A stretch of 62,485 nucleotides of DNA, from IMG/VR virus record IMGVR_UViG_3300042691_018704, positions 1 to 62,485 of that record; one strand, 5' to 3'. The translations under genes were made by a program, and so were the position numbers. Under the pieces are notes generated by a model. It saw nothing but the letters and a program-made list of their open reading frames with translations. It had not been told where the DNA came from and searched no databases. This document shows, piece by piece, positions 1 to 62,485 of this stretch; positions within the stretch are counted from its first letter, which is position 1, and every line of letters begins with the position of its first letter. Source of the stretch: a virus.

Positions 1-45
1 TCTTTTGTATAATTGACTTCTTTCTGGTTCAGGGATAATTGCCAT
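1..45 (-). CDS. Start of a leftward gene cut by the window edge (unknown, possibly structural)
   Basis: Fifteen codons are visible, reading MAIIPEPERSQLYKR and then leaving the window. The ATG at 45-43 is chosen because the earlier in-frame-looking ATG at 58-56 runs into a stop after eight codons, and because a TATTTAT promoter motif lies 12 bases upstream (58-66). The downstream product cannot be identified from 15 residues. The opening resembles short N-termini of phage neck proteins, but that is only an impression. Confidence 0.5.
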   Translation of the reverse strand, partial: MAIIPEPERSQLYKR

Positions 46-57
46 AGTCTTTTTTCA

Positions 58-66
58 TATAAATAT
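58..66 (-). promoter_or_regulatory. Putative late promoter motif ATATTTATA
   Basis: Copy of the recurrent nonamer on the minus strand, 12 bases before the partial gene starting at 45. Confidence 0.5.
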
Positions 67-69
67 CAA

Positions 70-885
70 TTACTTTGATAATATATGAATTACTGACTCA
101 CTCGGAAAAGAATATTCACCTTCAACAATAACGGTTTGATTGTTATTCATAATGTAGATTTCTTTAGTACCGTCAAAAATCAGGTAATCTGTCTCGTATT
201 TTTTAACGTTACCAGTATCTGCGAACCTAATAGTCACACCATCATTTAATGTTTTGTAGAAAGGTTTAACTTGAGCGGTTTTAGTATTACCCTCAGTTTT
301 AATTAAAACATCAACACCCGATGTCATATCTTCAGAACTATTTAACCCACCAATCTTTGAAACATTATCGTCACCATAGATCCTTTTCAAAAAATTAACA
401 ACACTATCTTCTCTATTCTCACCTAATTTATGTGTGCGATTAAGTGTTGCCATAATACTATTAAATGTGGATGATTCGGTGTTGAATATTCGTTCTTTGA
501 ATGTGTCAATCACCTTAGCCATTTTTCTTGCTTCAAAAAGTTGGTCGTCTTGTGTTCCATTAAAATTCAAAAGTTGGATACCTCTTGATTTTAATACCTT
601 ATTGATATCTCTAACTAATATGGCGAATGCACTATAATTGGTATTTAACTTATTCAAAACCGATCTACCGGGTCCTTCTAAATTAAAAACTCCTGAAACA
701 GTTTCGGAACCTTTTGGGTGAGTTTGCCATAAATCTTTAAACACCACTTCGAGTGCTTTGTCAATTGCTTCACGATAAATCCACTTTACTTTAGGATTAC
801 GGTTAAACAAATCTTTGTACTTACTAACTTCGGAATAGGAACATTTTGTTACTTTTTCTTCGTTGAGAACAAATGAGTTTTTCAT
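70..885 (-). CDS. Putative PD-(D/E)XK-fold nuclease, 271 aa
   Basis: No exact family is recognised. The C-terminal third carries a pattern typical of the PD-(D/E)XK nuclease fold: an acidic helix around residues 155-170 (GENREDSVVNFLKRIYG), then an Asp at 192 in a beta strand (GVDVLI), then a strand with Gln205-Val206-Lys207 (KTAQVKPF), the Q-x-K variant of the E-x-K motif. The N-terminal half is mostly alpha helical with no motif I can name. The ATG overlaps the stop of the superoxide dismutase gene as TAATG, so the two are probably translationally coupled and made together. The substrate is unknown. The pattern could also occur by chance in a non-nuclease, so the functional call is moderate while the reading frame is secure. 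Confidence 0.55.
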   Translation of the reverse strand: MKNSFVLNEEKVTKCSYSEVSKYKDLFNRNPKVKWIYREAIDKALEVVFKDLWQTHPKGSETVSGVFNLEGPGRSVLNKLNTNYSAFAILVRDINKVLKSRGIQLLNFNGTQDDQLFEARKMAKVIDTFKERIFNTESSTFNSIMATLNRTHKLGENREDSVVNFLKRIYGDDNVSKIGGLNSSEDMTSGVDVLIKTEGNTKTAQVKPFYKTLNDGVTIRFADTGNVKKYETDYLIFDGTKEIYIMNNNQTVIVEGEYSFPSESVIHILSK

Positions 886-1559
886 TATTTAGTTGGTTTA
901 AGTTTCTGATATTCTGAACTTACGAAATCCCAATTTACCACTTTCCAAAAGTTTTTGATATATCGGTCTCTCTCATTTCGGTAGCTAAGATAATACGCAT
1001 GTTCCCAAATGTCAAGCCCCAATAAAATTTTTCCTCCATTTCTAATAATATTCATCTCGGGGTTGTCCTGATTGGGTGTAGATACGACACGTAACCTACC
1101 ACTTTTACCCATAATTAACCAAACCCATCCTGAACCAAACCTGTCTAATGCCACTTTTTCAAACTTTTGTTTGAACTCATCATAAGAACCAAAATCTTTG
1201 TTAATTTTTTCTAATAGTTCTTTAGATGGTTTTGTTTTGTTTGGTGATAACATTTTCCAAAATAGTTGGTGGTTATATACACCACCAGCATTATTCCTAA
1301 TTTTCTTGTTATACCTTGATATTTTTTTAATTAAATCTTCTATTGGGATCATTTTTTCATCCGGTAGAAGTTCATTTAATTTTTTAAGGTAAGTTTTATA
1401 ATGTCCATTATAATGAACATCCATAGTATCTTTACCGATAAAATCTGATAATGAATTTAAGTTATAATCTAATTTTTGTGCTTTATAATTGGCTTCAAAA
1501 ATATTCTTACCATCCAATAAAGATTCTAGTAAATGTATTTTTCTCTCAAGTAGTTTCAT
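885..1559 (-). CDS. sod: Superoxide dismutase, Fe/Mn family, Mn-type signature, 224 aa
   Basis: Converts superoxide to oxygen and hydrogen peroxide. All four metal ligands of the Fe/Mn family are visible: His49 (in HYNGHYKTY), His97 (in NHQLFW), Asp183 and His187 (in DIWEHAYY). The family's C-terminal stretch RNERDRYIKNFWKVVNW is nearly intact. Gln164 in STPNQDNP sits where Mn enzymes place their active-site glutamine, and the residues before NHQLFW are Gly-Gly as in Mn enzymes, so a Mn or cambialistic enzyme is expected. Full length for the family; no signal peptide, so cytoplasmic. A TATTTAT promoter motif lies 4 bases upstream; the next gene overlaps its stop. A metabolic enzyme in a lytic-type phage genome; probably protects infected cells from oxidative stress (inference). 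Confidence 0.93.
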   Translation of the reverse strand: MKLLERKIHLLESLLDGKNIFEANYKAQKLDYNLNSLSDFIGKDTMDVHYNGHYKTYLKKLNELLPDEKMIPIEDLIKKISRYNKKIRNNAGGVYNHQLFWKMLSPNKTKPSKELLEKINKDFGSYDEFKQKFEKVALDRFGSGWVWLIMGKSGRLRVVSTPNQDNPEMNIIRNGGKILLGLDIWEHAYYLSYRNERDRYIKNFWKVVNWDFVSSEYQKLKPTK

Positions 1560-1563
1560 ACCA

Positions 1564-1572
1564 TATAAATAT
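1564..1572 (-). promoter_or_regulatory. Putative late promoter motif ATATTTATA before sod
   Basis: Motif 4 bases before the sod ATG. The flanking bases (TTTCCATTATAAGA then the motif) are the same cassette found between the upstream paralogs, so sod shares their promoter unit. Confidence 0.6.
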
Positions 1573-1574
1573 TC

Positions 1575-1598
1575 TTATAATGGAAAGGTATCACCAAC
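1575..1598 (-). pseudogene. Out-of-frame remnant of the paralog C-terminal tail
   Basis: Read on the minus strand this segment would encode VGDTFPL and a stop, matching the in-frame tails of the copies at 2273-2608 (VDGSFPL) and 2623-2964 (YDGDTFPL). Here it lies after the stop of the 1617-1907 copy. A similar remnant (VENAFPL) lies at 1923-1946 after the 1950-2258 copy. These show that gene and promoter cassette were duplicated together. Confidence 0.55.
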
Positions 1599-1616
1599 TT
1601 CCTCCTACCATGGCAA

Positions 1617-1907
1617 TCACATCTCGAGGATGTTTATACCCTCAATTTGAAAAGTATCTCCAACCCATCTAGATATAAGCGAGTCTAACATAGATTCTTC
1701 CATAGGAAGATAACGAAGAATTTTATTTTTAATATCACGATGAACCCATAAATTTTTATCTCCCAATTCCAGATCACCAAATCCTTCAGGATCCATAAAC
1801 CAAATAGTCCCAAGTTCATCTTTTCTCCATTCATATTTCTTAAACTGAGTTTCCATGAATTTTTTGAAAACTGGATATAACTTTTCTTCTGTTACCTTGA
1901 CTTTCAT
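1617..1907 (-). CDS. Tandem paralog A, unknown function, 96 aa
   Basis: Fifth and last copy in transcription order. It begins MKVKVTEEKLYPVFKKF, contains the central strand-like segment IWFMDPEGFGDLEL, then RYLPMEESMLDSLISRWVG and ends early at ILEM compared with copies C and D. Small, soluble, no signal peptide or membrane segment; probably alpha at the start, beta in the middle, alpha at the end. The missing C-terminal tail persists out of frame downstream (1575-1598). I do not recognise the family. Its position just before sod, with the same promoter cassette, suggests joint late expression. Confidence 0.8.
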   Translation of the reverse strand: MKVKVTEEKLYPVFKKFMETQFKKYEWRKDELGTIWFMDPEGFGDLELGDKNLWVHRDIKNKILRYLPMEESMLDSLISRWVGDTFQIEGINILEM

Positions 1908-1911
1908 ACCA

Positions 1912-1920
1912 TATAAATAT
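1912..1920 (-). promoter_or_regulatory. Putative late promoter motif ATATTTATA before paralog A
   Basis: 4 bases before the ATG at 1907; identical in core and spacing to the sod copy. Confidence 0.6.
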
Positions 1921-1949
1921 TCTTACAATGGAAAGGCATTTTCAACGAT

Positions 1950-2258
1950 TTAAAAATTTGGAAACGATTCTATACTGGTGTTTATACCCTCAATTTGAAA
2001 GGTATCTCCAACCCATCTACCCATAAGTGATTCTAACATATATTCTTCCATAGGAATGTAGCGAAGAATTTGATCTTTAATATCACCATAAACCCATAAA
2101 TCTTCATTGTTTTCCAATTCCAAATGACCAAATCCTTCAGGATCCACAAAATCAATACACCCATATTCATCTTTTGTCCATTCATAATTCTTAAACTGAG
2201 TTTCCATAAATTTTTTGAATACTGGATATAACTTTTCTTCTGTTACTTTAACTTTCAT
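1950..2258 (-). CDS. Tandem paralog B, unknown function, 102 aa
   Basis: Same start block (MKVKVTEEKLYPVFKKF) and the same YIPMEEYMLESLMGRWVGDT block as its neighbours. The central part reads IDFVDPEGFGHLEL and is two residues longer in the loop that follows (ENNEDLW). It ends at ESFPNF, with an alternative tail (VENAFPL) left untranslated after the stop. Closest to copy A through residues 70-95 (WVGDTFQIEGIN is shared), so A and B look like the most recent duplication. Function not recognised. Confidence 0.8.
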   Translation of the reverse strand: MKVKVTEEKLYPVFKKFMETQFKNYEWTKDEYGCIDFVDPEGFGHLELENNEDLWVYGDIKDQILRYIPMEEYMLESLMGRWVGDTFQIEGINTSIESFPNF

Positions 2259-2261
2259 AAT

Positions 2262-2270
2262 GATAAATAT
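2262..2270 (-). promoter_or_regulatory. Putative late promoter motif ATATTTATC before paralog B
   Basis: 3 bases before the ATG at 2258; part of the repeated intergenic cassette. Confidence 0.6.
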
Positions 2271-2272
2271 TC

Positions 2273-2608
2273 TTATAATGGAAAGGATCCATCAACTAAT
2301 GGATAGGATTCGTGTCTTGCCAAAGTGGGGGCTAACCCCTTAACTTGAAGGGTCTCTTCTACCCACTTACTCATAAGTGAGTTTAACATAGATTGTTCCA
2401 TAGGAAGATAAGGAAGTATTTTTTTTCTAATATCACGATAGATCAATAAATCCTTAATGTGTACCAATCCCAAATGACCATACCCTTTAGGATCTGAAAA
2501 CCAAATGTCATCATTCCGATCTTTTCTCCATTCATAATTCTTAAACTGAGTTTCCATAAATTTTTTGAAAACAGGGTATAACTTATCTTCTGTTACTTTA
2601 ACTTTCAT
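2273..2608 (-). CDS. Tandem paralog C, unknown function, 111 aa
   Basis: Shares the N-terminal block (MKVKVTEDKLYPVFKKF) and the C-terminal block YLPMEQSMLNSLMSKWVEET. The central segment is IWFSDPKGYGHLGL. It keeps a full C-terminal tail ending VDGSFPL; the codons for FPL and the stop lie inside the conserved cassette (TTTCCATTATAA) that precedes the next copy. Closest to copy D in the WVEETLQVKGL region. No recognised family; small soluble protein. Confidence 0.82.
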   Translation of the reverse strand: MKVKVTEDKLYPVFKKFMETQFKNYEWRKDRNDDIWFSDPKGYGHLGLVHIKDLLIYRDIRKKILPYLPMEQSMLNSLMSKWVEETLQVKGLAPTLARHESYPLVDGSFPL

Positions 2609-2611
2609 ATT

Positions 2612-2620
2612 GATAAATAT
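2612..2620 (-). promoter_or_regulatory. Putative late promoter motif ATATTTATC before paralog C
   Basis: 3 bases before the ATG at 2608; part of the repeated intergenic cassette. Confidence 0.6.
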
Positions 2621-2622
2621 TC

Positions 2623-2964
2623 TTATAATGGAAAGGTATCACCATCATAAAAACGCGGTATTGTAAATTGGGGTACAGTGGGAACGGTTAACCCTTCAAC
2701 TTGAAGGGTTTCTTCTACCCACTTACTCATAAGTGTTTGTAACATAGATTTTTCCATAGGAATGTAGCGAAGAATTTGATCTTTAATCTCACGATAGATT
2801 AATAACTCTTTATTTTTCAACAATCCCATGTGACCATATCCTTCAGGGTCTATGAACCAAATGGAATCAAATTTACCTTTTCTCCATTCATATTTCTTAA
2901 ACTGAGTTTCCATGAATTTTTTGAATAATGGATATAACTTTTCTTCTGTTACTTTAACTTTCAT
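2623..2964 (-). CDS. Tandem paralog D, unknown function, 113 aa
   Basis: Longest copy. Same start block (here YPLFKKF instead of YPVFKKF), central IWFIDPEGYGHMGL, then YIPMEKSMLQTLMSKWVEET and a tail ending YDGDTFPL. It pairs with copy C by the shared WVEETLQV segment. Its own promoter flank differs: the bases before the motif are a run of T/A instead of TTTCCATTATAAGA, because the upstream copy E has a different tail. Function not recognised. Confidence 0.82.
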   Translation of the reverse strand: MKVKVTEEKLYPLFKKFMETQFKKYEWRKGKFDSIWFIDPEGYGHMGLLKNKELLIYREIKDQILRYIPMEKSMLQTLMSKWVEETLQVEGLTVPTVPQFTIPRFYDGDTFPL

Positions 2965-2967
2965 AAT

Positions 2968-2976
2968 GATAAATAT
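2968..2976 (-). promoter_or_regulatory. Putative late promoter motif ATATTTATC before paralog D
   Basis: 3 bases before the ATG at 2964. Confidence 0.6.
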
Positions 2977-2983
2977 ATTATTA

Positions 2984-3307
2984 TTATCTATTAAGGCTAA
3001 TCAAAACCAACTGTTGAAACTGCGAGAGGGTTATACCCTTAATATTTAAGGTCTCTCCTACCCATCTAGTCATAAGTGATAGGAACATAGATCGTTCCAT
3101 AGGAAGGTAATTAAGGATTTTTTTTGCGGTTTTAGCATAAATTAATAAAGTTTTATCTTTACTCAACGCCAAATAAGAATCTCCTCCGGGACTCATAAAC
3201 AAAACAACATCATAATTATCTTCGATCCATTCATAATTCTTAAACTGAGTTTCCATAAATTTTTTGAAAACAGGGTATAACTTATCTTCTGTTACTTTAA
3301 CTTTCAT
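2984..3307 (-). CDS. Tandem paralog E, unknown function, 107 aa
   Basis: First copy in transcription order and the most divergent. The start block is MKVKVTEDKLYPVFKKF, identical to copy C. The middle reads VVLFMSPGGDSYLAL and the conserved YLPMERSMFLSLMTRWVGET block follows, but the tail (ending LISLNR) has no counterpart in the other copies. It is preceded by the 3' end of the SNF2 helicase gene with only 16 bases between. Function not recognised. Confidence 0.8.
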   Translation of the reverse strand: MKVKVTEDKLYPVFKKFMETQFKNYEWIEDNYDVVLFMSPGGDSYLALSKDKTLLIYAKTAKKILNYLPMERSMFLSLMTRWVGETLNIKGITLSQFQQLVLISLNR

Positions 3308-3310
3308 AAT

Positions 3311-3319
3311 GATAAATAT
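3311..3319 (-). promoter_or_regulatory. Putative late promoter motif ATATTTATC before paralog E
   Basis: 3 bases before the ATG at 3307, in the 16-base gap after the helicase stop. Confidence 0.6.
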
Positions 3320-3323
3320 ATCA

Positions 3324-5078
3324 TTATCTTTTTGTGTTAATCATATTCATGATTTCCTCCACCATATCACCCTTACTTAAATTATCCCCCATAACGGTTT
3401 CAAAGATGTTTTTCTTCTTTTGTAGAATGTTATAAATAATACCCTCAATCGTGTTATCAAAAATAGGATAATATACCAAAACGTTATTTTTTTGACCATA
3501 ACGATAAGCACGATCCTCGGCTTGTGAGTGATCTGACGGTACAAATGACAGGTCATTCATAACAACAACTTCCGCAGATGTTAATGTGATACCAACCCCA
3601 GCTGCTTTAATGTTCCCAACAAACACCATAATATTTTCATCATTTTGGAATTTATCAACGTTATCTTGTCTCATACCTTGAGGCATACTACCATCAAGAC
3701 CAACCGCTTTTTTTCCGAAGTGAGATAAGATAGAGTTTAACGAGTTGGTAAAATTGGTAAAAACAATTACTTTCTTTCCTTGTTCAATAATGTTTTCACA
3801 TAATTCAATTGTTGATTTTACTTTTTCTTCCGATATAACCTGTCTAACCTTCATTAATTTAGTGAATTGTACGGTTAATGAGGTAGATTCTTTAGAGTTA
3901 TCATACCAATCATAATATTCACCCATCAATCGTTCATATTCATAAGATTTCAATTTAAGATAAACGGGTGTGATGATTTTTTCAGGAAGATCCAATACGT
4001 CGGTTTTTAATCTTCTTAATACTTGACGAGATGTTCTATCTCTTAATTCTTCAAGATTTGACGCACCATTAACATTCCAAACTTTTCTATTCCCTACCTT
4101 GAATTGATAACCTTCACAATATCTCATAACATAAGCCATCCAATTCATTGCAACGGGTGAATCAATCAAACTTAATAAGTTATAATAGTTTATTGGTCTT
4201 GATGTCATTGGTGTTCCGGTTAATAACCATAATCTATCAATTTTTTTAACAAAATCGTTAATAAGTTTTGTTCTTTGTGCTTGTGTGTTTTGAATATAAT
4301 GTGCTTCATCAATAATGACCAACCCAAATCCTTCATTCAATATTTGACTTTCTTCCCGATTTTTTGGATCATGAAAGTTTTTCAAAATGTCATAATTTAC
4401 GATAACAAAATCGGCGGATTCCCATTTCTTCCCATCAATAATTACAACCGATCTATCCGTGTAATTTTCAATCTCACGTTGCCAGTTGATCTTCAATGAT
4501 GCAGGACTAATAATTAAAACCTTCTCAACCCCTGTCTCCAACGCAGCAATAATTGTTTGTGTTGTCTTCCCCAAACCCATATCATCGGCAAGAATGTATT
4601 TTTTATTTCCAACTAATTTCTCAATACCTTCTTTTTGGTGTGAAAGAGGCGGTCTATGTGAATACTTTTCATAGTCAATAACAACCTTAACAGAAGTATC
4701 TTTAATAATTCCTGATTTAGGAATCCAAAAATCATATAATTCCTCGTGTTCAAAATACTTACCCCAAATGTGATAAGACGTATCTTTTTCAACCAATAAC
4801 TTCTCAACCCATATTTTGGTTGGAACTTCGGTTAATAATTTTTCATCAGCAAATTTATTGGCAAAATACATATCAAGTTCCACCCATTTTCTTGCAACTT
4901 TTGGAACGGAATCTTTATAAGCCAAGATATATTCCGCTTGGTTTCTTGTTGGATAGAACTTTTTATTGGTATCTTTTTTGATTTTTAATTTAATAATATA
5001 ATTGTTTGCCCCTGAATAACTATCAAGGACATCAAGTGCTCTGATTTCAAGCGGTTGATTGATTTTTATTTCATTCAT
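3324..5078 (-). CDS. SNF2-family DEAH-box helicase / ATPase, 584 aa
   Basis: Superfamily 2 ATPase of the SNF2/Rad54-like group, expected to translocate on duplex DNA and act in replication fork or recombination transactions. Visible motifs (numbered from the chosen Met): motif I DDMGLGKT at 165-172, motif Ia region SPASLKINWQ at 191-200, motif II DEAH at 257-260, motif III LTGTP at 286-290, and a C-terminal RecA domain with DNVDKFQND, VGITLTSA and motif VI EDRAYRYGQ. The N-terminal ~140 residues are accessory. The frame opens further upstream to a TTG at 5108, but the ATG at 5078 (MNEIKINQ) is preferred because the extension overlaps the divergent promoter region. It is transcribed away from the tail genes. 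T4 uses UvsW as its SF2 repair helicase; this protein may fill that role (inference). Confidence 0.9.
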   Translation of the reverse strand: MNEIKINQPLEIRALDVLDSYSGANNYIIKLKIKKDTNKKFYPTRNQAEYILAYKDSVPKVARKWVELDMYFANKFADEKLLTEVPTKIWVEKLLVEKDTSYHIWGKYFEHEELYDFWIPKSGIIKDTSVKVVIDYEKYSHRPPLSHQKEGIEKLVGNKKYILADDMGLGKTTQTIIAALETGVEKVLIISPASLKINWQREIENYTDRSVVIIDGKKWESADFVIVNYDILKNFHDPKNREESQILNEGFGLVIIDEAHYIQNTQAQRTKLINDFVKKIDRLWLLTGTPMTSRPINYYNLLSLIDSPVAMNWMAYVMRYCEGYQFKVGNRKVWNVNGASNLEELRDRTSRQVLRRLKTDVLDLPEKIITPVYLKLKSYEYERLMGEYYDWYDNSKESTSLTVQFTKLMKVRQVISEEKVKSTIELCENIIEQGKKVIVFTNFTNSLNSILSHFGKKAVGLDGSMPQGMRQDNVDKFQNDENIMVFVGNIKAAGVGITLTSAEVVVMNDLSFVPSDHSQAEDRAYRYGQKNNVLVYYPIFDNTIEGIIYNILQKKKNIFETVMGDNLSKGDMVEEIMNMINTKR

Positions 5079-5108
5079 ACTTAAAAGGTAAATATAATAA
5101 ACAATCAA

Positions 5109-5117
5109 GTATTTATC
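5109..5117 (+). promoter_or_regulatory. Putative late promoter motif GTATTTATC at the divergent switch point
   Basis: 3 bases before the ATG at 5121. The 42-base gap between the leftward helicase (5078) and the rightward tail genes must hold both promoters. The minus-strand side has only an imperfect TTACCTTTT box near 5083-5091. Confidence 0.6.
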
Positions 5118-5120
5118 AAT

Positions 5121-5636
5121 ATGGCAGAGCGTAAAGTACCGATAACAAGATTAGGAAAGTTTTTTGGAGCTGAAGACTACGACTTAGATATTGAGATGGG
5201 TCGTGAATGGTTGGAAGGTGATATGAACTTTACTTTGGTTTTATATAAAGTGGATAAAAGTAAAACCAAAAAAGACGATGTTTATGGTGAAGCACCCGAA
5301 GGTGGTATTACCTATCAACCCCCTGTGGAGTTCAAAGCGTATGTTAAGATTGTTGCACCTGAAAACAAATTTATTGGAAACAGTAAGTTAGATCAAATGG
5401 AACCAGGTAACATGACGTTTTCGGTGTATCAAAAAGAATTGGATGAATTAAGTATTGATATAGAATACGGTGATTATATTGCATATTATGAAACGGAATC
5501 AAAAGTAAGGTATTATAGTGTAGCTAATGATGGTCGTGTTACTTCAGATTTGAAACATACTTATGGCGGATATAAACCTTTTTATAGAACATTCGTGGCG
5601 GTACCTGTTAATAGAAATGAATTTAATGGAATATAA
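5121..5636 (+). CDS. Putative neck / head-tail connector protein, 171 aa
   Basis: First gene of the rightward virion block. It opens MAERKVPITRLGKFFGAEDYDLDIEMG and ends with an aromatic-rich segment (GDYIAYYETESKVRYYSV, then YGGYKPFYRTF). A compact, beta-rich protein without signal peptide or membrane segment. Its place directly before the gp15-like gene and the tail sheath mirrors T4 genes 13-14-15-18, so a neck (gp14-like) or head-closure role is plausible. That rests on gene order, not on a recognised domain. Stop and next start are two bases apart. Confidence 0.55.
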   Translation: MAERKVPITRLGKFFGAEDYDLDIEMGREWLEGDMNFTLVLYKVDKSKTKKDDVYGEAPEGGITYQPPVEFKAYVKIVAPENKFIGNSKLDQMEPGNMTFSVYQKELDELSIDIEYGDYIAYYETESKVRYYSVANDGRVTSDLKHTYGGYKPFYRTFVAVPVNRNEFNGI

Positions 5637-5638
5637 TA

Positions 5639-6673
5639 ATGGCGTTACCTAAGAAAATAATACCAACATTACCTTTAGTTGAACCCAAATTTGGACCGGC
5701 TAGAAGGCAAGAACTTCTTGATAAAATCAATGAGGATGGGACATATTTACCAAAATCTATACTTCATGCGGACTTAGATAGAGGATTTTTGGATTTTGTT
5801 AAGGATGAATTACAAATTATAAGTGAAGGAAAAATTGTTCCTACTTTAGATCTTATTATTACAACTCAAAATTGGGCACAATTTACACAAACTTGGGATA
5901 CGCAGGACTTGGATAAAAACGTTTCATTACCATTTGTTACTGTGGTTAGAGTTCCCGAGGTACAATTTGGACAAACATATGGTGGAATGTTCAATATTCC
6001 TAATAGAAGACAATATCAATACGTTGCGGTTCCAACATGGGATGGAACTAGAAAAGGTGTTGATGTTTATTCCATACCACAACCCGTTCCGATTGATATA
6101 ACATATAACGTTTATATTATATGTAACAGAATGAGAGAAGTTAATTCTTTCAATAAAGTTATTATAGAAAAATTCGCATCTCGACAAGCTTATACCGTAA
6201 TAAAAGGACATTATATTCCCATATTAAGGGGTGATATTGTTGATGAATCGGTTATGGATGTTGAGAAAAGAAAATTCTACTTACAAAAATACAGTTTTAC
6301 ACTACAAGGGTTCCTTTTGGACGAAAACGAGTTCCAAGTAAAACCGGCAATTTCAAGACAATTCACTATGTTTGAGTTGGATGGTAAAAAACCAAACCAA
6401 AAAAGAAAAAAATATCCCGATAATCCTGAAACATTTGAAACTACTATTAATTTTAATTCATCTTATACTTCAGATACAAGAACCATACAATATAAAGTGA
6501 ATATGAGTGTTAATGATTCAAGTAATATATCATCGTATTCAACTTACATTAATAATGTTCTCATTACAACACCAATTCTTGAGATAAATTCGGGGGATGT
6601 TCTAAGAACCGATGTTGTGTTAACAGATTCGGGTCAAAATGGATTTATTGTTTATAAAACAGTATTAGTTTAA
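5639..6673 (+). CDS. Tail terminator / sheath-stabilising protein, gp15-like, 344 aa
   Basis: Likely caps the tail tube and sheath and joins tail to head. The middle (residues ~140-235) follows the T4 gp15 layout: PVPIDITYNVYIICNRMRE, a helix FNKVIIEKFASRQAY, a GHYIPI turn, then a charged DVEKRK segment and the strand QKYSFTLQGFLLDE, equivalent to RRRIEWSLTFEVNGWMYP in gp15. The last ~100 residues are an extra beta domain not expected from T4. It precedes the sheath gene, as gene 15 does in T4 apart from genes 16 and 17. Its stop overlaps the stop of the convergent small gene at 6670-6828. Confidence 0.6.
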   Translation: MALPKKIIPTLPLVEPKFGPARRQELLDKINEDGTYLPKSILHADLDRGFLDFVKDELQIISEGKIVPTLDLIITTQNWAQFTQTWDTQDLDKNVSLPFVTVVRVPEVQFGQTYGGMFNIPNRRQYQYVAVPTWDGTRKGVDVYSIPQPVPIDITYNVYIICNRMREVNSFNKVIIEKFASRQAYTVIKGHYIPILRGDIVDESVMDVEKRKFYLQKYSFTLQGFLLDENEFQVKPAISRQFTMFELDGKKPNQKRKKYPDNPETFETTINFNSSYTSDTRTIQYKVNMSVNDSSNISSYSTYINNVLITTPILEINSGDVLRTDVVLTDSGQNGFIVYKTVLV

Positions 6674-6828
6674 TTGTCACCGTATAAATCTTTTTTAGAT
6701 TTACAATTATCTTTAATTAGTTTTTCCAAAAACTTATAAATTTTTAATCCACGGTCGTCACAATATGATTTTAATAAATCATGTGAGGTCTTACTTATTT
6801 TAACGTTTTTGACTTTCTCGGTATCCAT
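6670..6828 (-). CDS. Small ribbon-helix-helix-like DNA-binding protein, 52 aa
   Basis: A reverse-strand gene inside the rightward tail block. It reads MDTEKVKNVKISKTSHDLL and continues KSYCDDRGLKIYKFLEKLI, ending YGDN. The layout, a short basic strand (VKNVKIS), a helix (HDLLKSYCDDRG), a turn and a second helix (KIYKFLEKLIKDN), fits the ribbon-helix-helix (Arc/MetJ) fold of small transcriptional repressors. The stop overlaps the stop of the gp15-like gene by 3 bases; the start lies 122 bases before the sheath ATG. It could regulate the adjacent sheath promoter (inference). No full promoter is clear; GATATTTAACG precedes the start. Confidence 0.72.
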   Translation of the reverse strand: MDTEKVKNVKISKTSHDLLKSYCDDRGLKIYKFLEKLIKDNCKSKKDLYGDN

Positions 6829-6867
6829 ATCGTTAAATATCAAAAAAAGATATTTTTAGTAGAAATA

Positions 6868-6892
6868 AAGATAATGAACTTTATATTATCTT
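6868..6892. terminator. Hairpin with T-run between small gene and tail sheath
   Basis: Inverted repeat AAGATAAT ... ATTATCTT (8 bp, plus a G-T pair) with a ~7-base loop, followed by CGGTTTTT. AT-rich and weak as a terminator; could also be an operator for the small RHH-like protein. Confidence 0.35.
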
Positions 6893-6913
6893 CGGTTTTT
6901 GGTTAAAAGTAAA

Positions 6914-6922
6914 GTATTTATG
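6914..6922 (+). promoter_or_regulatory. Putative late promoter motif GTATTTATG before tail sheath
   Basis: 28 bases before the sheath ATG at 6951, giving an A-rich leader (ATTAAAAAAC) with no Shine-Dalgarno sequence. Confidence 0.6.
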
Positions 6923-6950
6923 GTAAATAAATTAAAAAACTTTTATTATA

Positions 6951-9900
6951 ATGGCTACAGCAAATAAGGTATTCGTTTCACCTGGGGTTTATACCTCAGA
7001 AAGGGATTTAAGTTTTGTTGCTCAAAGTGTTGGTGTTACAACATTGGGTTTGGTTGGTGAGGCACTAAAAGGTCCCGCTTTCGAACCAATTTTTATCACT
7101 AGTTTTGATGAGTATGAAACATATTTCGGTGGAACTTCAACAGAAAAATTTGTGAACACACAAATTCCTAAATATGAAATGGCATATATTGCAAAATCAT
7201 ATTTACAACAATCAAATCAGTTATTTGTATCAAGAATATTAGGTCTATCAGGATATGATGCAGGACCATCTTGGACTATCAAAACGATTGCAAATCCAAA
7301 TACATCAACAATTGGTATTACAGGTAATACACCTGTTGGATTCACAGTTACATTTAGTGCTAACTCAACGGGAACTGTAAATATTTTAACAAACGGATTG
7401 TCAGCATATACAGACGTAAATGCGTCATATACTAAAATAGATGGTAGTACTTCAACATTTACAACAGATTTACAAAATTTATTATTAACGGTTTTTGGTA
7501 ATGATACCGCTGCGGTTGTTCAAGTTAATTCAGGTGCAACATCATATATTTTTGGTAGTTTACCATCGGCAACTAACACAACATATACATCAGGTGCTTA
7601 CACGGCTTCAACAAACGTTTTAGGTGTTTATAACACAAACGCATCATCTCAGGATTACACATCTTATTTAAATGATCCTTGGTATTATTCATTGTTTAAT
7701 ATCAGTTCGGGCAATGCGTATGTTGGTCGTTCTTTTGTAACTTTCTTAAGTTCATTGTCGGGAGGTTTAAGTGCTGGATCTTACACATCATACACGGGAA
7801 CGATTTCGGGACAAACTTTTGGTTGGTCAGGTACTGCATATTCAGCATATAATAATATGGTGGTTGCAACATTGAGATCAAGAGGTGTTTCTAATTACGG
7901 TTCCGGAGTTGCGGGACCCGATTTTGTTGTAAGTGCTCAATCAAATGTTAATTTGGTAGATGTAAATAGCGGTGTAACTAAAAATCCATACACAGAATTC
8001 CAAATTTCAGGTTTAACAACTTCAAATTCCACACCATTCACACTAACTGCGTCAATGCAACAAACAGGAACTAACTATTTGAGTAAAGTATTGGGTAAAG
8101 ATAATTTTGGTAAAGACAGAACAGTAGTTCCTCTTTTCGTAGAAGAAATTTATCCTAACTTGTTGAATTTTGGTTATAATAAAGGTTACATTAGAGGACT
8201 AAGCACAAGTTTAATTCAGTTACCGGGGTTGAGAGCTGCTAACACAACAGGAACTATGGCTTATTTCTTAGATCCTTACCAAACACCAAGTTCTCCTTGG
8301 GTGGTTTCAGAACTTCGAGGTAATCAGGTGTATGAACTTTTCAAAGTAATTACAATTTCAGATGGTAATGCTGCTAATACACAAGTTAAAGTTTCAATAT
8401 TGAATATGTCGTTCAATAATTTAACTTTTGATATTGCTGTTAGGGATTTTTACGATACGGACACAAATCCTGTTATTTTGGAGAAATTCACAAACTGTAC
8501 AATGGATCCTAGTCAAAATAGTTACATTGGTGTTAAAGTTGGTACCTCTGATGGTGAATACCAATTAAACTCTAAGTTTATTATGTTGGAGCTTAATTAT
8601 GATGCACCTGTAGATGCCATTCCTTGTGGTTTTGAAGGTTTAATTGAAAGAACCTATTCTTCAACATCAAACACACCACCACAACCTGTATATAAAACTA
8701 AGTATGATTTCCCTGGTGAAGTTATTTACAACCCACCATTTGGAAATGCTACAGGTTCGGCAGATAATTCAACAACATCAAGTGGTGATAAAGTTAGAAC
8801 TACTTACTTAGGATTTTCATCACAATTGGGTATTGACTCCGATTTGTTCCAATATAAAGGAAAACAAAACCCAACAAGTATTTGTAATGAGGCATCAAGT
8901 TGGACTTATCAAACTAAAGGTTTCCACATGGATAGTGGTGCTACGGTAGTAACTATCGCAAATTCATACCTATCTTCAGGAACATCGGCATTTGAAGTTG
9001 GATCAACAAGTTTCACAACAGACCCAACAGATCCCGCTAATCCATATTATAAAATACAATCACGTAAATTCACATTCTTAGTTCAAGGTGGTTTTGATGG
9101 TTGGGACATTTATAGAGAAAGAAGATCTAATGGTGATGAATTTATTTTAGGTGGTACAGGATATCAGAAAGGTGTTTCATCTACTTGTGATACAAGATAT
9201 CCATCGGCAACTGGTTGGGGTGCGTTTAGACCATATACATATGGTAATAACACTACCGATTATGCAACAACTGACTATTATGCTTACTTAATTGGTATTC
9301 AAACATTCGCAAATCCTGAAGCAACTAATATTAACGTATTCGCAACTCCGGGTATTGATTATGTAAATAACAGTAACTTAGTTGAAAACGCAATTGAGAT
9401 GGTTGAGCAAGATAGAGCGGATTCGATCTATATCACAACAACTCCCGATATTGACCTATTGGTTTCAACGGTGGATTCACAAGATTTCATTGATCCGACT
9501 GAAGCTGTTAATACTTTGGATGATACTGGTATTGATTCTAACTATACATCAACTTATTATCCTTGGATTTTAGTTAGAGATACTGTTAATAACACACAAA
9601 TTTATCTTCCACCAACAGGTGAGGTTTGTAGAAACTTAGCACTTACCGATAATATAGCTTTCCCTTGGTTCGCATCGGCGGGTTATACTAGAGGTTTGGT
9701 TAATTCGGTAAAAGCAAGAAGAAAACTAACTCAAACAGATAGAGATACATTGTATCAAGGAAGAATTAATCCTATCGCAACTTTCTCAGATGTTGGAACT
9801 GTAATTTGGGGTAATAAAACACTACAAGTTGCACAATCAGCACTTGACAGATTAAATGTTAGAAGATTGTTGTTACAAGCTCGTAAATTAATTTCAGCGG

Positions 9901-10157
9901 TTGCGGTTAGATTGTTGTTTGAACAAAACGATGAGAAAGTTAGACAAGATTTCTTAGATGCGGTTAATCCTATTTTGGATTCAATTAGAAGAGATAGAGG
10001 TCTATATGATTTCAGAGTTACGGTAAGTTCTTCACCCGAAGATTTGGATAGAAACCAATTGGTGGGTAAAGTTTATATTAAACCAACTAAATCTTTGGAA
10101 TTCATTGATATCGAGTTCTTAATTACACCAACAGGTGCGTCTTTTGAAAATATCTAA
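6951..10157 (+). CDS. gp18: Contractile tail sheath protein, gp18-like, 1068 aa
   Basis: Main component of the contractile sheath around the tail tube. The N-terminus (VFVSPGVYTSERDLS, then TTLGLVGEALKGPAFEP and a YFGG turn) is the standard sheath opening that joins neighbouring subunits. The last ~220 residues hold the conserved sheath core: YPWILVRDT, LPPTGEVCRNLALTD, AFPWFASAGYTRG, TLYQGRINPIATF, RRLLLQARKLISA and RGLYDFRVTVSSSPEDLDRN. At 1068 residues it is about 400 longer than T4 gp18 (659); the extra is in the middle (~residues 100-800), rich in Ser/Thr/Gly and beta strand, probably surface domains on the sheath. Highly expressed late gene. Confidence 0.95.
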   Translation: MATANKVFVSPGVYTSERDLSFVAQSVGVTTLGLVGEALKGPAFEPIFITSFDEYETYFGGTSTEKFVNTQIPKYEMAYIAKSYLQQSNQLFVSRILGLSGYDAGPSWTIKTIANPNTSTIGITGNTPVGFTVTFSANSTGTVNILTNGLSAYTDVNASYTKIDGSTSTFTTDLQNLLLTVFGNDTAAVVQVNSGATSYIFGSLPSATNTTYTSGAYTASTNVLGVYNTNASSQDYTSYLNDPWYYSLFNISSGNAYVGRSFVTFLSSLSGGLSAGSYTSYTGTISGQTFGWSGTAYSAYNNMVVATLRSRGVSNYGSGVAGPDFVVSAQSNVNLVDVNSGVTKNPYTEFQISGLTTSNSTPFTLTASMQQTGTNYLSKVLGKDNFGKDRTVVPLFVEEIYPNLLNFGYNKGYIRGLSTSLIQLPGLRAANTTGTMAYFLDPYQTPSSPWVVSELRGNQVYELFKVITISDGNAANTQVKVSILNMSFNNLTFDIAVRDFYDTDTNPVILEKFTNCTMDPSQNSYIGVKVGTSDGEYQLNSKFIMLELNYDAPVDAIPCGFEGLIERTYSSTSNTPPQPVYKTKYDFPGEVIYNPPFGNATGSADNSTTSSGDKVRTTYLGFSSQLGIDSDLFQYKGKQNPTSICNEASSWTYQTKGFHMDSGATVVTIANSYLSSGTSAFEVGSTSFTTDPTDPANPYYKIQSRKFTFLVQGGFDGWDIYRERRSNGDEFILGGTGYQKGVSSTCDTRYPSATGWGAFRPYTYGNNTTDYATTDYYAYLIGIQTFANPEATNINVFATPGIDYVNNSNLVENAIEMVEQDRADSIYITTTPDIDLLVSTVDSQDFIDPTEAVNTLDDTGIDSNYTSTYYPWILVRDTVNNTQIYLPPTGEVCRNLALTDNIAFPWFASAGYTRGLVNSVKARRKLTQTDRDTLYQGRINPIATFSDVGTVIWGNKTLQVAQSALDRLNVRRLLLQARKLISAVAVRLLFEQNDEKVRQDFLDAVNPILDSIRRDRGLYDFRVTVSSSPEDLDRNQLVGKVYIKPTKSLEFIDIEFLITPTGASFENI

Positions 10158-10160
10158 TAA

Positions 10161-11021
10161 ATGAAAGATCTATTAAAAAATAGAATCCTAAAATCACTAA
10201 TTCCCTCATACATTAACGAGGGGATTGGTGACAAAGGAACTCCTGACATGAAGTATTATGCTTTTGATTGGGATGATAATTTACTTTATATGCCGACCAA
10301 AATCATGTTAGAAGATGAGGATGGGGATGAAGTACCTATGGGAACGGAGGATTTTGCTGAGTACCGAACAGAGATTGGTAAAGAACCCTTTAAATATAAA
10401 GGTAGAACTATTGTAGGATTTGCAGATGACCCATTTAGAAACTTTAGAACTGAAGGTGATAAGGATTTTTTGATTGATTCAATGGTTGCCGATACTGGTC
10501 CGGCTTGGGATGATTTTATTGAAGCGATTAATGGTGGTTCGGTGTTTGCTATTATAACGGCTAGAGGTCACAAACCCGATACTCTGAAAGAATCGGTATA
10601 TAATATGATAGTATCAAATCACAATGGTATTAATAAAAAACTTTTGATTAAAAATCTAAGAAATTACAGATCTATTGATGATATGGAAGATATGTCGGAT
10701 GATGAAATTATTCGTGAATATTTAGATATGTGTCAATTTTCACCAGTTAGTTATGGTTCGGGAAGTGCTTCAAACCCCGAAGAGGGTAAAATTGATGCTA
10801 TGAATGATTTTATTGATCACGTTAAAAAAATTGCTAAGAAAATTCATAAAAGAGCTTTCATGAAAGAAAAGATTGCTAATAAGTTCATACCTATGATTGG
10901 ATTTTCAGATGATGATATTAGAAACGTTGAAAAAATGAAAACTCATTTTGAAAAAAATAAACCCGAAGGAGTTGATTTAACAACTTATTCAACGACCGGA
11001 GGTATAAAAAAGAAATATTAA
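10161..11021 (+). CDS. HAD-superfamily hydrolase / phosphatase, 286 aa
   Basis: Carries the HAD catalytic set: nucleophile Asp36 and Asp38 in FDWDDNLLYMPT, Thr133 in FAIITARGH, Lys210 in EEGKIDAM and the acidic motif GFSDDD at 247-252. Predicted Mg-dependent phosphatase. The ITAR motif and the absence of a kinase P-loop recall phosphatase domains of T4 Pnkp type, but the substrate cannot be read. It lies between tail sheath and tail tube genes, only 3 bases after the sheath stop, so it is made with virion proteins. The N-terminal MKDLLKNRILKSLIPSYINE is basic and possibly a separate targeting helix. No terminator separates it from the tube gene. Confidence 0.85.
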   Translation: MKDLLKNRILKSLIPSYINEGIGDKGTPDMKYYAFDWDDNLLYMPTKIMLEDEDGDEVPMGTEDFAEYRTEIGKEPFKYKGRTIVGFADDPFRNFRTEGDKDFLIDSMVADTGPAWDDFIEAINGGSVFAIITARGHKPDTLKESVYNMIVSNHNGINKKLLIKNLRNYRSIDDMEDMSDDEIIREYLDMCQFSPVSYGSGSASNPEEGKIDAMNDFIDHVKKIAKKIHKRAFMKEKIANKFIPMIGFSDDDIRNVEKMKTHFEKNKPEGVDLTTYSTTGGIKKKY

Positions 11022-11072
11022 TATGAGAATAGTTTGTCAAAAAAAAAAGTAAATAGAAAAACTTTTTGACGA

Positions 11073-11081
11073 GTATTTATA
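11073..11081 (+). promoter_or_regulatory. Putative late promoter motif GTATTTATA before tail tube
   Basis: 32 bases before the ATG at 11114, with an A-rich leader. An AT hairpin (GTCAAAAA at 11036-11043 with TTTTTGAC at 11063-11070) lies just upstream and may end transcripts from the sheath/HAD unit. Confidence 0.55.
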
Positions 11082-11113
11082 TATAAAACTAAAAAAGATT
11101 AAAATTTAAAGAT

Positions 11114-11602
11114 ATGGCTGATTTGTTAATGAAAATGCCTATTCCTTATGAACCCAAAAGGAATAACCGATTTATATTAAGATTCCCTTCTTCATTGGGT
11201 ATTAACGAATGGTATGTTCAGAGTTCGGGAAGACCGGCAATAAAAATAGGTAGTACAGAAATACCGTTCTTAAATACAAGTACATTCGTTGCGGGTAGAT
11301 TCAATTGGGACCCGATTAAAGTTGATTTTGTGGATCCTATTGGGCCATCGGCAACACAGGCATTAATGGAGTGGGTTCGTTTGCACGCTGAATCTGTAAC
11401 AGGTCGTATGGGTTATGCTGCGGGTTATAAGAAAAACATTGACTTAGAGATGTTAGATCCAACGGGTGTTGTTGTTGAAAAGTGGATACTTGAAAATACT
11501 TTCTTGACTGATGTATCTTGGTCACAAGCATCATATAGTGATGATAAGTTAGCGACTCTATCTTGTTCATTACGTATGGATCGTTGTATCTTGGTATATT
11601 AA
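11114..11602 (+). CDS. gp19: Tail tube protein, gp19-like, 162 aa
   Basis: Forms the inner tube of the contractile tail. Length is almost that of T4 gp19 (163). Typical features are the N-terminal NRFILRFPSSLGINEWYVQSS strand pair, RPAIKIGSTEIPFLN, the FNWDPIKVDFVDPIGPS segment, and the C-terminal SWSQASYSDDKLATLSCSLRMD strand. It has its own late-type promoter upstream and a strong terminator immediately downstream, consistent with high, separately controlled expression of a major virion protein. Confidence 0.93.
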   Translation: MADLLMKMPIPYEPKRNNRFILRFPSSLGINEWYVQSSGRPAIKIGSTEIPFLNTSTFVAGRFNWDPIKVDFVDPIGPSATQALMEWVRLHAESVTGRMGYAAGYKKNIDLEMLDPTGVVVEKWILENTFLTDVSWSQASYSDDKLATLSCSLRMDRCILVY

Positions 11603-11634
11603 TTATTTACTAAAAATATTACTACACTATATTT

Positions 11635-11664
11635 AACCGTAGAGCCAAACTCTACGGTTTTTTT
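11635..11664 (+). terminator. Rho-independent terminator after tail tube, abutting the next ATG
   Basis: Perfect 10-bp stem (AACCGTAGAG / CTCTACGGTT) with a 5-base loop and a T-run that ends one base before the ATG at 11665. ATATTTAAC just upstream (11629-11637) is a near match to the late motif. Confidence 0.88.
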
Positions 11665-12408
11665 ATGCAAGACGCAACACAATACGGACAAATTGATTTT
11701 AATTTACCACATGATGTGGTGCCTTTACCATCAAGAGGAATTTTTTATAAAAATAAAAAGGAATCTGTGAAAGTGGGATATTTGACCGCTTCGGATGAAA
11801 ACACAATTATGTCGGCACCTTCCGATTCCATAGTAACAACACTAATTAGATCAAAATTATATGAACCGGGAATTAGACCCGAAGATTTGTTAAATGGTGA
11901 TATTGAAGCTATTCTTATCTTTTTAAGGAACACATCGTTTGGTCCCGAATACACATTCAAATTAATTGACCCCGAGACTGGTAATGAGTTTAAGGGTAAT
12001 GTGATGTTAGATGAGTTAAATATTAAACGAACAAATCAATTACCTAATGAGGATGGGACATGGACCACAACTTTACCAAGAAGTGAAGTGAAGGTAAAAT
12101 TAAAACCATTGACATTGGGTGATATGACAGAGTTGGATAGAATGAATGCGATGTATCCTGTGGGTAAAGCACCTACGGTGACTACAAGATTGGCTAAGTC
12201 AATTATTAGTATTAATGATGATACTAGCCCTGAAAATATTATTAAGTTTATTGAATCTATGCCTATTATGGATTCTAAATACATTAAAAAATTCATTAAT
12301 GAAAATGAACCAAGATTGGATCTTGTGAAAACAGTTATCGCCCCATCCGGAAAAAAGGTAGATTTGAATATCGCCTTTGGGGCAGAGTTTTTTCGCCCTT
12401 TCTTCTGA
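11665..12408 (+). CDS. gp26-like baseplate / tail assembly chaperone, 247 aa (zero-frame product)
   Basis: Resembles the T4 baseplate protein family that includes gp26: VVPLPSRGIFYKNKKE near residue 20, then the strand GYLTASDENTI, the helix EDLLNGDIEAILIFLRNTSFG (residues ~75-95) and the LKPLTLGDMTELDRM segment. It ends EFFRPFF-stop. It sits between tail tube and tape measure, where tailed phages encode their tail assembly chaperones, usually as a pair made by frameshifting. An open second frame continues past the stop (12368-12553). The ATG directly follows the terminator T-run, so expression probably depends on readthrough or on a promoter inside the hairpin region. Confidence 0.8.
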   Translation: MQDATQYGQIDFNLPHDVVPLPSRGIFYKNKKESVKVGYLTASDENTIMSAPSDSIVTTLIRSKLYEPGIRPEDLLNGDIEAILIFLRNTSFGPEYTFKLIDPETGNEFKGNVMLDELNIKRTNQLPNEDGTWTTTLPRSEVKVKLKPLTLGDMTELDRMNAMYPVGKAPTVTTRLAKSIISINDDTSPENIIKFIESMPIMDSKYIKKFINENEPRLDLVKTVIAPSGKKVDLNIAFGAEFFRPFF

Positions 12409-12553
12409 TTATAACAGAGTATTATCTGACGAATTTTATTATTTGGCGAAGCATCTACATGTTTCTTATGGAGATTTTTATCGTATGCCCACTTATTTTA
12501 GGAAATATTTGATGAACAAGTTGGTCACGGATTTAACACCCAAAACTAACTAA
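12368..12553 (+). CDS. Frameshifted extension of the tail assembly chaperone (+1 or -2 frame)
   Basis: Open frame without its own early start codon, overlapping the end of the gp26-like gene and continuing 48 codons past its stop. After the overlap it reads DYNRVLSDEFYYLAKHLHVS and then YGDFYRMPTYFRKYLMNKL, ending TPKTN. The aromatic-rich helix pattern is like the T domain of lambda-type G/GT chaperones. Shifting at the end of the zero frame (codons TTT-TTT-CGC-CCT-TTC-TTC-TGA) gives a fusion of about 295 residues. The shift needed is +1 (or -2), as in Mu-like phages, not the commoner -1. It ends 25 bases before the tape measure ATG. Confidence 0.68.
   Translation: MSPLGQSFFALSSDYNRVLSDEFYYLAKHLHVSYGDFYRMPTYFRKYLMNKLVTDLTPKTN
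12388..12408 (+). other. Candidate programmed frameshift site
   Basis: A T-rich stretch (six T bases at 12388-12393) followed by TTC-TTC-TGA at the zero-frame stop. TTC before TGA can re-pair one base forward on TCT, as CTT-TGA does in prfB. Exact slip position cannot be set from sequence alone. Confidence 0.5.
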
Positions 12554-12556
12554 TCA

Positions 12557-12565
12557 ATATTTATT
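12557..12565 (+). promoter_or_regulatory. Putative late promoter motif ATATTTATT before tape measure
   Basis: 13 bases before the ATG at 12579, immediately after the frameshift extension's stop. Confidence 0.55.
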
Positions 12566-12578
12566 GTAAATAAAGTTT

Positions 12579-14318
12579 ATGGCACAAAATATTTTTGACG
12601 ATTTAAATAAATATGGACAAGGATTGGCCGACATTCTTACCAAACAATTTTTTGCAAATCTGCAGGAATTTCGTGAAAATCTTGATGAGCAATCTCTGTC
12701 CGTTCAAAAGAACATGACTGCCAATAGGGAAACTTATAGAGAGGTTTCCAAAACTATTGCCGACGCATCTAAAGATTTGGCTTTGGTTATTGACCAAGGT
12801 ACCGATGTTGCTAATTTAACACAAAAAGCGGCTGACATAATTTCTAATATCGCCTCTGAACTTGAATATAGTTTTGTTGTTGGTGCTAAAAATATGGTTG
12901 AGATCCAAGCGGCAGCGACAGCAACCGGTTTAGGTATTCAATCCATTACACAAAGTTTTGTAAAATTTGCTGACTTTGGTGAATCCATGAATAATTTTGG
13001 TGAAAACACATTAACCATATTATCTGAAGCTAGAAAATTCGGAGCAAATACAAATCAAGTATTTCAACAAGTTAGTGATAATTTATCAAATGCTAATAAA
13101 TTTGGATTTCAAACGGGTGTTGATGGTTTGGCAAGGATGGCGGCAAAAGCGGCTTTACTAAAGATTGATATGTCCGACGTATTTAATTTTGCGTCAAAAG
13201 TATTTGACCCTGAAGGTGCTATTAGTGCGGTAAATACATTTCAACGATTAGGGGTTGCTGTTGGTGATTTAGCAGATCCGTTTAGGTTGATGTATTTGGC
13301 ACAAGAAGACACTGAAGGACTACAAGAAGCTATTGGTGGTGTGGTTGAAAGAATGGGTTTTTTGAATAAAGAAACCGGTAAATTTGAGATACCTCCAGCT
13401 GCTAGACGAGATTTAATGAAAATTTCCGAAGAAACGGGACTTAGTTATGATAACATGGTTAAAATGGCTAAGGCAAGGGCTCAACTTAATGAAGTATCAA
13501 AAGAATTAAAAGTTGCCGGAATTGACGAAGAAACAAAAATGTTTTTGTCGGGTGTTGCTAATTTTGATAAGATTAAAGGAGGTTTTACGGTTAAAGTTGA
13601 TGGTCAAGATAGATTGGTTTCACAACTACAACAAGGTGATTTAGAAAAGATAAAAGCACAAACAACAAGTGCCAAAACCTTAGAGGATTTTGCTGCGGAA
13701 CAATTATCAACACAACAAATGATGAACAATAATTTGACAGCGATTAAAGTTGGTTTCGGAGTGTCGGGGATTGCTAGTAGTAAAGTGTTCCAAGATCTTA
13801 TTGAAATACAAAGAGGAGGTCAAAGAATTGTTACTGAAGGTGTTAGACAGGCATTTCGTCCCGGAGATCAACGACAATTAGTAGATAGATTTGAAACCGG
13901 TGGTGTTGATGCAATAAAGGATTTAGTTAAGGGTGACCTTGAAGGGTTTAACGATAAGTTTGGAACAACTCTTAACGACTTTATTGTTGATTTTTCTGAA
14001 AACTTTAGTAAAAGTATTGACAGAATATCCTCAATTGATTTTGCATCCACATTTCAAACACAAATTTCTAAAGAAAATATTGTTGTTCCTGCGGTTGGAA
14101 GTATTGTTAGTGATCTTATAGAACAATTAGGTATTAAAGAAACTAAGAAACCGGAAACTGTTAGAGTTGATCCCGTTACTGTCCAATTAACGGGTAGGGT
14201 GGATATTATGCAAGATAATAGAGTTGTTGGTCAAATAGATGCTAAAAATTTACAATTTTCAAACGCAGTTAAAGCAGTATTAAAAGAACCTGATGTTTAT
14301 AACGCGCCGGGTCAATAA
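12579..14318 (+). CDS. Tail tape measure protein, gp29-like, 579 aa
   Basis: Sets tail length and lies inside the tube. It follows the chaperone locus as expected, is close to T4 gp29 in length (590), and is mostly alpha helical with long heptad-like stretches (residues ~10-130) and an Ala/Gly-rich hydrophobic middle (IQAAATATGLGIQSI and DGLARMAAKAALLKI), typical for tape measures. The C-terminus turns to beta (RVDPVTVQLTGRVDIMQDN), a feature shared with hub-contacting ends of tape measure proteins. No lytic domain is visible. A shorter tail than in phages with very large tape measures is implied. Confidence 0.78.
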   Translation: MAQNIFDDLNKYGQGLADILTKQFFANLQEFRENLDEQSLSVQKNMTANRETYREVSKTIADASKDLALVIDQGTDVANLTQKAADIISNIASELEYSFVVGAKNMVEIQAAATATGLGIQSITQSFVKFADFGESMNNFGENTLTILSEARKFGANTNQVFQQVSDNLSNANKFGFQTGVDGLARMAAKAALLKIDMSDVFNFASKVFDPEGAISAVNTFQRLGVAVGDLADPFRLMYLAQEDTEGLQEAIGGVVERMGFLNKETGKFEIPPAARRDLMKISEETGLSYDNMVKMAKARAQLNEVSKELKVAGIDEETKMFLSGVANFDKIKGGFTVKVDGQDRLVSQLQQGDLEKIKAQTTSAKTLEDFAAEQLSTQQMMNNNLTAIKVGFGVSGIASSKVFQDLIEIQRGGQRIVTEGVRQAFRPGDQRQLVDRFETGGVDAIKDLVKGDLEGFNDKFGTTLNDFIVDFSENFSKSIDRISSIDFASTFQTQISKENIVVPAVGSIVSDLIEQLGIKETKKPETVRVDPVTVQLTGRVDIMQDNRVVGQIDAKNLQFSNAVKAVLKEPDVYNAPGQ

Positions 14319-14334
14319 AAAAATAGCTACTAAT

Positions 14335-14343
14335 CTATTTATA
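14335..14343 (+). promoter_or_regulatory. Putative late promoter motif CTATTTATA before the 14360 gene
   Basis: 16 bases before the ATG at 14360. An ATG at 14349 is followed by a stop after two codons and is not used; a TTG at 14357 is directly upstream in frame. Confidence 0.5.
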
Positions 14344-14359
14344 TTAAAATGAATTATTG

Positions 14360-17300
14360 ATGGGAACTAGTCCGTTATCGTTTAATGCAACCGAGATCAT
14401 TAGAAAAAGTTTAATTGTAAGGAATCTTAAACCTTACAGAAAACCAGGCGTATATACACCACCAAGTGGTGCGGTTACATACCCAACCGAATTACAGGAT
14501 TATAGTGTAATTGATTCTCCTGATGTTTTAATAGATAACAGTCCTTTTTCTGATAATTTATATAAGATTAATGAATTTGGTCCTAATGGTGGTTTTAATA
14601 AAACTATAAATTATAATAATGTTGTAAGTTCGGGACCTAATAAGGGGGAATATGGACCATTTCCCCCATATATCGATGCTATTGAGAATTATAGTATATC
14701 CTATCAAAAAGCATCGTCAATTATCAACCAATACGGACCTCCCGGAGGTTTTCAAAATCCGTATAATATTGGTTTAATACAAAGGTCTAAAGGTGTTTTG
14801 GCACCGTATTGGGGTCCACCTAGTTTTAGACCCTCATTATATTCACCATATGCGGTTTTACTTTCAAGTAATCCACAAGGGTCGGATGGTACATTATCTT
14901 TGGATTCTGAACCAAGAAGGTTTGATATTGGGGTTGCGTTAAAGGCTAATTTAAAGGCGAGGGTTGATCAAAATGTTAGAACCGAAACAATCGGAAGACT
15001 TACATTCTTAGAGTCACTTAGAGATCCATTTGAGGTGGCTCAAGTTTTGGCGGGTAAAAGACCTATAGTATCAAAAGATTGGACAATTACTGTTCCGTCA
15101 AACGCTATTGGTAAAATGGCGGATATTCTTAACAGAATTGCAGGAACTTACTATCCTGTATCACCGATACCGGGTGATTATTTTGATGAGGATATGACAC
15201 AGAACAACCTTGGTAGAACACAACAAACGGTTGTTGGTGCTGCGGTTGCGGGGGCGTTTGGAACGAGAGGGTCAAGAGGTAGAACACCGTCGGATTTATT
15301 CTTAAAAAATACAGGATCGGGTCAAAAATTCCAACTACAATCTAACATTGAACAAAACAAGTTTAGACCCGCGTTTAGTGATGATGCCGTAGGTGGTATA
15401 TTTTCGTTTAATTTATCAAACTTAACTAAAGGAAACTTTTATGTTGGTTCAAAGGATCAAGATCCGGGATCTTTAACATCACCTCCGGGTGCTATACCAA
15501 AAGATGAAACGGGTAGAGAAGTTAATGCTCCTGTATATGGACCTGAAGTATTGGGTAATAATTATGAAAATAATATACAAATCCAAAACGGTTTTGCGGG
15601 TAAATCTTATGAGGATGCGGGGGGTATTCAAGGAGGGTTCACATGGGTATCACCGAAATATAGTAAAAATGCGGGTAAAAATGTAGCACCTGGTGGTGAT
15701 TATACCACAAATAACCCAACATTTAATAGTATTAGTGATAAATTCAATGCGGGTAAATCAACTAATTATGAATTTAGACCGGGTAGTATTTTAGATGATA
15801 CTCAAAGGTTAATAGATTCACAACCCGATGGTGCTAAGAGACTTAACCACGTTGGTAACGCAATTGACCAAGTATCTAAAGTATTTAGTGATGGGTATAA
15901 GGAATTAACTAAGGGTTCTAGGGTGATATCTTACACTAATGCGTCGGGAACGGAAGCGGGTAGAGAATATTGTAGGGTGTTTGCTAAGGACAAACCATAT
16001 ATTAATTATGAAAATTTACAGAAACAAAAAGGTAGTATCTATCAATTTGTTAATTCTGTAATAACTTCAACATATAATTTGAATATTGTTCCGACAAGTA
16101 ACAACGTTAATCCAACTGCAGTTGAGAAAAACGTTACCAAATACATGTTTAGTATTGAAAACTTGGCTTGGAGAACGTCAAATAAAGAAGGTTTTAGAGT
16201 GTCGGACCTTCCTGCTTGTGAGAGAGGTCCTAATGGGGGTAGAATAATGTGGTTCCCACCTTATGGTTTAACATTTAGTGAGGATTCAAGACCGTCGTTT
16301 AATGAAAATACATTTATTGGACGACCTGAACCTGTTTATACTTATAAAAACACATCAAGATCGGGTCAATTATCATTTAAGATTGTGGTGGATCACCCAT
16401 CTATATTAAATCTTATTGTTAATAAGGTTTTGGCGAATACTGATAGAGAAACTGCTGATAATATCGTTGATTCTTTCTTCGCGGGTTGTAAAGAATATGA
16501 TTTGTATGAATTGGCTCAAACATATAATACCATACCGGCATCGGATTTGGTATATTTTCAATCAATTGTTAATACAACAACACCACAAAATCCTGCAACA
16601 CAGGAATCTACACAACCGATTAATCAATCACAACCGGCACCAATTATTCCTCAACAAACCAAACCATCTGAATTAAATTGGGATAAGTTTAAAAACTTAG
16701 GTTTTTATTTTTACAACGATTATCCCGATCCAAATACGAGATTAACTCAAACAACGAGTGCTTATGATGTTGAATATAATTTCTTATTAAGTAAGGAAAC
16801 AACCTTCATTGAAGTTGCTTCAAGAAATAATACACAAACTGAGATGCAAAATTTCTTTGATGATATTGTTATTGATAACTTCACAACTGTTGGTAATAAA
16901 TTGGTTCCCGAGATAAAGAAAGTTTTGGATGACGGGACTGCTAAAAGTATAACAATTACTTTAATTGGTTCTGCGTCCGCACCTGCAACAATAAGTTACA
17001 ACGTTGATTTGTCAAAAAGAAGAATTGATAGTGTTAAAGATTATTTCCAAAATGTTTTGGGTTCATACATAGATTCGGGAAGATTGAAAATTGATTCGGG
17101 TTCTGCGAGAGGTGAGCAAGAATCAAGTGCTACACTATATAGTTTCAATAAAGGGACTAAATCACAGGGTTATAATTGTACTGACTTAGATACTAAAAAT
17201 ATACCATACAATAAGATATTTTCCGTTCAAGCATCTGCTTGTAGAAGAGTTGCAATTAAGGATATTAAATATGTTCCCGGTGATATTCCTCAAGCACCTC

Positions 17301-19171
17301 CACCACCACAAATAAGTGCGGTACCACCTAAGCAAGAACAAACAACAGGACAATTACCATTGGAAGCACCAAAACCTGTAACGACTACAACCATACAACA
17401 AAAAATTAAAAATGATGTTAGTAAGAGAATTGTTAGATCTTTATTATCTGAGTGTAACTATTTTGATATATTGAAAAGTACTGATCCTGTTGTTTTTGAT
17501 TCAATCAAAGACAAGATCAAATATTTTAATCCAACGTTTCACTCAATGACACCTGAAGGATTAAATTCAAGATTGACATTCTTAAATCAATGTGTAAGAC
17601 CGGGTGATACGATACCAACAATAGGTTTGGATGGAAAACCTGTAACGGATGTTGCAACAAACACCGCGTTTGGTGCCCCACCTGTGTTGGTGCTAAGAAT
17701 TGGTGATTTCTATAATACTAAAATTATTCCAACAAACTTAAGTTTCAAATTTGAAAATTTTGATTTGAATCCCGAAGGTATTGGTATGCAACCGATGATT
17801 TGTGATGTTACGTTAAGTTTTAACTTTATTGGTGGTTCGGGACTTAAAGAACCAATTGAAAAATTACAAAACGCATTATCGTTTAATTATTATGCAAATA
17901 CTGAGATGTATGATGAAAGAGCTGAAAAAACGGAAGATAGAGAACAATTCAATCAACAATTTATTGGTGCATTAGGTTTAACTGAAACTGAGACAACCAC
18001 ATCGGTTTCACAAGCAACTCCGGTTTCCACATCACTTGGTGGTGCAACAATTGGTGAAATTAAGAGTACTACAACCTCTGCGGCAACGTCGGGAACATCT
18101 ACCGTGGTTTATGGTAATATATCATATACTAAAGTGTTTGATGGGTTTGTTACACAGTCTAAAAATTATTATAATGGTGTGTATAATTTCTTAAACGATA
18201 CACTTAAGAATTATAATTATGGGGTATTACAAAACGTTACGAATGTTCTAAAATATAACACAGGTAAGTTCAATCAATATACGTCACCACAAGATGTTAA
18301 TCTATTTGGATCACCTGTAAATATTCAATCCAGGTATGTTTCTTTCTTCTCACAATTACAAAGTAAAATCAATAATGGATCATTATCTCAAATATCCACA
18401 TTAGAACAAAACAGAAATGTTAAAAATAGTGTAGTTAGAGATTTGAAACAGAACTACATAAACTATGTTAGTGGATATGCACCTACGTTTTTAACTAAAC
18501 TTACCACATCAATTCAATCATTGAATACGTTAGAACAAGACTATGTATTTACAATAGATAAATTGAATTATGTATTAACTGAAAGAGATGGTTTCATTGA
18601 AAAGGGAGAACCGAAGTTATATAAAATAACGGGTTCAACTCTTTCGGTAATGACTACTGACTTAACAACAATAGGAACCTATTGTAATCAATTTATAACT
18701 ACTTTAACTGATGGGGATTACCCACCTTATGTGACTCAAAGCTTCAAATTTGACTCTGAAATATTCCCTGTTACTAAATTTGGGTTTACAACTCCGGAAT
18801 CTAAGTTAGAATATATGTTAATGAGTGGTGTTTATATTAATGATTATACTAATTTTATGAGTGCAATCACTAACGGTATCACAGATCCTATTTCACTTAC
18901 AATAATAAATGATGAATTTGGTAAGGTGAAGTCGGTCTTTGAAAGTGCTTATAATACGGAATTAAGTATTGTTGATGATAATAAAAACACAATTAATAAA
19001 GACATTCTAAATGTTGTTGGTATAAACGTTGGTGTTGATAGGACTTGTTCATATACGACTGATTTTACACCAAGTAGTGATGATAAAACAAGATTGAGTA
19101 AATTGTTTAATTCTAATAATGATGCCGATACTGATAATCCTTACAATCTTAAAAAGAAGTTTAAACTATGA
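14360..19171 (+). CDS. Very large baseplate / tube-initiator protein with OmpA-like domain, 1603 aa
   Basis: A virion protein with two segments characteristic of marine T4-like baseplate proteins: RIMWFPPYGLTFSEDSRP with TFIGRPEPVYTYKNTSRSGQ and LSFKIVVDHPSILN (residues ~630-690), and LVLRIGDFYNTKIIPTNLSF with IGMQPMICDVTLSFNFIGGSG (~1110-1165). Between them, residues ~850-965 look like an OmpA-type peptidoglycan-binding domain: SITITLIGSASAPA, YNVDLSKRRIDSVKDYF, then ACRRVAI, matching the Gly-Ser, Asn-x-x-Leu-Ser-x-Arg-Arg and Arg-Arg-Val marks of that family. Pro/Gln-rich linkers flank it (16560-16670, 17280-17400). Likely sits at the tail-tube/baseplate junction (gp48/gp54 position). Stop overlaps the next start as ATGA. 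Confidence 0.75.
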   Translation: MGTSPLSFNATEIIRKSLIVRNLKPYRKPGVYTPPSGAVTYPTELQDYSVIDSPDVLIDNSPFSDNLYKINEFGPNGGFNKTINYNNVVSSGPNKGEYGPFPPYIDAIENYSISYQKASSIINQYGPPGGFQNPYNIGLIQRSKGVLAPYWGPPSFRPSLYSPYAVLLSSNPQGSDGTLSLDSEPRRFDIGVALKANLKARVDQNVRTETIGRLTFLESLRDPFEVAQVLAGKRPIVSKDWTITVPSNAIGKMADILNRIAGTYYPVSPIPGDYFDEDMTQNNLGRTQQTVVGAAVAGAFGTRGSRGRTPSDLFLKNTGSGQKFQLQSNIEQNKFRPAFSDDAVGGIFSFNLSNLTKGNFYVGSKDQDPGSLTSPPGAIPKDETGREVNAPVYGPEVLGNNYENNIQIQNGFAGKSYEDAGGIQGGFTWVSPKYSKNAGKNVAPGGDYTTNNPTFNSISDKFNAGKSTNYEFRPGSILDDTQRLIDSQPDGAKRLNHVGNAIDQVSKVFSDGYKELTKGSRVISYTNASGTEAGREYCRVFAKDKPYINYENLQKQKGSIYQFVNSVITSTYNLNIVPTSNNVNPTAVEKNVTKYMFSIENLAWRTSNKEGFRVSDLPACERGPNGGRIMWFPPYGLTFSEDSRPSFNENTFIGRPEPVYTYKNTSRSGQLSFKIVVDHPSILNLIVNKVLANTDRETADNIVDSFFAGCKEYDLYELAQTYNTIPASDLVYFQSIVNTTTPQNPATQESTQPINQSQPAPIIPQQTKPSELNWDKFKNLGFYFYNDYPDPNTRLTQTTSAYDVEYNFLLSKETTFIEVASRNNTQTEMQNFFDDIVIDNFTTVGNKLVPEIKKVLDDGTAKSITITLIGSASAPATISYNVDLSKRRIDSVKDYFQNVLGSYIDSGRLKIDSGSARGEQESSATLYSFNKGTKSQGYNCTDLDTKNIPYNKIFSVQASACRRVAIKDIKYVPGDIPQAPPPPQISAVPPKQEQTTGQLPLEAPKPVTTTTIQQKIKNDVSKRIVRSLLSECNYFDILKSTDPVVFDSIKDKIKYFNPTFHSMTPEGLNSRLTFLNQCVRPGDTIPTIGLDGKPVTDVATNTAFGAPPVLVLRIGDFYNTKIIPTNLSFKFENFDLNPEGIGMQPMICDVTLSFNFIGGSGLKEPIEKLQNALSFNYYANTEMYDERAEKTEDREQFNQQFIGALGLTETETTTSVSQATPVSTSLGGATIGEIKSTTTSAATSGTSTVVYGNISYTKVFDGFVTQSKNYYNGVYNFLNDTLKNYNYGVLQNVTNVLKYNTGKFNQYTSPQDVNLFGSPVNIQSRYVSFFSQLQSKINNGSLSQISTLEQNRNVKNSVVRDLKQNYINYVSGYAPTFLTKLTTSIQSLNTLEQDYVFTIDKLNYVLTERDGFIEKGEPKLYKITGSTLSVMTTDLTTIGTYCNQFITTLTDGDYPPYVTQSFKFDSEIFPVTKFGFTTPESKLEYMLMSGVYINDYTNFMSAITNGITDPISLTIINDEFGKVKSVFESAYNTELSIVDDNKNTINKDILNVVGINVGVDRTCSYTTDFTPSSDDKTRLSKLFNSNNDADTDNPYNLKKKFKL

Positions 19172-19491
19172 GTTATCAATATTATAATAGATATGTGGAT
19201 TTTGAAGTAAATGGTGGTCAAACCGTTGTCCCATTTGTTCCTTTGAGACCTAAAAACTCGGATCAAAGATACATTTATCGTGTAGGAAGAAGTAGAATGG
19301 ATAAGATATCACAGGAATATTATGGCACACCTTTTTTTGGTTGGTTAATATTACAAGCAAATCCACAATTTGGTGGTTTAGAATGGTCAATACCCGATGG
19401 TACGACAATAAACGTTCCATTTCCATTGGTGGCGACACTACAAGATTATAACGCGGCATTGAATAATTACTTCTTCTATTATGGCAGATAA
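19168..19491 (+). CDS. gp53: Baseplate wedge protein, gp53-like (LysM-like), 107 aa
   Basis: Short protein with a LysM-like core: YRVGRSRMDKISQEYYGTP, then GWLILQANPQFGG and IPDGTTINVPFP. This is the pattern of gp53-type wedge proteins, which bind wedges together in the baseplate. Shorter than T4 gp53 (196), so it holds only the core fold. It overlaps both neighbours: its ATG lies in the stop of the preceding gene (ATGA) and its 3' end overlaps the hub gene by 11 bases, which suggests coupled translation of baseplate parts. Confidence 0.8.
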   Translation: MSYQYYNRYVDFEVNGGQTVVPFVPLRPKNSDQRYIYRVGRSRMDKISQEYYGTPFFGWLILQANPQFGGLEWSIPDGTTINVPFPLVATLQDYNAALNNYFFYYGR

Positions 19492-22400
19492 AAAAATACT
19501 AGTAGATTTTGACTACGACAACATAGTTATTATTGATCCTAATAAAACGGTTGGAACTAATGGGAATAGTTATGATGAACGATTGGTAAATCATGAAGAA
19601 CTTGTCATGTATGCTAATTTGGAAGCCCGTGTAATACCGGGAACAAAACTTGTTCAAGGTTCCACATTAGACGATTCTATCCGAAACGTAAAAATCGCAC
19701 AAATTAATTTCTTAAATCCTGGTGGTAAAGGATACTTTAGTAACGAATATACCGATGAGATTACAGGAAAAAATAGTTTGAAAGGTCAAGGAATTAATCA
19801 AAACTTTCAAAAAGGTAGAGTTTTCCAAGACCCACAAGGTAATAACACTATTGAAAGGTATCAAACAACGGGTAATATACAGGACACTGAACTATTAGGT
19901 ATTGAAAGTATAACGGTAACTAATGATAGGAGTTTTACACCGGTAGTTAATGTTAGGTTAATTGACGTGCAGGGTAGAGCGTTATTTGAAAAAGGTGATA
20001 ATTCACCATATGCTGCATTTTTTAACTTACCATACCCAACATTTTATTTAACAATGAAGGGTTATTATGGTAAAGCTATAAGATATGAATTAATATTACA
20101 AAATTTTGAAGCGTCATTCCAAGGATCCACGGGTGATTATACTGTTAATCTTAAGTTTGTTGCTTACAAATACTCTGTTTTAGCCGAAACTTCGGTGGCA
20201 TATTTGTTTGCATTACCACATATGTATAATACAACTTATAACATTTCACCACCATCTAATACACAGGCTCAAAACGCTGCGTTATTCACTAATGGAAATA
20301 CTAATACAGATGTCAATCAAGTTGTAACGTCAAGAGGATTACAAAAATTAAAAGAAGTTTATCAAGATTATAAATCTCAAAGATTGGTTGATGAGAATTT
20401 CCCCGAGATGACACTTAATCAATTACAGATTAAATTAGAAAAACTTGAAGAAAATTTATTGGCCACATTTGGGAAACAAGATTTCTCTTCATTATCTGAC
20501 GTTGATTCTTATAAGAAAAATCTAATAAACTATCAAAATTCTGTTTATTCTACCGATCTCAATTCGTGGTCATCTAAGTATGTTGATACATCATTGTTTT
20601 ATTATGATAATACAGGTAAAAAGTTTTATCTCTATAAAGAGAATGTTAGACAATCTCAACAAAGTATGAAAGATGCTGAGGTTATACTTGATAAAATAGT
20701 AAAGGAATATAATAAATTATTATCTGAAAACAAAACGTTAGGTAGTGGTGGATCGGCAACTATTAATAATATAAAAAAACTAATAACAGGTCTTAATAAT
20801 GATATCACCGTTGGAACGATTATTCGTGACTTGGGAATGATTGACGAACAAAAAACATTACAAGAAAGGTTAAAAAGAATACCAACAAGTGCTGAAACAG
20901 AAAATTTTAGAATTGAATTAAATAAACTTAAATTTTCTAATACAAGTATAAAGATAAATGGTATTGTCAATAACCAACCCGATAATACGACGGATTCGGA
21001 AGCGGGTCCTGTAAAATTACCTCAAAAGGTAATGTATTTTGAAGGTGAAGGTACTTTTGTTGATTTGATTCAAAAGTTAGATACCAACGCAACCAAAGTA
21101 AGAACACAAATTGAAGATACCTTAACATCTGAATTACAAAAAAAGATTGAGGGTAACAATGGGTTAGGATTTAAACCAACAATGAGAAATGTATGTGCGG
21201 TTTTATTCGCATCGTTAGAGGCGTTCTTACGATTGTTGGATGATGTTCATACTAAGGCTTGGGATGTTAGGTTTGATCCTATTAGAAAGTCGGCAATCCT
21301 GAACAACGAGAATAAAAATAATATAGATACCACGGCTGCGGGTGATATTCCTGTTTATCCTTGGCCACAATATTTTGTTGAAACACAAAACACCACAGAT
21401 GGTGGAAAGTTTGAGTTAAGATATCCTGGTGATCCATCGGTGATTAATCAAACACAGGCTTACAGGTATGATATTTGGCCTGAAGTAGAATTTGTTGAAG
21501 AATATATGAAAGGTTTGGCGGTTAGAGATCTTGAGATTCTACAAAATCCAACAAGTTCCACCAACGAAGAAAAAACTATAAATAGAGTTACGTTAAACGC
21601 TTTTGATTACCCAACAACAAATAGAACCTATTCAATAACAGAGGTTGTTTCATTTATTTATGAAATTTATGAAAGGGTTTTCACTGCGTCATTTTATGAT
21701 AAATTAAATACGGATGTTTCAAATAAGAAGGAGGTTTATAAAACGATTGCTGATTTTGAAACTGAGAATATATTAAAAGCATTAGCAAATGATAATCCCG
21801 AACTAATTAAAATCTTGAAAGATTTTTCAATACAACCGGGAAATATTACTGATTTGATGAGACACATATCTAATGAAGGTAAAGGTATTTCGTGGAATCA
21901 ATTCATTAGAGGTTATTATACAAATAAATATTTGGTTGGAAAAACGGACAAACCATTTCAAGTTTTATCGGGAAATACGACATTAATTGAAACAGTTTTA
22001 CCAAATATTAGTGCGCCATCTAAAAAGAGAGTTTCGGATCTATTGAAGGTAGAAACGGGAAAAGGATTTACGGATTTATACCCATTTGTTTCGGATACAT
22101 TTAATACTAATTCGTTACAAAACGGAGCAACGGACGGACTTAGATTCTACAAAACAACACAAACGTTAGTGTTTAATGATAGAATAAATTATATAACTAA
22201 TTTTGCCACTGCAGATCCTAAAAACGCGCCAAAACCCTTTACTGTATTGGATTATACGGCGTTTAAACCCATTCAATACGATAGTAGCGGTATTCTAACA
22301 CCGTTACAAATATATGCAACAAAATTGGCGGGCGATAGATTAGCAACCGAGGGTGTGTGGGGTGATAGGGTAATATCTATGATGAATACACCATTTTTTA

Positions 22401-25400
22401 CAAATTCTATTTTATCCGGAGTTCAAAGTGAAAGAAGTAATGAAACATATCCGTATGTCCAATCTGCGTATTTATTCTTAAATTCATTACCTTTGGCGAC
22501 TTTGAGAGAAAAATTCGTTAGTGGTGGGACGTATGGTGAATATATCGCTTCGGTTTTAAATAAATATGGTTCGGTTCAATCATTACCTTATTCTTGGATT
22601 ATTAAGTACGGTTCAATTTGGTACAGATATAAGAAACAAGTAAATGAAGGTGTTGATATTTTGGATGGTGTTTGGAAAAACTTTGATTATTCGGCAAATT
22701 ACGATCCAACAACTTCATCAACTACTAGAAGTTACAATACGAAAACATTTGTTAATGGTTCAAGAAGTGATAATACTATCACGTTACAAAATTCAATTAC
22801 TGATACGGTTACATTAACTAATATTACTGCTGGATTTTACCCTAAATTAATAAATGATTTTACTTACTTTACAACAGGTTTTGATTTATTAACAGGATAT
22901 ACAGATTCTGATTATGTTGGTTCAACTTGTGGTAATCAACTTGAAATACGAAATAATGTTGATAATAATGTAAATCAACCATACAATGATGGTGGTGTTA
23001 AATTCTTAAATTATACACCATACGCCATTACATTTGACGTAAATAATAATACTTCATTCCCAAGAAAATACCAACAAAGTATTTTAGTATATCCAAGTTT
23101 CGGATCGCCGGTTAATGAGGTATCTAATTTCTTATTTACTCAAAACAATTTAAGTAGTTATAGTAACTTAAATCAATACAATCAAGTTGAGAATAATCCG
23201 TCAATTTATAATGCAACGACTAATTTCATTTGGGGTTCGGGTCCTTTTGGTTATTTTTCTAGTGCGGCGTTTACAAAACCCGATTATTATGAATACATCA
23301 AGAAAGTCAAAAGTGATGTTAATAAGCAAGATGCGTTTTCTTTTGAAACGGATTTTGAATATACAAGAATTGATGAGATGTTTGCAACATTCTCTAAGGA
23401 AGTGTTAGATGATTTTGAAACAATGTTTTTAGATTTTTGTCGTCCAAAAAGTAATTTCCAAAACCCATATGTTAGTGATGTGACCTTCGGTAATTTTCAA
23501 GCATTAATGACTGACATGATGTTTATTGACCGATTTAACGGTGCGATATCTAATGATGTGTTTATTGCTAAAGTTGCAAATGCTCAACAAGATAAATTAT
23601 CAAATAATTGTAGGTTATTTTTGGATCAAAACGTGTTATTTGTAAATGGAAACCCATCAAACTTTAATAGAAGATTGTATGGCTCATTCCAAACAAATAA
23701 GATAACCGATCCTATTGTATTTAGTCCGTATGTTAATGGTTCATTACCCACAAGTAGTGGAACGGTAACTTTGGAACAGTCAGAGAATTCAAATCCTTTG
23801 GCTTGGAAAGCGTTAAAGACATATGTGGGTTTATATTCATCGGGAACTACGGTACCTTATGGGTTCTATTATTCTAGTGATGGTTCTTATATTACAGATT
23901 TTTTTGTTGATAATAATATTGCATTTACGGAAGCAAATGTTATTACTTGTGCCCCATTAATTAAGGTGTATGCTACCCAAAAATACTTGGCAAATGGTGT
24001 AATGACAAAAGATATTTTCACAACATTAATTGATGATTATGTTAATTCTGCAACGGAGTTACAAACAAATATTTTTACGATATTGTTTAATCAATTAGGA
24101 AAACAACTTCCAATAGTTACGGTTAATTCATCACAAAAAATTAATAGTATTATTGACGGTAACGCACCAAAATATGAGATTTGGGATACTATGAAAACCT
24201 TGGATAATAAGTGGATTGCGGGTAACGACTATAAAGGAAGAACCCTGTTCCAAGATGTTGTATTTTTGGATAGAGCAAATAGAGATATTGGTAGAACCGC
24301 GTTGATTGACATTTTTAGTTTTAAGACGTTATTAAATAACAATCCTCTTAATATGAGAGTGTTGGACTTTTTTAGTAAAATTTTGAGTGATAATAAGTTT
24401 ATGATGATGCCTATGGGGGCTTACATGAATTTTTGGAGTAAAGAATTGATTGATGCTGACGGACAACCAAATCCTGAAAACAGTCAAGATTTGGCACAAA
24501 CATTATTTGGTACCCACCTTAACGTCGATTATAGACAAGCTCGATCAAAAATTGTTTGCATATATGGTGGTAAAGTATCAGAACATTTGGATATGAGAAG
24601 ATCTGATGATTATAGATTTGGAAATGATAGTTTTGATATTACAAGAACTTCCGAGAATGCTTTGTTATTTCAAACACCGGTTAATAAAAATGATTATCAC
24701 CTTTCAAATAAAGTTGTTGGATTTAACGTGGATTTTGGAACAAGATCACAAGGTATGTTTTATAACATTAACCTATCTCAAACCAATTCTCTTGCAACAA
24801 CGGAAGCTAATAAAGTAATTGCTGATACGGCAAGTGCTGCGGGAGGTAAAAGAGGGATTGCACAGAGTTTATCGCTATATAATCTATACAAAAATAGATC
24901 TTATGAAGTTGAAATAACATCATTGGGTAATTCAATGATACAACCAACGATGTATTTTAATTTGAAAAACGTTCCGATGTTTAATGGTCCTTATCATATA
25001 CAGTCGGTAACACACCAAATAGCACCGGGACAATTTACAACACAATTTAAAGGTGTTAGAATACCTATTTATTCTATGCCACAATTGGACAAACAAATTA
25101 CATCGTTAAACCAAGTGGTCTTAAGCGGGTTATTAAGTAAATTGAAGAAAAAGAGGGAGGATGAAAATAATCAAACACCAACCACTGTTAATATAACTAA
25201 TGTTGGAAGTAACGTTACCAACAAAACATCATTTACGTTAGGTTCTAACGCATCATGTGTTAATAAACTTGATCCGTCATATGTATCTTATCAACCTTCC
25301 GATGCATTGATAAGTGAGTTAAGTTTTAAACAAGCGGCTAGATATATTTCACAAGCGACAGCAAATGAGGCTAATAGATTATTAACTTTTTGTACGTTAT

Positions 25401-25870
25401 ATATGTCAAGTTCTAATACTGAAAAATTAACAGGTTATGATTATAATTTTGCGGGAGTTACCTTAGATAAAAAGTACGGTGGAAACATACCCACCTACTT
25501 TAAAAATCAATACTTCTGTTTGACAAATTCAAACGGTAATAGCTTACCTTTTGTTTCTTTTGCATCTGATAGTAACAATATTAACATGTTGGTTAATTAT
25601 TTTGAAAAACCATCTAAGAGGATTTCTCTGAACCAATCAAAAGGGGTTTTGAATTATAGTGGATTGACAGCAACTGATTCCGCTTTAATATCATTCCAAG
25701 TTACTGACGTTTGGTTACTATATTGGGCGAACAATTTAACAGAATCACAACTATTAAGTTTCATATCACGTAATGAAACACAATATAGTTCTTGGGCTAA
25801 AAATATTTATGAAGGGGTGGTTCTTGCAAAAAAATTAGGATTAGTTCCATCATTAAACATAAAGATTTGA
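19481..25870 (+). CDS. Giant baseplate hub protein (gp27/gpD-like core, possible lytic C-terminal domain), 2129 aa
   Basis: The N-terminal ~250 residues contain a hub-type beta domain (PYPTFYLTMKGYYGKAIRY, then LILQNFEASFQGSTGDYTV and KFVAYKYSVLAE). Near residues ~1740-1870 the segment IGNSF-like to GNSMIQPTMYFNLKNV, MFNGPYHIQSVTHQIAPG and FTTQFKGVRIP resembles the end of gp27/gpD-type hub proteins. The middle 1400 residues are unrecognised. The last ~200 residues (from ~1925) form a separate helical domain: FKQAARYISQATANEANRL, FCTLYMSSSNTE, YNFAGVTLDKKYGG and NMLVNYFEK, reminiscent of glucosaminidase or muramidase folds used to pierce the cell wall. That lytic role is inferred. A linker rich in Asn/Thr and Lys (25130-25240) precedes this domain. 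Confidence 0.75.
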   Translation: MADKKILVDFDYDNIVIIDPNKTVGTNGNSYDERLVNHEELVMYANLEARVIPGTKLVQGSTLDDSIRNVKIAQINFLNPGGKGYFSNEYTDEITGKNSLKGQGINQNFQKGRVFQDPQGNNTIERYQTTGNIQDTELLGIESITVTNDRSFTPVVNVRLIDVQGRALFEKGDNSPYAAFFNLPYPTFYLTMKGYYGKAIRYELILQNFEASFQGSTGDYTVNLKFVAYKYSVLAETSVAYLFALPHMYNTTYNISPPSNTQAQNAALFTNGNTNTDVNQVVTSRGLQKLKEVYQDYKSQRLVDENFPEMTLNQLQIKLEKLEENLLATFGKQDFSSLSDVDSYKKNLINYQNSVYSTDLNSWSSKYVDTSLFYYDNTGKKFYLYKENVRQSQQSMKDAEVILDKIVKEYNKLLSENKTLGSGGSATINNIKKLITGLNNDITVGTIIRDLGMIDEQKTLQERLKRIPTSAETENFRIELNKLKFSNTSIKINGIVNNQPDNTTDSEAGPVKLPQKVMYFEGEGTFVDLIQKLDTNATKVRTQIEDTLTSELQKKIEGNNGLGFKPTMRNVCAVLFASLEAFLRLLDDVHTKAWDVRFDPIRKSAILNNENKNNIDTTAAGDIPVYPWPQYFVETQNTTDGGKFELRYPGDPSVINQTQAYRYDIWPEVEFVEEYMKGLAVRDLEILQNPTSSTNEEKTINRVTLNAFDYPTTNRTYSITEVVSFIYEIYERVFTASFYDKLNTDVSNKKEVYKTIADFETENILKALANDNPELIKILKDFSIQPGNITDLMRHISNEGKGISWNQFIRGYYTNKYLVGKTDKPFQVLSGNTTLIETVLPNISAPSKKRVSDLLKVETGKGFTDLYPFVSDTFNTNSLQNGATDGLRFYKTTQTLVFNDRINYITNFATADPKNAPKPFTVLDYTAFKPIQYDSSGILTPLQIYATKLAGDRLATEGVWGDRVISMMNTPFFTNSILSGVQSERSNETYPYVQSAYLFLNSLPLATLREKFVSGGTYGEYIASVLNKYGSVQSLPYSWIIKYGSIWYRYKKQVNEGVDILDGVWKNFDYSANYDPTTSSTTRSYNTKTFVNGSRSDNTITLQNSITDTVTLTNITAGFYPKLINDFTYFTTGFDLLTGYTDSDYVGSTCGNQLEIRNNVDNNVNQPYNDGGVKFLNYTPYAITFDVNNNTSFPRKYQQSILVYPSFGSPVNEVSNFLFTQNNLSSYSNLNQYNQVENNPSIYNATTNFIWGSGPFGYFSSAAFTKPDYYEYIKKVKSDVNKQDAFSFETDFEYTRIDEMFATFSKEVLDDFETMFLDFCRPKSNFQNPYVSDVTFGNFQALMTDMMFIDRFNGAISNDVFIAKVANAQQDKLSNNCRLFLDQNVLFVNGNPSNFNRRLYGSFQTNKITDPIVFSPYVNGSLPTSSGTVTLEQSENSNPLAWKALKTYVGLYSSGTTVPYGFYYSSDGSYITDFFVDNNIAFTEANVITCAPLIKVYATQKYLANGVMTKDIFTTLIDDYVNSATELQTNIFTILFNQLGKQLPIVTVNSSQKINSIIDGNAPKYEIWDTMKTLDNKWIAGNDYKGRTLFQDVVFLDRANRDIGRTALIDIFSFKTLLNNNPLNMRVLDFFSKILSDNKFMMMPMGAYMNFWSKELIDADGQPNPENSQDLAQTLFGTHLNVDYRQARSKIVCIYGGKVSEHLDMRRSDDYRFGNDSFDITRTSENALLFQTPVNKNDYHLSNKVVGFNVDFGTRSQGMFYNINLSQTNSLATTEANKVIADTASAAGGKRGIAQSLSLYNLYKNRSYEVEITSLGNSMIQPTMYFNLKNVPMFNGPYHIQSVTHQIAPGQFTTQFKGVRIPIYSMPQLDKQITSLNQVVLSGLLSKLKKKREDENNQTPTTVNITNVGSNVTNKTSFTLGSNASCVNKLDPSYVSYQPSDALISELSFKQAARYISQATANEANRLLTFCTLYMSSSNTEKLTGYDYNFAGVTLDKKYGGNIPTYFKNQYFCLTNSNGNSLPFVSFASDSNNINMLVNYFEKPSKRISLNQSKGVLNYSGLTATDSALISFQVTDVWLLYWANNLTESQLLSFISRNETQYSSWAKNIYEGVVLAKKLGLVPSLNIKI

Positions 25871-25888
25871 AACTAACGAAAAAACTAG

Positions 25889-25897
25889 ATATTTATT
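25889..25897 (+). promoter_or_regulatory. Putative late promoter motif ATATTTATT before the 25914 gene
   Basis: 16 bases before the ATG at 25914. Confidence 0.5.
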
Positions 25898-25913
25898 AAA
25901 CAAAGATAATATT

Positions 25914-26138
25914 ATGAATATTAAAGAACATTTAGATAGATACCTTGGTAAGAATACAAGGATTTCACAAAAAACTTTAGATAATGGTTATACTGAGGTG
26001 TGTGATTTAGACACAGGTGATTGTTATCAAATAAGTATGAGAGATGGTTTAATTGAAAGAGTGGATAACGTGAAGAACGCTTCTAGAAAAATCCAAGTCG
26101 AAACACCAACAGGTTATAAACAATTATTAAACGGATAA
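25914..26138 (+). CDS. Small protein of unknown function, 74 aa
   Basis: It opens MNIKEHLDRYLGKNTRISQK, contains a Cys pair (VCDLDTGDCYQI) and ends YKQLLNG. Small, soluble, mixed alpha/beta; no signal peptide or membrane segment. A late-type motif precedes it and only four bases separate it from the next gene, so the two probably form one transcript that ends at the terminator at 26813. Not recognised. Confidence 0.7.
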   Translation: MNIKEHLDRYLGKNTRISQKTLDNGYTEVCDLDTGDCYQISMRDGLIERVDNVKNASRKIQVETPTGYKQLLNG

Positions 26139-26142
26139 TAAG

Positions 26143-26802
26143 ATGTCGGTAGAGAAAAAAATATTGGAAGAATTGTCAAGATACAATCGTATTAACAAAT
26201 ACATAATGGAACAAGAGGCGGTTCCACCTCCTCCAGGAGATGTTCCACCTCCACCACCTGCAGAACCCGAAGGTTCTATTGCACCCCCACCTGTTGGTGG
26301 TGAAGTAGGTCCTCCTGCTGAAGTGATCGATGTTGATGTGGATAAAGATGTTCAAAAGATTGGTGACGAGAAAAAAGAAGAAAAAGACGGAACTGAAGAA
26401 TTGGATGTTACGGACCTAGTAAAATCTCAGGAATCTATTGAGAAAAAACAAAAAGATTATTTTGAAGATTTGTTTAAACAATTAGAAGATTTACAGACAA
26501 AAGTTTCTGAGATGAGTAACTTAACGGATAAGTTAAATCAAATTGAAAATAAGATAGAAAAATACCGTCCAAGAACTCCCGAGGAGAAATTAGAGTTAAG
26601 AAGTTTAGATTCGGGACCATTCAACCAAAAACTTACCGATTTCTTCCAAGAAAAGGAGGAAGATTTTGAAAAAACAGGTAAAGAATATGTTTTAACATCT
26701 GATGAGATTTCAGATTTTACAGATTCTGAAGTTAGAGATACCTTTGATTCATATACAGATGACATGTATTACGGACAACAAAATCAATTTAAGTATCCTT
26801 AA
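26143..26802 (+). CDS. Proline-rich, coiled-coil acidic protein of unknown function, 219 aa
   Basis: A short N-terminal helix (KKILEELSRYNRINKYIMEQ) is followed by a Pro-rich stretch (residues ~27-57, PPPPGDVPPPPPAEPEG), an acidic linker (VDVDKDVQKIGDEKKEE) and a coiled coil (~90-140, YFEDLFKQLEDLQTKV and KLNQIENKIEKYR). The C-terminus is acidic and aromatic (DDMYYGQQNQFKYP). It resembles a scaffold or assembly factor in style, but no family is recognised. It is last in its unit, followed by a strong terminator and then gp32. Confidence 0.72.
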   Translation: MSVEKKILEELSRYNRINKYIMEQEAVPPPPGDVPPPPPAEPEGSIAPPPVGGEVGPPAEVIDVDVDKDVQKIGDEKKEEKDGTEELDVTDLVKSQESIEKKQKDYFEDLFKQLEDLQTKVSEMSNLTDKLNQIENKIEKYRPRTPEEKLELRSLDSGPFNQKLTDFFQEKEEDFEKTGKEYVLTSDEISDFTDSEVRDTFDSYTDDMYYGQQNQFKYP

Positions 26803-26812
26803 AAAAAAATAT

Positions 26813-26835
26813 AGGGGTCTTCGGACCCCTTTTTT
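26813..26835 (+). terminator. Rho-independent terminator with UUCG tetraloop
   Basis: Seven-bp stem AGGGGTC / GACCCCT closed by C(TTCG)G, a very stable tetraloop, and a following T-run. Separates the tail/unknown unit from the replication block. Confidence 0.92.
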
Positions 26836-26837
26836 AA

Positions 26838-26868
26838 TTTGACTATGTTCATTTTTGTTTTATTATTG
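26838..26868 (+). promoter_or_regulatory. Putative host-type (Bacteroidetes) promoter before gp32
   Basis: TTTG (26838-26841), 19-base spacer, TATTATTG (26861-26868), one mismatch from the TAnnTTTG -7 box. Starts about 26 bases before the gp32 ATG, directly after the terminator. Confidence 0.5.
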
Positions 26869-26894
26869 AATTGTAAACACTAAATTTTTTTTAT

Positions 26895-27734
26895 ATGAGT
26901 TCATTAGACGCAGTATTGTCACAATACGAAAAAAACACGCAAACGGGAACATCCTCTAGTTCTGGGATGTCGCAGGAAGAGCGAATGAAGAAGTATTTCA
27001 CATGTCTTCTTCCTGAAAAATCAAAAGAAGGTCAAGCTAGAATCCGTATTCTACCAACACCTGATGGTTCATCACCTTTTAAGGAAGTATGGTTCCATGA
27101 GATCCAAGTTGGTGGAAAATGGCAAAAGTTTTTTGATCCTGGTAAAAACGACAACGAACGTTCCCCGTTGAACGAGTTGTACGAAGAATTAATGGCGACG
27201 GGTAAAGATTCTGACAAGGAATTGGCTAAACAGTATCGTTCACGTAAATTTTACATTGTAAAAGTTGTAGATCGTGATCACGAAGAAGATGGGGTTAAGT
27301 TTTGGAGATTCAAACACAACTTTAAGAATGAGGGTATCTTGGATAAGATTATTCCTATTTGGAGAGCAAAAGGTGATATCACCGACGCTGAGAAAGGTCG
27401 TGACTTAATTATCCAAATGAACAAGGCTAAGACGGGTAATGGTAAAGAATATACGAATGTTCAGACCATTATGTATGATGATCCAACACCATTACACGAA
27501 AATGCTGTGACAGCAAAAGAGTGGTTGGATGATGAGTTGGTATGGTCTAATGTTTATTCCAAAAAACCAGCGGAATATTTAGAGGCGATTGCCAATGGCG
27601 AAACCCCACGTTGGGACAACGATTTGGGTAAGTATGTTTATGGAGACTCAACTGAATCTACCACATCTATGGGTGGTAAATCATATTCAGATCCACAAGC
27701 ATTTGATGACGCGAGCGGAGATATGCCGTTCTAA
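26895..27734 (+). CDS. gp32: Single-stranded DNA-binding protein, gp32-like, 279 aa
   Basis: Coats single-stranded DNA in replication and recombination. The N-terminal Ser/Thr/Gln-rich segment (residues 1-25) is followed by the OB-fold core: ARIRILPTPDGSSPFKEVW, FHEIQVGGKWQKFFDPG, SRKFYIVKVVDRDHEEDG and VKFWRFKHN; length is near T4 gp32 (301). The C-terminus is short, acidic and ends DDASGDMPF, like the D-x-P-F tip of bacterial SSB, which host repair proteins bind. I see no clear zinc-ligand set. Preceded by a host-type promoter and flanked by terminators on both sides, so it is a single-gene unit, fitting its high demand. Confidence 0.88.
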   Translation: MSSLDAVLSQYEKNTQTGTSSSSGMSQEERMKKYFTCLLPEKSKEGQARIRILPTPDGSSPFKEVWFHEIQVGGKWQKFFDPGKNDNERSPLNELYEELMATGKDSDKELAKQYRSRKFYIVKVVDRDHEEDGVKFWRFKHNFKNEGILDKIIPIWRAKGDITDAEKGRDLIIQMNKAKTGNGKEYTNVQTIMYDDPTPLHENAVTAKEWLDDELVWSNVYSKKPAEYLEAIANGETPRWDNDLGKYVYGDSTESTTSMGGKSYSDPQAFDDASGDMPF

Positions 27735-27741
27735 TTTAATG

Positions 27742-27783
27742 GGACTTGGATACTTGAATAAATTGGGTATCCAAGTTCTTTTT
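27742..27783 (+). terminator. Rho-independent terminator after gp32
   Basis: Stem of about 12 bp (GGACTTGGATAC at 27742-27753 with GTATCCAAGTTC at 27767-27778, one G-T pair), 13-base loop, then TTTTT. UvsX starts 25 bases later. Confidence 0.87.
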
Positions 27784-27807
27784 GTTTAATAAGTAAAAAA
27801 GAAAAAA

Positions 27808-28815
27808 ATGGCGATTAAGAAAGCGGATTTCAAAAAAGTAAAAGAGAAATTTTCTACGTCAGCGAAGTACAAACCACAAAGTTATTTTGACTTGGGTCCT
27901 GATTTTTTGGATGCGGTTGGTGTTCCTGGTCCTGCGATGGGACATATTAATATGTTTTTGGGTCACTCAGATACGGGTAAAACAACAGCGTTGGTTAAAA
28001 CTGCGGTTGATGCTCAGAGAAAGGGTATTCTTCCTGTATTCATTATCACCGAACAAAAGTGGTCGTTTGAACACGCTCGTTTGATGGGATTTGAATGTGA
28101 AGAGGTTATTGACGAAACTACAGGTGAGGTTGATTGGGATGGATTTTTCATCTTCAATAATAACTTTGAGTATATTGAGCAAATAACCGACTATATCAAC
28201 GATATGTTGGACGCACAAGAGAAAGGTGAGATTGAGTATGATCTTCTATTCTTGTGGGATTCTGTGGGTTCTGTGCCGTGTAAAATGACCTTTGATGGTA
28301 AGGGTGGTAAGCAACACAACGCTTCGGTATTATCTGACAAAATTGGTATGGGTATTAACCAAAGAATTTCAGGATCAAGAAAGACAGATTCAAATTATCA
28401 AAACTCTTTGGTGATTGTTAACCAACCTTGGGTTGAGTTACCGGATAATCCTTTTGGACAACCAAAAATTATGGCTAAAGGTGGAAACGCGGTATGGTTG
28501 AATTCATCATTGGTATTTTTGTTTGGTAATCAAAAAGGTGCGGGAACCACTAAGATCACAGCGACCAAAGACAAAAGAACGGTTAAGTTCGCAATTCGTA
28601 GTAAGATTTCTGTATTGAAGAACCACATCAACGGATTAGGATATGATGATGGTAAGATTATTGTTACACCCCACGGATTCTTATCGGGTAAGGATAGCAC
28701 AGAAGAAAAGGCATCGGTTGAAAGGTATAAGAAAGAATATGCTGAGTATTGGAAAGATGTTATCGGATCTGATGGTGACTTTGATTTGAAAGAAGAGAAA
28801 GAATCCTTAAACTAA
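27808..28815 (+). CDS. uvsX: UvsX-like RecA-family recombinase, 335 aa
   Basis: Strand-exchange protein for recombination-dependent replication and repair. The Walker A motif is GHSDTGKTT (residues 52-60), a Walker B strand DLLFLWDSVGS follows at ~146-156, and the segment ISGSRKTDSNYQNSLVIVNQ matches UvsX. The C-terminal part (KAGTT-like ATP-binding cap region, then KFAIRSKISVLKNHING) is also UvsX-like. Length is slightly below T4 UvsX (391). It follows the gp32 terminator and precedes the 5' nuclease by 8 bases; an A-rich leader (AAGTAAAAAAGAAAAAA) serves as ribosome site. Confidence 0.94.
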   Translation: MAIKKADFKKVKEKFSTSAKYKPQSYFDLGPDFLDAVGVPGPAMGHINMFLGHSDTGKTTALVKTAVDAQRKGILPVFIITEQKWSFEHARLMGFECEEVIDETTGEVDWDGFFIFNNNFEYIEQITDYINDMLDAQEKGEIEYDLLFLWDSVGSVPCKMTFDGKGGKQHNASVLSDKIGMGINQRISGSRKTDSNYQNSLVIVNQPWVELPDNPFGQPKIMAKGGNAVWLNSSLVFLFGNQKGAGTTKITATKDKRTVKFAIRSKISVLKNHINGLGYDDGKIIVTPHGFLSGKDSTEEKASVERYKKEYAEYWKDVIGSDGDFDLKEEKESLN

Positions 28816-28822
28816 TTTAATT

Positions 28823-29833
28823 GTGAAAACCCTACTTATTGATGGCAACAATCTATTCAAGATTGGATTTCACGGAGTTCGAGAATTTTATCATAATGGT
28901 AAGCACATTGGTGGGGTTTTTCACTTTTTGAATACTATCAGAAAATTTTTGGAGGATAATAATTACGACAAAGTAATTGTGTTTTGGGACGGGGAGAATA
29001 ATTCATCAACTCGTAAGAAAATATATCCACAGTATAAGGAAAACAGACGTAATACAATGACTGATGAAAAGTATCAGTCATATGATGATCAGAAGACAAG
29101 AGTTAGGTCTTATTTGGAGGAGATCTTTGTTCGTCAGTTAGAGGTTCCTAACAATGAATCGGACGATTTGATTGCGTATTATTGTTTGATTTCAGAGAAT
29201 GAGGATAAGACAATATTTTCGGCAGATAAAGATTATTTACAATTAGTTAATGATAAAGTAAGGGTTTATAATCCTTCACACCGAAAATTTTTTGTGAAAA
29301 ATGATAGGGTAAGCTTACAAGAGATCAAAGTTCCTGTAGAAAACACAAAAACTCTAAAAATTTTGATGGGAGACAAGTCGGACAATATCAATGGTATTTA
29401 CGGACTTGGTGAAAAAACGTTGGTAAAATTCTTCCCTGAAGTTCAAACTGAAATTGTTAGTGTCAAGTATATTTTAGAAAAAAGTGAGGAATTGTTAAAG
29501 GAATTTAAGGATAACAATACATTAAAAAATATTTTGACTGGTAAGACAAAATTAGGTATCTTTGGGGAAGAGTATTATCAAATCAATGAACAGATAATAG
29601 ATTTGTCAAACCCTTTAATTACAGAAGATGCGAAAGAATTAGTACGAGATTATTACGAAGAATCCTTGGATCCCGAGGATAGGGGTTACAGGAATTTAAT
29701 CCGAATGATGACGGAAGATGGGTTTTTCAAGTTCTTACCCAAAAAGGACGAGGCGTGGGTTGATTTCGTAAGACCCTTTATGAAACTTACGAGAAAAGAA
29801 AAAATGTATCACAAAAAAAATCAAACAAAATGA
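28823..29833 (+). CDS. rnh: RNase H / 5'-3' exonuclease (FEN family), 336 aa, GTG start
   Basis: Removes RNA primers from lagging-strand fragments. FEN-family acidic residues are in place: Asp7 (LLIDGNN), Asp56 (VIVFWDG), Glu112, Asp114 and Asp115 (NESDDLIAYY), Asp135 and Asp137 (FSADKDYLQ), Asp184 and Asp187 (MGDKSDNI), followed by the helix-hairpin-helix segment GIYGLGEKT. A basic arch (RKKIYPQYKENRR) lies between. The start is GTG, directly before KTLLIDGNN. Its stop overlaps the next start as ATGA. Comparable in length to T4 Rnh (305). Confidence 0.93.
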   Translation: MKTLLIDGNNLFKIGFHGVREFYHNGKHIGGVFHFLNTIRKFLEDNNYDKVIVFWDGENNSSTRKKIYPQYKENRRNTMTDEKYQSYDDQKTRVRSYLEEIFVRQLEVPNNESDDLIAYYCLISENEDKTIFSADKDYLQLVNDKVRVYNPSHRKFFVKNDRVSLQEIKVPVENTKTLKILMGDKSDNINGIYGLGEKTLVKFFPEVQTEIVSVKYILEKSEELLKEFKDNNTLKNILTGKTKLGIFGEEYYQINEQIIDLSNPLITEDAKELVRDYYEESLDPEDRGYRNLIRMMTEDGFFKFLPKKDEAWVDFVRPFMKLTRKEKMYHKKNQTK

Positions 29834-30282
29834 GTACAAAAGAACAAGAAATTACCAAAATGGAATTTCTAATGACATTGAATGATAACATCGTAGTTCA
29901 ACGATTTTTCAATGTAAGAAACTACAATCCGAAGGCAAAAAATTCGATGGAGTTTTATGATTATTTCAAAGGTTTAGGTGAAAAACTTCAATATGATTTG
30001 AAGATGAAAAGTGTAATCTACCTATTGGATAATAAACATATTATTGAGGAAGATCCAAATGTTATGAATACATCTTACACGGATGGTGCTGAGGAGTTCC
30101 GTATGTATGTAAAAGTGGGCGATCACACAATTTGTCATAGAAATTTTGATGCCAAAGTGTATCCACCCAAGGTTAGATATACTGTGGATGTACGTCCGGA
30201 AATTAAAGCAGTGTTAAAAGACTTAACTGACATTTTTTCATCTGAAAATTTAACAACAGAATATTTGAACATTAGTCTATAA
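29830..30282 (+). CDS. Conserved-looking protein of unknown function in replication block, 150 aa
   Basis: Overlaps the 5' nuclease stop by 4 bases (ATGA), so it is translationally coupled to it. It opens with a helix (QEITKMEFLMTLNDN), then VVQRFFNVRNYNPKAKNSMEFYDYF and ends in a helical segment (AVLKDLTDIFSSENLT). Soluble and mixed alpha/beta, no catalytic motif seen. Its coupling suggests a replication accessory function, perhaps a loader or a transcription accessory protein, but nothing in the sequence proves this. Confidence 0.65.
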   Translation: MSTKEQEITKMEFLMTLNDNIVVQRFFNVRNYNPKAKNSMEFYDYFKGLGEKLQYDLKMKSVIYLLDNKHIIEEDPNVMNTSYTDGAEEFRMYVKVGDHTICHRNFDAKVYPPKVRYTVDVRPEIKAVLKDLTDIFSSENLTTEYLNISL

Positions 30283-30287
30283 CCTGT

Positions 30288-30296
30288 ATATTTATC
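30288..30296 (+). promoter_or_regulatory. Putative promoter motif ATATTTATC before the helicase
   Basis: 22 bases before the ATG at 30319; same nonamer as before virion genes, here in the replication block. Confidence 0.45.
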
Positions 30297-30318
30297 AAAA
30301 CAGCTAAAAAAAAATCGT

Positions 30319-31713
30319 ATGTCTAAAGTAAAAAATTTCGAGTATCTAGGTCAAACTTTTCAGTTACAATTATTAAATCAGATTATCGTTGACAAAGATT
30401 TCGCTCGTAGCATTTTAGACGTAATTGAACCCTCGTATTTTGATAACAAGTATTTCAAGACGTTAATACAACTTATAAAAGAATATTATAAGAAGTATGA
30501 TTGCACACCATCTTTTGATACTTTGGAGCAACAAACTAAGAGTGAGTTTCCGAATGAAACGATGTTAAAGATCCTTATGGATACTATTAACCAAGTTAAA
30601 AATAGTCCATTTGAAGGAAGTCAGTTTGTTCAGGAAAAGGCTTTGAAGTTTTGTAAGCAACAAGAATTACAGAAAGTAATGACCAAGGCTCAAAAGGTAA
30701 TTGATAATGGTGAGTTTGAAAACTATGATCAGTTGGAAGAACTTGTACGTGAGGCGTTACAAGTTGGTGAGAGAAAGGATGGTATGTCAGATGTCTTTGG
30801 TAACCTAGATGAGGTTCTAAATGATGATTTCAGACATCCTATTCCGATGGGAATACCTGGTATTGACAACTTATTAAATGGAGGATTAGCTAAAGGTGAG
30901 ATTGGAGTGATTCTTGCACCAACAGGTGTGGGTAAAAGTACAATCTTAACTAAAATTGCCAACACAGCGTTTGCTCACGGATATAATGTTCTACAAATCT
31001 TCTTTGAAGATAATCCTAAAATTATTCAGAGAAAACATTTCACGATATGGACCGGCATCAGTCCTGATGAATTGTCTGAAAAAAAGGATGAGGTATTAGA
31101 TAAGGTACGTGAAATTCAAAACTCGATGCCAAATGAATTGGTTTTGATGAAGTTACCATCTGATACTATGACAATGAACCAAATAAAAAACCAAGTTAGA
31201 AAATTAATTGCTGACGGAACAAAAATTGACATCGTATTATTAGATTATATCGATTGTGTGGTTCCGGACAAGAATCTTGGTGATGAATGGAAAAGTGAAG
31301 GTTCAGTGATGAGAGGATTTGAAGCAATGTGTCACGAATTGAGTATCGCAGGTTGGACAGCAACACAAGGTAATAGATCATCTATTTCATCAGAGGTTGT
31401 TACGACAGACCAAATGGGTGGATCCATTAAAAAAGCACAAGTTGGTCACGTAATTATCTCTATCGCCAAAACACTTCAACAGAAGGAAATGGATTTGGCA
31501 ACCATTGCTATCACCAAGTCGCGATTGGGTAAAGATGGTGTGGTGTTTGAGAATTGTAAATTCAATAACAAGATGATGGAGATTGACACTGAGAGTTCAG
31601 TTACGTTCCTAGGCTTTGAGGAAAAGAAAGAAGAAAAGCAAAGAGACCGAATTAAAGAGCTTATGGAAAAACGTAAGGCTCGAGAAGGAAATAAACAAAA
31701 TAGTAACAATTAA
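30319..31713 (+). CDS. gp41: Replicative DNA helicase, gp41/DnaB family, 464 aa
   Basis: Hexameric 5'-3' helicase of the replication fork. The N-terminal helical domain covers residues 1-150 and the RecA-like motor follows: Walker A APTGVGKST (200-208), Walker B KIDIVLLDYID (~302-312), TATQGNRSS (motif H3-like) and IISIAKTLQQKE with ITKSRLGKDG near the end. The basic Lys/Arg-rich tail (MEKRKAREGNKQ) ends the protein. Length agrees with T4 gp41 (475). The primase partner is encoded far away at 60248. Confidence 0.93.
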   Translation: MSKVKNFEYLGQTFQLQLLNQIIVDKDFARSILDVIEPSYFDNKYFKTLIQLIKEYYKKYDCTPSFDTLEQQTKSEFPNETMLKILMDTINQVKNSPFEGSQFVQEKALKFCKQQELQKVMTKAQKVIDNGEFENYDQLEELVREALQVGERKDGMSDVFGNLDEVLNDDFRHPIPMGIPGIDNLLNGGLAKGEIGVILAPTGVGKSTILTKIANTAFAHGYNVLQIFFEDNPKIIQRKHFTIWTGISPDELSEKKDEVLDKVREIQNSMPNELVLMKLPSDTMTMNQIKNQVRKLIADGTKIDIVLLDYIDCVVPDKNLGDEWKSEGSVMRGFEAMCHELSIAGWTATQGNRSSISSEVVTTDQMGGSIKKAQVGHVIISIAKTLQQKEMDLATIAITKSRLGKDGVVFENCKFNNKMMEIDTESSVTFLGFEEKKEEKQRDRIKELMEKRKAREGNKQNSNN

Positions 31714-31724
31714 AAAGAATTAAA

Positions 31725-33584
31725 ATGGACGCTTCACAGAAGATTTTGTCAGATTTAACGGTGTATATGAAATACGCCAAATATGTTCCCGAGTTAAATA
31801 GAAGAGAAACATGGGACGAACTGGTTACAAGAAATATGGATATGCACATTAAGAAATATCCATCCTTAGAATCAGAGATTAGAGAAGTATATAAGTTGGT
31901 TTACAACAAAAAAGTGTTACCTTCAATGAGATCACTTCAATTTGGGGGAAGACCAATTGAAATATCACCAAACAGAATTTATAACTGTTCTTACTTACCG
32001 ATAGACCACTTGGATAGTTTTGCTGAGTGTATGTTCTTATTGTTAGGTGGTACAGGTGTTGGTTATTCTGTTCAGAAACATCACGTAGATAAATTACCTG
32101 AAATTAGAAAACCATCGGCAACAAGAAAAAGAAGATACTTGGTTGGTGATAGTATTGAAGGATGGGCGGATGCGATTAAAGTATTGATGAAGTCATATTT
32201 TGGTCAAAACACATCAACACCTGATTTTGATTTTTCAGATATCCGACCAAAAGGTGCTGCATTGGTAACATCGGGTGGTAAAGCACCGGGTCCCCAACCA
32301 TTAAAAGATTGTGTTCATAATATCACAAAGGTATTAGATTCAAAAGAAGATGGTGATAGATTAAGTCCGATTGAGGTTCATGATATTGTTTGTCATATTG
32401 CGGATGCGGTACTAGCAGGTGGGATTCGTAGGGCAGCTTTGATTTCCTTGTTTAGTGCTGATGATGATGAGATGATTGCTTGTAAATCAGGTTCTTGGTG
32501 GGAAAACAATCCACAACGTGGTAGAGCAAATAACTCGGCAGTTCTTCTTCGTCACAAAATCACCAAAGAATTCTTTATGGAACTTTGGAAACGAGTTGAG
32601 TTGTCAGGTGCGGGAGAACCCGGTATCTACTTTACAAACGATAAAGATTGGGGAACCAACCCGTGTTGTGAGATCGCTTTGAGACCATATCAGTTTTGTA
32701 ACTTATGTGAGGTAAATGTATCAGATATTGAATCACAAGAAGACTTCAACACCCGAGTAAAAGCGGCGGCGTTCATTGGAACATTACAAGCGGGTTATAC
32801 TGATTTTCACTATCTACGAGATATTTGGAAGAAAACAACTGAAAAAGATGCGTTGATCGGTGTATCAATGACGGGTATTGGATCAGGAACTGTGTTAGGT
32901 TATGATATGACACAAGCGGCTACTATGGCTAATGAAGAGAATGAGCGAGTTGCGAAAATCATTGGTATCAATCCTGCGGCGAGATCTACAACAGTAAAAC
33001 CTGCGGGAACTACATCATTAACTCTTGGAACTTCATCGGGTATTCACGCTTGGCACAACGATTATTATGTTCGTCGTGTTCGTGTGGGTAAGAATGAACC
33101 AATTTATTCTTACTTGGTAGAGAATCACCCCGAGTTAGTGGAAGATGAGTATTTCCGTCCTCACGACACTGCGGTTATTTCCGTTCCACAAAAATCACCT
33201 GAAGGTGCTATTTTGAGAACTGAAAGTCCATTCCAAATCTTGGATCGTGTAAAACGTGTATCACAAGAATGGATTAAACCAGGTCACAGAACAGGTTCTA
33301 ATTCACATAACGTATCAGCAACCATTTCTTTGAAAGAAGATGAATGGGAATTGGCGGGTGAATGGATGTGGAATAATAGAAACTTCTATAATGGATTATC
33401 GGTTTTACCTTACGATGGGGGCAGTTACATTCAGGCACCTTTTGAAGATATTACTGAAGAAAGGTATTATGAGATGTTTGAAAAACTTCACTCTATTGAT
33501 TTATCAAAGGTTGTTGAAACCCAAGATAATACTGATTTGAGTGGTGAGTTAGCTTGTGCTGGTGGTGCTTGTGAGATTAAATAA
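31725..33584 (+). CDS. nrdJ: Class II (adenosylcobalamin-dependent) ribonucleotide reductase, 619 aa
   Basis: Reduces ribonucleotides to deoxyribonucleotides. The radical-site motif NPCCEIAL (Asn312, Cys314, Glu316) matches the class II RTPR pattern, and Cys325 (QFCNLCEV) lies 11 residues after Cys314, as do Cys408 and Cys419 in the Lactobacillus enzyme. Cys88 (IYNCSYLP) is the partner redox cysteine. A C-terminal redox pair, Cys611 and Cys616 in LACAGGACEIK, completes the set. At 619 residues it is about 120 shorter than that enzyme (739). No small subunit or activase is in the window, consistent with B12-based, oxygen-independent chemistry. Host cobalamin is needed. Confidence 0.9.
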   Translation: MDASQKILSDLTVYMKYAKYVPELNRRETWDELVTRNMDMHIKKYPSLESEIREVYKLVYNKKVLPSMRSLQFGGRPIEISPNRIYNCSYLPIDHLDSFAECMFLLLGGTGVGYSVQKHHVDKLPEIRKPSATRKRRYLVGDSIEGWADAIKVLMKSYFGQNTSTPDFDFSDIRPKGAALVTSGGKAPGPQPLKDCVHNITKVLDSKEDGDRLSPIEVHDIVCHIADAVLAGGIRRAALISLFSADDDEMIACKSGSWWENNPQRGRANNSAVLLRHKITKEFFMELWKRVELSGAGEPGIYFTNDKDWGTNPCCEIALRPYQFCNLCEVNVSDIESQEDFNTRVKAAAFIGTLQAGYTDFHYLRDIWKKTTEKDALIGVSMTGIGSGTVLGYDMTQAATMANEENERVAKIIGINPAARSTTVKPAGTTSLTLGTSSGIHAWHNDYYVRRVRVGKNEPIYSYLVENHPELVEDEYFRPHDTAVISVPQKSPEGAILRTESPFQILDRVKRVSQEWIKPGHRTGSNSHNVSATISLKEDEWELAGEWMWNNRNFYNGLSVLPYDGGSYIQAPFEDITEERYYEMFEKLHSIDLSKVVETQDNTDLSGELACAGGACEIK

Positions 33585-33603
33585 ATGATTAAACTGTCTA
33601 ACA

Positions 33604-33629
33604 AAGGGGTGGGATTCCACCCCTTTTTT
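33604..33629 (+). terminator. Rho-independent terminator after the ribonucleotide reductase
   Basis: Nine-bp stem AAGGGGTGG / CCACCCCTT with a GATT loop and T-run. Ends the replication/nucleotide block. Confidence 0.92.
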
Positions 33630-33636
33630 ATCTAAA

Positions 33637-33645
33637 ATATTTATG
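33637..33645 (+). promoter_or_regulatory. Putative late promoter motif ATATTTATG after the terminator
   Basis: Eight bases past the terminator. The first possible ATG (33643) is inside it, the next at 33649. Confidence 0.5.
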
Positions 33646-33840
33646 TTTATGATAGGTACGATTTTTAGAGTTTTACTCTTACCGTTTATTTTGTATTATT
33701 TATATAACTGGCATGTTGCCGTTTATCTAAACTTTAATTGTATAACCCATGAATGGTTTTATTTGGGAGGTGTGATTTATGAAGGAATTTATAGAAGGAA
33801 AACATTATTATCTGGATGGTGGAAAAGTAGTATTCACTGA
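33643..33840 (+). CDS. Possible small membrane protein, 65 aa (63 from the second Met)
   Basis: The N-terminal part is a hydrophobic helix (MIGTIFRVLLLPFILYYLY) that could be a membrane anchor. The C-terminal 20 codons overlap the next gene by 62 bases in another frame, which lowers confidence. The true start may be the ATG at 33649 because the one at 33643 lies within the promoter motif. It may instead be the untranslated leader of the downstream DUF5522 gene. Confidence 0.35.
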   Translation: MFMIGTIFRVLLLPFILYYLYNWHVAVYLNFNCITHEWFYLGGVIYEGIYRRKTLLSGWWKSSIH

Positions 33841-33994
33841 ACAGTATCATTTGGATCGGGGATCCTGTTGTGGATCCGGTTGTCGTCATTGTCCTTATGA
33901 TGAGGAGACGAGACAAGAGATGATAAACAAAAGAAAAGTTGTTACAACAACGTATGATAAAATCCAAGAAATAAAAAAGGAGATGGGTCAATAA
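33779..33994 (+). CDS. DUF5522-type small Cys protein, 71 aa
   Basis: The segment GKVVFTEQYHLDRGSCCGSG followed by CRHCPYDEE matches the DUF5522 signature known from Bacteroidetes, with four Cys (CC, C, C) placed for metal binding. The C-terminal part is a charged helix. One of the few genes here with a good Shine-Dalgarno sequence (GGGAGG, 8 bases before ATG). Function of the family is unknown; its presence in a phage suggests capture from the host. Confidence 0.8.
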   Translation: MKEFIEGKHYYLDGGKVVFTEQYHLDRGSCCGSGCRHCPYDEETRQEMINKRKVVTTTYDKIQEIKKEMGQ

Positions 33995-34011
33995 TACTTT
34001 TCTAGTATGTT

Positions 34012-34020
34012 GTATTTATA
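34012..34020 (+). promoter_or_regulatory. Putative late promoter motif GTATTTATA before gp25
   Basis: 4 bases before the ATG at 34025; leader would be almost absent. Confidence 0.6.
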
Positions 34021-34024
34021 AAAT

Positions 34025-34486
34025 ATGGCAAATGGTATAACATATGGTATAAACTTTCCTTTTAGGGATTCGTTTAATGGTAAGTATCTTGATTTATCGG
34101 ATACTAGTAATGAAGAAATTAGAAGTGATTTAATTCATTTATTGCTAACCCGTAAGGGTAGTAGGTATTTTTTACCTGAATTTGGAACTCGTTTATATGA
34201 GTTGATATTTGAACCTATGGATGGTCCAACATTTGCGAGTATTGAAGATGAGATTAGAAAATCTGTTGAACAATTTATACCGAATTTAAGAATTAACAAA
34301 ATCACCATAACTGCGGCATCGGATGAAGAGGAAACTTTATTGGTGTCAAATATTGGGAATACATTTAATCAGGAGTTGTATATACCTAATCAAGCAACAT
34401 CGGAATATACTGCTAGAGTTAGAATAGATTATACTATTACATCTGATGTGTTTAGTCCTAGTGATTTTGTAATTATCAATATTTAA
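34025..34486 (+). CDS. gp25: Baseplate wedge protein, gp25-like, 153 aa
   Basis: Conserved wedge subunit that starts sheath assembly. Shows the family core: DLIHLLLTRKGSRYFLPEFG with TRLYELIFEPMDG (the E-P-R-type loop is PEFGTRL here) and the helix IEDEIRKSVEQFIPNL, then beta strands LRINKITITAAS and ARVRIDYTI. Length is near T4 gp25 (132). It begins the second virion block and is 4 bases from the gp6-like gene. Confidence 0.9.
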   Translation: MANGITYGINFPFRDSFNGKYLDLSDTSNEEIRSDLIHLLLTRKGSRYFLPEFGTRLYELIFEPMDGPTFASIEDEIRKSVEQFIPNLRINKITITAASDEEETLLVSNIGNTFNQELYIPNQATSEYTARVRIDYTITSDVFSPSDFVIINI

Positions 34487-34490
34487 TATT

Positions 34491-36329
34491 ATGGCAAATA
34501 AAAAAATATCATATGTTCCTCGCGACTTTCAAGAGTTAAGAGATGAGTTGGTTGGATATGTTAGCACATATTACCCCGAATTAATTCAAAACGTTAATGA
34601 CGCTGCGTTATTTTCGGTTTTTTTGGACCTAAACGCTGCGGTTGCGGATAATTTACATTATCACATTGACAGAAGTATTCAAGAAACAGTTCTTCAATAT
34701 GCTCAACAAAAAACGTCAATATATAATATTGCAAGGACGTATGGTTTAAAGATTCCGGGGCAGAGACCATCTGTTGCCTTGGCTGATTTTTCAATTACGG
34801 TTCCTGCGTTTGGTGATAAGGAAGACACTAGATATTTGGGTATGTTAAGAGCGGGATCACAGGCGGTTGGTTCGGGACAAGTTTTTGAATTGGTTAATGA
34901 TTGTGATTTTTCATCACCCTTCAATAATGAGGGGTATCCAAACCGATTAAAGATTCCAAACTTTGATGCTAATGGAAATTTAATTAACTATACAATCACA
35001 AAACGTGAAGTAATTGTGAATGGTATTACTAAGGTATTAAAGAAGGTTATTAATACATCGGACGTTAGACCATTTTTGGAGGTATTTCTTCCCGAGAAAA
35101 ATGTTTTGGGAGTCACTGCAATCATTCAAAAAGATGGTACATCTTATGTTAATACACCATCAAATCAAGACTTTTTAACTTTAGAGGGAAAATGGTATGA
35201 GGTTGATGCGTTAATCCAAGATAGAGTGTTTATTGAGGATCCCACAAAAACATCTGACAATCCCGGTGTTAAAGTTGGGCAATATATTCAAACGGATAAT
35301 AGATTTATTACAGAATATACACCCGAAGGGTATTTCAAACTAACTTTTGGTGGTGGAACTAATTCTGCAGAAGATCAATTAAGAGAATTTACAAGATTGG
35401 GGGTACCGATTAATTTATCAAACTATCAAAATACTTTGGCGTTGGGTAATGCACCGACGGTAAATACAACATTTTTTATTCAATATAGAATAGGTGGTGG
35501 TTTATCATCAAACATAGGTGTGAGTGCTATTAATACACTTGGAACTATTGATTTTAGTGTGGTTGGTCCATCACAAGATATTAATACGAGTGTTGTTAAT
35601 TCATTGAGGGTTAATAATGTTACCGCTGCGGTGGGTGGTGCTAACCAACCAAATATTGAAGAAGTTAGAAATTTTGTTTCATATAACTTTGCGGCACAAA
35701 ATAGAGCGGTAACAGTTAATGATTATGAAGCAATAATTAGAAAAATGCCATCTAAATTTGGTGCACCGGCAAAAGTGGCAATAGTTGAAGAAGATAATAA
35801 AATTAAAATACAAATATTATCTTATGATACTACAGGTAAATTAACGCAAACAGTATCAAACACATTGAAAAATAATTTGGCAACATATCTATCAAACTAT
35901 AGAATGATGAATGATTATGTTCAAATTGATGTTGCCGAGGTTTTAGATTTAGCGGTTGATTTATCAGTTGTTTTGGATGGGGCACAAAACCAAGGTGTTG
36001 TGGTTTCATCTATCATTGATTTAATATCCACATATATGAACCCACTTACAAGACAATTAGGTCAAAATGTGTTTGCTTCGGATATTAATAGGTTAGTCCA
36101 AGCCCAAAACGGGGTTATTTCTGTATCGGATATTAGTTTCTATGGTAAGGTTGGTGGTGAATACAGTTCATCCGAAACATCACAACCGTATGAGGATGAT
36201 ACTACCAAAAAAATTGGATTGGTTGATCAAACAATATTTGCAACACCATCACAAATTTATCAAGTTAGATATCCGAATAAAGACATTACGGTTAGGGTTA
36301 AGAATTTAACTCAGGTAAGTTTTTCATAA
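34491..36329 (+). CDS. gp6: Baseplate wedge protein, gp6 / gpJ-like, 612 aa
   Basis: Forms the baseplate ring with gp25 and gp53. Typical start YVPRDFQELRDELVGYVST, then NDAALFSVFLDLNAAVADNL and HYHIDRSIQETVLQYAQQ, the conserved helical domain of the baseplate J family. The C-terminal domain begins near AAQNRAVTVNDYEAIIRKMP (residue ~400), the signature second half of the family, and ends with beta segments. Length is close to T4 gp6 (660). Directly follows gp25 as in many myoviruses. Confidence 0.9.
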   Translation: MANKKISYVPRDFQELRDELVGYVSTYYPELIQNVNDAALFSVFLDLNAAVADNLHYHIDRSIQETVLQYAQQKTSIYNIARTYGLKIPGQRPSVALADFSITVPAFGDKEDTRYLGMLRAGSQAVGSGQVFELVNDCDFSSPFNNEGYPNRLKIPNFDANGNLINYTITKREVIVNGITKVLKKVINTSDVRPFLEVFLPEKNVLGVTAIIQKDGTSYVNTPSNQDFLTLEGKWYEVDALIQDRVFIEDPTKTSDNPGVKVGQYIQTDNRFITEYTPEGYFKLTFGGGTNSAEDQLREFTRLGVPINLSNYQNTLALGNAPTVNTTFFIQYRIGGGLSSNIGVSAINTLGTIDFSVVGPSQDINTSVVNSLRVNNVTAAVGGANQPNIEEVRNFVSYNFAAQNRAVTVNDYEAIIRKMPSKFGAPAKVAIVEEDNKIKIQILSYDTTGKLTQTVSNTLKNNLATYLSNYRMMNDYVQIDVAEVLDLAVDLSVVLDGAQNQGVVVSSIIDLISTYMNPLTRQLGQNVFASDINRLVQAQNGVISVSDISFYGKVGGEYSSSETSQPYEDDTTKKIGLVDQTIFATPSQIYQVRYPNKDITVRVKNLTQVSFS

Positions 36330-36340
36330 GATACACTTTT

Positions 36341-36349
36341 ATATTTATT
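36341..36349 (+). promoter_or_regulatory. Putative late promoter motif ATATTTATT (distal copy)
   Basis: Just after the gp6 stop; 51 bases before the next ATG. One of two copies in this gap. Confidence 0.45.
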
Positions 36350-36377
36350 AAATTATTTTTTGAAAATGGTGTATAAA

Positions 36378-36386
36378 CTATTTATT
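36378..36386 (+). promoter_or_regulatory. Putative late promoter motif CTATTTATT (proximal copy)
   Basis: 14 bases before the ATG at 36401. Confidence 0.5.
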
Positions 36387-36400
36387 CAAAAAGAGATTTA

Positions 36401-39400
36401 ATGTCAAATACATATAGGATTCGTACTGAAGTAGGAATTGATCAAAATATTAAAATCAATTTAGAACAGGATTATGAGTTTTTGGAGATACTTTCTTTGA
36501 AAATTCAACAAGCAAATGATTATACGAGATCCTGTGCTGATTATGGGGTTGTTGTTGGTAGGGTGATTGCCAACGGAGGATTAGGGATACCTAATGTTAG
36601 AATATCTGTATTTATTCCGATTACTGAGGCGGATACTCAAGATCCTGTTATTTCCGCTCTTTATCCATATACTCAAGTATCGGATATTAATGAAGATGGT
36701 TATAGATACAATCTATTACCTTATATTCAGTCGTATGAAGGTCACACACCGACCGGAACTTTTCCATCGGAAACTGACGCATTAACCGATCAAACGGTTA
36801 TTCAAGTATATGATACCTATTACAAATATGTGGTAAAGACAAACGAGAGTGGGGACTTTATGATTTTTGGTGTTCCTATTGGTGATTACGTTTTGTTTAT
36901 GGATATGGATGTGTCCGACATTGGTGAGTTTTCATTATCACCACAAGATTTAATCCGAGCAGGAAAAGCAACGCCCGAACAATTGGATGGTATCAAATTT
37001 AAGAGTTCGACAAATTTATCGGAATTACCTCAAATAATTACATTAGCAAAAAATATTCAAGTAGAACCATTTTGGGGTGATAGTGAAGTTTGTAATATTA
37101 GTATTACAAGAAAAGATTTTGATTTAAGAAAAGAATTTGGGTTGAATATAAATCCAACCGCGACCTTTATGGGGTCAATCTTTTCCAACAATGATGAGGA
37201 TGCTATCAATAGAAGTAAAAGAAATAATTCGGGAGACAGTAATGGATGTAAAACGGGTAAAAGATTAGGTAAGTTGTGTAATGCGACAGTAGGTCCGGGT
37301 CAAATACTATCAATTCGTCAAACTGTTGGATTAGACGTGAATGGGTTTCCTGTTTTAGAACAATTCAATTTAGAAAACAACGGAAAAGTTATTGATGAAA
37401 ACGGAACGTGGTTAATTGAGATTCCTATGAATATGGACTATGTTACCACAAATGAATTTGGTGAAAGAGTGATAAGTAAAGATCCTACAGTTGGTATTCC
37501 CACAAGTGCGAAATATAGATTTAAGGTATCTTGGGATCAACCAAGGGGTTTTGAAGTGGGTATTAAACGAGCAAATTTCTTAGTTCCAAACATTAAAGAA
37601 CATGGTTGGACAAGTTCAAGTGTGGATCCTGCAAAATATACAAGTAACCAAAATAATGTTCCCGACGATCCTGCTGCGTTTTTGGCGGTAAAAAAATCAT
37701 ATGCTTTTAGTTTGGATTGGGATGATTATTATGATGTTGATGCTGCTATAAATTGTGAGGACACTTTTTATAAATTTGAATATAATAAAATTTATACTAT
37801 TTCTCAATTCATTGATTATTATAGAAAAGGTGCAAACAGACAAAGATTTATTGGTATTAAACAAGTTACCGATCCGACGTGTGAAGGTGAGGTTAATAAG
37901 TTTCCTGTGACCGATGCGTTTAGAGATAATAATTTCCAAATTATTATTGTAAATTTCTTTTTAACAATACTTGGTTTATTAATTGTTCCTTTAACTATTG
38001 CATTACATATTTTGGTTCCTATATTTTATTTTGTTCAATGGTTGTTGTGTAACTTTGTTAAGGGTATTGTGAATGTTATTAATATATTAATTGGTTTTTT
38101 ACAAAAATTAGGATTTAGCACTAAAAAATTAGATAGAGTTGATTGTCCAAATATTAATGTATTAACAAAAGGGTTAGCACTTTCCAACCTATCATATCCC
38201 GATTGTGAATCGTGCGATTGTAGTCAAACCGATCAGGATGAATATTCCGATTCAAGCACATCTAATTGGACCGAGGGTAATGTTGTTTCGGACATTGCTC
38301 AATTATCAGACATTTCTATATACGATGTTAATAATTTGGGACTTGCCGATGATAGTCAGAAAAACAAAGTATCAAACATAATTGCGGGTAACCAAGAGGT
38401 ATCACCTGGTTTGAAAGTTCCTGTTTCATTACCCGATGGTTGGGAAAATATTAATGATTGGAGAAGTAGGGATTTAACATTGGCAGAAAGAATTAATTTA
38501 TTTAATACGAAATCTAAATTTTTTAATAATGATGTTGCTGCATTTAATTTTGGTGATGGTGTAAAGGGTTTGAATCAAATTAAAGTTACGATTAGACCCG
38601 ACTTAACTGCGAACACAGGTAAATTCCACTATGACAATGTAATTGCAGTTATGGTTAATCCTGGCGCGTTGGATAACTATGTTCCCGGAACTATATTATC
38701 ATTCGTTGATCCTACATTAAGTAATGACCCAAATCCTATGGTAACATATACGGGTACAACTCAAACGGGTACGAGTGGTAGAACTGTTAATAAGACACAA
38801 TTAACAATAAGTTATGCTAATCCTGCATCGGACACTGCGCCCGAATTAACAACAACATATGCGGTAACTCAAACCGATGAAACAAGGCATTTGAGATTTG
38901 CCGCTGACATTGAATATTTCCAAGTGATACAAGGATATAAGATTTCGGATATATTAAATAATCCTAATCTTAATACGTCATTTAACGTTAGCGATATTAA
39001 CAATAGACACGGATTCTTTTGGGAGTATGTTTATAACTCATCCAAAGTTTTTAGGGGTTCAGATACTAACAATCCTATAATTTTGAATCCTATGATGCAA
39101 ATTCAAAATTACCAAGATTATGTAGTATTATTTTTGGTAAGGGGTGTTGATCCGAACTCTCAAAAAATGAAAGTGTCCTATGATTTATCAAGAATGTTTT
39201 CTAAACCATATGGAACTGTTGTTGTAACGGGTGATTATAAACTTAACCATCCGATTAGAAACAGACAGGTAAATGCCGGTTCTTCATTAAGATTACCTAA
39301 CCATGATTCAATAACGACAAATAGTACGGTTAGTAACGGACAACGAGTATTCTTTCCCTCATTCTCAATTTCGGCGACAACGTTCATACCATATCAAACG

Positions 39401-41239
39401 GGTAATCTTAAATATTATTCAGCATTGGATATTAATACGATAACTAATGGTTATTTGATTGATAATTCTTTAAGTAATACAAACTTAACAACGGGTGAAA
39501 TTAATTATAACTTGGCTTATTTTTATTTGACAGCACCTAATACTAGGAAAAACAAATTAGTTAATAATGGTAATAGTTATAGAGGGTATATTCAGGATGA
39601 ATATGTTGATGGTGGTGGTTATCAATTTTATGATAATACAGCACAATATTGGGCACCGACATACGGAACTCTAACAACCACCGTTTCATCACAATCTTAT
39701 TTAGTTTTAAGAACGGATAGGTTACCTACATCATCAAATGTTGAAACTTATGGTAATAATGGGTATGCGTTGATGCAAAACAGAAACTTCTTTATTCAAA
39801 TCTTTAATGAGGATGGAAGTGCGGTTCCAAATCCGGGATCATCTGCCGATCAAATTTTATATAATCCGACAGAAGATAAGGATGATAGTCCCGATGATAT
39901 TCAAATCATTACTGCAACTACAGCGGCGTATTCTTGTGAAGGTATGACTGCTATGGATTGTTTAACATCGGTGAATGGTGAATTCACATTACTTCCTTCT
40001 TCGGGTGAGTGTAATACGAATGTTAGAAACAAGTTGGTGGTTACTCAGGGATGTTATAGATTGGTTACGGCACCTATTGTTTCATTGTTTGGTAGAAATA
40101 ATGATATTAAATTGGCAACCGAATGGTTAAGTAGGTTTAGAATAACAAACGCTGCGTGTCAAGGGGCGTTTGCACATAGTTTCTTTAATTCTTGGGTAAA
40201 TGGAACATTGTTTATGTATCCATACAAGAACGACAGATTTTTTGATGGTAATAATAATCCTTATTTTAGGTATTGTACCGACACTATATTCCAATATAGT
40301 GGATCTACAACCAAGAGATCTTTCTATTATAGATCATCACCTTATAATGATAATACTAATAAATTTATAGGTAGGGAGACGGATTATAATAGAGGTTCTA
40401 ATACTAAAAATTTGATGTCACCTACAACTATATTGGATTTAGGACCTAAATTTTCTTGGAGTAGTCAAATAAATTTGGGACCACAATATGAAGGGTATAT
40501 TGCCAATAGGTTACAAACAACATCATTCTCAAGTATTGATGATTTATTGTTTTTGTTTTTATCGTCAAGATTAATGAACAGCACGTTCTTTGGTAAAGCG
40601 TTTGGATTAGGTGCCGGTAGTATTGAAGCGTTCTTTAACCGACAGGAAAAGGTAAATGGTGATTATGCTCAAATGTTGCAAACTAATAGCACGTTTGGTA
40701 TTAAACCGTTTGATTTTGATGCTTATCAAGATTCGAGTGACAGTCCGATTTATGTTGATACTAATGTGTTTGGCGTGTTTTATGATAGTGAAACGGAAAC
40801 AAGAGATTTGGTAAGTCCAAAAAGATTGGTTAGATTACAAACGCCATCTCAGATCTTCGCCGATTATATACCGACTAACTCACAAGAGGTTCCATTTTAC
40901 TATTGGACTTTAGATTTAGAGGATGGTGTTATTTTCGGTAGTGAAGATAATACATGGGTGACAGATTCGGCGACATTTTATAGTAAAAAGTACCAACAAT
41001 TAGATAGAACGAACGCACCTTATTTTCAACCGAGTCCAAACAACTATGAAGATAGAAGAGGGTATATTTATCAAAAGGATAATAACGGTAATTACTTCGC
41101 AAGAGTTGTTCCCGGTTCCAATAATTCTAAAATAATTCAGGGTAACCCTTGGTATTTTTATTTTGGGTTAAAAAAGGGAAAAACTTCTTTGGATAGATTT
41201 TTCGCATTATACGTAACAGGTGAAATAGATAATGATTAA
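36401..41239 (+). CDS. Very large baseplate-associated protein with transmembrane-like hairpin, 1612 aa
   Basis: Probably a baseplate wedge/peripheral protein, from its position after gp6 (T4 gene order 6-7). The N-terminus has a carboxypeptidase-regulatory-like beta domain (GVVVGRVIANGGLGIPNVR, then KTNESGDFMIFGVPIGDYV). At residues ~511-567 there are two long hydrophobic stretches (FQIIIVNFFLTILGLLIVPL and ILVPIFYFVQWLLCNFVKGI, plus VINILIGFLQKLG) that look like a membrane hairpin, followed by a Cys cluster (DCESCDC). The remaining 1000 residues are beta-rich and unrecognised. Ends ATGA-type overlap (8 bases) with the next gene. Confidence 0.7.
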   Translation: MSNTYRIRTEVGIDQNIKINLEQDYEFLEILSLKIQQANDYTRSCADYGVVVGRVIANGGLGIPNVRISVFIPITEADTQDPVISALYPYTQVSDINEDGYRYNLLPYIQSYEGHTPTGTFPSETDALTDQTVIQVYDTYYKYVVKTNESGDFMIFGVPIGDYVLFMDMDVSDIGEFSLSPQDLIRAGKATPEQLDGIKFKSSTNLSELPQIITLAKNIQVEPFWGDSEVCNISITRKDFDLRKEFGLNINPTATFMGSIFSNNDEDAINRSKRNNSGDSNGCKTGKRLGKLCNATVGPGQILSIRQTVGLDVNGFPVLEQFNLENNGKVIDENGTWLIEIPMNMDYVTTNEFGERVISKDPTVGIPTSAKYRFKVSWDQPRGFEVGIKRANFLVPNIKEHGWTSSSVDPAKYTSNQNNVPDDPAAFLAVKKSYAFSLDWDDYYDVDAAINCEDTFYKFEYNKIYTISQFIDYYRKGANRQRFIGIKQVTDPTCEGEVNKFPVTDAFRDNNFQIIIVNFFLTILGLLIVPLTIALHILVPIFYFVQWLLCNFVKGIVNVINILIGFLQKLGFSTKKLDRVDCPNINVLTKGLALSNLSYPDCESCDCSQTDQDEYSDSSTSNWTEGNVVSDIAQLSDISIYDVNNLGLADDSQKNKVSNIIAGNQEVSPGLKVPVSLPDGWENINDWRSRDLTLAERINLFNTKSKFFNNDVAAFNFGDGVKGLNQIKVTIRPDLTANTGKFHYDNVIAVMVNPGALDNYVPGTILSFVDPTLSNDPNPMVTYTGTTQTGTSGRTVNKTQLTISYANPASDTAPELTTTYAVTQTDETRHLRFAADIEYFQVIQGYKISDILNNPNLNTSFNVSDINNRHGFFWEYVYNSSKVFRGSDTNNPIILNPMMQIQNYQDYVVLFLVRGVDPNSQKMKVSYDLSRMFSKPYGTVVVTGDYKLNHPIRNRQVNAGSSLRLPNHDSITTNSTVSNGQRVFFPSFSISATTFIPYQTGNLKYYSALDINTITNGYLIDNSLSNTNLTTGEINYNLAYFYLTAPNTRKNKLVNNGNSYRGYIQDEYVDGGGYQFYDNTAQYWAPTYGTLTTTVSSQSYLVLRTDRLPTSSNVETYGNNGYALMQNRNFFIQIFNEDGSAVPNPGSSADQILYNPTEDKDDSPDDIQIITATTAAYSCEGMTAMDCLTSVNGEFTLLPSSGECNTNVRNKLVVTQGCYRLVTAPIVSLFGRNNDIKLATEWLSRFRITNAACQGAFAHSFFNSWVNGTLFMYPYKNDRFFDGNNNPYFRYCTDTIFQYSGSTTKRSFYYRSSPYNDNTNKFIGRETDYNRGSNTKNLMSPTTILDLGPKFSWSSQINLGPQYEGYIANRLQTTSFSSIDDLLFLFLSSRLMNSTFFGKAFGLGAGSIEAFFNRQEKVNGDYAQMLQTNSTFGIKPFDFDAYQDSSDSPIYVDTNVFGVFYDSETETRDLVSPKRLVRLQTPSQIFADYIPTNSQEVPFYYWTLDLEDGVIFGSEDNTWVTDSATFYSKKYQQLDRTNAPYFQPSPNNYEDRRGYIYQKDNNGNYFARVVPGSNNSKIIQGNPWYFYFGLKKGKTSLDRFFALYVTGEIDND

Positions 41240-42935
41240 TAATTATACCATATTACAACCAAGTTCTAACTTTGCATCGGCACCCGAGACAGATATCTTA
41301 GTTCCGATAAATTTAGAAAGTTCTCAGAGGGAGATTAATGAATCCGACAGGAATACTTATGTTAATTTACAAGAACTTTATAATAATGAACGTCAAACTT
41401 GCACAATATTTAGACCGACTTATAAGTTCTCGTTTATATACGACAACAACTTGGTTGGTTATGCTAAGTATAACCCGTTTAGGGATAGTTTGGGTTATGT
41501 TAATCAAACACAATCCTTATTGAATGGTCAATGGAGTGGATATCCTAGTCATTCAGAGTTTGATGTTATAAGATATGATACAGACAATCAACACGTAACA
41601 TATAAACCGGTAAGTGCGACATCATATAATTGGAATTTTTATATTTCCTATGTTTTTTCATCTTTAACTAATTATAATTTAACACATTATTTTGGTGATG
41701 ATGACTTGGTTACTTGGAATATTTCGGATGGATTACCATTCAAAATAACAACAAATATTTACAATGGATTACAATATATTTCGTTTAATTGTCCAATGCC
41801 ACACGGATTAAGTGTTGGGGAGTCGGTTAAATTATCTCTTACTTATGATGACGTTAGCACTTTTCAAGTGGATCTATTGGGTAATGAACAATATGGTAGT
41901 GATAAATATGTTTTCAACATTATTGATGTTGGTTATACAGGATTTACATTCTCAAATGGTGCTAAAGGAACTTTCAAACGTGTTATAAATTCTGAAAACC
42001 CACAAGATTCCACATCTAATTATTACATTAGATTACACAAAATATTAAAAACACCTTCTCAAATGCAAATAACAAAGGCAGGATTTGAGGAGAACCCGTT
42101 TAATAAAAAACAGAAATATGAATTTTCCGCATTAACACCAAATGGGGTTGGAAGAATATCTACACGACAATTCACAAACTCTTATGTGGTTACACCGAAA
42201 AGCGATGTTGATACTTTAGGGCTAGTGGATAATCATCAAATACCGATTACAGAATTATACTTATCAACAACGTTTAAAGGTTATATGGGTTGGTTCAATA
42301 AACCAAGATTTGGTAATTTTGGATTAAAGAAAGGATGGGGTTACAGTATTTTTTCGGGTAATACGTCAAGATGGTGGGATGATACCAACAATAGTAATGT
42401 TGAAGATATTTCATTGAATTCATATAGAGTTACTACGGGTGGTACCAATTATGATTTTTATTATCTATCGGAGTTATCTGAAGGTGATATAATTCATGGT
42501 GACATTTGTGAATATAATAACACCGAATTGGTTGAAATAGTTAGATCAAACTATTTTCACAAATTAAATTTTAATCCTGATTTATTTGATGTGAGTTCAA
42601 CCCAAACAACAAATCCTAGTGGTTATTATTATTCGGTACATCAACCATTGAAGATAAGGGAATTATCATCTTACATTGAATCTAGTGACTCTACGGGAAC
42701 TTTTGGGGTTCCTAACTACGCTTATTATTCCAACACTAATGGTAATTTAAGTTTTAGAGAAATATATGATTATGGGTTCATAGATAATGAAAATAATGGT
42801 GTTGATTTTCCGTTCTTAAATCAATCTCATTATCCCACAAATGTAGGAATATTTAGATTAATACCCGAAGGTGGAAACTTTGAAATGGTAGTTTCCGACC
42901 TAATAACCCAACCCTTAAATGATGATTGTGAATAA
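41232..42935 (+). CDS. Virion protein of unknown function in baseplate block, 567 aa
   Basis: It opens MINNYTILQPSSNFASAPET and contains a beta-rich segment with Asn, Tyr and Ser (NYNLTHYFGDDDLVTWNISD) and GFTFSNGAKGTF. Aromatic-rich without signal peptide or membrane segment, as usual for tail or fiber attachment proteins. Coupled by overlap to both neighbours (8 bases with the preceding gene, 17 with the next). No family recognised; the first ~30 residues resemble those of the next protein (LVPINLESSQRE versus ILPISNDFDYYG), so they may share an attachment segment. Confidence 0.6.
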   Translation: MINNYTILQPSSNFASAPETDILVPINLESSQREINESDRNTYVNLQELYNNERQTCTIFRPTYKFSFIYDNNLVGYAKYNPFRDSLGYVNQTQSLLNGQWSGYPSHSEFDVIRYDTDNQHVTYKPVSATSYNWNFYISYVFSSLTNYNLTHYFGDDDLVTWNISDGLPFKITTNIYNGLQYISFNCPMPHGLSVGESVKLSLTYDDVSTFQVDLLGNEQYGSDKYVFNIIDVGYTGFTFSNGAKGTFKRVINSENPQDSTSNYYIRLHKILKTPSQMQITKAGFEENPFNKKQKYEFSALTPNGVGRISTRQFTNSYVVTPKSDVDTLGLVDNHQIPITELYLSTTFKGYMGWFNKPRFGNFGLKKGWGYSIFSGNTSRWWDDTNNSNVEDISLNSYRVTTGGTNYDFYYLSELSEGDIIHGDICEYNNTELVEIVRSNYFHKLNFNPDLFDVSSTQTTNPSGYYYSVHQPLKIRELSSYIESSDSTGTFGVPNYAYYSNTNGNLSFREIYDYGFIDNENNGVDFPFLNQSHYPTNVGIFRLIPEGGNFEMVVSDLITQPLNDDCE

Positions 42936-43737
42936 TTTTACTTTTAATAGAAATGTGGTTCCTACTGATAGGGAAATAATATTACCGATATCTAATGATT
43001 TTGATTATTATGGTATTAATGAGGCTTATCAGGAATTTGAAGATAGTGTATTATCTCAATTATTAAGATCGGATGATGATTTCGAGGTTAATCGTTTTTG
43101 TCATGGTGAAAATCCAAATGGGACAACAAGTATTGATTATGAATTTAATTTCTTTAGTGGAGGAACAAGTGTTACAGCAACCACTTCTTCGGATTCTAAT
43201 TTATGGGTTAATACTTATCAAACTTATTTTACTGCATATAACATTTATAATGTTTCACCAGCGTTTGATAAAAGTTTCTTCAAGTTAGATTTTTATGATA
43301 GTCCATCAACAACTGATCAAAAATTATATTTTTCTGTAATAATACCAACACAACAAGGTGAGACACAATCCGCAATATTATTTAATTCAAAAACATTGGA
43401 TATAAGAAAACCTTATTTTTCTTTAGATTATATTGGTGATAAAGAGGGGTTTTTCCTTTATTGGTTAAAGAAGAGATTATATGTAAATGTTGATACGTTT
43501 TATGTTAGTGCTAAGTTTTATAATGCGGATATTGGACAGTTTATTAGGTTTATGAATACACCACAGAGTAATATTCCGGGACCTGTGAAGTTTAATTTCG
43601 ATAGTACAAACTATTTTTATTATAAATACGTATTAAATTATGATGACCAAACGTATAAGGCGTATGGTTATCCTGTTGAAAATGAGGTGGGTAGTAGTTC
43701 TTCACCGATAAAATGGTATGAATATATTAATCCATAA
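42919..43737 (+). CDS. Virion protein of unknown function in baseplate block, 272 aa
   Basis: It opens MMIVNNFTFNRNVVPTDREI; the first Met overlaps the preceding stop by 17 bases, and a second Met or the GTG at codon 4 is possible. The protein is beta-rich with many Tyr and Asn (FAYNIYNVSP-like stretches such as TAYNIYNVSPAFDKS) and no hydrophobic segment. It shares a TAATG junction with the 43737 gene. Function not recognised. Confidence 0.58.
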   Translation: MMIVNNFTFNRNVVPTDREIILPISNDFDYYGINEAYQEFEDSVLSQLLRSDDDFEVNRFCHGENPNGTTSIDYEFNFFSGGTSVTATTSSDSNLWVNTYQTYFTAYNIYNVSPAFDKSFFKLDFYDSPSTTDQKLYFSVIIPTQQGETQSAILFNSKTLDIRKPYFSLDYIGDKEGFFLYWLKKRLYVNVDTFYVSAKFYNADIGQFIRFMNTPQSNIPGPVKFNFDSTNYFYYKYVLNYDDQTYKAYGYPVENEVGSSSSPIKWYEYINP

Positions 43738-44819
43738 TGGAAAATTATTATAAAATACAGATTGGTCCTCAAGTTTTGGATACATTAGTTCATTACGTGA
43801 ATTATAGTGGAACAAGTGTGGGGTATTATTCATCGGTAACTGCGATGATGTCGGGTGGAACTAGTGGGACTTCATTATTCACGGGAATGACAATTCCTGT
43901 ATTATTAACTCAAACTGCGGTTGATTGTGGTTTTTATTCGGTTTTTGATGGTAACTTATTACAACGTGATACGGTTACTAACTTTTTATTTTCAGCAACG
44001 ACCGGAAACCCATACACCTATTTCTTTTACAATACATCACAATCGGGATTAAGATCGTTTATTGAAAATTCATCATACAGTGTTGATTGGGGTGACGGTA
44101 GCTCACAGACAATATCTACATTTTATCCCGAACCTATATCACACGATTATCCACAAACACCTGCGTTTTATACAATCACATTAACACAAAACAATCAATG
44201 GGGTAGTATTAGCGTGGAAAAACAAATCCAAGTTCCATATACGTTAGCGTATGATCCGGATCCTACGGGTATTGCTTATTTCACGTCTAATGTTGGGTCT
44301 TGGTCTGCAACACCCGTATCTTATGCGTTTGTATTCTCGGGGGATTCTGAAAATAGTGTTGAGGCACAAGCTACGGTATTAACAAATGGTATTCCTAATG
44401 TTGTTTCGGGTTTTTCAAAATCGGAATTACGTTCTTTGAAGTTGTATGGACCACAACCTTATTTAGAAAATGTTCCTGTGATTAAGAATGGTTCGGAATA
44501 TGGGTCAATAACTGAGATAACACCTGGCTATACAGCATACACTATACAAGGAACTAATTATATTGATTATCTTGATGGTACGACAATTTATGTTGCGGTT
44601 TCTTCGGGATTAACATCGGATTGGTTACAAGCAAGACCTATTGTTAAAGACGAACTTTTACTAAAAACATGGGGGGAACCCGTGGTTAGTAGTTCAATAA
44701 TTGTGGATAGGGGTAAGTCCAGCCCATTCCAAACAATATTAAGAATTGCCGAGGTGGATAACGTTGGTGATTTAGAGAAATATGGATATGGTTTTTTTAA
44801 TGTAAAAACCGACCAATAA
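43737..44819 (+). CDS. Virion protein with PKD-like domain, 360 aa
   Basis: Residues ~108-160 form a PKD-like beta sandwich: SYSVDWGDGSSQTIS, a hinge SHDYPQTPAFYTITLTQ and a strand. This fold, common on Bacteroidetes surface proteins, often binds sugars or other proteins. The N-terminal 100 residues (YYKIQIGPQVLDTLVHYVNY) attach to the preceding genes' products by inference. The C-terminus ends KYGYGFFNVKTDQ. Stop followed by a late-type motif for the next gene. Confidence 0.65.
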   Translation: MENYYKIQIGPQVLDTLVHYVNYSGTSVGYYSSVTAMMSGGTSGTSLFTGMTIPVLLTQTAVDCGFYSVFDGNLLQRDTVTNFLFSATTGNPYTYFFYNTSQSGLRSFIENSSYSVDWGDGSSQTISTFYPEPISHDYPQTPAFYTITLTQNNQWGSISVEKQIQVPYTLAYDPDPTGIAYFTSNVGSWSATPVSYAFVFSGDSENSVEAQATVLTNGIPNVVSGFSKSELRSLKLYGPQPYLENVPVIKNGSEYGSITEITPGYTAYTIQGTNYIDYLDGTTIYVAVSSGLTSDWLQARPIVKDELLLKTWGEPVVSSSIIVDRGKSSPFQTILRIAEVDNVGDLEKYGYGFFNVKTDQ

Positions 44820-44820
44820 T

Positions 44821-44829
44821 GTATTTATA
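44821..44829 (+). promoter_or_regulatory. Putative late promoter motif GTATTTATA before the 44849 gene
   Basis: Directly after the preceding stop; 19 bases before the ATG at 44849. Confidence 0.55.
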
Positions 44830-44848
44830 AAATAGTAAAAACAATATA

Positions 44849-45754
44849 ATGGCAACAGGAGTTTATGGAACTTTAAGATCCGCTGATGTGAGCCCCGAGG
44901 ATGTAGAAATTATTATGAATTATACACCGAGTAGGGACACTACAGATAATTTTACAATAACTAAGTTAGATGCGGCTAGTATCTTAAGACCTTATTTTAG
45001 TAATAGCGCTATTGGGGGTAGTAGTAATGAGATATTAGGTGGTTTGTATAATTTAAGATTACCGGCAGATCAATTTAATTCAATCGGGATTTATACTTTA
45101 TATATCCGACCCGCTCAAATTAGAACATCAATCACTGATTGTTCGGTTTTGGCGGCACTTCCTAACGTAAAGGGGATAATCATTGACCTTAATAACGTTC
45201 CTGTTCAATATAGAAGTAAATTTGTATCACAAGGTTTGGTTGGGTTTAGAGTTGAGTATTTGAATAATGATGGAAGTAAAATTCCTAATTTTTTTAGAAT
45301 AGTAACTTCTAACTTTTTTTGTGAGCCGATCGTTCAAAATATTGGAAATAGTTCAATCACAGCAACAAGATATAGATATGTGGATGGTGCAACAAATTTG
45401 ATGTTTTGCACACTTTCACCATCATCACAACCAACAAACAAACCAAACGCGATTCCATTTATCGGACAACCGGGTCAAAGTATTATCTTTTCAAATACAT
45501 TTTTCAATCCTGTGACATTAGACGTTGAAATTGTTGAAGACGATATTAAAACATTGGCGATTGCTCTTTATGGTAATCAAACAAAATCTTTGGAAGATGG
45601 TATTTACACGATTTATGATAGATCGGATAATATCTTCAGACAATACAACCTTTATGAGGTTAAGGATGACTTTAATAATTTATTATATGAAGTTCGTGAA
45701 AATAGAAATAATAACATAGATTTTAGTAAAAACTTTAGTAATATAACAACCTAA
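44849..45754 (+). CDS. Virion protein of unknown function, baseplate/tail, 301 aa
   Basis: It opens MATGVYGTLRSADVSPEDVE and has beta strands with a Pro-rich turn (IYTLYIRPAQIRTSITDCSV, then FIGQPGQSIIFSN). The C-terminus has charged segments (TIYDRSDNIFRQYNLYEVKD). Similar in size and layout to baseplate wedge subunits, though no family is recognised. Its stop overlaps the next start as TAATG, tying it to the gpI-like protein. Confidence 0.6.
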   Translation: MATGVYGTLRSADVSPEDVEIIMNYTPSRDTTDNFTITKLDAASILRPYFSNSAIGGSSNEILGGLYNLRLPADQFNSIGIYTLYIRPAQIRTSITDCSVLAALPNVKGIIIDLNNVPVQYRSKFVSQGLVGFRVEYLNNDGSKIPNFFRIVTSNFFCEPIVQNIGNSSITATRYRYVDGATNLMFCTLSPSSQPTNKPNAIPFIGQPGQSIIFSNTFFNPVTLDVEIVEDDIKTLAIALYGNQTKSLEDGIYTIYDRSDNIFRQYNLYEVKDDFNNLLYEVRENRNNNIDFSKNFSNITT

Positions 45755-48693
45755 TGGCAGTTAATAAAATAATAACACCACCACAAACAGGATCAGGAGC
45801 GGATAACACTTTTGATAATCTGGTTGGTGTGCAATTGGTAGATGGGGGTGGTTTAACTTCGGGTAATTTTACTTTTACAACATCGGTAAAACAAAAAAGT
45901 AGTAGGACGTTTAATATTGGAACGTTTTCAGAACCTATATCACTTGAAACTTTATCTGTTCAAAATACGGAAGAGTCAAGAATGTTGTTGGCGAAAGAAT
46001 TTAGAGTTTATCCAAATTTTGATTTGTCCGAGGTTACTAACTTCACAATATATGGGTCATTAACTAAAAGGTTGGCGGTTTCAATAACTAAGATTTTAGG
46101 TTATTTTCCCGCATCTATGGATATTGATCAAACAAGATATGATTTATCAACAGGAACGACAGCATTTGATATGTCGTATGATTCTCAGGACGTTGAAACG
46201 ACAATGAGTATTGATGCTAGTATTATAAAAAACCCTTTTGATATTGATTTTACAACAAATTCATTAAACAATCTTGCGGCTAAAGAAACACCAACATCAC
46301 CTTTAAGGGATTTTACAAACAATTATAGAAAATATTCATTATATGCTAATGGATATGAATATCCCATAACCTATATTGTTCCTACTACAAGTATTTCTGC
46401 GGGGACCTTACAGATTGTCGTTAGCGGACAAGCATTTACAAGCACAACGACTACGGATTCTTTGAAAATAAGATTGAGCTCCTATTATACCGAAATGACA
46501 TTTTCGGAGGCGTTTGATGAGGTTGAGAGATTCTTGTTAAATAGATTATCAAATCCACCATATACTGCAACATTTAACGTTCCGAGAGAATCCGATGACG
46601 GGGTTCTGTATGTTCAAGGACAAAATGTTACTTGGCCGTTGGACGGATCGTGGAACTTAGATATTAGAACTAGTGTTTTTGACGACTATGTTCTTGCAAT
46701 ATCAGAAATTGCTGAAAGTTTTGATAGTCAAAAAACAAATTTGATTTCAAGATTCTTTGTTACCGAATCATTAAAAGAGTTTGATACTTCAGAACAAAAA
46801 GTTGAGAAGGTTTTACAAATTTATGGTAGAGGTTTTGATGAAGTTAAAAAATTCATTGATGCTTTGGCATATATGAATAACGTTTCATACAATCCAGGTA
46901 ACGACATACCTTCCGCACTATTAAAAAACTTAGCACAAACACTTGGATATAATATAAATGTTTCACCAATTTCGAGTTCTGATTTTCTAAGTAGTGTGTT
47001 TAATACTAATGGAGCTATACAATATAGTGGGTATAGTAGAAACTTAACACCAACCGAATTAAATTTTCAATTCTACAGGAATTTAATATTAAATGCGGCA
47101 TATCTTTTCAAATCAAAAGGAACAAGAAAGGCTATTGAAGGGATTATGAAGTTAGTAGGGGCACCTGATTTTCTAGTTGAATTTAACGAGAATATTTACT
47201 TGGCGGATCAAAAAATCAATATGTCACAATTTGACACACAATATGCTGAAATTGAAACAGGATTTTTTGAACAAGATTTTCCTCAATTTATTGAGGGTAA
47301 TACATATACAATTAAGGGTACAACATATTCTGCATTTACATCTACAACATCACTTAGTTTTGCAACCGAAAGTAGGAATGATTATCCGATAGATAACGAA
47401 GGTTATCCATATTTTAATGCTACGGGATCAACATTTTTCTTCCAAAAAGGAAGTGGGTGGTTTGAATCTACACCATCACATAGAAGTCCTGAAGTTGTTA
47501 ATAATACTTTATCGGTGTTTAGTGGGACAAACCCTAACATTCAAACATCATTATCGCCATTTACATATGGTCAAGATTATTTGAATCAATATAGAACATT
47601 CCCTAATATGCATTTAGGTTTTACGTTGAGAAAAGTAACTGATAATAGGAAAAGTTGGAGTGTTGATGATCTTGGATTAAGGGTTGGTGATCAAGGTGGG
47701 TATAATGCTTATTATAATATATCTAATGATAAATTAGCAATTAATGTTAAGAACGTTGATTTATTTATGAACCCATCACAGGGTATAGTTTATGATGTTT
47801 GGAAAATGTCAAACAAGTTTAATTATCCTATACCATCATCGGGATTGAGCTCACCATATCCGACACCGGGTAATATGGATTGGACTTTTGTAAATCCACA
47901 ACCACAAACAAAAACATTTTTTGAGTTCGCTCAATCTTTTTGGCGTACCATGATTAATACTAGAAATAGACAATGGATCACGGGGGGTAATACCAACGCA
48001 TATCCTACATTATCACAAGTTTTTTGGAATTGGTTACAATCTGAAAATGTTGGAGTATCTAATGATAATTTTACATATCAAAGTTTATCTGATTATGTTG
48101 ATGGTATTGGTTCTTATTGGATACGAATGGTAGAACAATTTATACCGGCATCTACCTTGTGGAATACAGGTACTAAATTTGAAAACTCAATCTTTCACAG
48201 ACAAAAGTTTGTATATAGAAGACAAAGAGGTTGTCAATTGGTTCCTGTAACTAAAGCGGGATGTCGTGCGATTGGAACATTATTTGGGTATGATTGTATT
48301 ACTAAGACATCAACATGTAACACATATCCAACTGAAGCGTTTTCGGCGATATTATATGAAACATTAAACAATTATGTTGCAACATTGGGTAAAACTTTAA
48401 CAGATTGTATTACAACAACGGTTTCTGTTGGTTGGTATGTTAATATCCAAGAAAATGGAACAACAATTGCTAATGATAAATTTTATACAACAACGGGTAT
48501 AAGTGATGCTCCAACTAACACAGATTGGAAAAATGCACTAACAAACACTCTTAATACTTTAATTGATGATGGTTATTATTATACTTTCTCTACTGAAGGT
48601 ACAACTCTAACAATTAGGAGATTAACATGTGAAGATGAAACCATAAACTTAAAAGTTAATGTTGGTATTGACTTCAGTATTTTCTGTAACTAA
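45754..48693 (+). CDS. Large tail protein, gpI-like, 979 aa
   Basis: Contains the tail protein I core near residues ~440-475: YRNLILNAAYLFKSKGTRKA and IEGIMKLVGAPDFLVEFNEN, which links baseplate to fibers in P2-like and T4-like tails. The N-terminal ~400 residues are beta-rich with a KVEKVLQIYGRGFDEVKKF helical segment. The C-terminal ~130 residues, after Cys-rich NTYPTEAFSAILYETLNN, end in a domain (TNTDWKNALTNTLNTLIDDG to VGIDFSIFCN) also found at the end of the next protein. TAATG junctions on both sides. Confidence 0.72.
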   Translation: MAVNKIITPPQTGSGADNTFDNLVGVQLVDGGGLTSGNFTFTTSVKQKSSRTFNIGTFSEPISLETLSVQNTEESRMLLAKEFRVYPNFDLSEVTNFTIYGSLTKRLAVSITKILGYFPASMDIDQTRYDLSTGTTAFDMSYDSQDVETTMSIDASIIKNPFDIDFTTNSLNNLAAKETPTSPLRDFTNNYRKYSLYANGYEYPITYIVPTTSISAGTLQIVVSGQAFTSTTTTDSLKIRLSSYYTEMTFSEAFDEVERFLLNRLSNPPYTATFNVPRESDDGVLYVQGQNVTWPLDGSWNLDIRTSVFDDYVLAISEIAESFDSQKTNLISRFFVTESLKEFDTSEQKVEKVLQIYGRGFDEVKKFIDALAYMNNVSYNPGNDIPSALLKNLAQTLGYNINVSPISSSDFLSSVFNTNGAIQYSGYSRNLTPTELNFQFYRNLILNAAYLFKSKGTRKAIEGIMKLVGAPDFLVEFNENIYLADQKINMSQFDTQYAEIETGFFEQDFPQFIEGNTYTIKGTTYSAFTSTTSLSFATESRNDYPIDNEGYPYFNATGSTFFFQKGSGWFESTPSHRSPEVVNNTLSVFSGTNPNIQTSLSPFTYGQDYLNQYRTFPNMHLGFTLRKVTDNRKSWSVDDLGLRVGDQGGYNAYYNISNDKLAINVKNVDLFMNPSQGIVYDVWKMSNKFNYPIPSSGLSSPYPTPGNMDWTFVNPQPQTKTFFEFAQSFWRTMINTRNRQWITGGNTNAYPTLSQVFWNWLQSENVGVSNDNFTYQSLSDYVDGIGSYWIRMVEQFIPASTLWNTGTKFENSIFHRQKFVYRRQRGCQLVPVTKAGCRAIGTLFGYDCITKTSTCNTYPTEAFSAILYETLNNYVATLGKTLTDCITTTVSVGWYVNIQENGTTIANDKFYTTTGISDAPTNTDWKNALTNTLNTLIDDGYYYTFSTEGTTLTIRRLTCEDETINLKVNVGIDFSIFCN

Positions 48694-50834
48694 TGAGTGC
48701 AAATTTTAATTATTATTTAAGCGTAACGGGTGATTGTAGTAATACTAATTTCGGTGCGGCAAAAATAAATGTGGTTCCCGGTTCGGGGGTTCCACCATTT
48801 ACGTTTAATTGGTATTACGATAGTCAATATACCGTTCCATTTTCACCGTTAAATTCTTCATTAAGAACGGGTTTATCGGCAGGAACATATTATGTTAGAG
48901 CCACGGATGCTCAAAGTCCCACAAATCAATTCTTAGATATTAATGTTAATATATCTTCGGGACTTTGTTTATCGTTTAGTACGGTTAGTGCTTCTACATG
49001 TGGTGAAGCGAATGGTATATTAACGGTTACAGCAACAACAAATATCTCGGATGTTGATTTTGTTTTATATAAAGGGAGTGCGGTTTTTGATTCCAAAACA
49101 ACGGATAATTCAACATACACATTTACTAATTTAGGGACAGGGATTTATTATGTGTCGGGTTGGAGTGCGGGTTGTACTGCAACCACAGAAACGTGTATCA
49201 TAGAAGATAGTCCGAGTATTTCTTACGGATTTGTAATAACGGATAGTTCTCAATGTATTACATCAACAGGAACGATTTCTATAACTGGTGAGACAGGTAC
49301 GGAACCCTTCACTTATCTTTGGGAAGATAATGGATCTACGGGATCCACAAGAACAGGATTATCAGCGGGAACTTATTCTGTAACCGTTACGGATGGTAGT
49401 GGGTGTTCATTAACACAGGACGCTACCGTAGGAACCGTAAGTGTTGTTGGTGGTGTGTTTAGTTCAATAATCCAACCAACTTGCTTACAATCTAATGGTC
49501 AGGCAACATTGACAATATCGGGAGGATCTGCACCATATCAATTTTCGGCTAGTAATGGAACAATATCATCCACTACTGCGACAAGTTTATCATTTTCGGC
49601 TTTGAGTCCCGGAACCTTTAGTGTTAATATCACAGATGCGGGATTATGTGTTGCCACATTATCAACCACATTGGTTTCACCTGGGTCAATTAGTTCTGTA
49701 AGTATTGTTCCAACTAACTCTAACTGTGGTGCTAGTGATGGGTCAATAAAGGTTAGTGTGGATGGAGGAAGTCCTGCTTACACATATACATTAAAATTAA
49801 GTGGGATCACTATTTTATCACAAGTTACTAATTCCACACAATATACTTTTGAAGATTTAACATCGGGAACATATACAATAATTTTTAACGATAATAGTTC
49901 TTGTGGTTATACGGGAACAACAACAATTAGTAATAATGTTTCATTCGGTATAAATGTTAGTGCAACGGGTGATACGTGTAATAGTGGTGTTGGACAAGTT
50001 TATGTTGAAAAAACATCGGGAGGTTTGGCACCATTTAATTATGTTTTAAGTAACGGACAAAGTTTATTGGGAACCTCATTATCATCAACAACCTTTAGTA
50101 ATTTAGTGTCGGGTAATTATACTATTTCTGTTACTGATAGTACAGGTTGTACTATTTCATCGGGATTTACAATTGGTAGTGATTCGGGATTGAATTTTAC
50201 ATTATATTCTCAAACTTGTGGTGACACCGGAAGTGGTGGAACGGTTACTGCGTTAATTACGCAAGGGTTACCACCATTTACATATACATGGTCATCAAAT
50301 GTTTCGGGAACAACTACGGGTGGATTAGTTGCCACAGGATTAACTGCAGGGACATACACCTTAACAGTTTCGGGTTCTAATGGATGTACCTTAACAAGAT
50401 CTACTGATGTTTCTTGTAGTGTTTTAAGAGCGTCATTCCAAACATATAGTGTGTGTGATTCCGACATGATAGTACAGGTTGGACAAAAAAGAGATATGTT
50501 AAGTATGGTGTATGAAGCGTATAGTGCTTTAACATCGGGAAATACTTATTGTGTATTTAATTCATCGGTATTTACTGCGGAAATAAGTGCAGGTACAACA
50601 TCATCAAGTTCTACGTTTTATACGGGATATACACTTTCACAAGTTCCTTCGGATACTCTATGGTATGATACTGTTTCAAATCTGTTAGATGGTTTTCCTG
50701 ATATTGCTTCGGTTAATGTTGATCAAAATACAGGACAAATAGTTGTTACAAGTTCTTCGGGTGTTGATACTTATTTTAATAAAGATTTAGTTATCAATTT
50801 AATAATTGATTTCGATATAAATTGTTTAACATAA
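48693..50834 (+). CDS. Tail adhesin with SprB-type repeats, 713 aa
   Basis: About seven repeated ~80-residue beta modules of SprB-repeat type: each has a Cys near the start, a GG.PPFTYTW-type strand and an end such as GLSAGTYSVTVTDGSGC. Example: PFTYLWEDNGSTGS then TGLSAGTYSVTVTDGSG. SprB is the gliding adhesin of Flavobacterium. The C-terminal ~130 residues (from SVCDSDMIVQ) end DFDINCLT, matching the end of the preceding gpI-like protein. No signal peptide, as expected for a virion protein. Probably a receptor-binding fiber; the target is unknown. Confidence 0.78.
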   Translation: MSANFNYYLSVTGDCSNTNFGAAKINVVPGSGVPPFTFNWYYDSQYTVPFSPLNSSLRTGLSAGTYYVRATDAQSPTNQFLDINVNISSGLCLSFSTVSASTCGEANGILTVTATTNISDVDFVLYKGSAVFDSKTTDNSTYTFTNLGTGIYYVSGWSAGCTATTETCIIEDSPSISYGFVITDSSQCITSTGTISITGETGTEPFTYLWEDNGSTGSTRTGLSAGTYSVTVTDGSGCSLTQDATVGTVSVVGGVFSSIIQPTCLQSNGQATLTISGGSAPYQFSASNGTISSTTATSLSFSALSPGTFSVNITDAGLCVATLSTTLVSPGSISSVSIVPTNSNCGASDGSIKVSVDGGSPAYTYTLKLSGITILSQVTNSTQYTFEDLTSGTYTIIFNDNSSCGYTGTTTISNNVSFGINVSATGDTCNSGVGQVYVEKTSGGLAPFNYVLSNGQSLLGTSLSSTTFSNLVSGNYTISVTDSTGCTISSGFTIGSDSGLNFTLYSQTCGDTGSGGTVTALITQGLPPFTYTWSSNVSGTTTGGLVATGLTAGTYTLTVSGSNGCTLTRSTDVSCSVLRASFQTYSVCDSDMIVQVGQKRDMLSMVYEAYSALTSGNTYCVFNSSVFTAEISAGTTSSSSTFYTGYTLSQVPSDTLWYDTVSNLLDGFPDIASVNVDQNTGQIVVTSSSGVDTYFNKDLVINLIIDFDINCLT

Positions 50835-50835
50835 C

Positions 50836-53800
50836 ATGGCATTAAATACAAAACAAGGTTGGAACTGGATTGCGTCACACGAAACGACTGGTAATAATAT
50901 ATGGATTACATTTAGTGGTGGGTCACCCGAAATTGTAACAAGTTCCATTGATTTTTTTGCAACTAATGGTGAGAGTGGGACCAGTTTTTCTGACGATAAT
51001 GGTAAATTATTACTTGTTTCTGATGGTGTTACAATCAAAACATCGGGAGGAACGGACATTGCAACAGGTTTATCGGGAAGTGCTTTTTCGATGCAATCGG
51101 CAACTATTTTACAATCACCATATAGTTCGGATACGTATTATGTTCTAACAGTTGGTGTGGGTGCGGCGTTCACTGAAAATGGTTATGGTAACTCAAGTCA
51201 AGCATTAACGTATAATACACTCAAATATACTGGTGGAACATCACCATTTTTCCAAGTTATAAATACAAATGTTGAATTAGGTAATAGATCAACAACGGGG
51301 GGTGAAGCTAATTATCCGTTAGGTTCTAATAACGGATATGGTTATGCTGAGGTATTAACAACTGCCTTACATCAAAATGGTCAAGATCTATGGGTAATAA
51401 CACCTAATTGGGGTAGAAATCAAATACATTCATTTCTAATTAATAATATAGGTATTTCGGGAACACCATATACCTCAACCACCGCTCAAGTTTTACAGGG
51501 GTATAATAATTATGGTCAAATAAAACCATCACCCGATTATAGTAAAGTTGCGATGGTTCTTGGTGATTCTTTGGCGGTACCATCATACACGGCTTACAGA
51601 CCTGCTGTAAGTATTTTTGATTTTGATAGATCAACCGGTGCTTTAACTAATGAAAAAGTTTTATTGGGAAATACGGGTTATACGATATATGATATCAATG
51701 GTGCTAATCCCGAGGTTTTTGATGTTGGTGATGTTTTAGGATGTGAATTCTCACCCGATGGTAATTATTTATATGTTTCCGAATTTCAAACGTCTGCGGG
51801 TGGGAAGATACTACAATTTAATCTTAATACAACACCACCTGTAAGTGCGACAACCGTTACTGCATCAACAAATTATGCAACATTTGTTCAAACGGGTGGT
51901 AATAGTTTAGGTACTTTACACTTAGCGGTTGATGAAAAAATATATTTCACAAATAGAGGTACCACTGAGTTATATTATATTGATAATCCTAATGACCGAT
52001 TATCGGCAGTAACTATTTCTAATTTTAATGCTAGTACGGGTGGTGGTGTTAATTTTAATTATGGATTACCAAACATTCCGCTTTTTGCGAATTTACCACC
52101 AGTTGTTACAGGTTGTACCGATGATAATTTTTGTTTCAATACTTCATTTCCGTCATTATCGGCGTATAGTGGGAATTATACAAAAAGCATAACATATTAC
52201 AATGGTAAAAATATTTATAGTGGTGGGACAATATCTGCCGCTACAGTGTTTTATGATGGTAATAAATGGTGTTTATCAACATCTTTAGGTGGTTCTTGTA
52301 TTTTAAGTGGTAAGCAACCATGTTCGACAGATTGTCCCGACATATGTGATAGTGTTTTTGATGTTAGTAGTTGTCCAACTCCAACACCAACCAAAACACC
52401 GACACCAACTCCAACTACAACACCAACTCCGTCAATAACGACGACGAATACTGCAACACCAACAGCGACACCTACTACGACACCAACATTTACACCAACA
52501 CCTTCTACGACTTCACCCGCTGCGGTTACATTTACAATATCTGTAACAAGAACAAGTCCGAGTCCTACACCAACACAAACACCAACAAATACACCTATTC
52601 CAACAAGATCGGTTTCTTCAAGTGGTACTTCAATATATGAAATTGTAAATTCACCATTTATTTGTCCCGGTGGAAATAAAGTTCTTACTGATTGTTCGAC
52701 GGGTGATGAATACATTGTTTCTGAAAATATTTCTATAACGGGTACGACAATTACAAGAGGTAGTATTTTTAGTGCTTATATTGATGGTATATCTACTTGT
52801 GTTACTTTAACAGATTATACTGACAACTCATCAAATGTTGTTTATGGAGGTGCTATTGCGTCATTCTCATCTTGTGTTGATTGTTTAACACCATCAACAC
52901 CTACTCCTACACCAACGGTAACACCGACAAATACTGCAACACCAACACAAACACCAACACCTACTTTACCGGCAATCGGTATTTTAAGTTTGGCATCATC
53001 AAATGATACTTGTGAAAGTTATACAAATAGTGCAATAACTGCGAATAGGTTCTTCGGAATTATTAATGTTACAGGATCAGGTGCGACGGGTTCTAACTAT
53101 ATATACTCAATCAATAGTGGTGTTACATTCTCGTCTAGCACATTATTCTCGGGTTTATCAAGTAGTACATATGGAATTGTTGTTAGAGATAATATTACTA
53201 ATGCTCAAACATCCGTAACACCGGTAACTATTACAAGACCAAGTTCGGCGAATACATTTAGTGCGATTACATCATTTGTTTGGAGTAGAACACCGATATT
53301 TGTATCGTCAGCGGCAACAGCATACTCCGTTGATATTACAGGTACGACATATCCGGGAAGTGCGATTACGGTAGTGTATTCGGGAACTGCAGTATTGAGT
53401 GGTTTAACTAACGTACCTACGGGAGCAACTTGGAATGGATCATTTAACGATCAGTGGGGTATGAGTTTTAACACTCAAACAGGTTTCTTCTCAGGTATGA
53501 CAACACAACCATGGCAGGTTACGGCGAATATTATTAAGAACGGAAGTTTGGTTACGGCGACAACAAGAACCTTGGCGACAGCTTCAGGTGTGAATCCATC
53601 AGGAGGTACCTGTACAGATAGTGGATCAACAATATTTAATCAAGTTAGAAGAGCTAGTACCGGTAATTATCTGAGTGGTTCAGGTTGGAGACTTTCAAAC
53701 TTGGCACCAACATCTGTTAGTGCGGGAGGATTTTTACCCTTCACATTCCAAAACGGCGATACCATAACACTTCAATTGACATATTCGGGTACAGTATTGT

Positions 53801-54000
53801 CGGTACCTAATTTACCGGGAGGATGTTCTCAAACTCTAACGGTTAGTTCAAACATCTTAGCAGCATATTTCACAACTGGTGCGGGTGTACCTAGTAATAA
53901 TAATACGTTTGTTAGTTGGAGTGGTCAATGTGCGACTATTTCAGGAACTAAAATAATTACATCACCCACTCAACAATTCTTTACTTATACTGTAACATAA
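50836..54000 (+). CDS. Multi-domain tail adhesin with beta-propeller and Thr/Pro linkers, 1054 aa
   Basis: Residues ~1-430 match the beta-propeller common in Bacteroidetes surface and gliding proteins: FSDDNGKLLLVSDGVTI, then SMQSATILQSPYSSDTYYV and CEFSPDGNYLYVSEF. Then come a small domain with YYNGKNIYSGGTISAATVFY and KWCLSTSLGGSC, three Thr/Pro-rich linkers (residues ~513-557, ~573-592, ~685-712), a Cys-rich domain between them (CPGGNKVLTDCSTGDEY to SSCVDC), and a C-terminal half with SprB-like (~720-800) and unrecognised domains. Modular layout suggests domain shuffling. Gap to the preceding gene is one base. Confidence 0.78.
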   Translation: MALNTKQGWNWIASHETTGNNIWITFSGGSPEIVTSSIDFFATNGESGTSFSDDNGKLLLVSDGVTIKTSGGTDIATGLSGSAFSMQSATILQSPYSSDTYYVLTVGVGAAFTENGYGNSSQALTYNTLKYTGGTSPFFQVINTNVELGNRSTTGGEANYPLGSNNGYGYAEVLTTALHQNGQDLWVITPNWGRNQIHSFLINNIGISGTPYTSTTAQVLQGYNNYGQIKPSPDYSKVAMVLGDSLAVPSYTAYRPAVSIFDFDRSTGALTNEKVLLGNTGYTIYDINGANPEVFDVGDVLGCEFSPDGNYLYVSEFQTSAGGKILQFNLNTTPPVSATTVTASTNYATFVQTGGNSLGTLHLAVDEKIYFTNRGTTELYYIDNPNDRLSAVTISNFNASTGGGVNFNYGLPNIPLFANLPPVVTGCTDDNFCFNTSFPSLSAYSGNYTKSITYYNGKNIYSGGTISAATVFYDGNKWCLSTSLGGSCILSGKQPCSTDCPDICDSVFDVSSCPTPTPTKTPTPTPTTTPTPSITTTNTATPTATPTTTPTFTPTPSTTSPAAVTFTISVTRTSPSPTPTQTPTNTPIPTRSVSSSGTSIYEIVNSPFICPGGNKVLTDCSTGDEYIVSENISITGTTITRGSIFSAYIDGISTCVTLTDYTDNSSNVVYGGAIASFSSCVDCLTPSTPTPTPTVTPTNTATPTQTPTPTLPAIGILSLASSNDTCESYTNSAITANRFFGIINVTGSGATGSNYIYSINSGVTFSSSTLFSGLSSSTYGIVVRDNITNAQTSVTPVTITRPSSANTFSAITSFVWSRTPIFVSSAATAYSVDITGTTYPGSAITVVYSGTAVLSGLTNVPTGATWNGSFNDQWGMSFNTQTGFFSGMTTQPWQVTANIIKNGSLVTATTRTLATASGVNPSGGTCTDSGSTIFNQVRRASTGNYLSGSGWRLSNLAPTSVSAGGFLPFTFQNGDTITLQLTYSGTVLSVPNLPGGCSQTLTVSSNILAAYFTTGAGVPSNNNTFVSWSGQCATISGTKIITSPTQQFFTYTVT
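52376..52613 (+). repeat. Thr/Pro-coding repetitive DNA (linker)
   Basis: Low-complexity ACA/CCA-rich DNA encoding TPTPT-type linkers, in two blocks (52376-52508 and 52556-52613). Similar blocks occur at 52891-52974, 54220-54340, 55767-55910 and 56180-56250. Confidence 0.85.
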
Positions 54001-54007
54001 AAAAAAT

Positions 54008-55051
54008 ATGGCAACAACAATATCAGTTACTTCAATAACAGCGGTTCCACCGATTGACATTTACGTAGGAGATGCTTACGGGTCGTTTGTTTATTATTCA
54101 ACATCAACGACCACTAATAATTTTACAATAAATGTTCCCGCACCATATGATACATTATCATTGCTTGGTGTTAAAATAGTGGATTCTCTTGGGAGTGTTG
54201 GAATACAAAATGAAATTCCACCATCTCAAACACCAACAGCGTCAATCACCGCTTCACCATCTCAAACACCTACGAATACACCAACAAATACAATGACACC
54301 AACAAATACAATGACACCATCACCTACTAATCCAACACAACAGATTAATATTCTGAAGTTTGATTCTAATGAAATAGGTGAGGGTCAATTTTATAATGGA
54401 TCAATAATCAATGCTTCATTTTCAAATCTTTATTTAGTTCAAGGAGAAAATGTTAGAACTGATAATTTATATGATACTCAAAATCAAGGTCCTCCAGCAC
54501 AAAATAAATTAATAATCACTGCAGTTGAGGCAAATGAATTTAAAATCAGAACTATTTATTCGCCTAATGAACAATATGATGTTGAAACGGGTTCGGGTGT
54601 TCACATACATCAATTAAAGAATTATGGCGGAACTTTAATTTCATTGTATGGTATAACTGCGAGTGGTGTTACCTCAAACAGTAATGAATGGGTTTGGACG
54701 GGTAATAGTATATCTACAAATAAGAATGATTATTATCAATTGGATCAAGGAACGTCGATTGAATATCCTTACAACACCACATATCCCGGAACGACTAATA
54801 TTTGGTTTACAGCATCAACACCATATCAACCAAGAATTGTGAAACAATGTAACAATCCTGCAGAAACTAGATTAATTTATAATCAAGATCTATCATCATA
54901 TAATAATGGTGATGTTATTCAAATTACAGTATTAGGTCCGGAATGTTACCAATTTGATGACACTTTAACTTCCGCAAATCAGGCTATTGACATTGGTGGT
55001 GAGACAATAACTCTTATTGGTGGTGGTTGTGGAGATCCTTCATGTCCATAA
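54008..55051 (+). CDS. Tail adhesin component with Thr/Pro linker, 347 aa
   Basis: The N-terminal ~70 residues (VPPIDIYVGDAYGSFVYYST then TINVPAPYDTLSLLGVKIVD) form a beta domain. A Thr/Pro/Ser linker follows (residues ~70-111, with QTPTNTPTNTMTPTNTMTP). The C-terminal 230 residues are unrecognised and contain His-rich VHIHQLKNYGG and a Gly/Cys end GGGCGDPSCP. No signal peptide. Sits between two larger linker-bearing adhesins and probably co-assembles with them. Confidence 0.65.
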   Translation: MATTISVTSITAVPPIDIYVGDAYGSFVYYSTSTTTNNFTINVPAPYDTLSLLGVKIVDSLGSVGIQNEIPPSQTPTASITASPSQTPTNTPTNTMTPTNTMTPSPTNPTQQINILKFDSNEIGEGQFYNGSIINASFSNLYLVQGENVRTDNLYDTQNQGPPAQNKLIITAVEANEFKIRTIYSPNEQYDVETGSGVHIHQLKNYGGTLISLYGITASGVTSNSNEWVWTGNSISTNKNDYYQLDQGTSIEYPYNTTYPGTTNIWFTASTPYQPRIVKQCNNPAETRLIYNQDLSSYNNGDVIQITVLGPECYQFDDTLTSANQAIDIGGETITLIGGGCGDPSCP

Positions 55052-55070
55052 AAAAAAAACGACTTAATGA

Positions 55071-55079
55071 TTATTTATT
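55071..55079 (+). promoter_or_regulatory. Putative late promoter motif TTATTTATT before the 55083 gene
   Basis: 3 bases before the ATG at 55083. Confidence 0.5.
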
Positions 55080-55082
55080 AGT

Positions 55083-57347
55083 ATGGCATTTAGAAATAGA
55101 TTATTTAATTTTTGTAGTAACCCCTCAGCCCAACTGTATGCGGTGGTTAATGACCAAGTGTTTGTTCCCGGTCAGGTTATAAGACTTGGAACTGGTTGTT
55201 GGACGGATGGTGGTTCTTGGGATGTTACTAACACTCAACCACAATTATTTTTTCCTTCTACACCATATTTTAATAATTGTACGGATTGTAACTCATCGGG
55301 AAGAGTTAGAGTTAAGTTTGTTCAGTGTAACGGAACAGCAATTAGAGAAGGGTTCATTGAATCTTCAACATTTCCGACAGGTGTTGTTGCGTTCTTTAAT
55401 GGAACGGGTGATGATAATCTATGTTACTCGGCTAATAGTATTTCAACAAATACTTCGGCAAATGATACTTTAAGTTATACATCATTTAATAGTTGTGTTG
55501 CGTGTAATGAGTATGCTGCATCACAAACGGTTGTTTATACAGCAACTACTTTTGTAAATTGTTGTAATGCGTCCGATGTAAAAACATTTAATGTTAAAGT
55601 TTTGGATCTTTCAGAATACCCAACACCCGTTTATAGGTATTCGGGTTCTTGTTATCAATATTATCCTTCGGGAACTATTGGAACAATACAAGGTTATTTA
55701 TCGGGATTATATTCTAATTGTCAATCTTGTTATAATGGTGGTGGTGAGGTAACCGCAATTGCTTGTCCTACACCAACACCAACACCAACAACGTCACCGA
55801 CTATGACACCAACACCGAGTATTACCCCTTCTAATACGAGAAGACCTAATACAACACCGTCTAACACACCATCAACAACTAATACGTTAAGTGCTACGGG
55901 TACAAGACCATTAAGACCTTCAATCATATCAGATTGTAAGGTTAATAATGTTGTGGATTTAACGGTATCTTGTTCGGGTACTAGTGCATCGTCATCAACA
56001 ACACCCGATGGAACAATTACTTTAACCATTTATGGTGGAACGGCACCATATACCACAACTTGGTCCGATGGTGGTACGGGAACGTATAGAGTTGGATTGT
56101 TACCGGGTGATTATGTTGCGACTACGGTAGATTATTATGGTGATTATACTGCGGTAACAACTTGTACGATCATTAGTTTAACACCAACACCAACAGTTAC
56201 GCCTACCCCAACAATTACACCTAGCACAACACCTGCAGTGGTACCGACCATTTGTTTAACATTACAAAGTGATGCTATTACTTCGGCTGTGACGTTTAAC
56301 TCTACTTATTTCGTAAATGGAAGACAATCGTGGAGTGCGTCTACAGGTGGAGGAACGTGGAATATTAGATGGTCAGGTACTAGATGGGATTTGGTTCAAA
56401 ACACATATTTATCGACACAAATATATTCAACATCAACCTCTATCGTTCCAACAAGTGGTTGGATTGTTGGTGGTTATCCTGTTTTCAGTACTGCTGTTGT
56501 TGTTACGGGAACATGTACGGCATCAACACCAACGGTTAGTGTGAATATTACCGATGACACTTGTTATGCTACACCATCAACACATTATGGTGCAATCTTG
56601 GTGATTGGAAATGGTGGAACACAACCTTATTTATATTCAGTAAATGGTGGTTTAACTTATCAAGCATCACCGTATTTCTCAGGGCTTTCAAATGGTACCT
56701 ATCAAGTTAGATTGAAGGATGATGATAACAATGTTGTTAGTACAACTGCGGTTGTTGGTAGTCAGCCATTAACGACCTATGAATTAACGGCAAGGTTGGA
56801 TTCACAACAAAATAATTTCCCACCAATTGGACCTGGTAATTCTTTTGTTCAACAAGGTAGTGGGTATCGTAAATATACCATTTTAGGTACCGATCAGATT
56901 CCTGTAGGTGCGACAATACCGGTTGGTTTGACTATTCAAAAATCATTCACATATCAAAACGTTCAAACAGGATTTGCTTATACATTTAATGTAACTCCGG
57001 TGGTTAAGGTAAATGGTGTTGCACAAACAATTACTACAGATCCTACAACTAATTTCCCGATGCCTTCTTATTGTAATTTAACGAATAGAGAATTTAAGGG
57101 TGATTTAACATATATAAGATCCTCATTTAATATTCAAAAGGACGATGTTGTTACTATTGAATATAATGCTAACTATAACGCAACAATAACAAGAGATGGT
57201 TATATTTCTACAACTTGTAGGAATAACATAAATGTTAATGTAAATGTGGATGTAAGATTTACTCAAAGAAGAATAATAGATTGTAAAGTAATTGGAATGG
57301 GTATTGCAATTTCTAATCCATTCGGTGCTCAAATTTCAAATTACTAA
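55083..57347 (+). CDS. Modular Cys-rich tail adhesin with SprB-like repeats and Thr/Pro linkers, 754 aa
   Basis: The N-terminal ~225 residues are Cys-rich in pairs (NNCTDCNSSGR, FNSCVACNEY, CQSCYNGGG). A Thr/Pro linker (~228-276) leads to an SprB-like module (DGTITLTIYGGTAPYTTTWSD, ~300-350), a second linker (~366-389), a small domain with NGRQSWSASTGGGTWNIRWSG (related to KWCLSTSLGG of the neighbour) and another SprB-like module (GNGGTQPYLYSVNGGLTYQA). The C-terminal 180 residues are unrecognised beta. Shares its Cys module and linkers with the 50836 protein. A virion adhesin by context. Confidence 0.72.
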   Translation: MAFRNRLFNFCSNPSAQLYAVVNDQVFVPGQVIRLGTGCWTDGGSWDVTNTQPQLFFPSTPYFNNCTDCNSSGRVRVKFVQCNGTAIREGFIESSTFPTGVVAFFNGTGDDNLCYSANSISTNTSANDTLSYTSFNSCVACNEYAASQTVVYTATTFVNCCNASDVKTFNVKVLDLSEYPTPVYRYSGSCYQYYPSGTIGTIQGYLSGLYSNCQSCYNGGGEVTAIACPTPTPTPTTSPTMTPTPSITPSNTRRPNTTPSNTPSTTNTLSATGTRPLRPSIISDCKVNNVVDLTVSCSGTSASSSTTPDGTITLTIYGGTAPYTTTWSDGGTGTYRVGLLPGDYVATTVDYYGDYTAVTTCTIISLTPTPTVTPTPTITPSTTPAVVPTICLTLQSDAITSAVTFNSTYFVNGRQSWSASTGGGTWNIRWSGTRWDLVQNTYLSTQIYSTSTSIVPTSGWIVGGYPVFSTAVVVTGTCTASTPTVSVNITDDTCYATPSTHYGAILVIGNGGTQPYLYSVNGGLTYQASPYFSGLSNGTYQVRLKDDDNNVVSTTAVVGSQPLTTYELTARLDSQQNNFPPIGPGNSFVQQGSGYRKYTILGTDQIPVGATIPVGLTIQKSFTYQNVQTGFAYTFNVTPVVKVNGVAQTITTDPTTNFPMPSYCNLTNREFKGDLTYIRSSFNIQKDDVVTIEYNANYNATITRDGYISTTCRNNINVNVNVDVRFTQRRIIDCKVIGMGIAISNPFGAQISNY

Positions 57348-57365
57348 TTCATAATAATTATAGAT

Positions 57366-59504
57366 ATGTCGTATATAATAAAATCAACTTCAGCTTTAAT
57401 TACGAGTATCTTAACGGATGCTGGTAGAAATAAATTATCACAAGGTAATTTTAACATTAGTTATTTTCAAGTCGGAGATTCCGAAGTGTGTTATGGTTGT
57501 GCCACAGGGTTTAACCAAAAGAATGGTAACGTATTACAACCAAACTTTAATGACCAAAATAATACAGGATCGCCTCAAAGCACAAAAAACTATGTTAAAT
57601 ATCCTTTCTATTTGGCGGGAAGTAGTGGATTGACATATGGAATACCGTTTAACGCTTCACAATCAACACAAGTTTTTAATACTGCAGAACCATTAGGGTT
57701 TTTCAGTGGATCAAGTGCTTTTACAACAAGTTCATATACGATTAATTCACAATATCGCGCATCAACATTAAGTGGTGGAACAACATTACGTGGTGTTAGT
57801 GATGGTTGTGGAACAACAAGTACGATTTCTGCGGGAACATTCTTATTCTTATTCACCAACAATTCGGGTTGTGGAACAATTACAGGAAGATCACCCATGT
57901 TTGTTTATCGTGTTCAAAGTGCGAGTACAGGAAACGTTGTGGTAGATAGAACATTACCAAATTATACAGCATTCACTTGCTCATCAAGTAGAATGATAAA
58001 TTACCCATCTACTTTTACACCGTTCTACGATTCAGAAACACCATCATATTATTGGAGTACGGACGCTATTAATTTTGAAACACCTTGTGATATTTCTCAG
58101 GATTATCCAAAGGTTTGGAATATGTCTATAGTTTGGAGTGAGAATTTTGCAGGATATATCAATGGTTTTAATAATAGTTATGAGAATTATGGAACTGTTG
58201 GTTATTTAGGAACAAAAGAATATTTAGGATATCAATCATCATCGGGACAAACAGTCAATACTGGAACATCATACTATAATTCATTCTCGGAAAAAATTAA
58301 TGTTGATCCCGAAATGCAAAGAGCAATCGCTATTGTTCATTATACTAATCAATCTATTGATAATTTTTATGGTGAGAAGTTTGCAACAGAACCTTATGAT
58401 GTTGATGCAGATCCAACAGGGTTAGCAAGAAACTTTAGTGTTGAAATTCCTTGGTTGATGTGGCATAAAAATAGTGGTGGAACGATCGGTCAAACTTTCT
58501 ATATTGATCCTACAGGTTTTACATCAGCTAATCTTGCCGAGGTAAAATATTTAACATCTATTAAAAATACCGACATGAATAATCCCGGTATTAGATATTA
58601 CGATTTGTGGGATAATAAACCAAATAGTAATGGTATTCCTAATCGTGTTGGTAAGGTATTTCCCGATCATAAGATGGTTGTATTTGATGATCAAGAGATT
58701 ATTGCTGCGATGTCTTATGCTTCTAACAGGTCTTGGACACTACCGGTACCCAAAGTATCAAGAATAGTTCCTAACGTTTGTGCGGGTGGAGGACAAGGTT
58801 CTACGGGTGTTTTAACATCAAGTTCCGATACGATGTATGTGACGTATAGATTTAACTCTACGGGTGGAACTTTTACCAATTCATTACATTGTAATATCTA
58901 TTCCAAAGTCAGTGGTGATCCCGAGAACGATGTTGCTAACGTATCTGTAAGATTTGGTAATGAGTTCCCATTTATGAATGGAAGCCCAACATCATCTTGT
59001 TCAGGGTTTAATGCTAATCAAATGTATCTGTTGGTCCAAAAGACATCAAATGGTGCGTTACCAACACCGACAAATTGGAGATATATAGACGTTACTTCGG
59101 GAATTACAAAGAATGGTATTTATTTAACACCTGCGGGTATTACAGGAACAACGTTTGTTATTGATGAAACATCATATAATAATGCACCATCATATTATTT
59201 GTCGGATTATATGACAAACCCATCACCAACACAGCAAGGTATTCAATTTGGTGATGAGATTTTCTTCTACGGTACAATTAAAACCGATATTGCCGCAACA
59301 ATATATGAAATGAAGTATGAGGTTAATTTAACACAAGAACAATTCCAAAAGAGTTCTAATCCAACTTGGAATACGACATACACACCTTATGTCACCGAGA
59401 TCGGATTGTATGATTCTAACAAAGATTTAATGTTAATATCTAAGCTACAATCACCAACAAAAAGAACAGGATTACAACAATTTGTAATTAAGCTTGATTT
59501 TTAA
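57366..59504 (+). CDS. Tail fiber / baseplate attachment protein, 712 aa
   Basis: The N-terminus (SALITSILTDAGRNKLSQG, then FNISYFQVGDSEV) resembles the tail-collar or fiber-attachment start of many phages (T-N-x-G-K-E-K-I-A-Q-G-K type). The rest is beta-rich with Ser/Thr/Gly, and the end KLQSPTKRTGLQQFVIKLDF fits an attachment terminus. Last gene of the adhesin cluster; no SprB repeat is visible. Could be the fiber that carries the adhesins to the baseplate. Confidence 0.65.
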   Translation: MSYIIKSTSALITSILTDAGRNKLSQGNFNISYFQVGDSEVCYGCATGFNQKNGNVLQPNFNDQNNTGSPQSTKNYVKYPFYLAGSSGLTYGIPFNASQSTQVFNTAEPLGFFSGSSAFTTSSYTINSQYRASTLSGGTTLRGVSDGCGTTSTISAGTFLFLFTNNSGCGTITGRSPMFVYRVQSASTGNVVVDRTLPNYTAFTCSSSRMINYPSTFTPFYDSETPSYYWSTDAINFETPCDISQDYPKVWNMSIVWSENFAGYINGFNNSYENYGTVGYLGTKEYLGYQSSSGQTVNTGTSYYNSFSEKINVDPEMQRAIAIVHYTNQSIDNFYGEKFATEPYDVDADPTGLARNFSVEIPWLMWHKNSGGTIGQTFYIDPTGFTSANLAEVKYLTSIKNTDMNNPGIRYYDLWDNKPNSNGIPNRVGKVFPDHKMVVFDDQEIIAAMSYASNRSWTLPVPKVSRIVPNVCAGGGQGSTGVLTSSSDTMYVTYRFNSTGGTFTNSLHCNIYSKVSGDPENDVANVSVRFGNEFPFMNGSPTSSCSGFNANQMYLLVQKTSNGALPTPTNWRYIDVTSGITKNGIYLTPAGITGTTFVIDETSYNNAPSYYLSDYMTNPSPTQQGIQFGDEIFFYGTIKTDIAATIYEMKYEVNLTQEQFQKSSNPTWNTTYTPYVTEIGLYDSNKDLMLISKLQSPTKRTGLQQFVIKLDF

Positions 59505-59540
59505 TGAAAATTTAACATTTTTAAGTTATAAAACTATTTT

Positions 59541-60143
59541 ATGGGAAAAGATTTAAAGAATTCACCAAAAGTTCTTGGTTTGGATATTTCTACTAGCACA
59601 ATTGGGTGGGCACTTTTTGATATTAAAACGAGCGAGTTATTAGAATTGACACATGTTTCACCGAAAACAAAAGTAAAAAGAGAAAATAAAATTCACGAAC
59701 TTTTGGATAAGGCGGAGACCTTTCAAACTAAGTTAAATGATTATAAAGATTTGGGTATTACTAAAGTTATAATTGAAGAACCTTTGTTGAATAGTAATAA
59801 CATCTACACTGTTGGAACTTTATTGAGGTTTAATTCATTTATTACGAAACTAATTTATGATACTCTTGGGTTGGTTCCCGACTATATAACAACCTACAAC
59901 TCAAGAAAATGTGCGTTTCCCGAATTAGTTAAAGAAAATGATAAGAAGAAATTTGTTTTATTCGGTGGTCTTCCAAAAGATATTGATAAGAAACATATCA
60001 TTTGGGAATTGGTGGCAAAAAGAGAACCTCAGATAACTTGGCAATACACCAAAAACAATACTTTGAAAAAGGAAGTTTATGATATGAGTGATGCTTATTG
60101 TTGTGTTTTGGGTTATATGAAACAGGAGGGTATTTGGTCGTAA
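59541..60143 (+). CDS. RuvC-like Holliday junction resolvase (RNase H fold), 200 aa
   Basis: Predicted to resolve branched DNA before packaging. Catalytic acids of the RuvC/RNase H fold are visible: Asp15 in VLGLDISTSTIGWALFD, Glu79/Glu80 in VIIEEPLLNSN, and Asp181 and Asp184 in DMSDAYCCVLGYM. T4 itself uses endonuclease VII for this job; none is seen here. Size is that of RuvC (173). Its stop overlaps a small downstream frame as TAATG. Substrate preference is inferred from fold only. Confidence 0.85.
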   Translation: MGKDLKNSPKVLGLDISTSTIGWALFDIKTSELLELTHVSPKTKVKRENKIHELLDKAETFQTKLNDYKDLGITKVIIEEPLLNSNNIYTVGTLLRFNSFITKLIYDTLGLVPDYITTYNSRKCAFPELVKENDKKKFVLFGGLPKDIDKKHIIWELVAKREPQITWQYTKNNTLKKEVYDMSDAYCCVLGYMKQEGIWS

Positions 60144-60232
60144 TGTGGGTGATAATTCCACTACTCTATCTTTGTTATATACCACACAAAATAACAAAAT
60201 TCATAAAAAATTTGGTAAAGTCAAAAAAGTGA
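60143..60232 (+). CDS. Possible 29-residue hydrophobic peptide
   Basis: Starts at the TAATG overlap with the resolvase stop. The first half is hydrophobic (MWVIIPLLYLCYI), the second basic (KFIKNLVKSKK), as in small membrane peptides. It overlaps the -33 element of the primase promoter, so it may be spurious. Confidence 0.3.
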   Translation: MWVIIPLLYLCYIPHKITKFIKNLVKSKK

Positions 60233-60242
60233 ATTATCTTTG
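60211..60242 (+). promoter_or_regulatory. Host-type (Bacteroidetes) promoter before primase
   Basis: TTTG (60211-60214), exactly 20 bases, TATCTTTG (60235-60242), a full TAnnTTTG match. The ATG is 5 bases further at 60248, so transcription probably starts at or near the start codon. Confidence 0.75.
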
Positions 60243-60247
60243 CTCGT

Positions 60248-61147
60248 ATGAATGACGAGTCAGAGTTGTTAGTTGAGTTATTGGAAGAGGTACTTGGTAA
60301 GTATCGTGCTCATTACGAGAGTAAAGGACAGATCTCGTTTAACTGCCCCGCGTGTGATGAGGGTAGGAATAAAGGGAATTTTGAGGTTAATTATTTCCGA
60401 CACGTTTATAAGTGTTGGAGTTGTTCGGATGATAATGGAACTCACGGACCATTGGGTAAATTATTTGATACTTGGGGAACGAAGAAACAAAAGAGGACTT
60501 ATTCTATTTTGGCACCCGAAGAGGTGAAACCTGATAGACCGAAAGTTCCGAAGATTAAATTACCACCAAGTTATACGAAGTTTAAGGATTCAAATCCGAG
60601 ATATCCGGTTTATAAAGAAGCGATGAATTATTTGAAAAGTCGTTTCATTACCGATGAGATGATTGAAAAATACGACATTGGATTTTGTGATAAGGGTGAT
60701 TTTATGGGTCGTATTATTATTCCTTCGTATGACCAAGAAGGTCAGTTGAATTATTATATTGCAAGATCGTGGAACAAACACTCAAAGAGTAAATACAGAA
60801 ATCCTGATTATCCGAAAGACGAGATTATTTTCAACGAGAGTAGAGTTGATTGGAATAAGGATATCTTTTTGGTTGAGGGTGTATTTGATGCGTTGTTCTT
60901 GGATAATCCTGTGGTTATGTTGGGAAAACATTTATCTCAAAAACTGATGGATAAGTTATATAATGATGCAAAAGGAAAAATAATTATTGCATTGGATGGC
61001 GATGCTTGGAAAAATGCATTATCTTTGTATCACGAATTGAATGGCGGTAGGTTATTCGGTCGTATTGAAATATTGAGATTACCCGATGATAAGGACATCG
61101 CCGAACTTCAGGGTAAGATTGATGAGTATTATTATGAAATTAAGTAA
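60248..61147 (+). CDS. gp61: DNA primase, gp61-like, 299 aa
   Basis: Makes RNA primers for the gp41-type helicase. N-terminal zinc-binding motif: Cys33 and Cys36 (CPAC) with Cys56 and Cys59 (CWSC). TOPRIM domain: FLVEGVFDALFLDN (Glu210) and IIALDGDAW (Asp250, Asp252). Length is near T4 gp61 (342). It begins with a host-type promoter and is followed at 2 bases by the RecB-like nuclease gene, suggesting an operon. Confidence 0.92.
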   Translation: MNDESELLVELLEEVLGKYRAHYESKGQISFNCPACDEGRNKGNFEVNYFRHVYKCWSCSDDNGTHGPLGKLFDTWGTKKQKRTYSILAPEEVKPDRPKVPKIKLPPSYTKFKDSNPRYPVYKEAMNYLKSRFITDEMIEKYDIGFCDKGDFMGRIIIPSYDQEGQLNYYIARSWNKHSKSKYRNPDYPKDEIIFNESRVDWNKDIFLVEGVFDALFLDNPVVMLGKHLSQKLMDKLYNDAKGKIIIALDGDAWKNALSLYHELNGGRLFGRIEILRLPDDKDIAELQGKIDEYYYEIK

Positions 61148-61149
61148 AT

Positions 61150-61914
61150 ATGGAAAATATTTTTTTGGAACTATCTAAGTTCAATGGTATCACGTATTAC
61201 GATGAACCACACGAGTATTATTGTGACGGTAAAAAACTAACATCCGTAACAACCTTCATTGGTAAGTTTAAGGATAAGTTTGATACCCAAGGTATGGCTG
61301 AGAGTTATGCTAGTAAGAGGGGGTTGAAGGTTGAGGATGTTATCTCGGATTGGGATTACAAACGTGACTTCTCTACGGTAAAAGGAAGTGCTGTCCATTT
61401 GTATGCTGAAAACTTATGGAACAACAAGATCTTTCCTTATGATCCGGTTCCTGTGGTTAAACGATTTGGTTTGGATCCGATTAGAGAACCGTTTGATAAG
61501 TGTGTTAAAATGGTTGAAAAGTTTTATCATCAGGCCAAGGCTAACTTAATTCCGGTTAAAATGGAATTGGTTGTTGGTGATATGGAATATGGTATTGCTG
61601 GTCAGATTGACGCATTGTTTTACAACAAGAAAGCCGGTGAATATCAGATTTGGGATTACAAGACCAATAAGGAGATTAAGACTGGTAATAACTATGGTAA
61701 CAAGATGAAAGACCCCATCTCTCATTTGGAAGAGTGTGAATTGAATACTTATTCTCTTCAGTTGAATTTGTATAAACATTTGATTGAGAAGAATACCAAC
61801 ATTAAGATTGGTAAGTGTTATTTGGTTTGGATTAACGAAGCGATTGATGATTATAAGGTAATTGAAACCAAGGACTTAATGGCTGAGGTAAAAATTATGT
61901 TGGAAAAAGTTTGA
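61150..61914 (+). CDS. PD-(D/E)XK nuclease, RecB/Cas4-like, 254 aa
   Basis: Motifs of the RecB-like exonuclease group in order: His83 (KGSAVHLYAENLW), Glu139 (VKMELVVGD), Asp154 (GIAGQIDALF), Asp169 with Lys171 (QIWDYKTNK) and the Q/Y motif Gln204 (YSLQLNLYKHLIE). A Mg-dependent DNA nuclease, likely in recombination or end processing. No Cys cluster of Cas4 type is seen. Part of a primase-nuclease operon. Confidence 0.87.
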   Translation: MENIFLELSKFNGITYYDEPHEYYCDGKKLTSVTTFIGKFKDKFDTQGMAESYASKRGLKVEDVISDWDYKRDFSTVKGSAVHLYAENLWNNKIFPYDPVPVVKRFGLDPIREPFDKCVKMVEKFYHQAKANLIPVKMELVVGDMEYGIAGQIDALFYNKKAGEYQIWDYKTNKEIKTGNNYGNKMKDPISHLEECELNTYSLQLNLYKHLIEKNTNIKIGKCYLVWINEAIDDYKVIETKDLMAEVKIMLEKV

Positions 61915-61941
61915 TGGTTTAATTTTTTCTTATTACCTTTG
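61910..61941 (+). promoter_or_regulatory. Host-type (Bacteroidetes) promoter before the metallophosphoesterase
   Basis: TTTG (61910-61913, overlapping the preceding stop), 20-base spacer, TACCTTTG (61934-61941). The ATG is at 61947. Confidence 0.75.
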
Positions 61942-61946
61942 TTGTT

Positions 61947-62485
61947 ATGGGAAACAAAATAGCATATTTGGGAGACATTCACGGTGACCTAAACGTGGTT
62001 GTTAAAGCAAGTGACCGCTTGGATAATTTTAGTATTGTCCAAGTTGGTGATTTTGGAATAGGTATGATAAATAAACAATCAGAATTACTTGACCGAGTAA
62101 ATGAACGATTGGTTGTGAATGATAATACCCTATACATTATTCGTGGTAATCACGATAATCCTAATGTGTGGGACAATCCACCAAAATATTCAAACATCGT
62201 TTTTGTTAAAGATTTTGATGTCTTAACGATAGATGGTTTGGTTCATTTATTTATTGGTGGTGCGATTAGTATTGATCGTAAGCATCGTACGTTGGGGTAC
62301 AGTTATTGGGATAACGAAGGGGTTCCATTTATTGATCCTGTTAGGTTTGATGGGTTGGATGTTGATGTGATTGTTACCCATACAGCACCGATAACCACAC
62401 CACCATTTGGATTTGATAGTCTGGTTCATCATTATGCGATGAATGATAGTAATTTATACTCGGATCTTCAGTTGGACCGACAAAT
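61947..62485 (+). CDS. Calcineurin-like metallophosphoesterase, 3' end cut by the window
   Basis: 179 codons are visible without a stop. The metal-binding motifs of the family are present in order: GDIHGD, then VGDFG, then RGNHDN and later VTHTAP. Predicted phosphoesterase acting on nucleotides, nucleic acid ends or phosphoproteins; substrate not readable. The start is the ATG after the host-type promoter. Presence of its own promoter suggests early expression. Confidence 0.88.
   Translation, partial: MGNKIAYLGDIHGDLNVVVKASDRLDNFSIVQVGDFGIGMINKQSELLDRVNERLVVNDNTLYIIRGNHDNPNVWDNPPKYSNIVFVKDFDVLTIDGLVHLFIGGAISIDRKHRTLGYSYWDNEGVPFIDPVRFDGLDVDVIVTHTAPITTPPFGFDSLVHHYAMNDSNLYSDLQLDRQ

Follow-up and report, generated by a model that had tools for sequence, protein, structure and literature searches.

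The window, a virus record of 62,485 bases (IMGVR_UViG_3300042691_018704), contains five open reading frames (A–E) of a lake phage. They lie head to tail on the minus strand between an SNF2-type helicase gene and an Fe/Mn superoxide dismutase (SOD) gene (Table 1). A sequence-only reading had described five tandem proteins of about 100 residues here, and these are real. The identity of the other copies to A was 58–77%. Between copies, the first 81 nt differed at 0–7 positions and the next 81 nt at 22–37, which bears out the near-constant N-terminus and variable remainder of that reading. In the case of C and E, the first 81 nt were identical and the next 81 nt differed at 36 positions.

Table 1. 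Features of the array and its flanks (positions in the window)
Feature	Positions	Strand	Remarks
Fe/Mn superoxide dismutase-family gene	885..1559	-	downstream of the array, same promoter block
CCTTTCCATTATAAGAATATTTAT block before the superoxide dismutase gene	1565..1588	-	box 5 nt from ATG
Remnant tail of A, EEVGDTFPL*	1575..1604	-	in frame past two stops
Copy A, 96 aa	1617..1907	-	family protein; C-terminal tail ended by a premature stop
CCTTTCCATTATAAGAATATTTAT block before A	1913..1936	-	1 mismatch; box 5 nt from ATG
Remnant tail of B, IVENAFPL*	1923..1949	-	in frame past the premature stop
Copy B, 102 aa	1950..2258	-	family protein; C-terminal tail ended by a premature stop
CCTTTCCATTATAAGAATATTTAT block before B	2263..2286	-	end of C and box
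Copy C, 111 aa	2273..2608	-	family protein; complete tail ...GSFPL
CCTTTCCATTATAAGAATATTTAT block before C	2613..2636	-	end of D and box
Copy D, 113 aa	2623..2964	-	family protein; complete tail ...GDTFPL; AlphaFold pLDDT 90.8, predicted alpha-beta4-alpha-alpha
TATTTAT box of D	2969..2975	-	4 nt from ATG
Copy E, 107 aa	2984..3307	-	most divergent body; first 81 nt as in C
TATTTAT box of E	3312..3318	-	4 nt from ATG
SNF2-type DNA helicase gene	3324..5108	-	upstream of the array, context

The C-terminal tails lost from A and B do persist behind these genes, as had been noted, but in the reading frame of the gene, past premature stops, and not out of frame. With stops given as asterisks, the end of A reads ...INILEM*LPW*EEVGDTFPL* and that of B reads ...ESFPNF*IVENAFPL*. 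Tail and baseplate genes are found near the array. The plus strand of the window has very large ORFs at 14357–19171 (1604 aa), 19481–25870 (2129 aa) and 36401–41239 (1612 aa).

TATTTAT stands close before every ATG of the array, as previously read (4 nt in B–E, 5 nt in A). Before C, B, A and the SOD gene, it is part of a 24-nt block, CCTTTCCATTATAAGAATATTTAT, which recurs with 0–1 mismatch and contains the end of the preceding gene, its stop and the box. The block also stands before two copies of the genome's second array. Its recurrence before several copies supports the view that gene and promoter were amplified as a unit. D and E have TATTTAT only; the preceding stop lies inside the shared TTTCCATTATAAGA block for A, B, C and the next gene (SOD), but not for D and E, where it had also been assumed. 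The phage Fe/Mn superoxide dismutase-family gene seems to have obtained its promoter through block duplication.

The window is included at 99.998% identity in a longer record, IMGVR_UViG_3300008262_000003 (G005; 165,529 bases). This record of the same species corrects the count of five copies in the phage, as it has 14 family paralogs at several sites: the five-copy array of the window, a three-copy array at 34.05–35.09 kb, a single copy at 11.19 kb, four divergent tandem copies at 15.3–16.8 kb and one at 18.0 kb with an extra N-terminal tag. The other records with the window array belong to one species (99.9–100% identical). The array was identical across these records apart from one SNP in one record; one record ends within the array, and all records spanning it had five copies. 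Because all records with the array are of the same species, the five-copy state is comparable only within the species.

The array copies and divergent paralogs gave no assignment in Pfam or PHROG (best PHROG E 0.018). A tblastn search of INPHARED with family proteins gave no match below E 9; matches at E of 2 or worse were ignored in the INPHARED, PHROG and Pfam searches. Single divergent paralogs as queries found matches in the same species only. In the first round, a profile built from the 14 members already matched relatives elsewhere among the viral loci, with E values down to 4e-7. The set searched was non-redundant and comprised 94 loci and the G005 genome. After iteration, there were 354 members in 59 loci, and 332 of them covered at least 70% of the profile. 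The statement that the proteins belong to no recognised family holds for the databases (Pfam, PHROG), but a large family exists, with 332 near-full-length members. The large records (n=19) had 3–16 family copies each, and the longest tandem run was 11 copies (L115). INPHARED and the bacterial genomes of GTDB yielded no relative, so the search gave no host link.

Two AlphaFold models, based on alignments without common sequences, had pLDDT values of 90.8 and 92.6. The order and lengths of the core elements were the same in both: a helix from residue 7, four strands and helices at 58–67 and 72–87. Ten BFVD proteins of uncultured Caudovirales phages were matched by both models. The same predicted fold was found in A0A6J5L5U3, A0A6J5L9L5, A0A6J5L9M7 and others, with a TM of up to 0.89; these about ten unannotated proteins have neighbouring accessions, and some of the matches lie within longer proteins. 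A fold search of the PDB with the model matched nothing (best E 0.6, rejected). Family members have an alpha-beta4-alpha-alpha domain, a W in the last helix and a start of the MK..[ILV]TE type. The sequences show that the members share a common ancestry and that the family is multi-copy. We read it as a large virus-specific family of ~100-residue single-domain proteins in uncultured T4-like phages, and the array as a local tandem expansion within it. This places five anonymous ORFs in a family whose members number in the hundreds.

Selection differed along the protein. For nine close paralogs, dN/dS was 0.14 in codons 1–27, 0.80 in codons 28–57 and 0.78 in codons 58–93. The raised ratio expected for the variable centre was found with respect to the N-terminus, but it stayed below 1, and the C-terminal third was equally loose. 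Positive selection is unsupported, as dN/dS exceeded 1 in none of the three codon segments. Nonsynonymous divergence of the N-terminus was reduced (0 of 300 permutations), while its synonymous divergence was not significantly reduced (permutation fraction 0.22). This means that the constraint acts on the protein. An N-terminus kept constant only by recent gene conversion was rejected: dS was similar, and the idea is unsupported overall. Local conversion does happen, as C has the same first 81 nt as E despite their unlike bodies.

Copy number among relatives could be compared in another array of the same family, and both number and order of copies vary there. L113 is 99.98–100% identical to L112 and L114, yet it has two short deletions (at 10455 and 10996), both within the array and both yielding truncated ORFs. 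L115 (88–95% identical) has extra copies and an altered order in comparison with L112, L113 and L114. In one L115 copy, the body matches one copy (96%) and the N-terminus matches another. These sequences make recombination inside the arrays directly visible, in part at the constant 5' block, with the reservation for all such rearrangements that L112–L115 are metagenome assemblies. Since the bodies have diverged, diversification is favoured over dosage. Shuffling multi-copy arrays with a constant head and a variable body would be a natural source of new anti-defence proteins.

Alternatively, a recombination-prone unit of gene and promoter may expand and decay in a near-neutral manner, with little function per copy. 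A dN/dS of ~0.8 over most of the length would agree with this, and so would the premature stops that shorten A and B and the internal deletions in L113. However, residues 1–27 are under strong constraint (0.14), all 14 paralogs have open frames, the Trp of the last helix is conserved and the family persists in dozens of distant phages. Near-neutral duplication is thus very unlikely to explain the array.

TATTTAT had been taken for a promoter cassette of the array itself, but it is a lineage-wide box, most probably a promoter of late type. G005 has 152 TATTTAT sites; 52 ORFs had the box within 40 nt upstream in sense and 16 in antisense. For the family genes, the box was found within 35 nt upstream of 170 of 332 (antisense control: 18), and it was the commonest heptamer there. 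The spacing from box to ATG was 4–6 nt in 156 family genes. Across all genes of the lineage, the spacing was bimodal, with 4–7 and 12–18 nt and few genes at 8–11 nt. In the leadered class, A was enriched 11–13 nt from the start of the box, which is where the leaderless ATG falls. The bimodal spacing and the A enrichment match the prediction for a promoter with a fixed start site. The enrichment before genes is directional and at a fixed distance to the predicted start, as in late-type promoters.

A box 4–6 nt before the ATG is also in the position of a ribosome-binding site, and TATTTAT could be a translation-initiation signal instead of a promoter box. This is hardly probable given the second spacing class (12–18 nt), the valley between the classes and the enrichment of A at the expected start. 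Moreover, first genes that overlap the upstream gene by 4 nt (G005 34769–35089 and 11187–11498) have no box.

The promoter would be read by a phage sigma factor. A candidate is the sigma70-family factor phrog_351, encoded on the minus strand of G005 (78369–79172; L022:18369–19172). Late promoters of T4 consist of an 8-bp box, placed one turn upstream of the start, and have no -35 element (PMC2988020). The two systems are alike in the AT richness of the box, in its distance of about one turn from the start site (a predicted one here), in its use for many dispersed genes and in the lack of a strong -35 element. They differ in the box, which is (A/G)TATTTAT here compared with the 8-bp TATA box of T4, and in the mostly leaderless spacing in this family. 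Unlike the gp55-dependent T4 promoters, TATTTAT is presumably recognised by the sigma70-type phrog_351 factor. The box also precedes untagged genes (38% of untagged ORFs of at least 180 aa) and is therefore no specific mark of virion cargo.

The host-type box TAnnTTTG occurred 11 times in sense and 6 times in antisense in G005, and naming a host from it was rejected because these counts are too weak. On the minus strand of G005, it was seen 4–5 nt before the ATG upstream of 49158–49508, 49976–50254, 85359–86045 and 86845–87744. We take these boxes to resemble the -7 element of Bacteroidota. At such small counts, they are hints of a Bacteroidota host and of early promoters.

Many proteins of these phages have common N-termini and unrelated bodies. 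In 144 ORFs, the N-terminus was a long tag, MKKIIRLTESDLVRLVKKVIxE, and 141 of them had its final Glu. The residue two before this Glu was I, L, V or M, as required at P3 by the search pattern (which did not require the Glu), the neighbouring residues (P2 and P1') varied and conservation then ended. The bodies behind the long tag, 142 in number, fell into 114 clusters. A second tag of the NLQE type (MNLQENIRRILRE-like) had [ILVM]xE at its end in 57 of 72 cases (shifted control: 2). The family domain was found behind the long tag in L138, L165 and G005 (18017–18583; L019:18017–18583, minus strand), and behind the NLQE-type tag in L116, L160 and L066. A short MKYLITES start was commoner on family domains than either tag. 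Outside the family, 69 unrelated bodies in 42 clusters also had such short-tag starts. The tagged bodies include ADP-ribosyltransferase, lysozyme with LysM, Tae4-like amidase, peptidoglycan-binding, thioredoxin, P-loop kinase-like and sigma70-like proteins. No paper came up in a literature search for the tag letters, and the family, its scale, the promoter code and the tags appear to be unreported in the literature and databases searched.

A gp21-type prohead protease was found in 11 of 20 related records (E 1e-22 to 5e-28). The same 11 records had a gp23-type capsid protein near the gp21-type gene (E 2e-62 to 2e-65). No gp21 or gp23 match was found in G005, whose 165.5 kb may be incomplete. 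All 11 capsid proteins had an invariant [FH]LINE at residue 60 with A or S as the next residue, close to the 65-residue length of the T4 capsid protein propeptide (PMC5694885). In T4, gp21 cleaves after L/I-X-E, and propeptides of 10 residues suffice to target cargo to the head (PMC9026906). The gene after one gp23 homolog (L186:2706–3443, plus strand) starts with MKSNMILEILKKLTEYEKYLNEAS, which is tag-like and ends in LNE.

We tentatively propose, at somewhat less than even confidence, that the lineage has a large capsid-cargo system. Many unrelated proteins per genome would carry interchangeable address tags, and the tandem family would be the fast-evolving, copy-number-variable anti-defence part. 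With [LIV]xE at or near the end of each, the long LTESDL tag, the NLQE tag and the short ITES start may be these address tags, a proposal we hold just as provisionally. If this is true, the tags would make the injected proteome of uncultured phages readable straight from the sequence. A tag ending in [LIV]xE would then be a testable sequence rule for the proteins that uncultured T4-like phages may pack and inject.

In the array copies themselves, the only candidate sites are VTE at residues 5–7 and FME at residues 17–19, both off the L/I-X-E consensus, and VTE is absent in several divergent paralogs. In both AlphaFold models, a helix (7–21) runs across the conserved N-terminal block. The N-terminus of the array proteins may be part of the fold and not a propeptide, as the predicted helix spans this region. 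The weak point of the capsid-delivery reading is that the array copies are without the consensus site and that their block forms the first helix of the predicted fold. These proteins might be delivered uncleaved, or not at all.

The helix and the missing consensus site would also suit a late-expressed, diversifying family that is never packaged and acts within the infected cell, in anti-defence, superinfection exclusion, lysis or host take-over. The MK..ITE start would then be just the first helix and its cap, and a promoter common to many untagged genes fits such a family as well. Against this, the same domain stands behind two cleavable-looking tags in other phages, and the short-tag starts are found on unrelated bodies. 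We consider a purely intracellular role unlikely, though it deserves to be taken seriously.

The late-type promoter and an N-terminus like the head-directed tags would likewise be expected of structural or scaffold/core virion proteins in variant forms (e.g. head-core or neck accessory proteins) that are not effectors, and tail and baseplate genes adjoin the array in the window. However, it would be unusual for structural parts to vary from 3 to 16 copies among related records, to have a body dN/dS near 0.8 and to lose copies between otherwise 99.98% identical genomes. A structural role is therefore quite improbable.

By analogy, the likeliest role of the family, on which our confidence is evenly balanced, is that of T4 internal proteins: late-expressed, delivered by the capsid and diversifying against variable host targets. 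The anatomy of the array is firm; packaging and target we infer. Each copy would be transcribed late from its own -10-only promoter into a leaderless mRNA starting at or beside the ATG. Less certainly, the proteins would be cargo of the phage head, injected together with the DNA, and the copies would each bind another variant of a host target, for which a defence enzyme is the most plausible candidate. The first ~27 residues may provide a shared function (targeting or core assembly) and a recombination block, with the body carrying the specificity.

T4 Ip1–3 are packaged and injected, each blocks a different GmrSD, and they have no mutual homology beyond the leader (PMC12373910). Like the array proteins, Ip1, Ip2 and Ip3 are small, combine a constant N-terminus with a variable body and number several per phage, in loci of their own. 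The T4 protease gp21 and capsid protein gp23 have counterparts in the lineage, in 11 of the 20 related records. The predicted fold of the array proteins resembles mature IPI, which is also small and alpha/beta, with a helix at either end (PMC3012670). Unlike the T4 internal proteins, in which only the leader is common, the array family shares a whole domain, forms tandem runs of up to 11 with up to 16 copies per record and has no consensus L/I-X-E site in the array copies. No sequence relation of the family to T4 internal proteins was found (INPHARED tblastn, PHROG, Pfam). The likeness to T4 internal-protein loci is a comparison of how they may work; membership is not established. T4 tifA is an anti-defence gene amplified in tandem (PMC9391042). 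Under ToxIN selection, this small counter-defence gene was amplified by recombination, as proposed here; the tifA copies are recent, identical and from the laboratory, whereas the array copies are old and diverged.

With lysozyme and amidase among the putative tagged cargo, a lysis role would fit, too. The Pfam matches of a 619-aa protein (G005 25912–27771) were rejected as noise, with no domain passing alone. At 22.8–31.4 kb of G005 (L020:2796–11405), a run of genes has MNLQE-type N-termini and unrelated bodies. One body in this run is a polyvalent-protein-type ADP-ribosyltransferase, reminiscent of T4 Alt.
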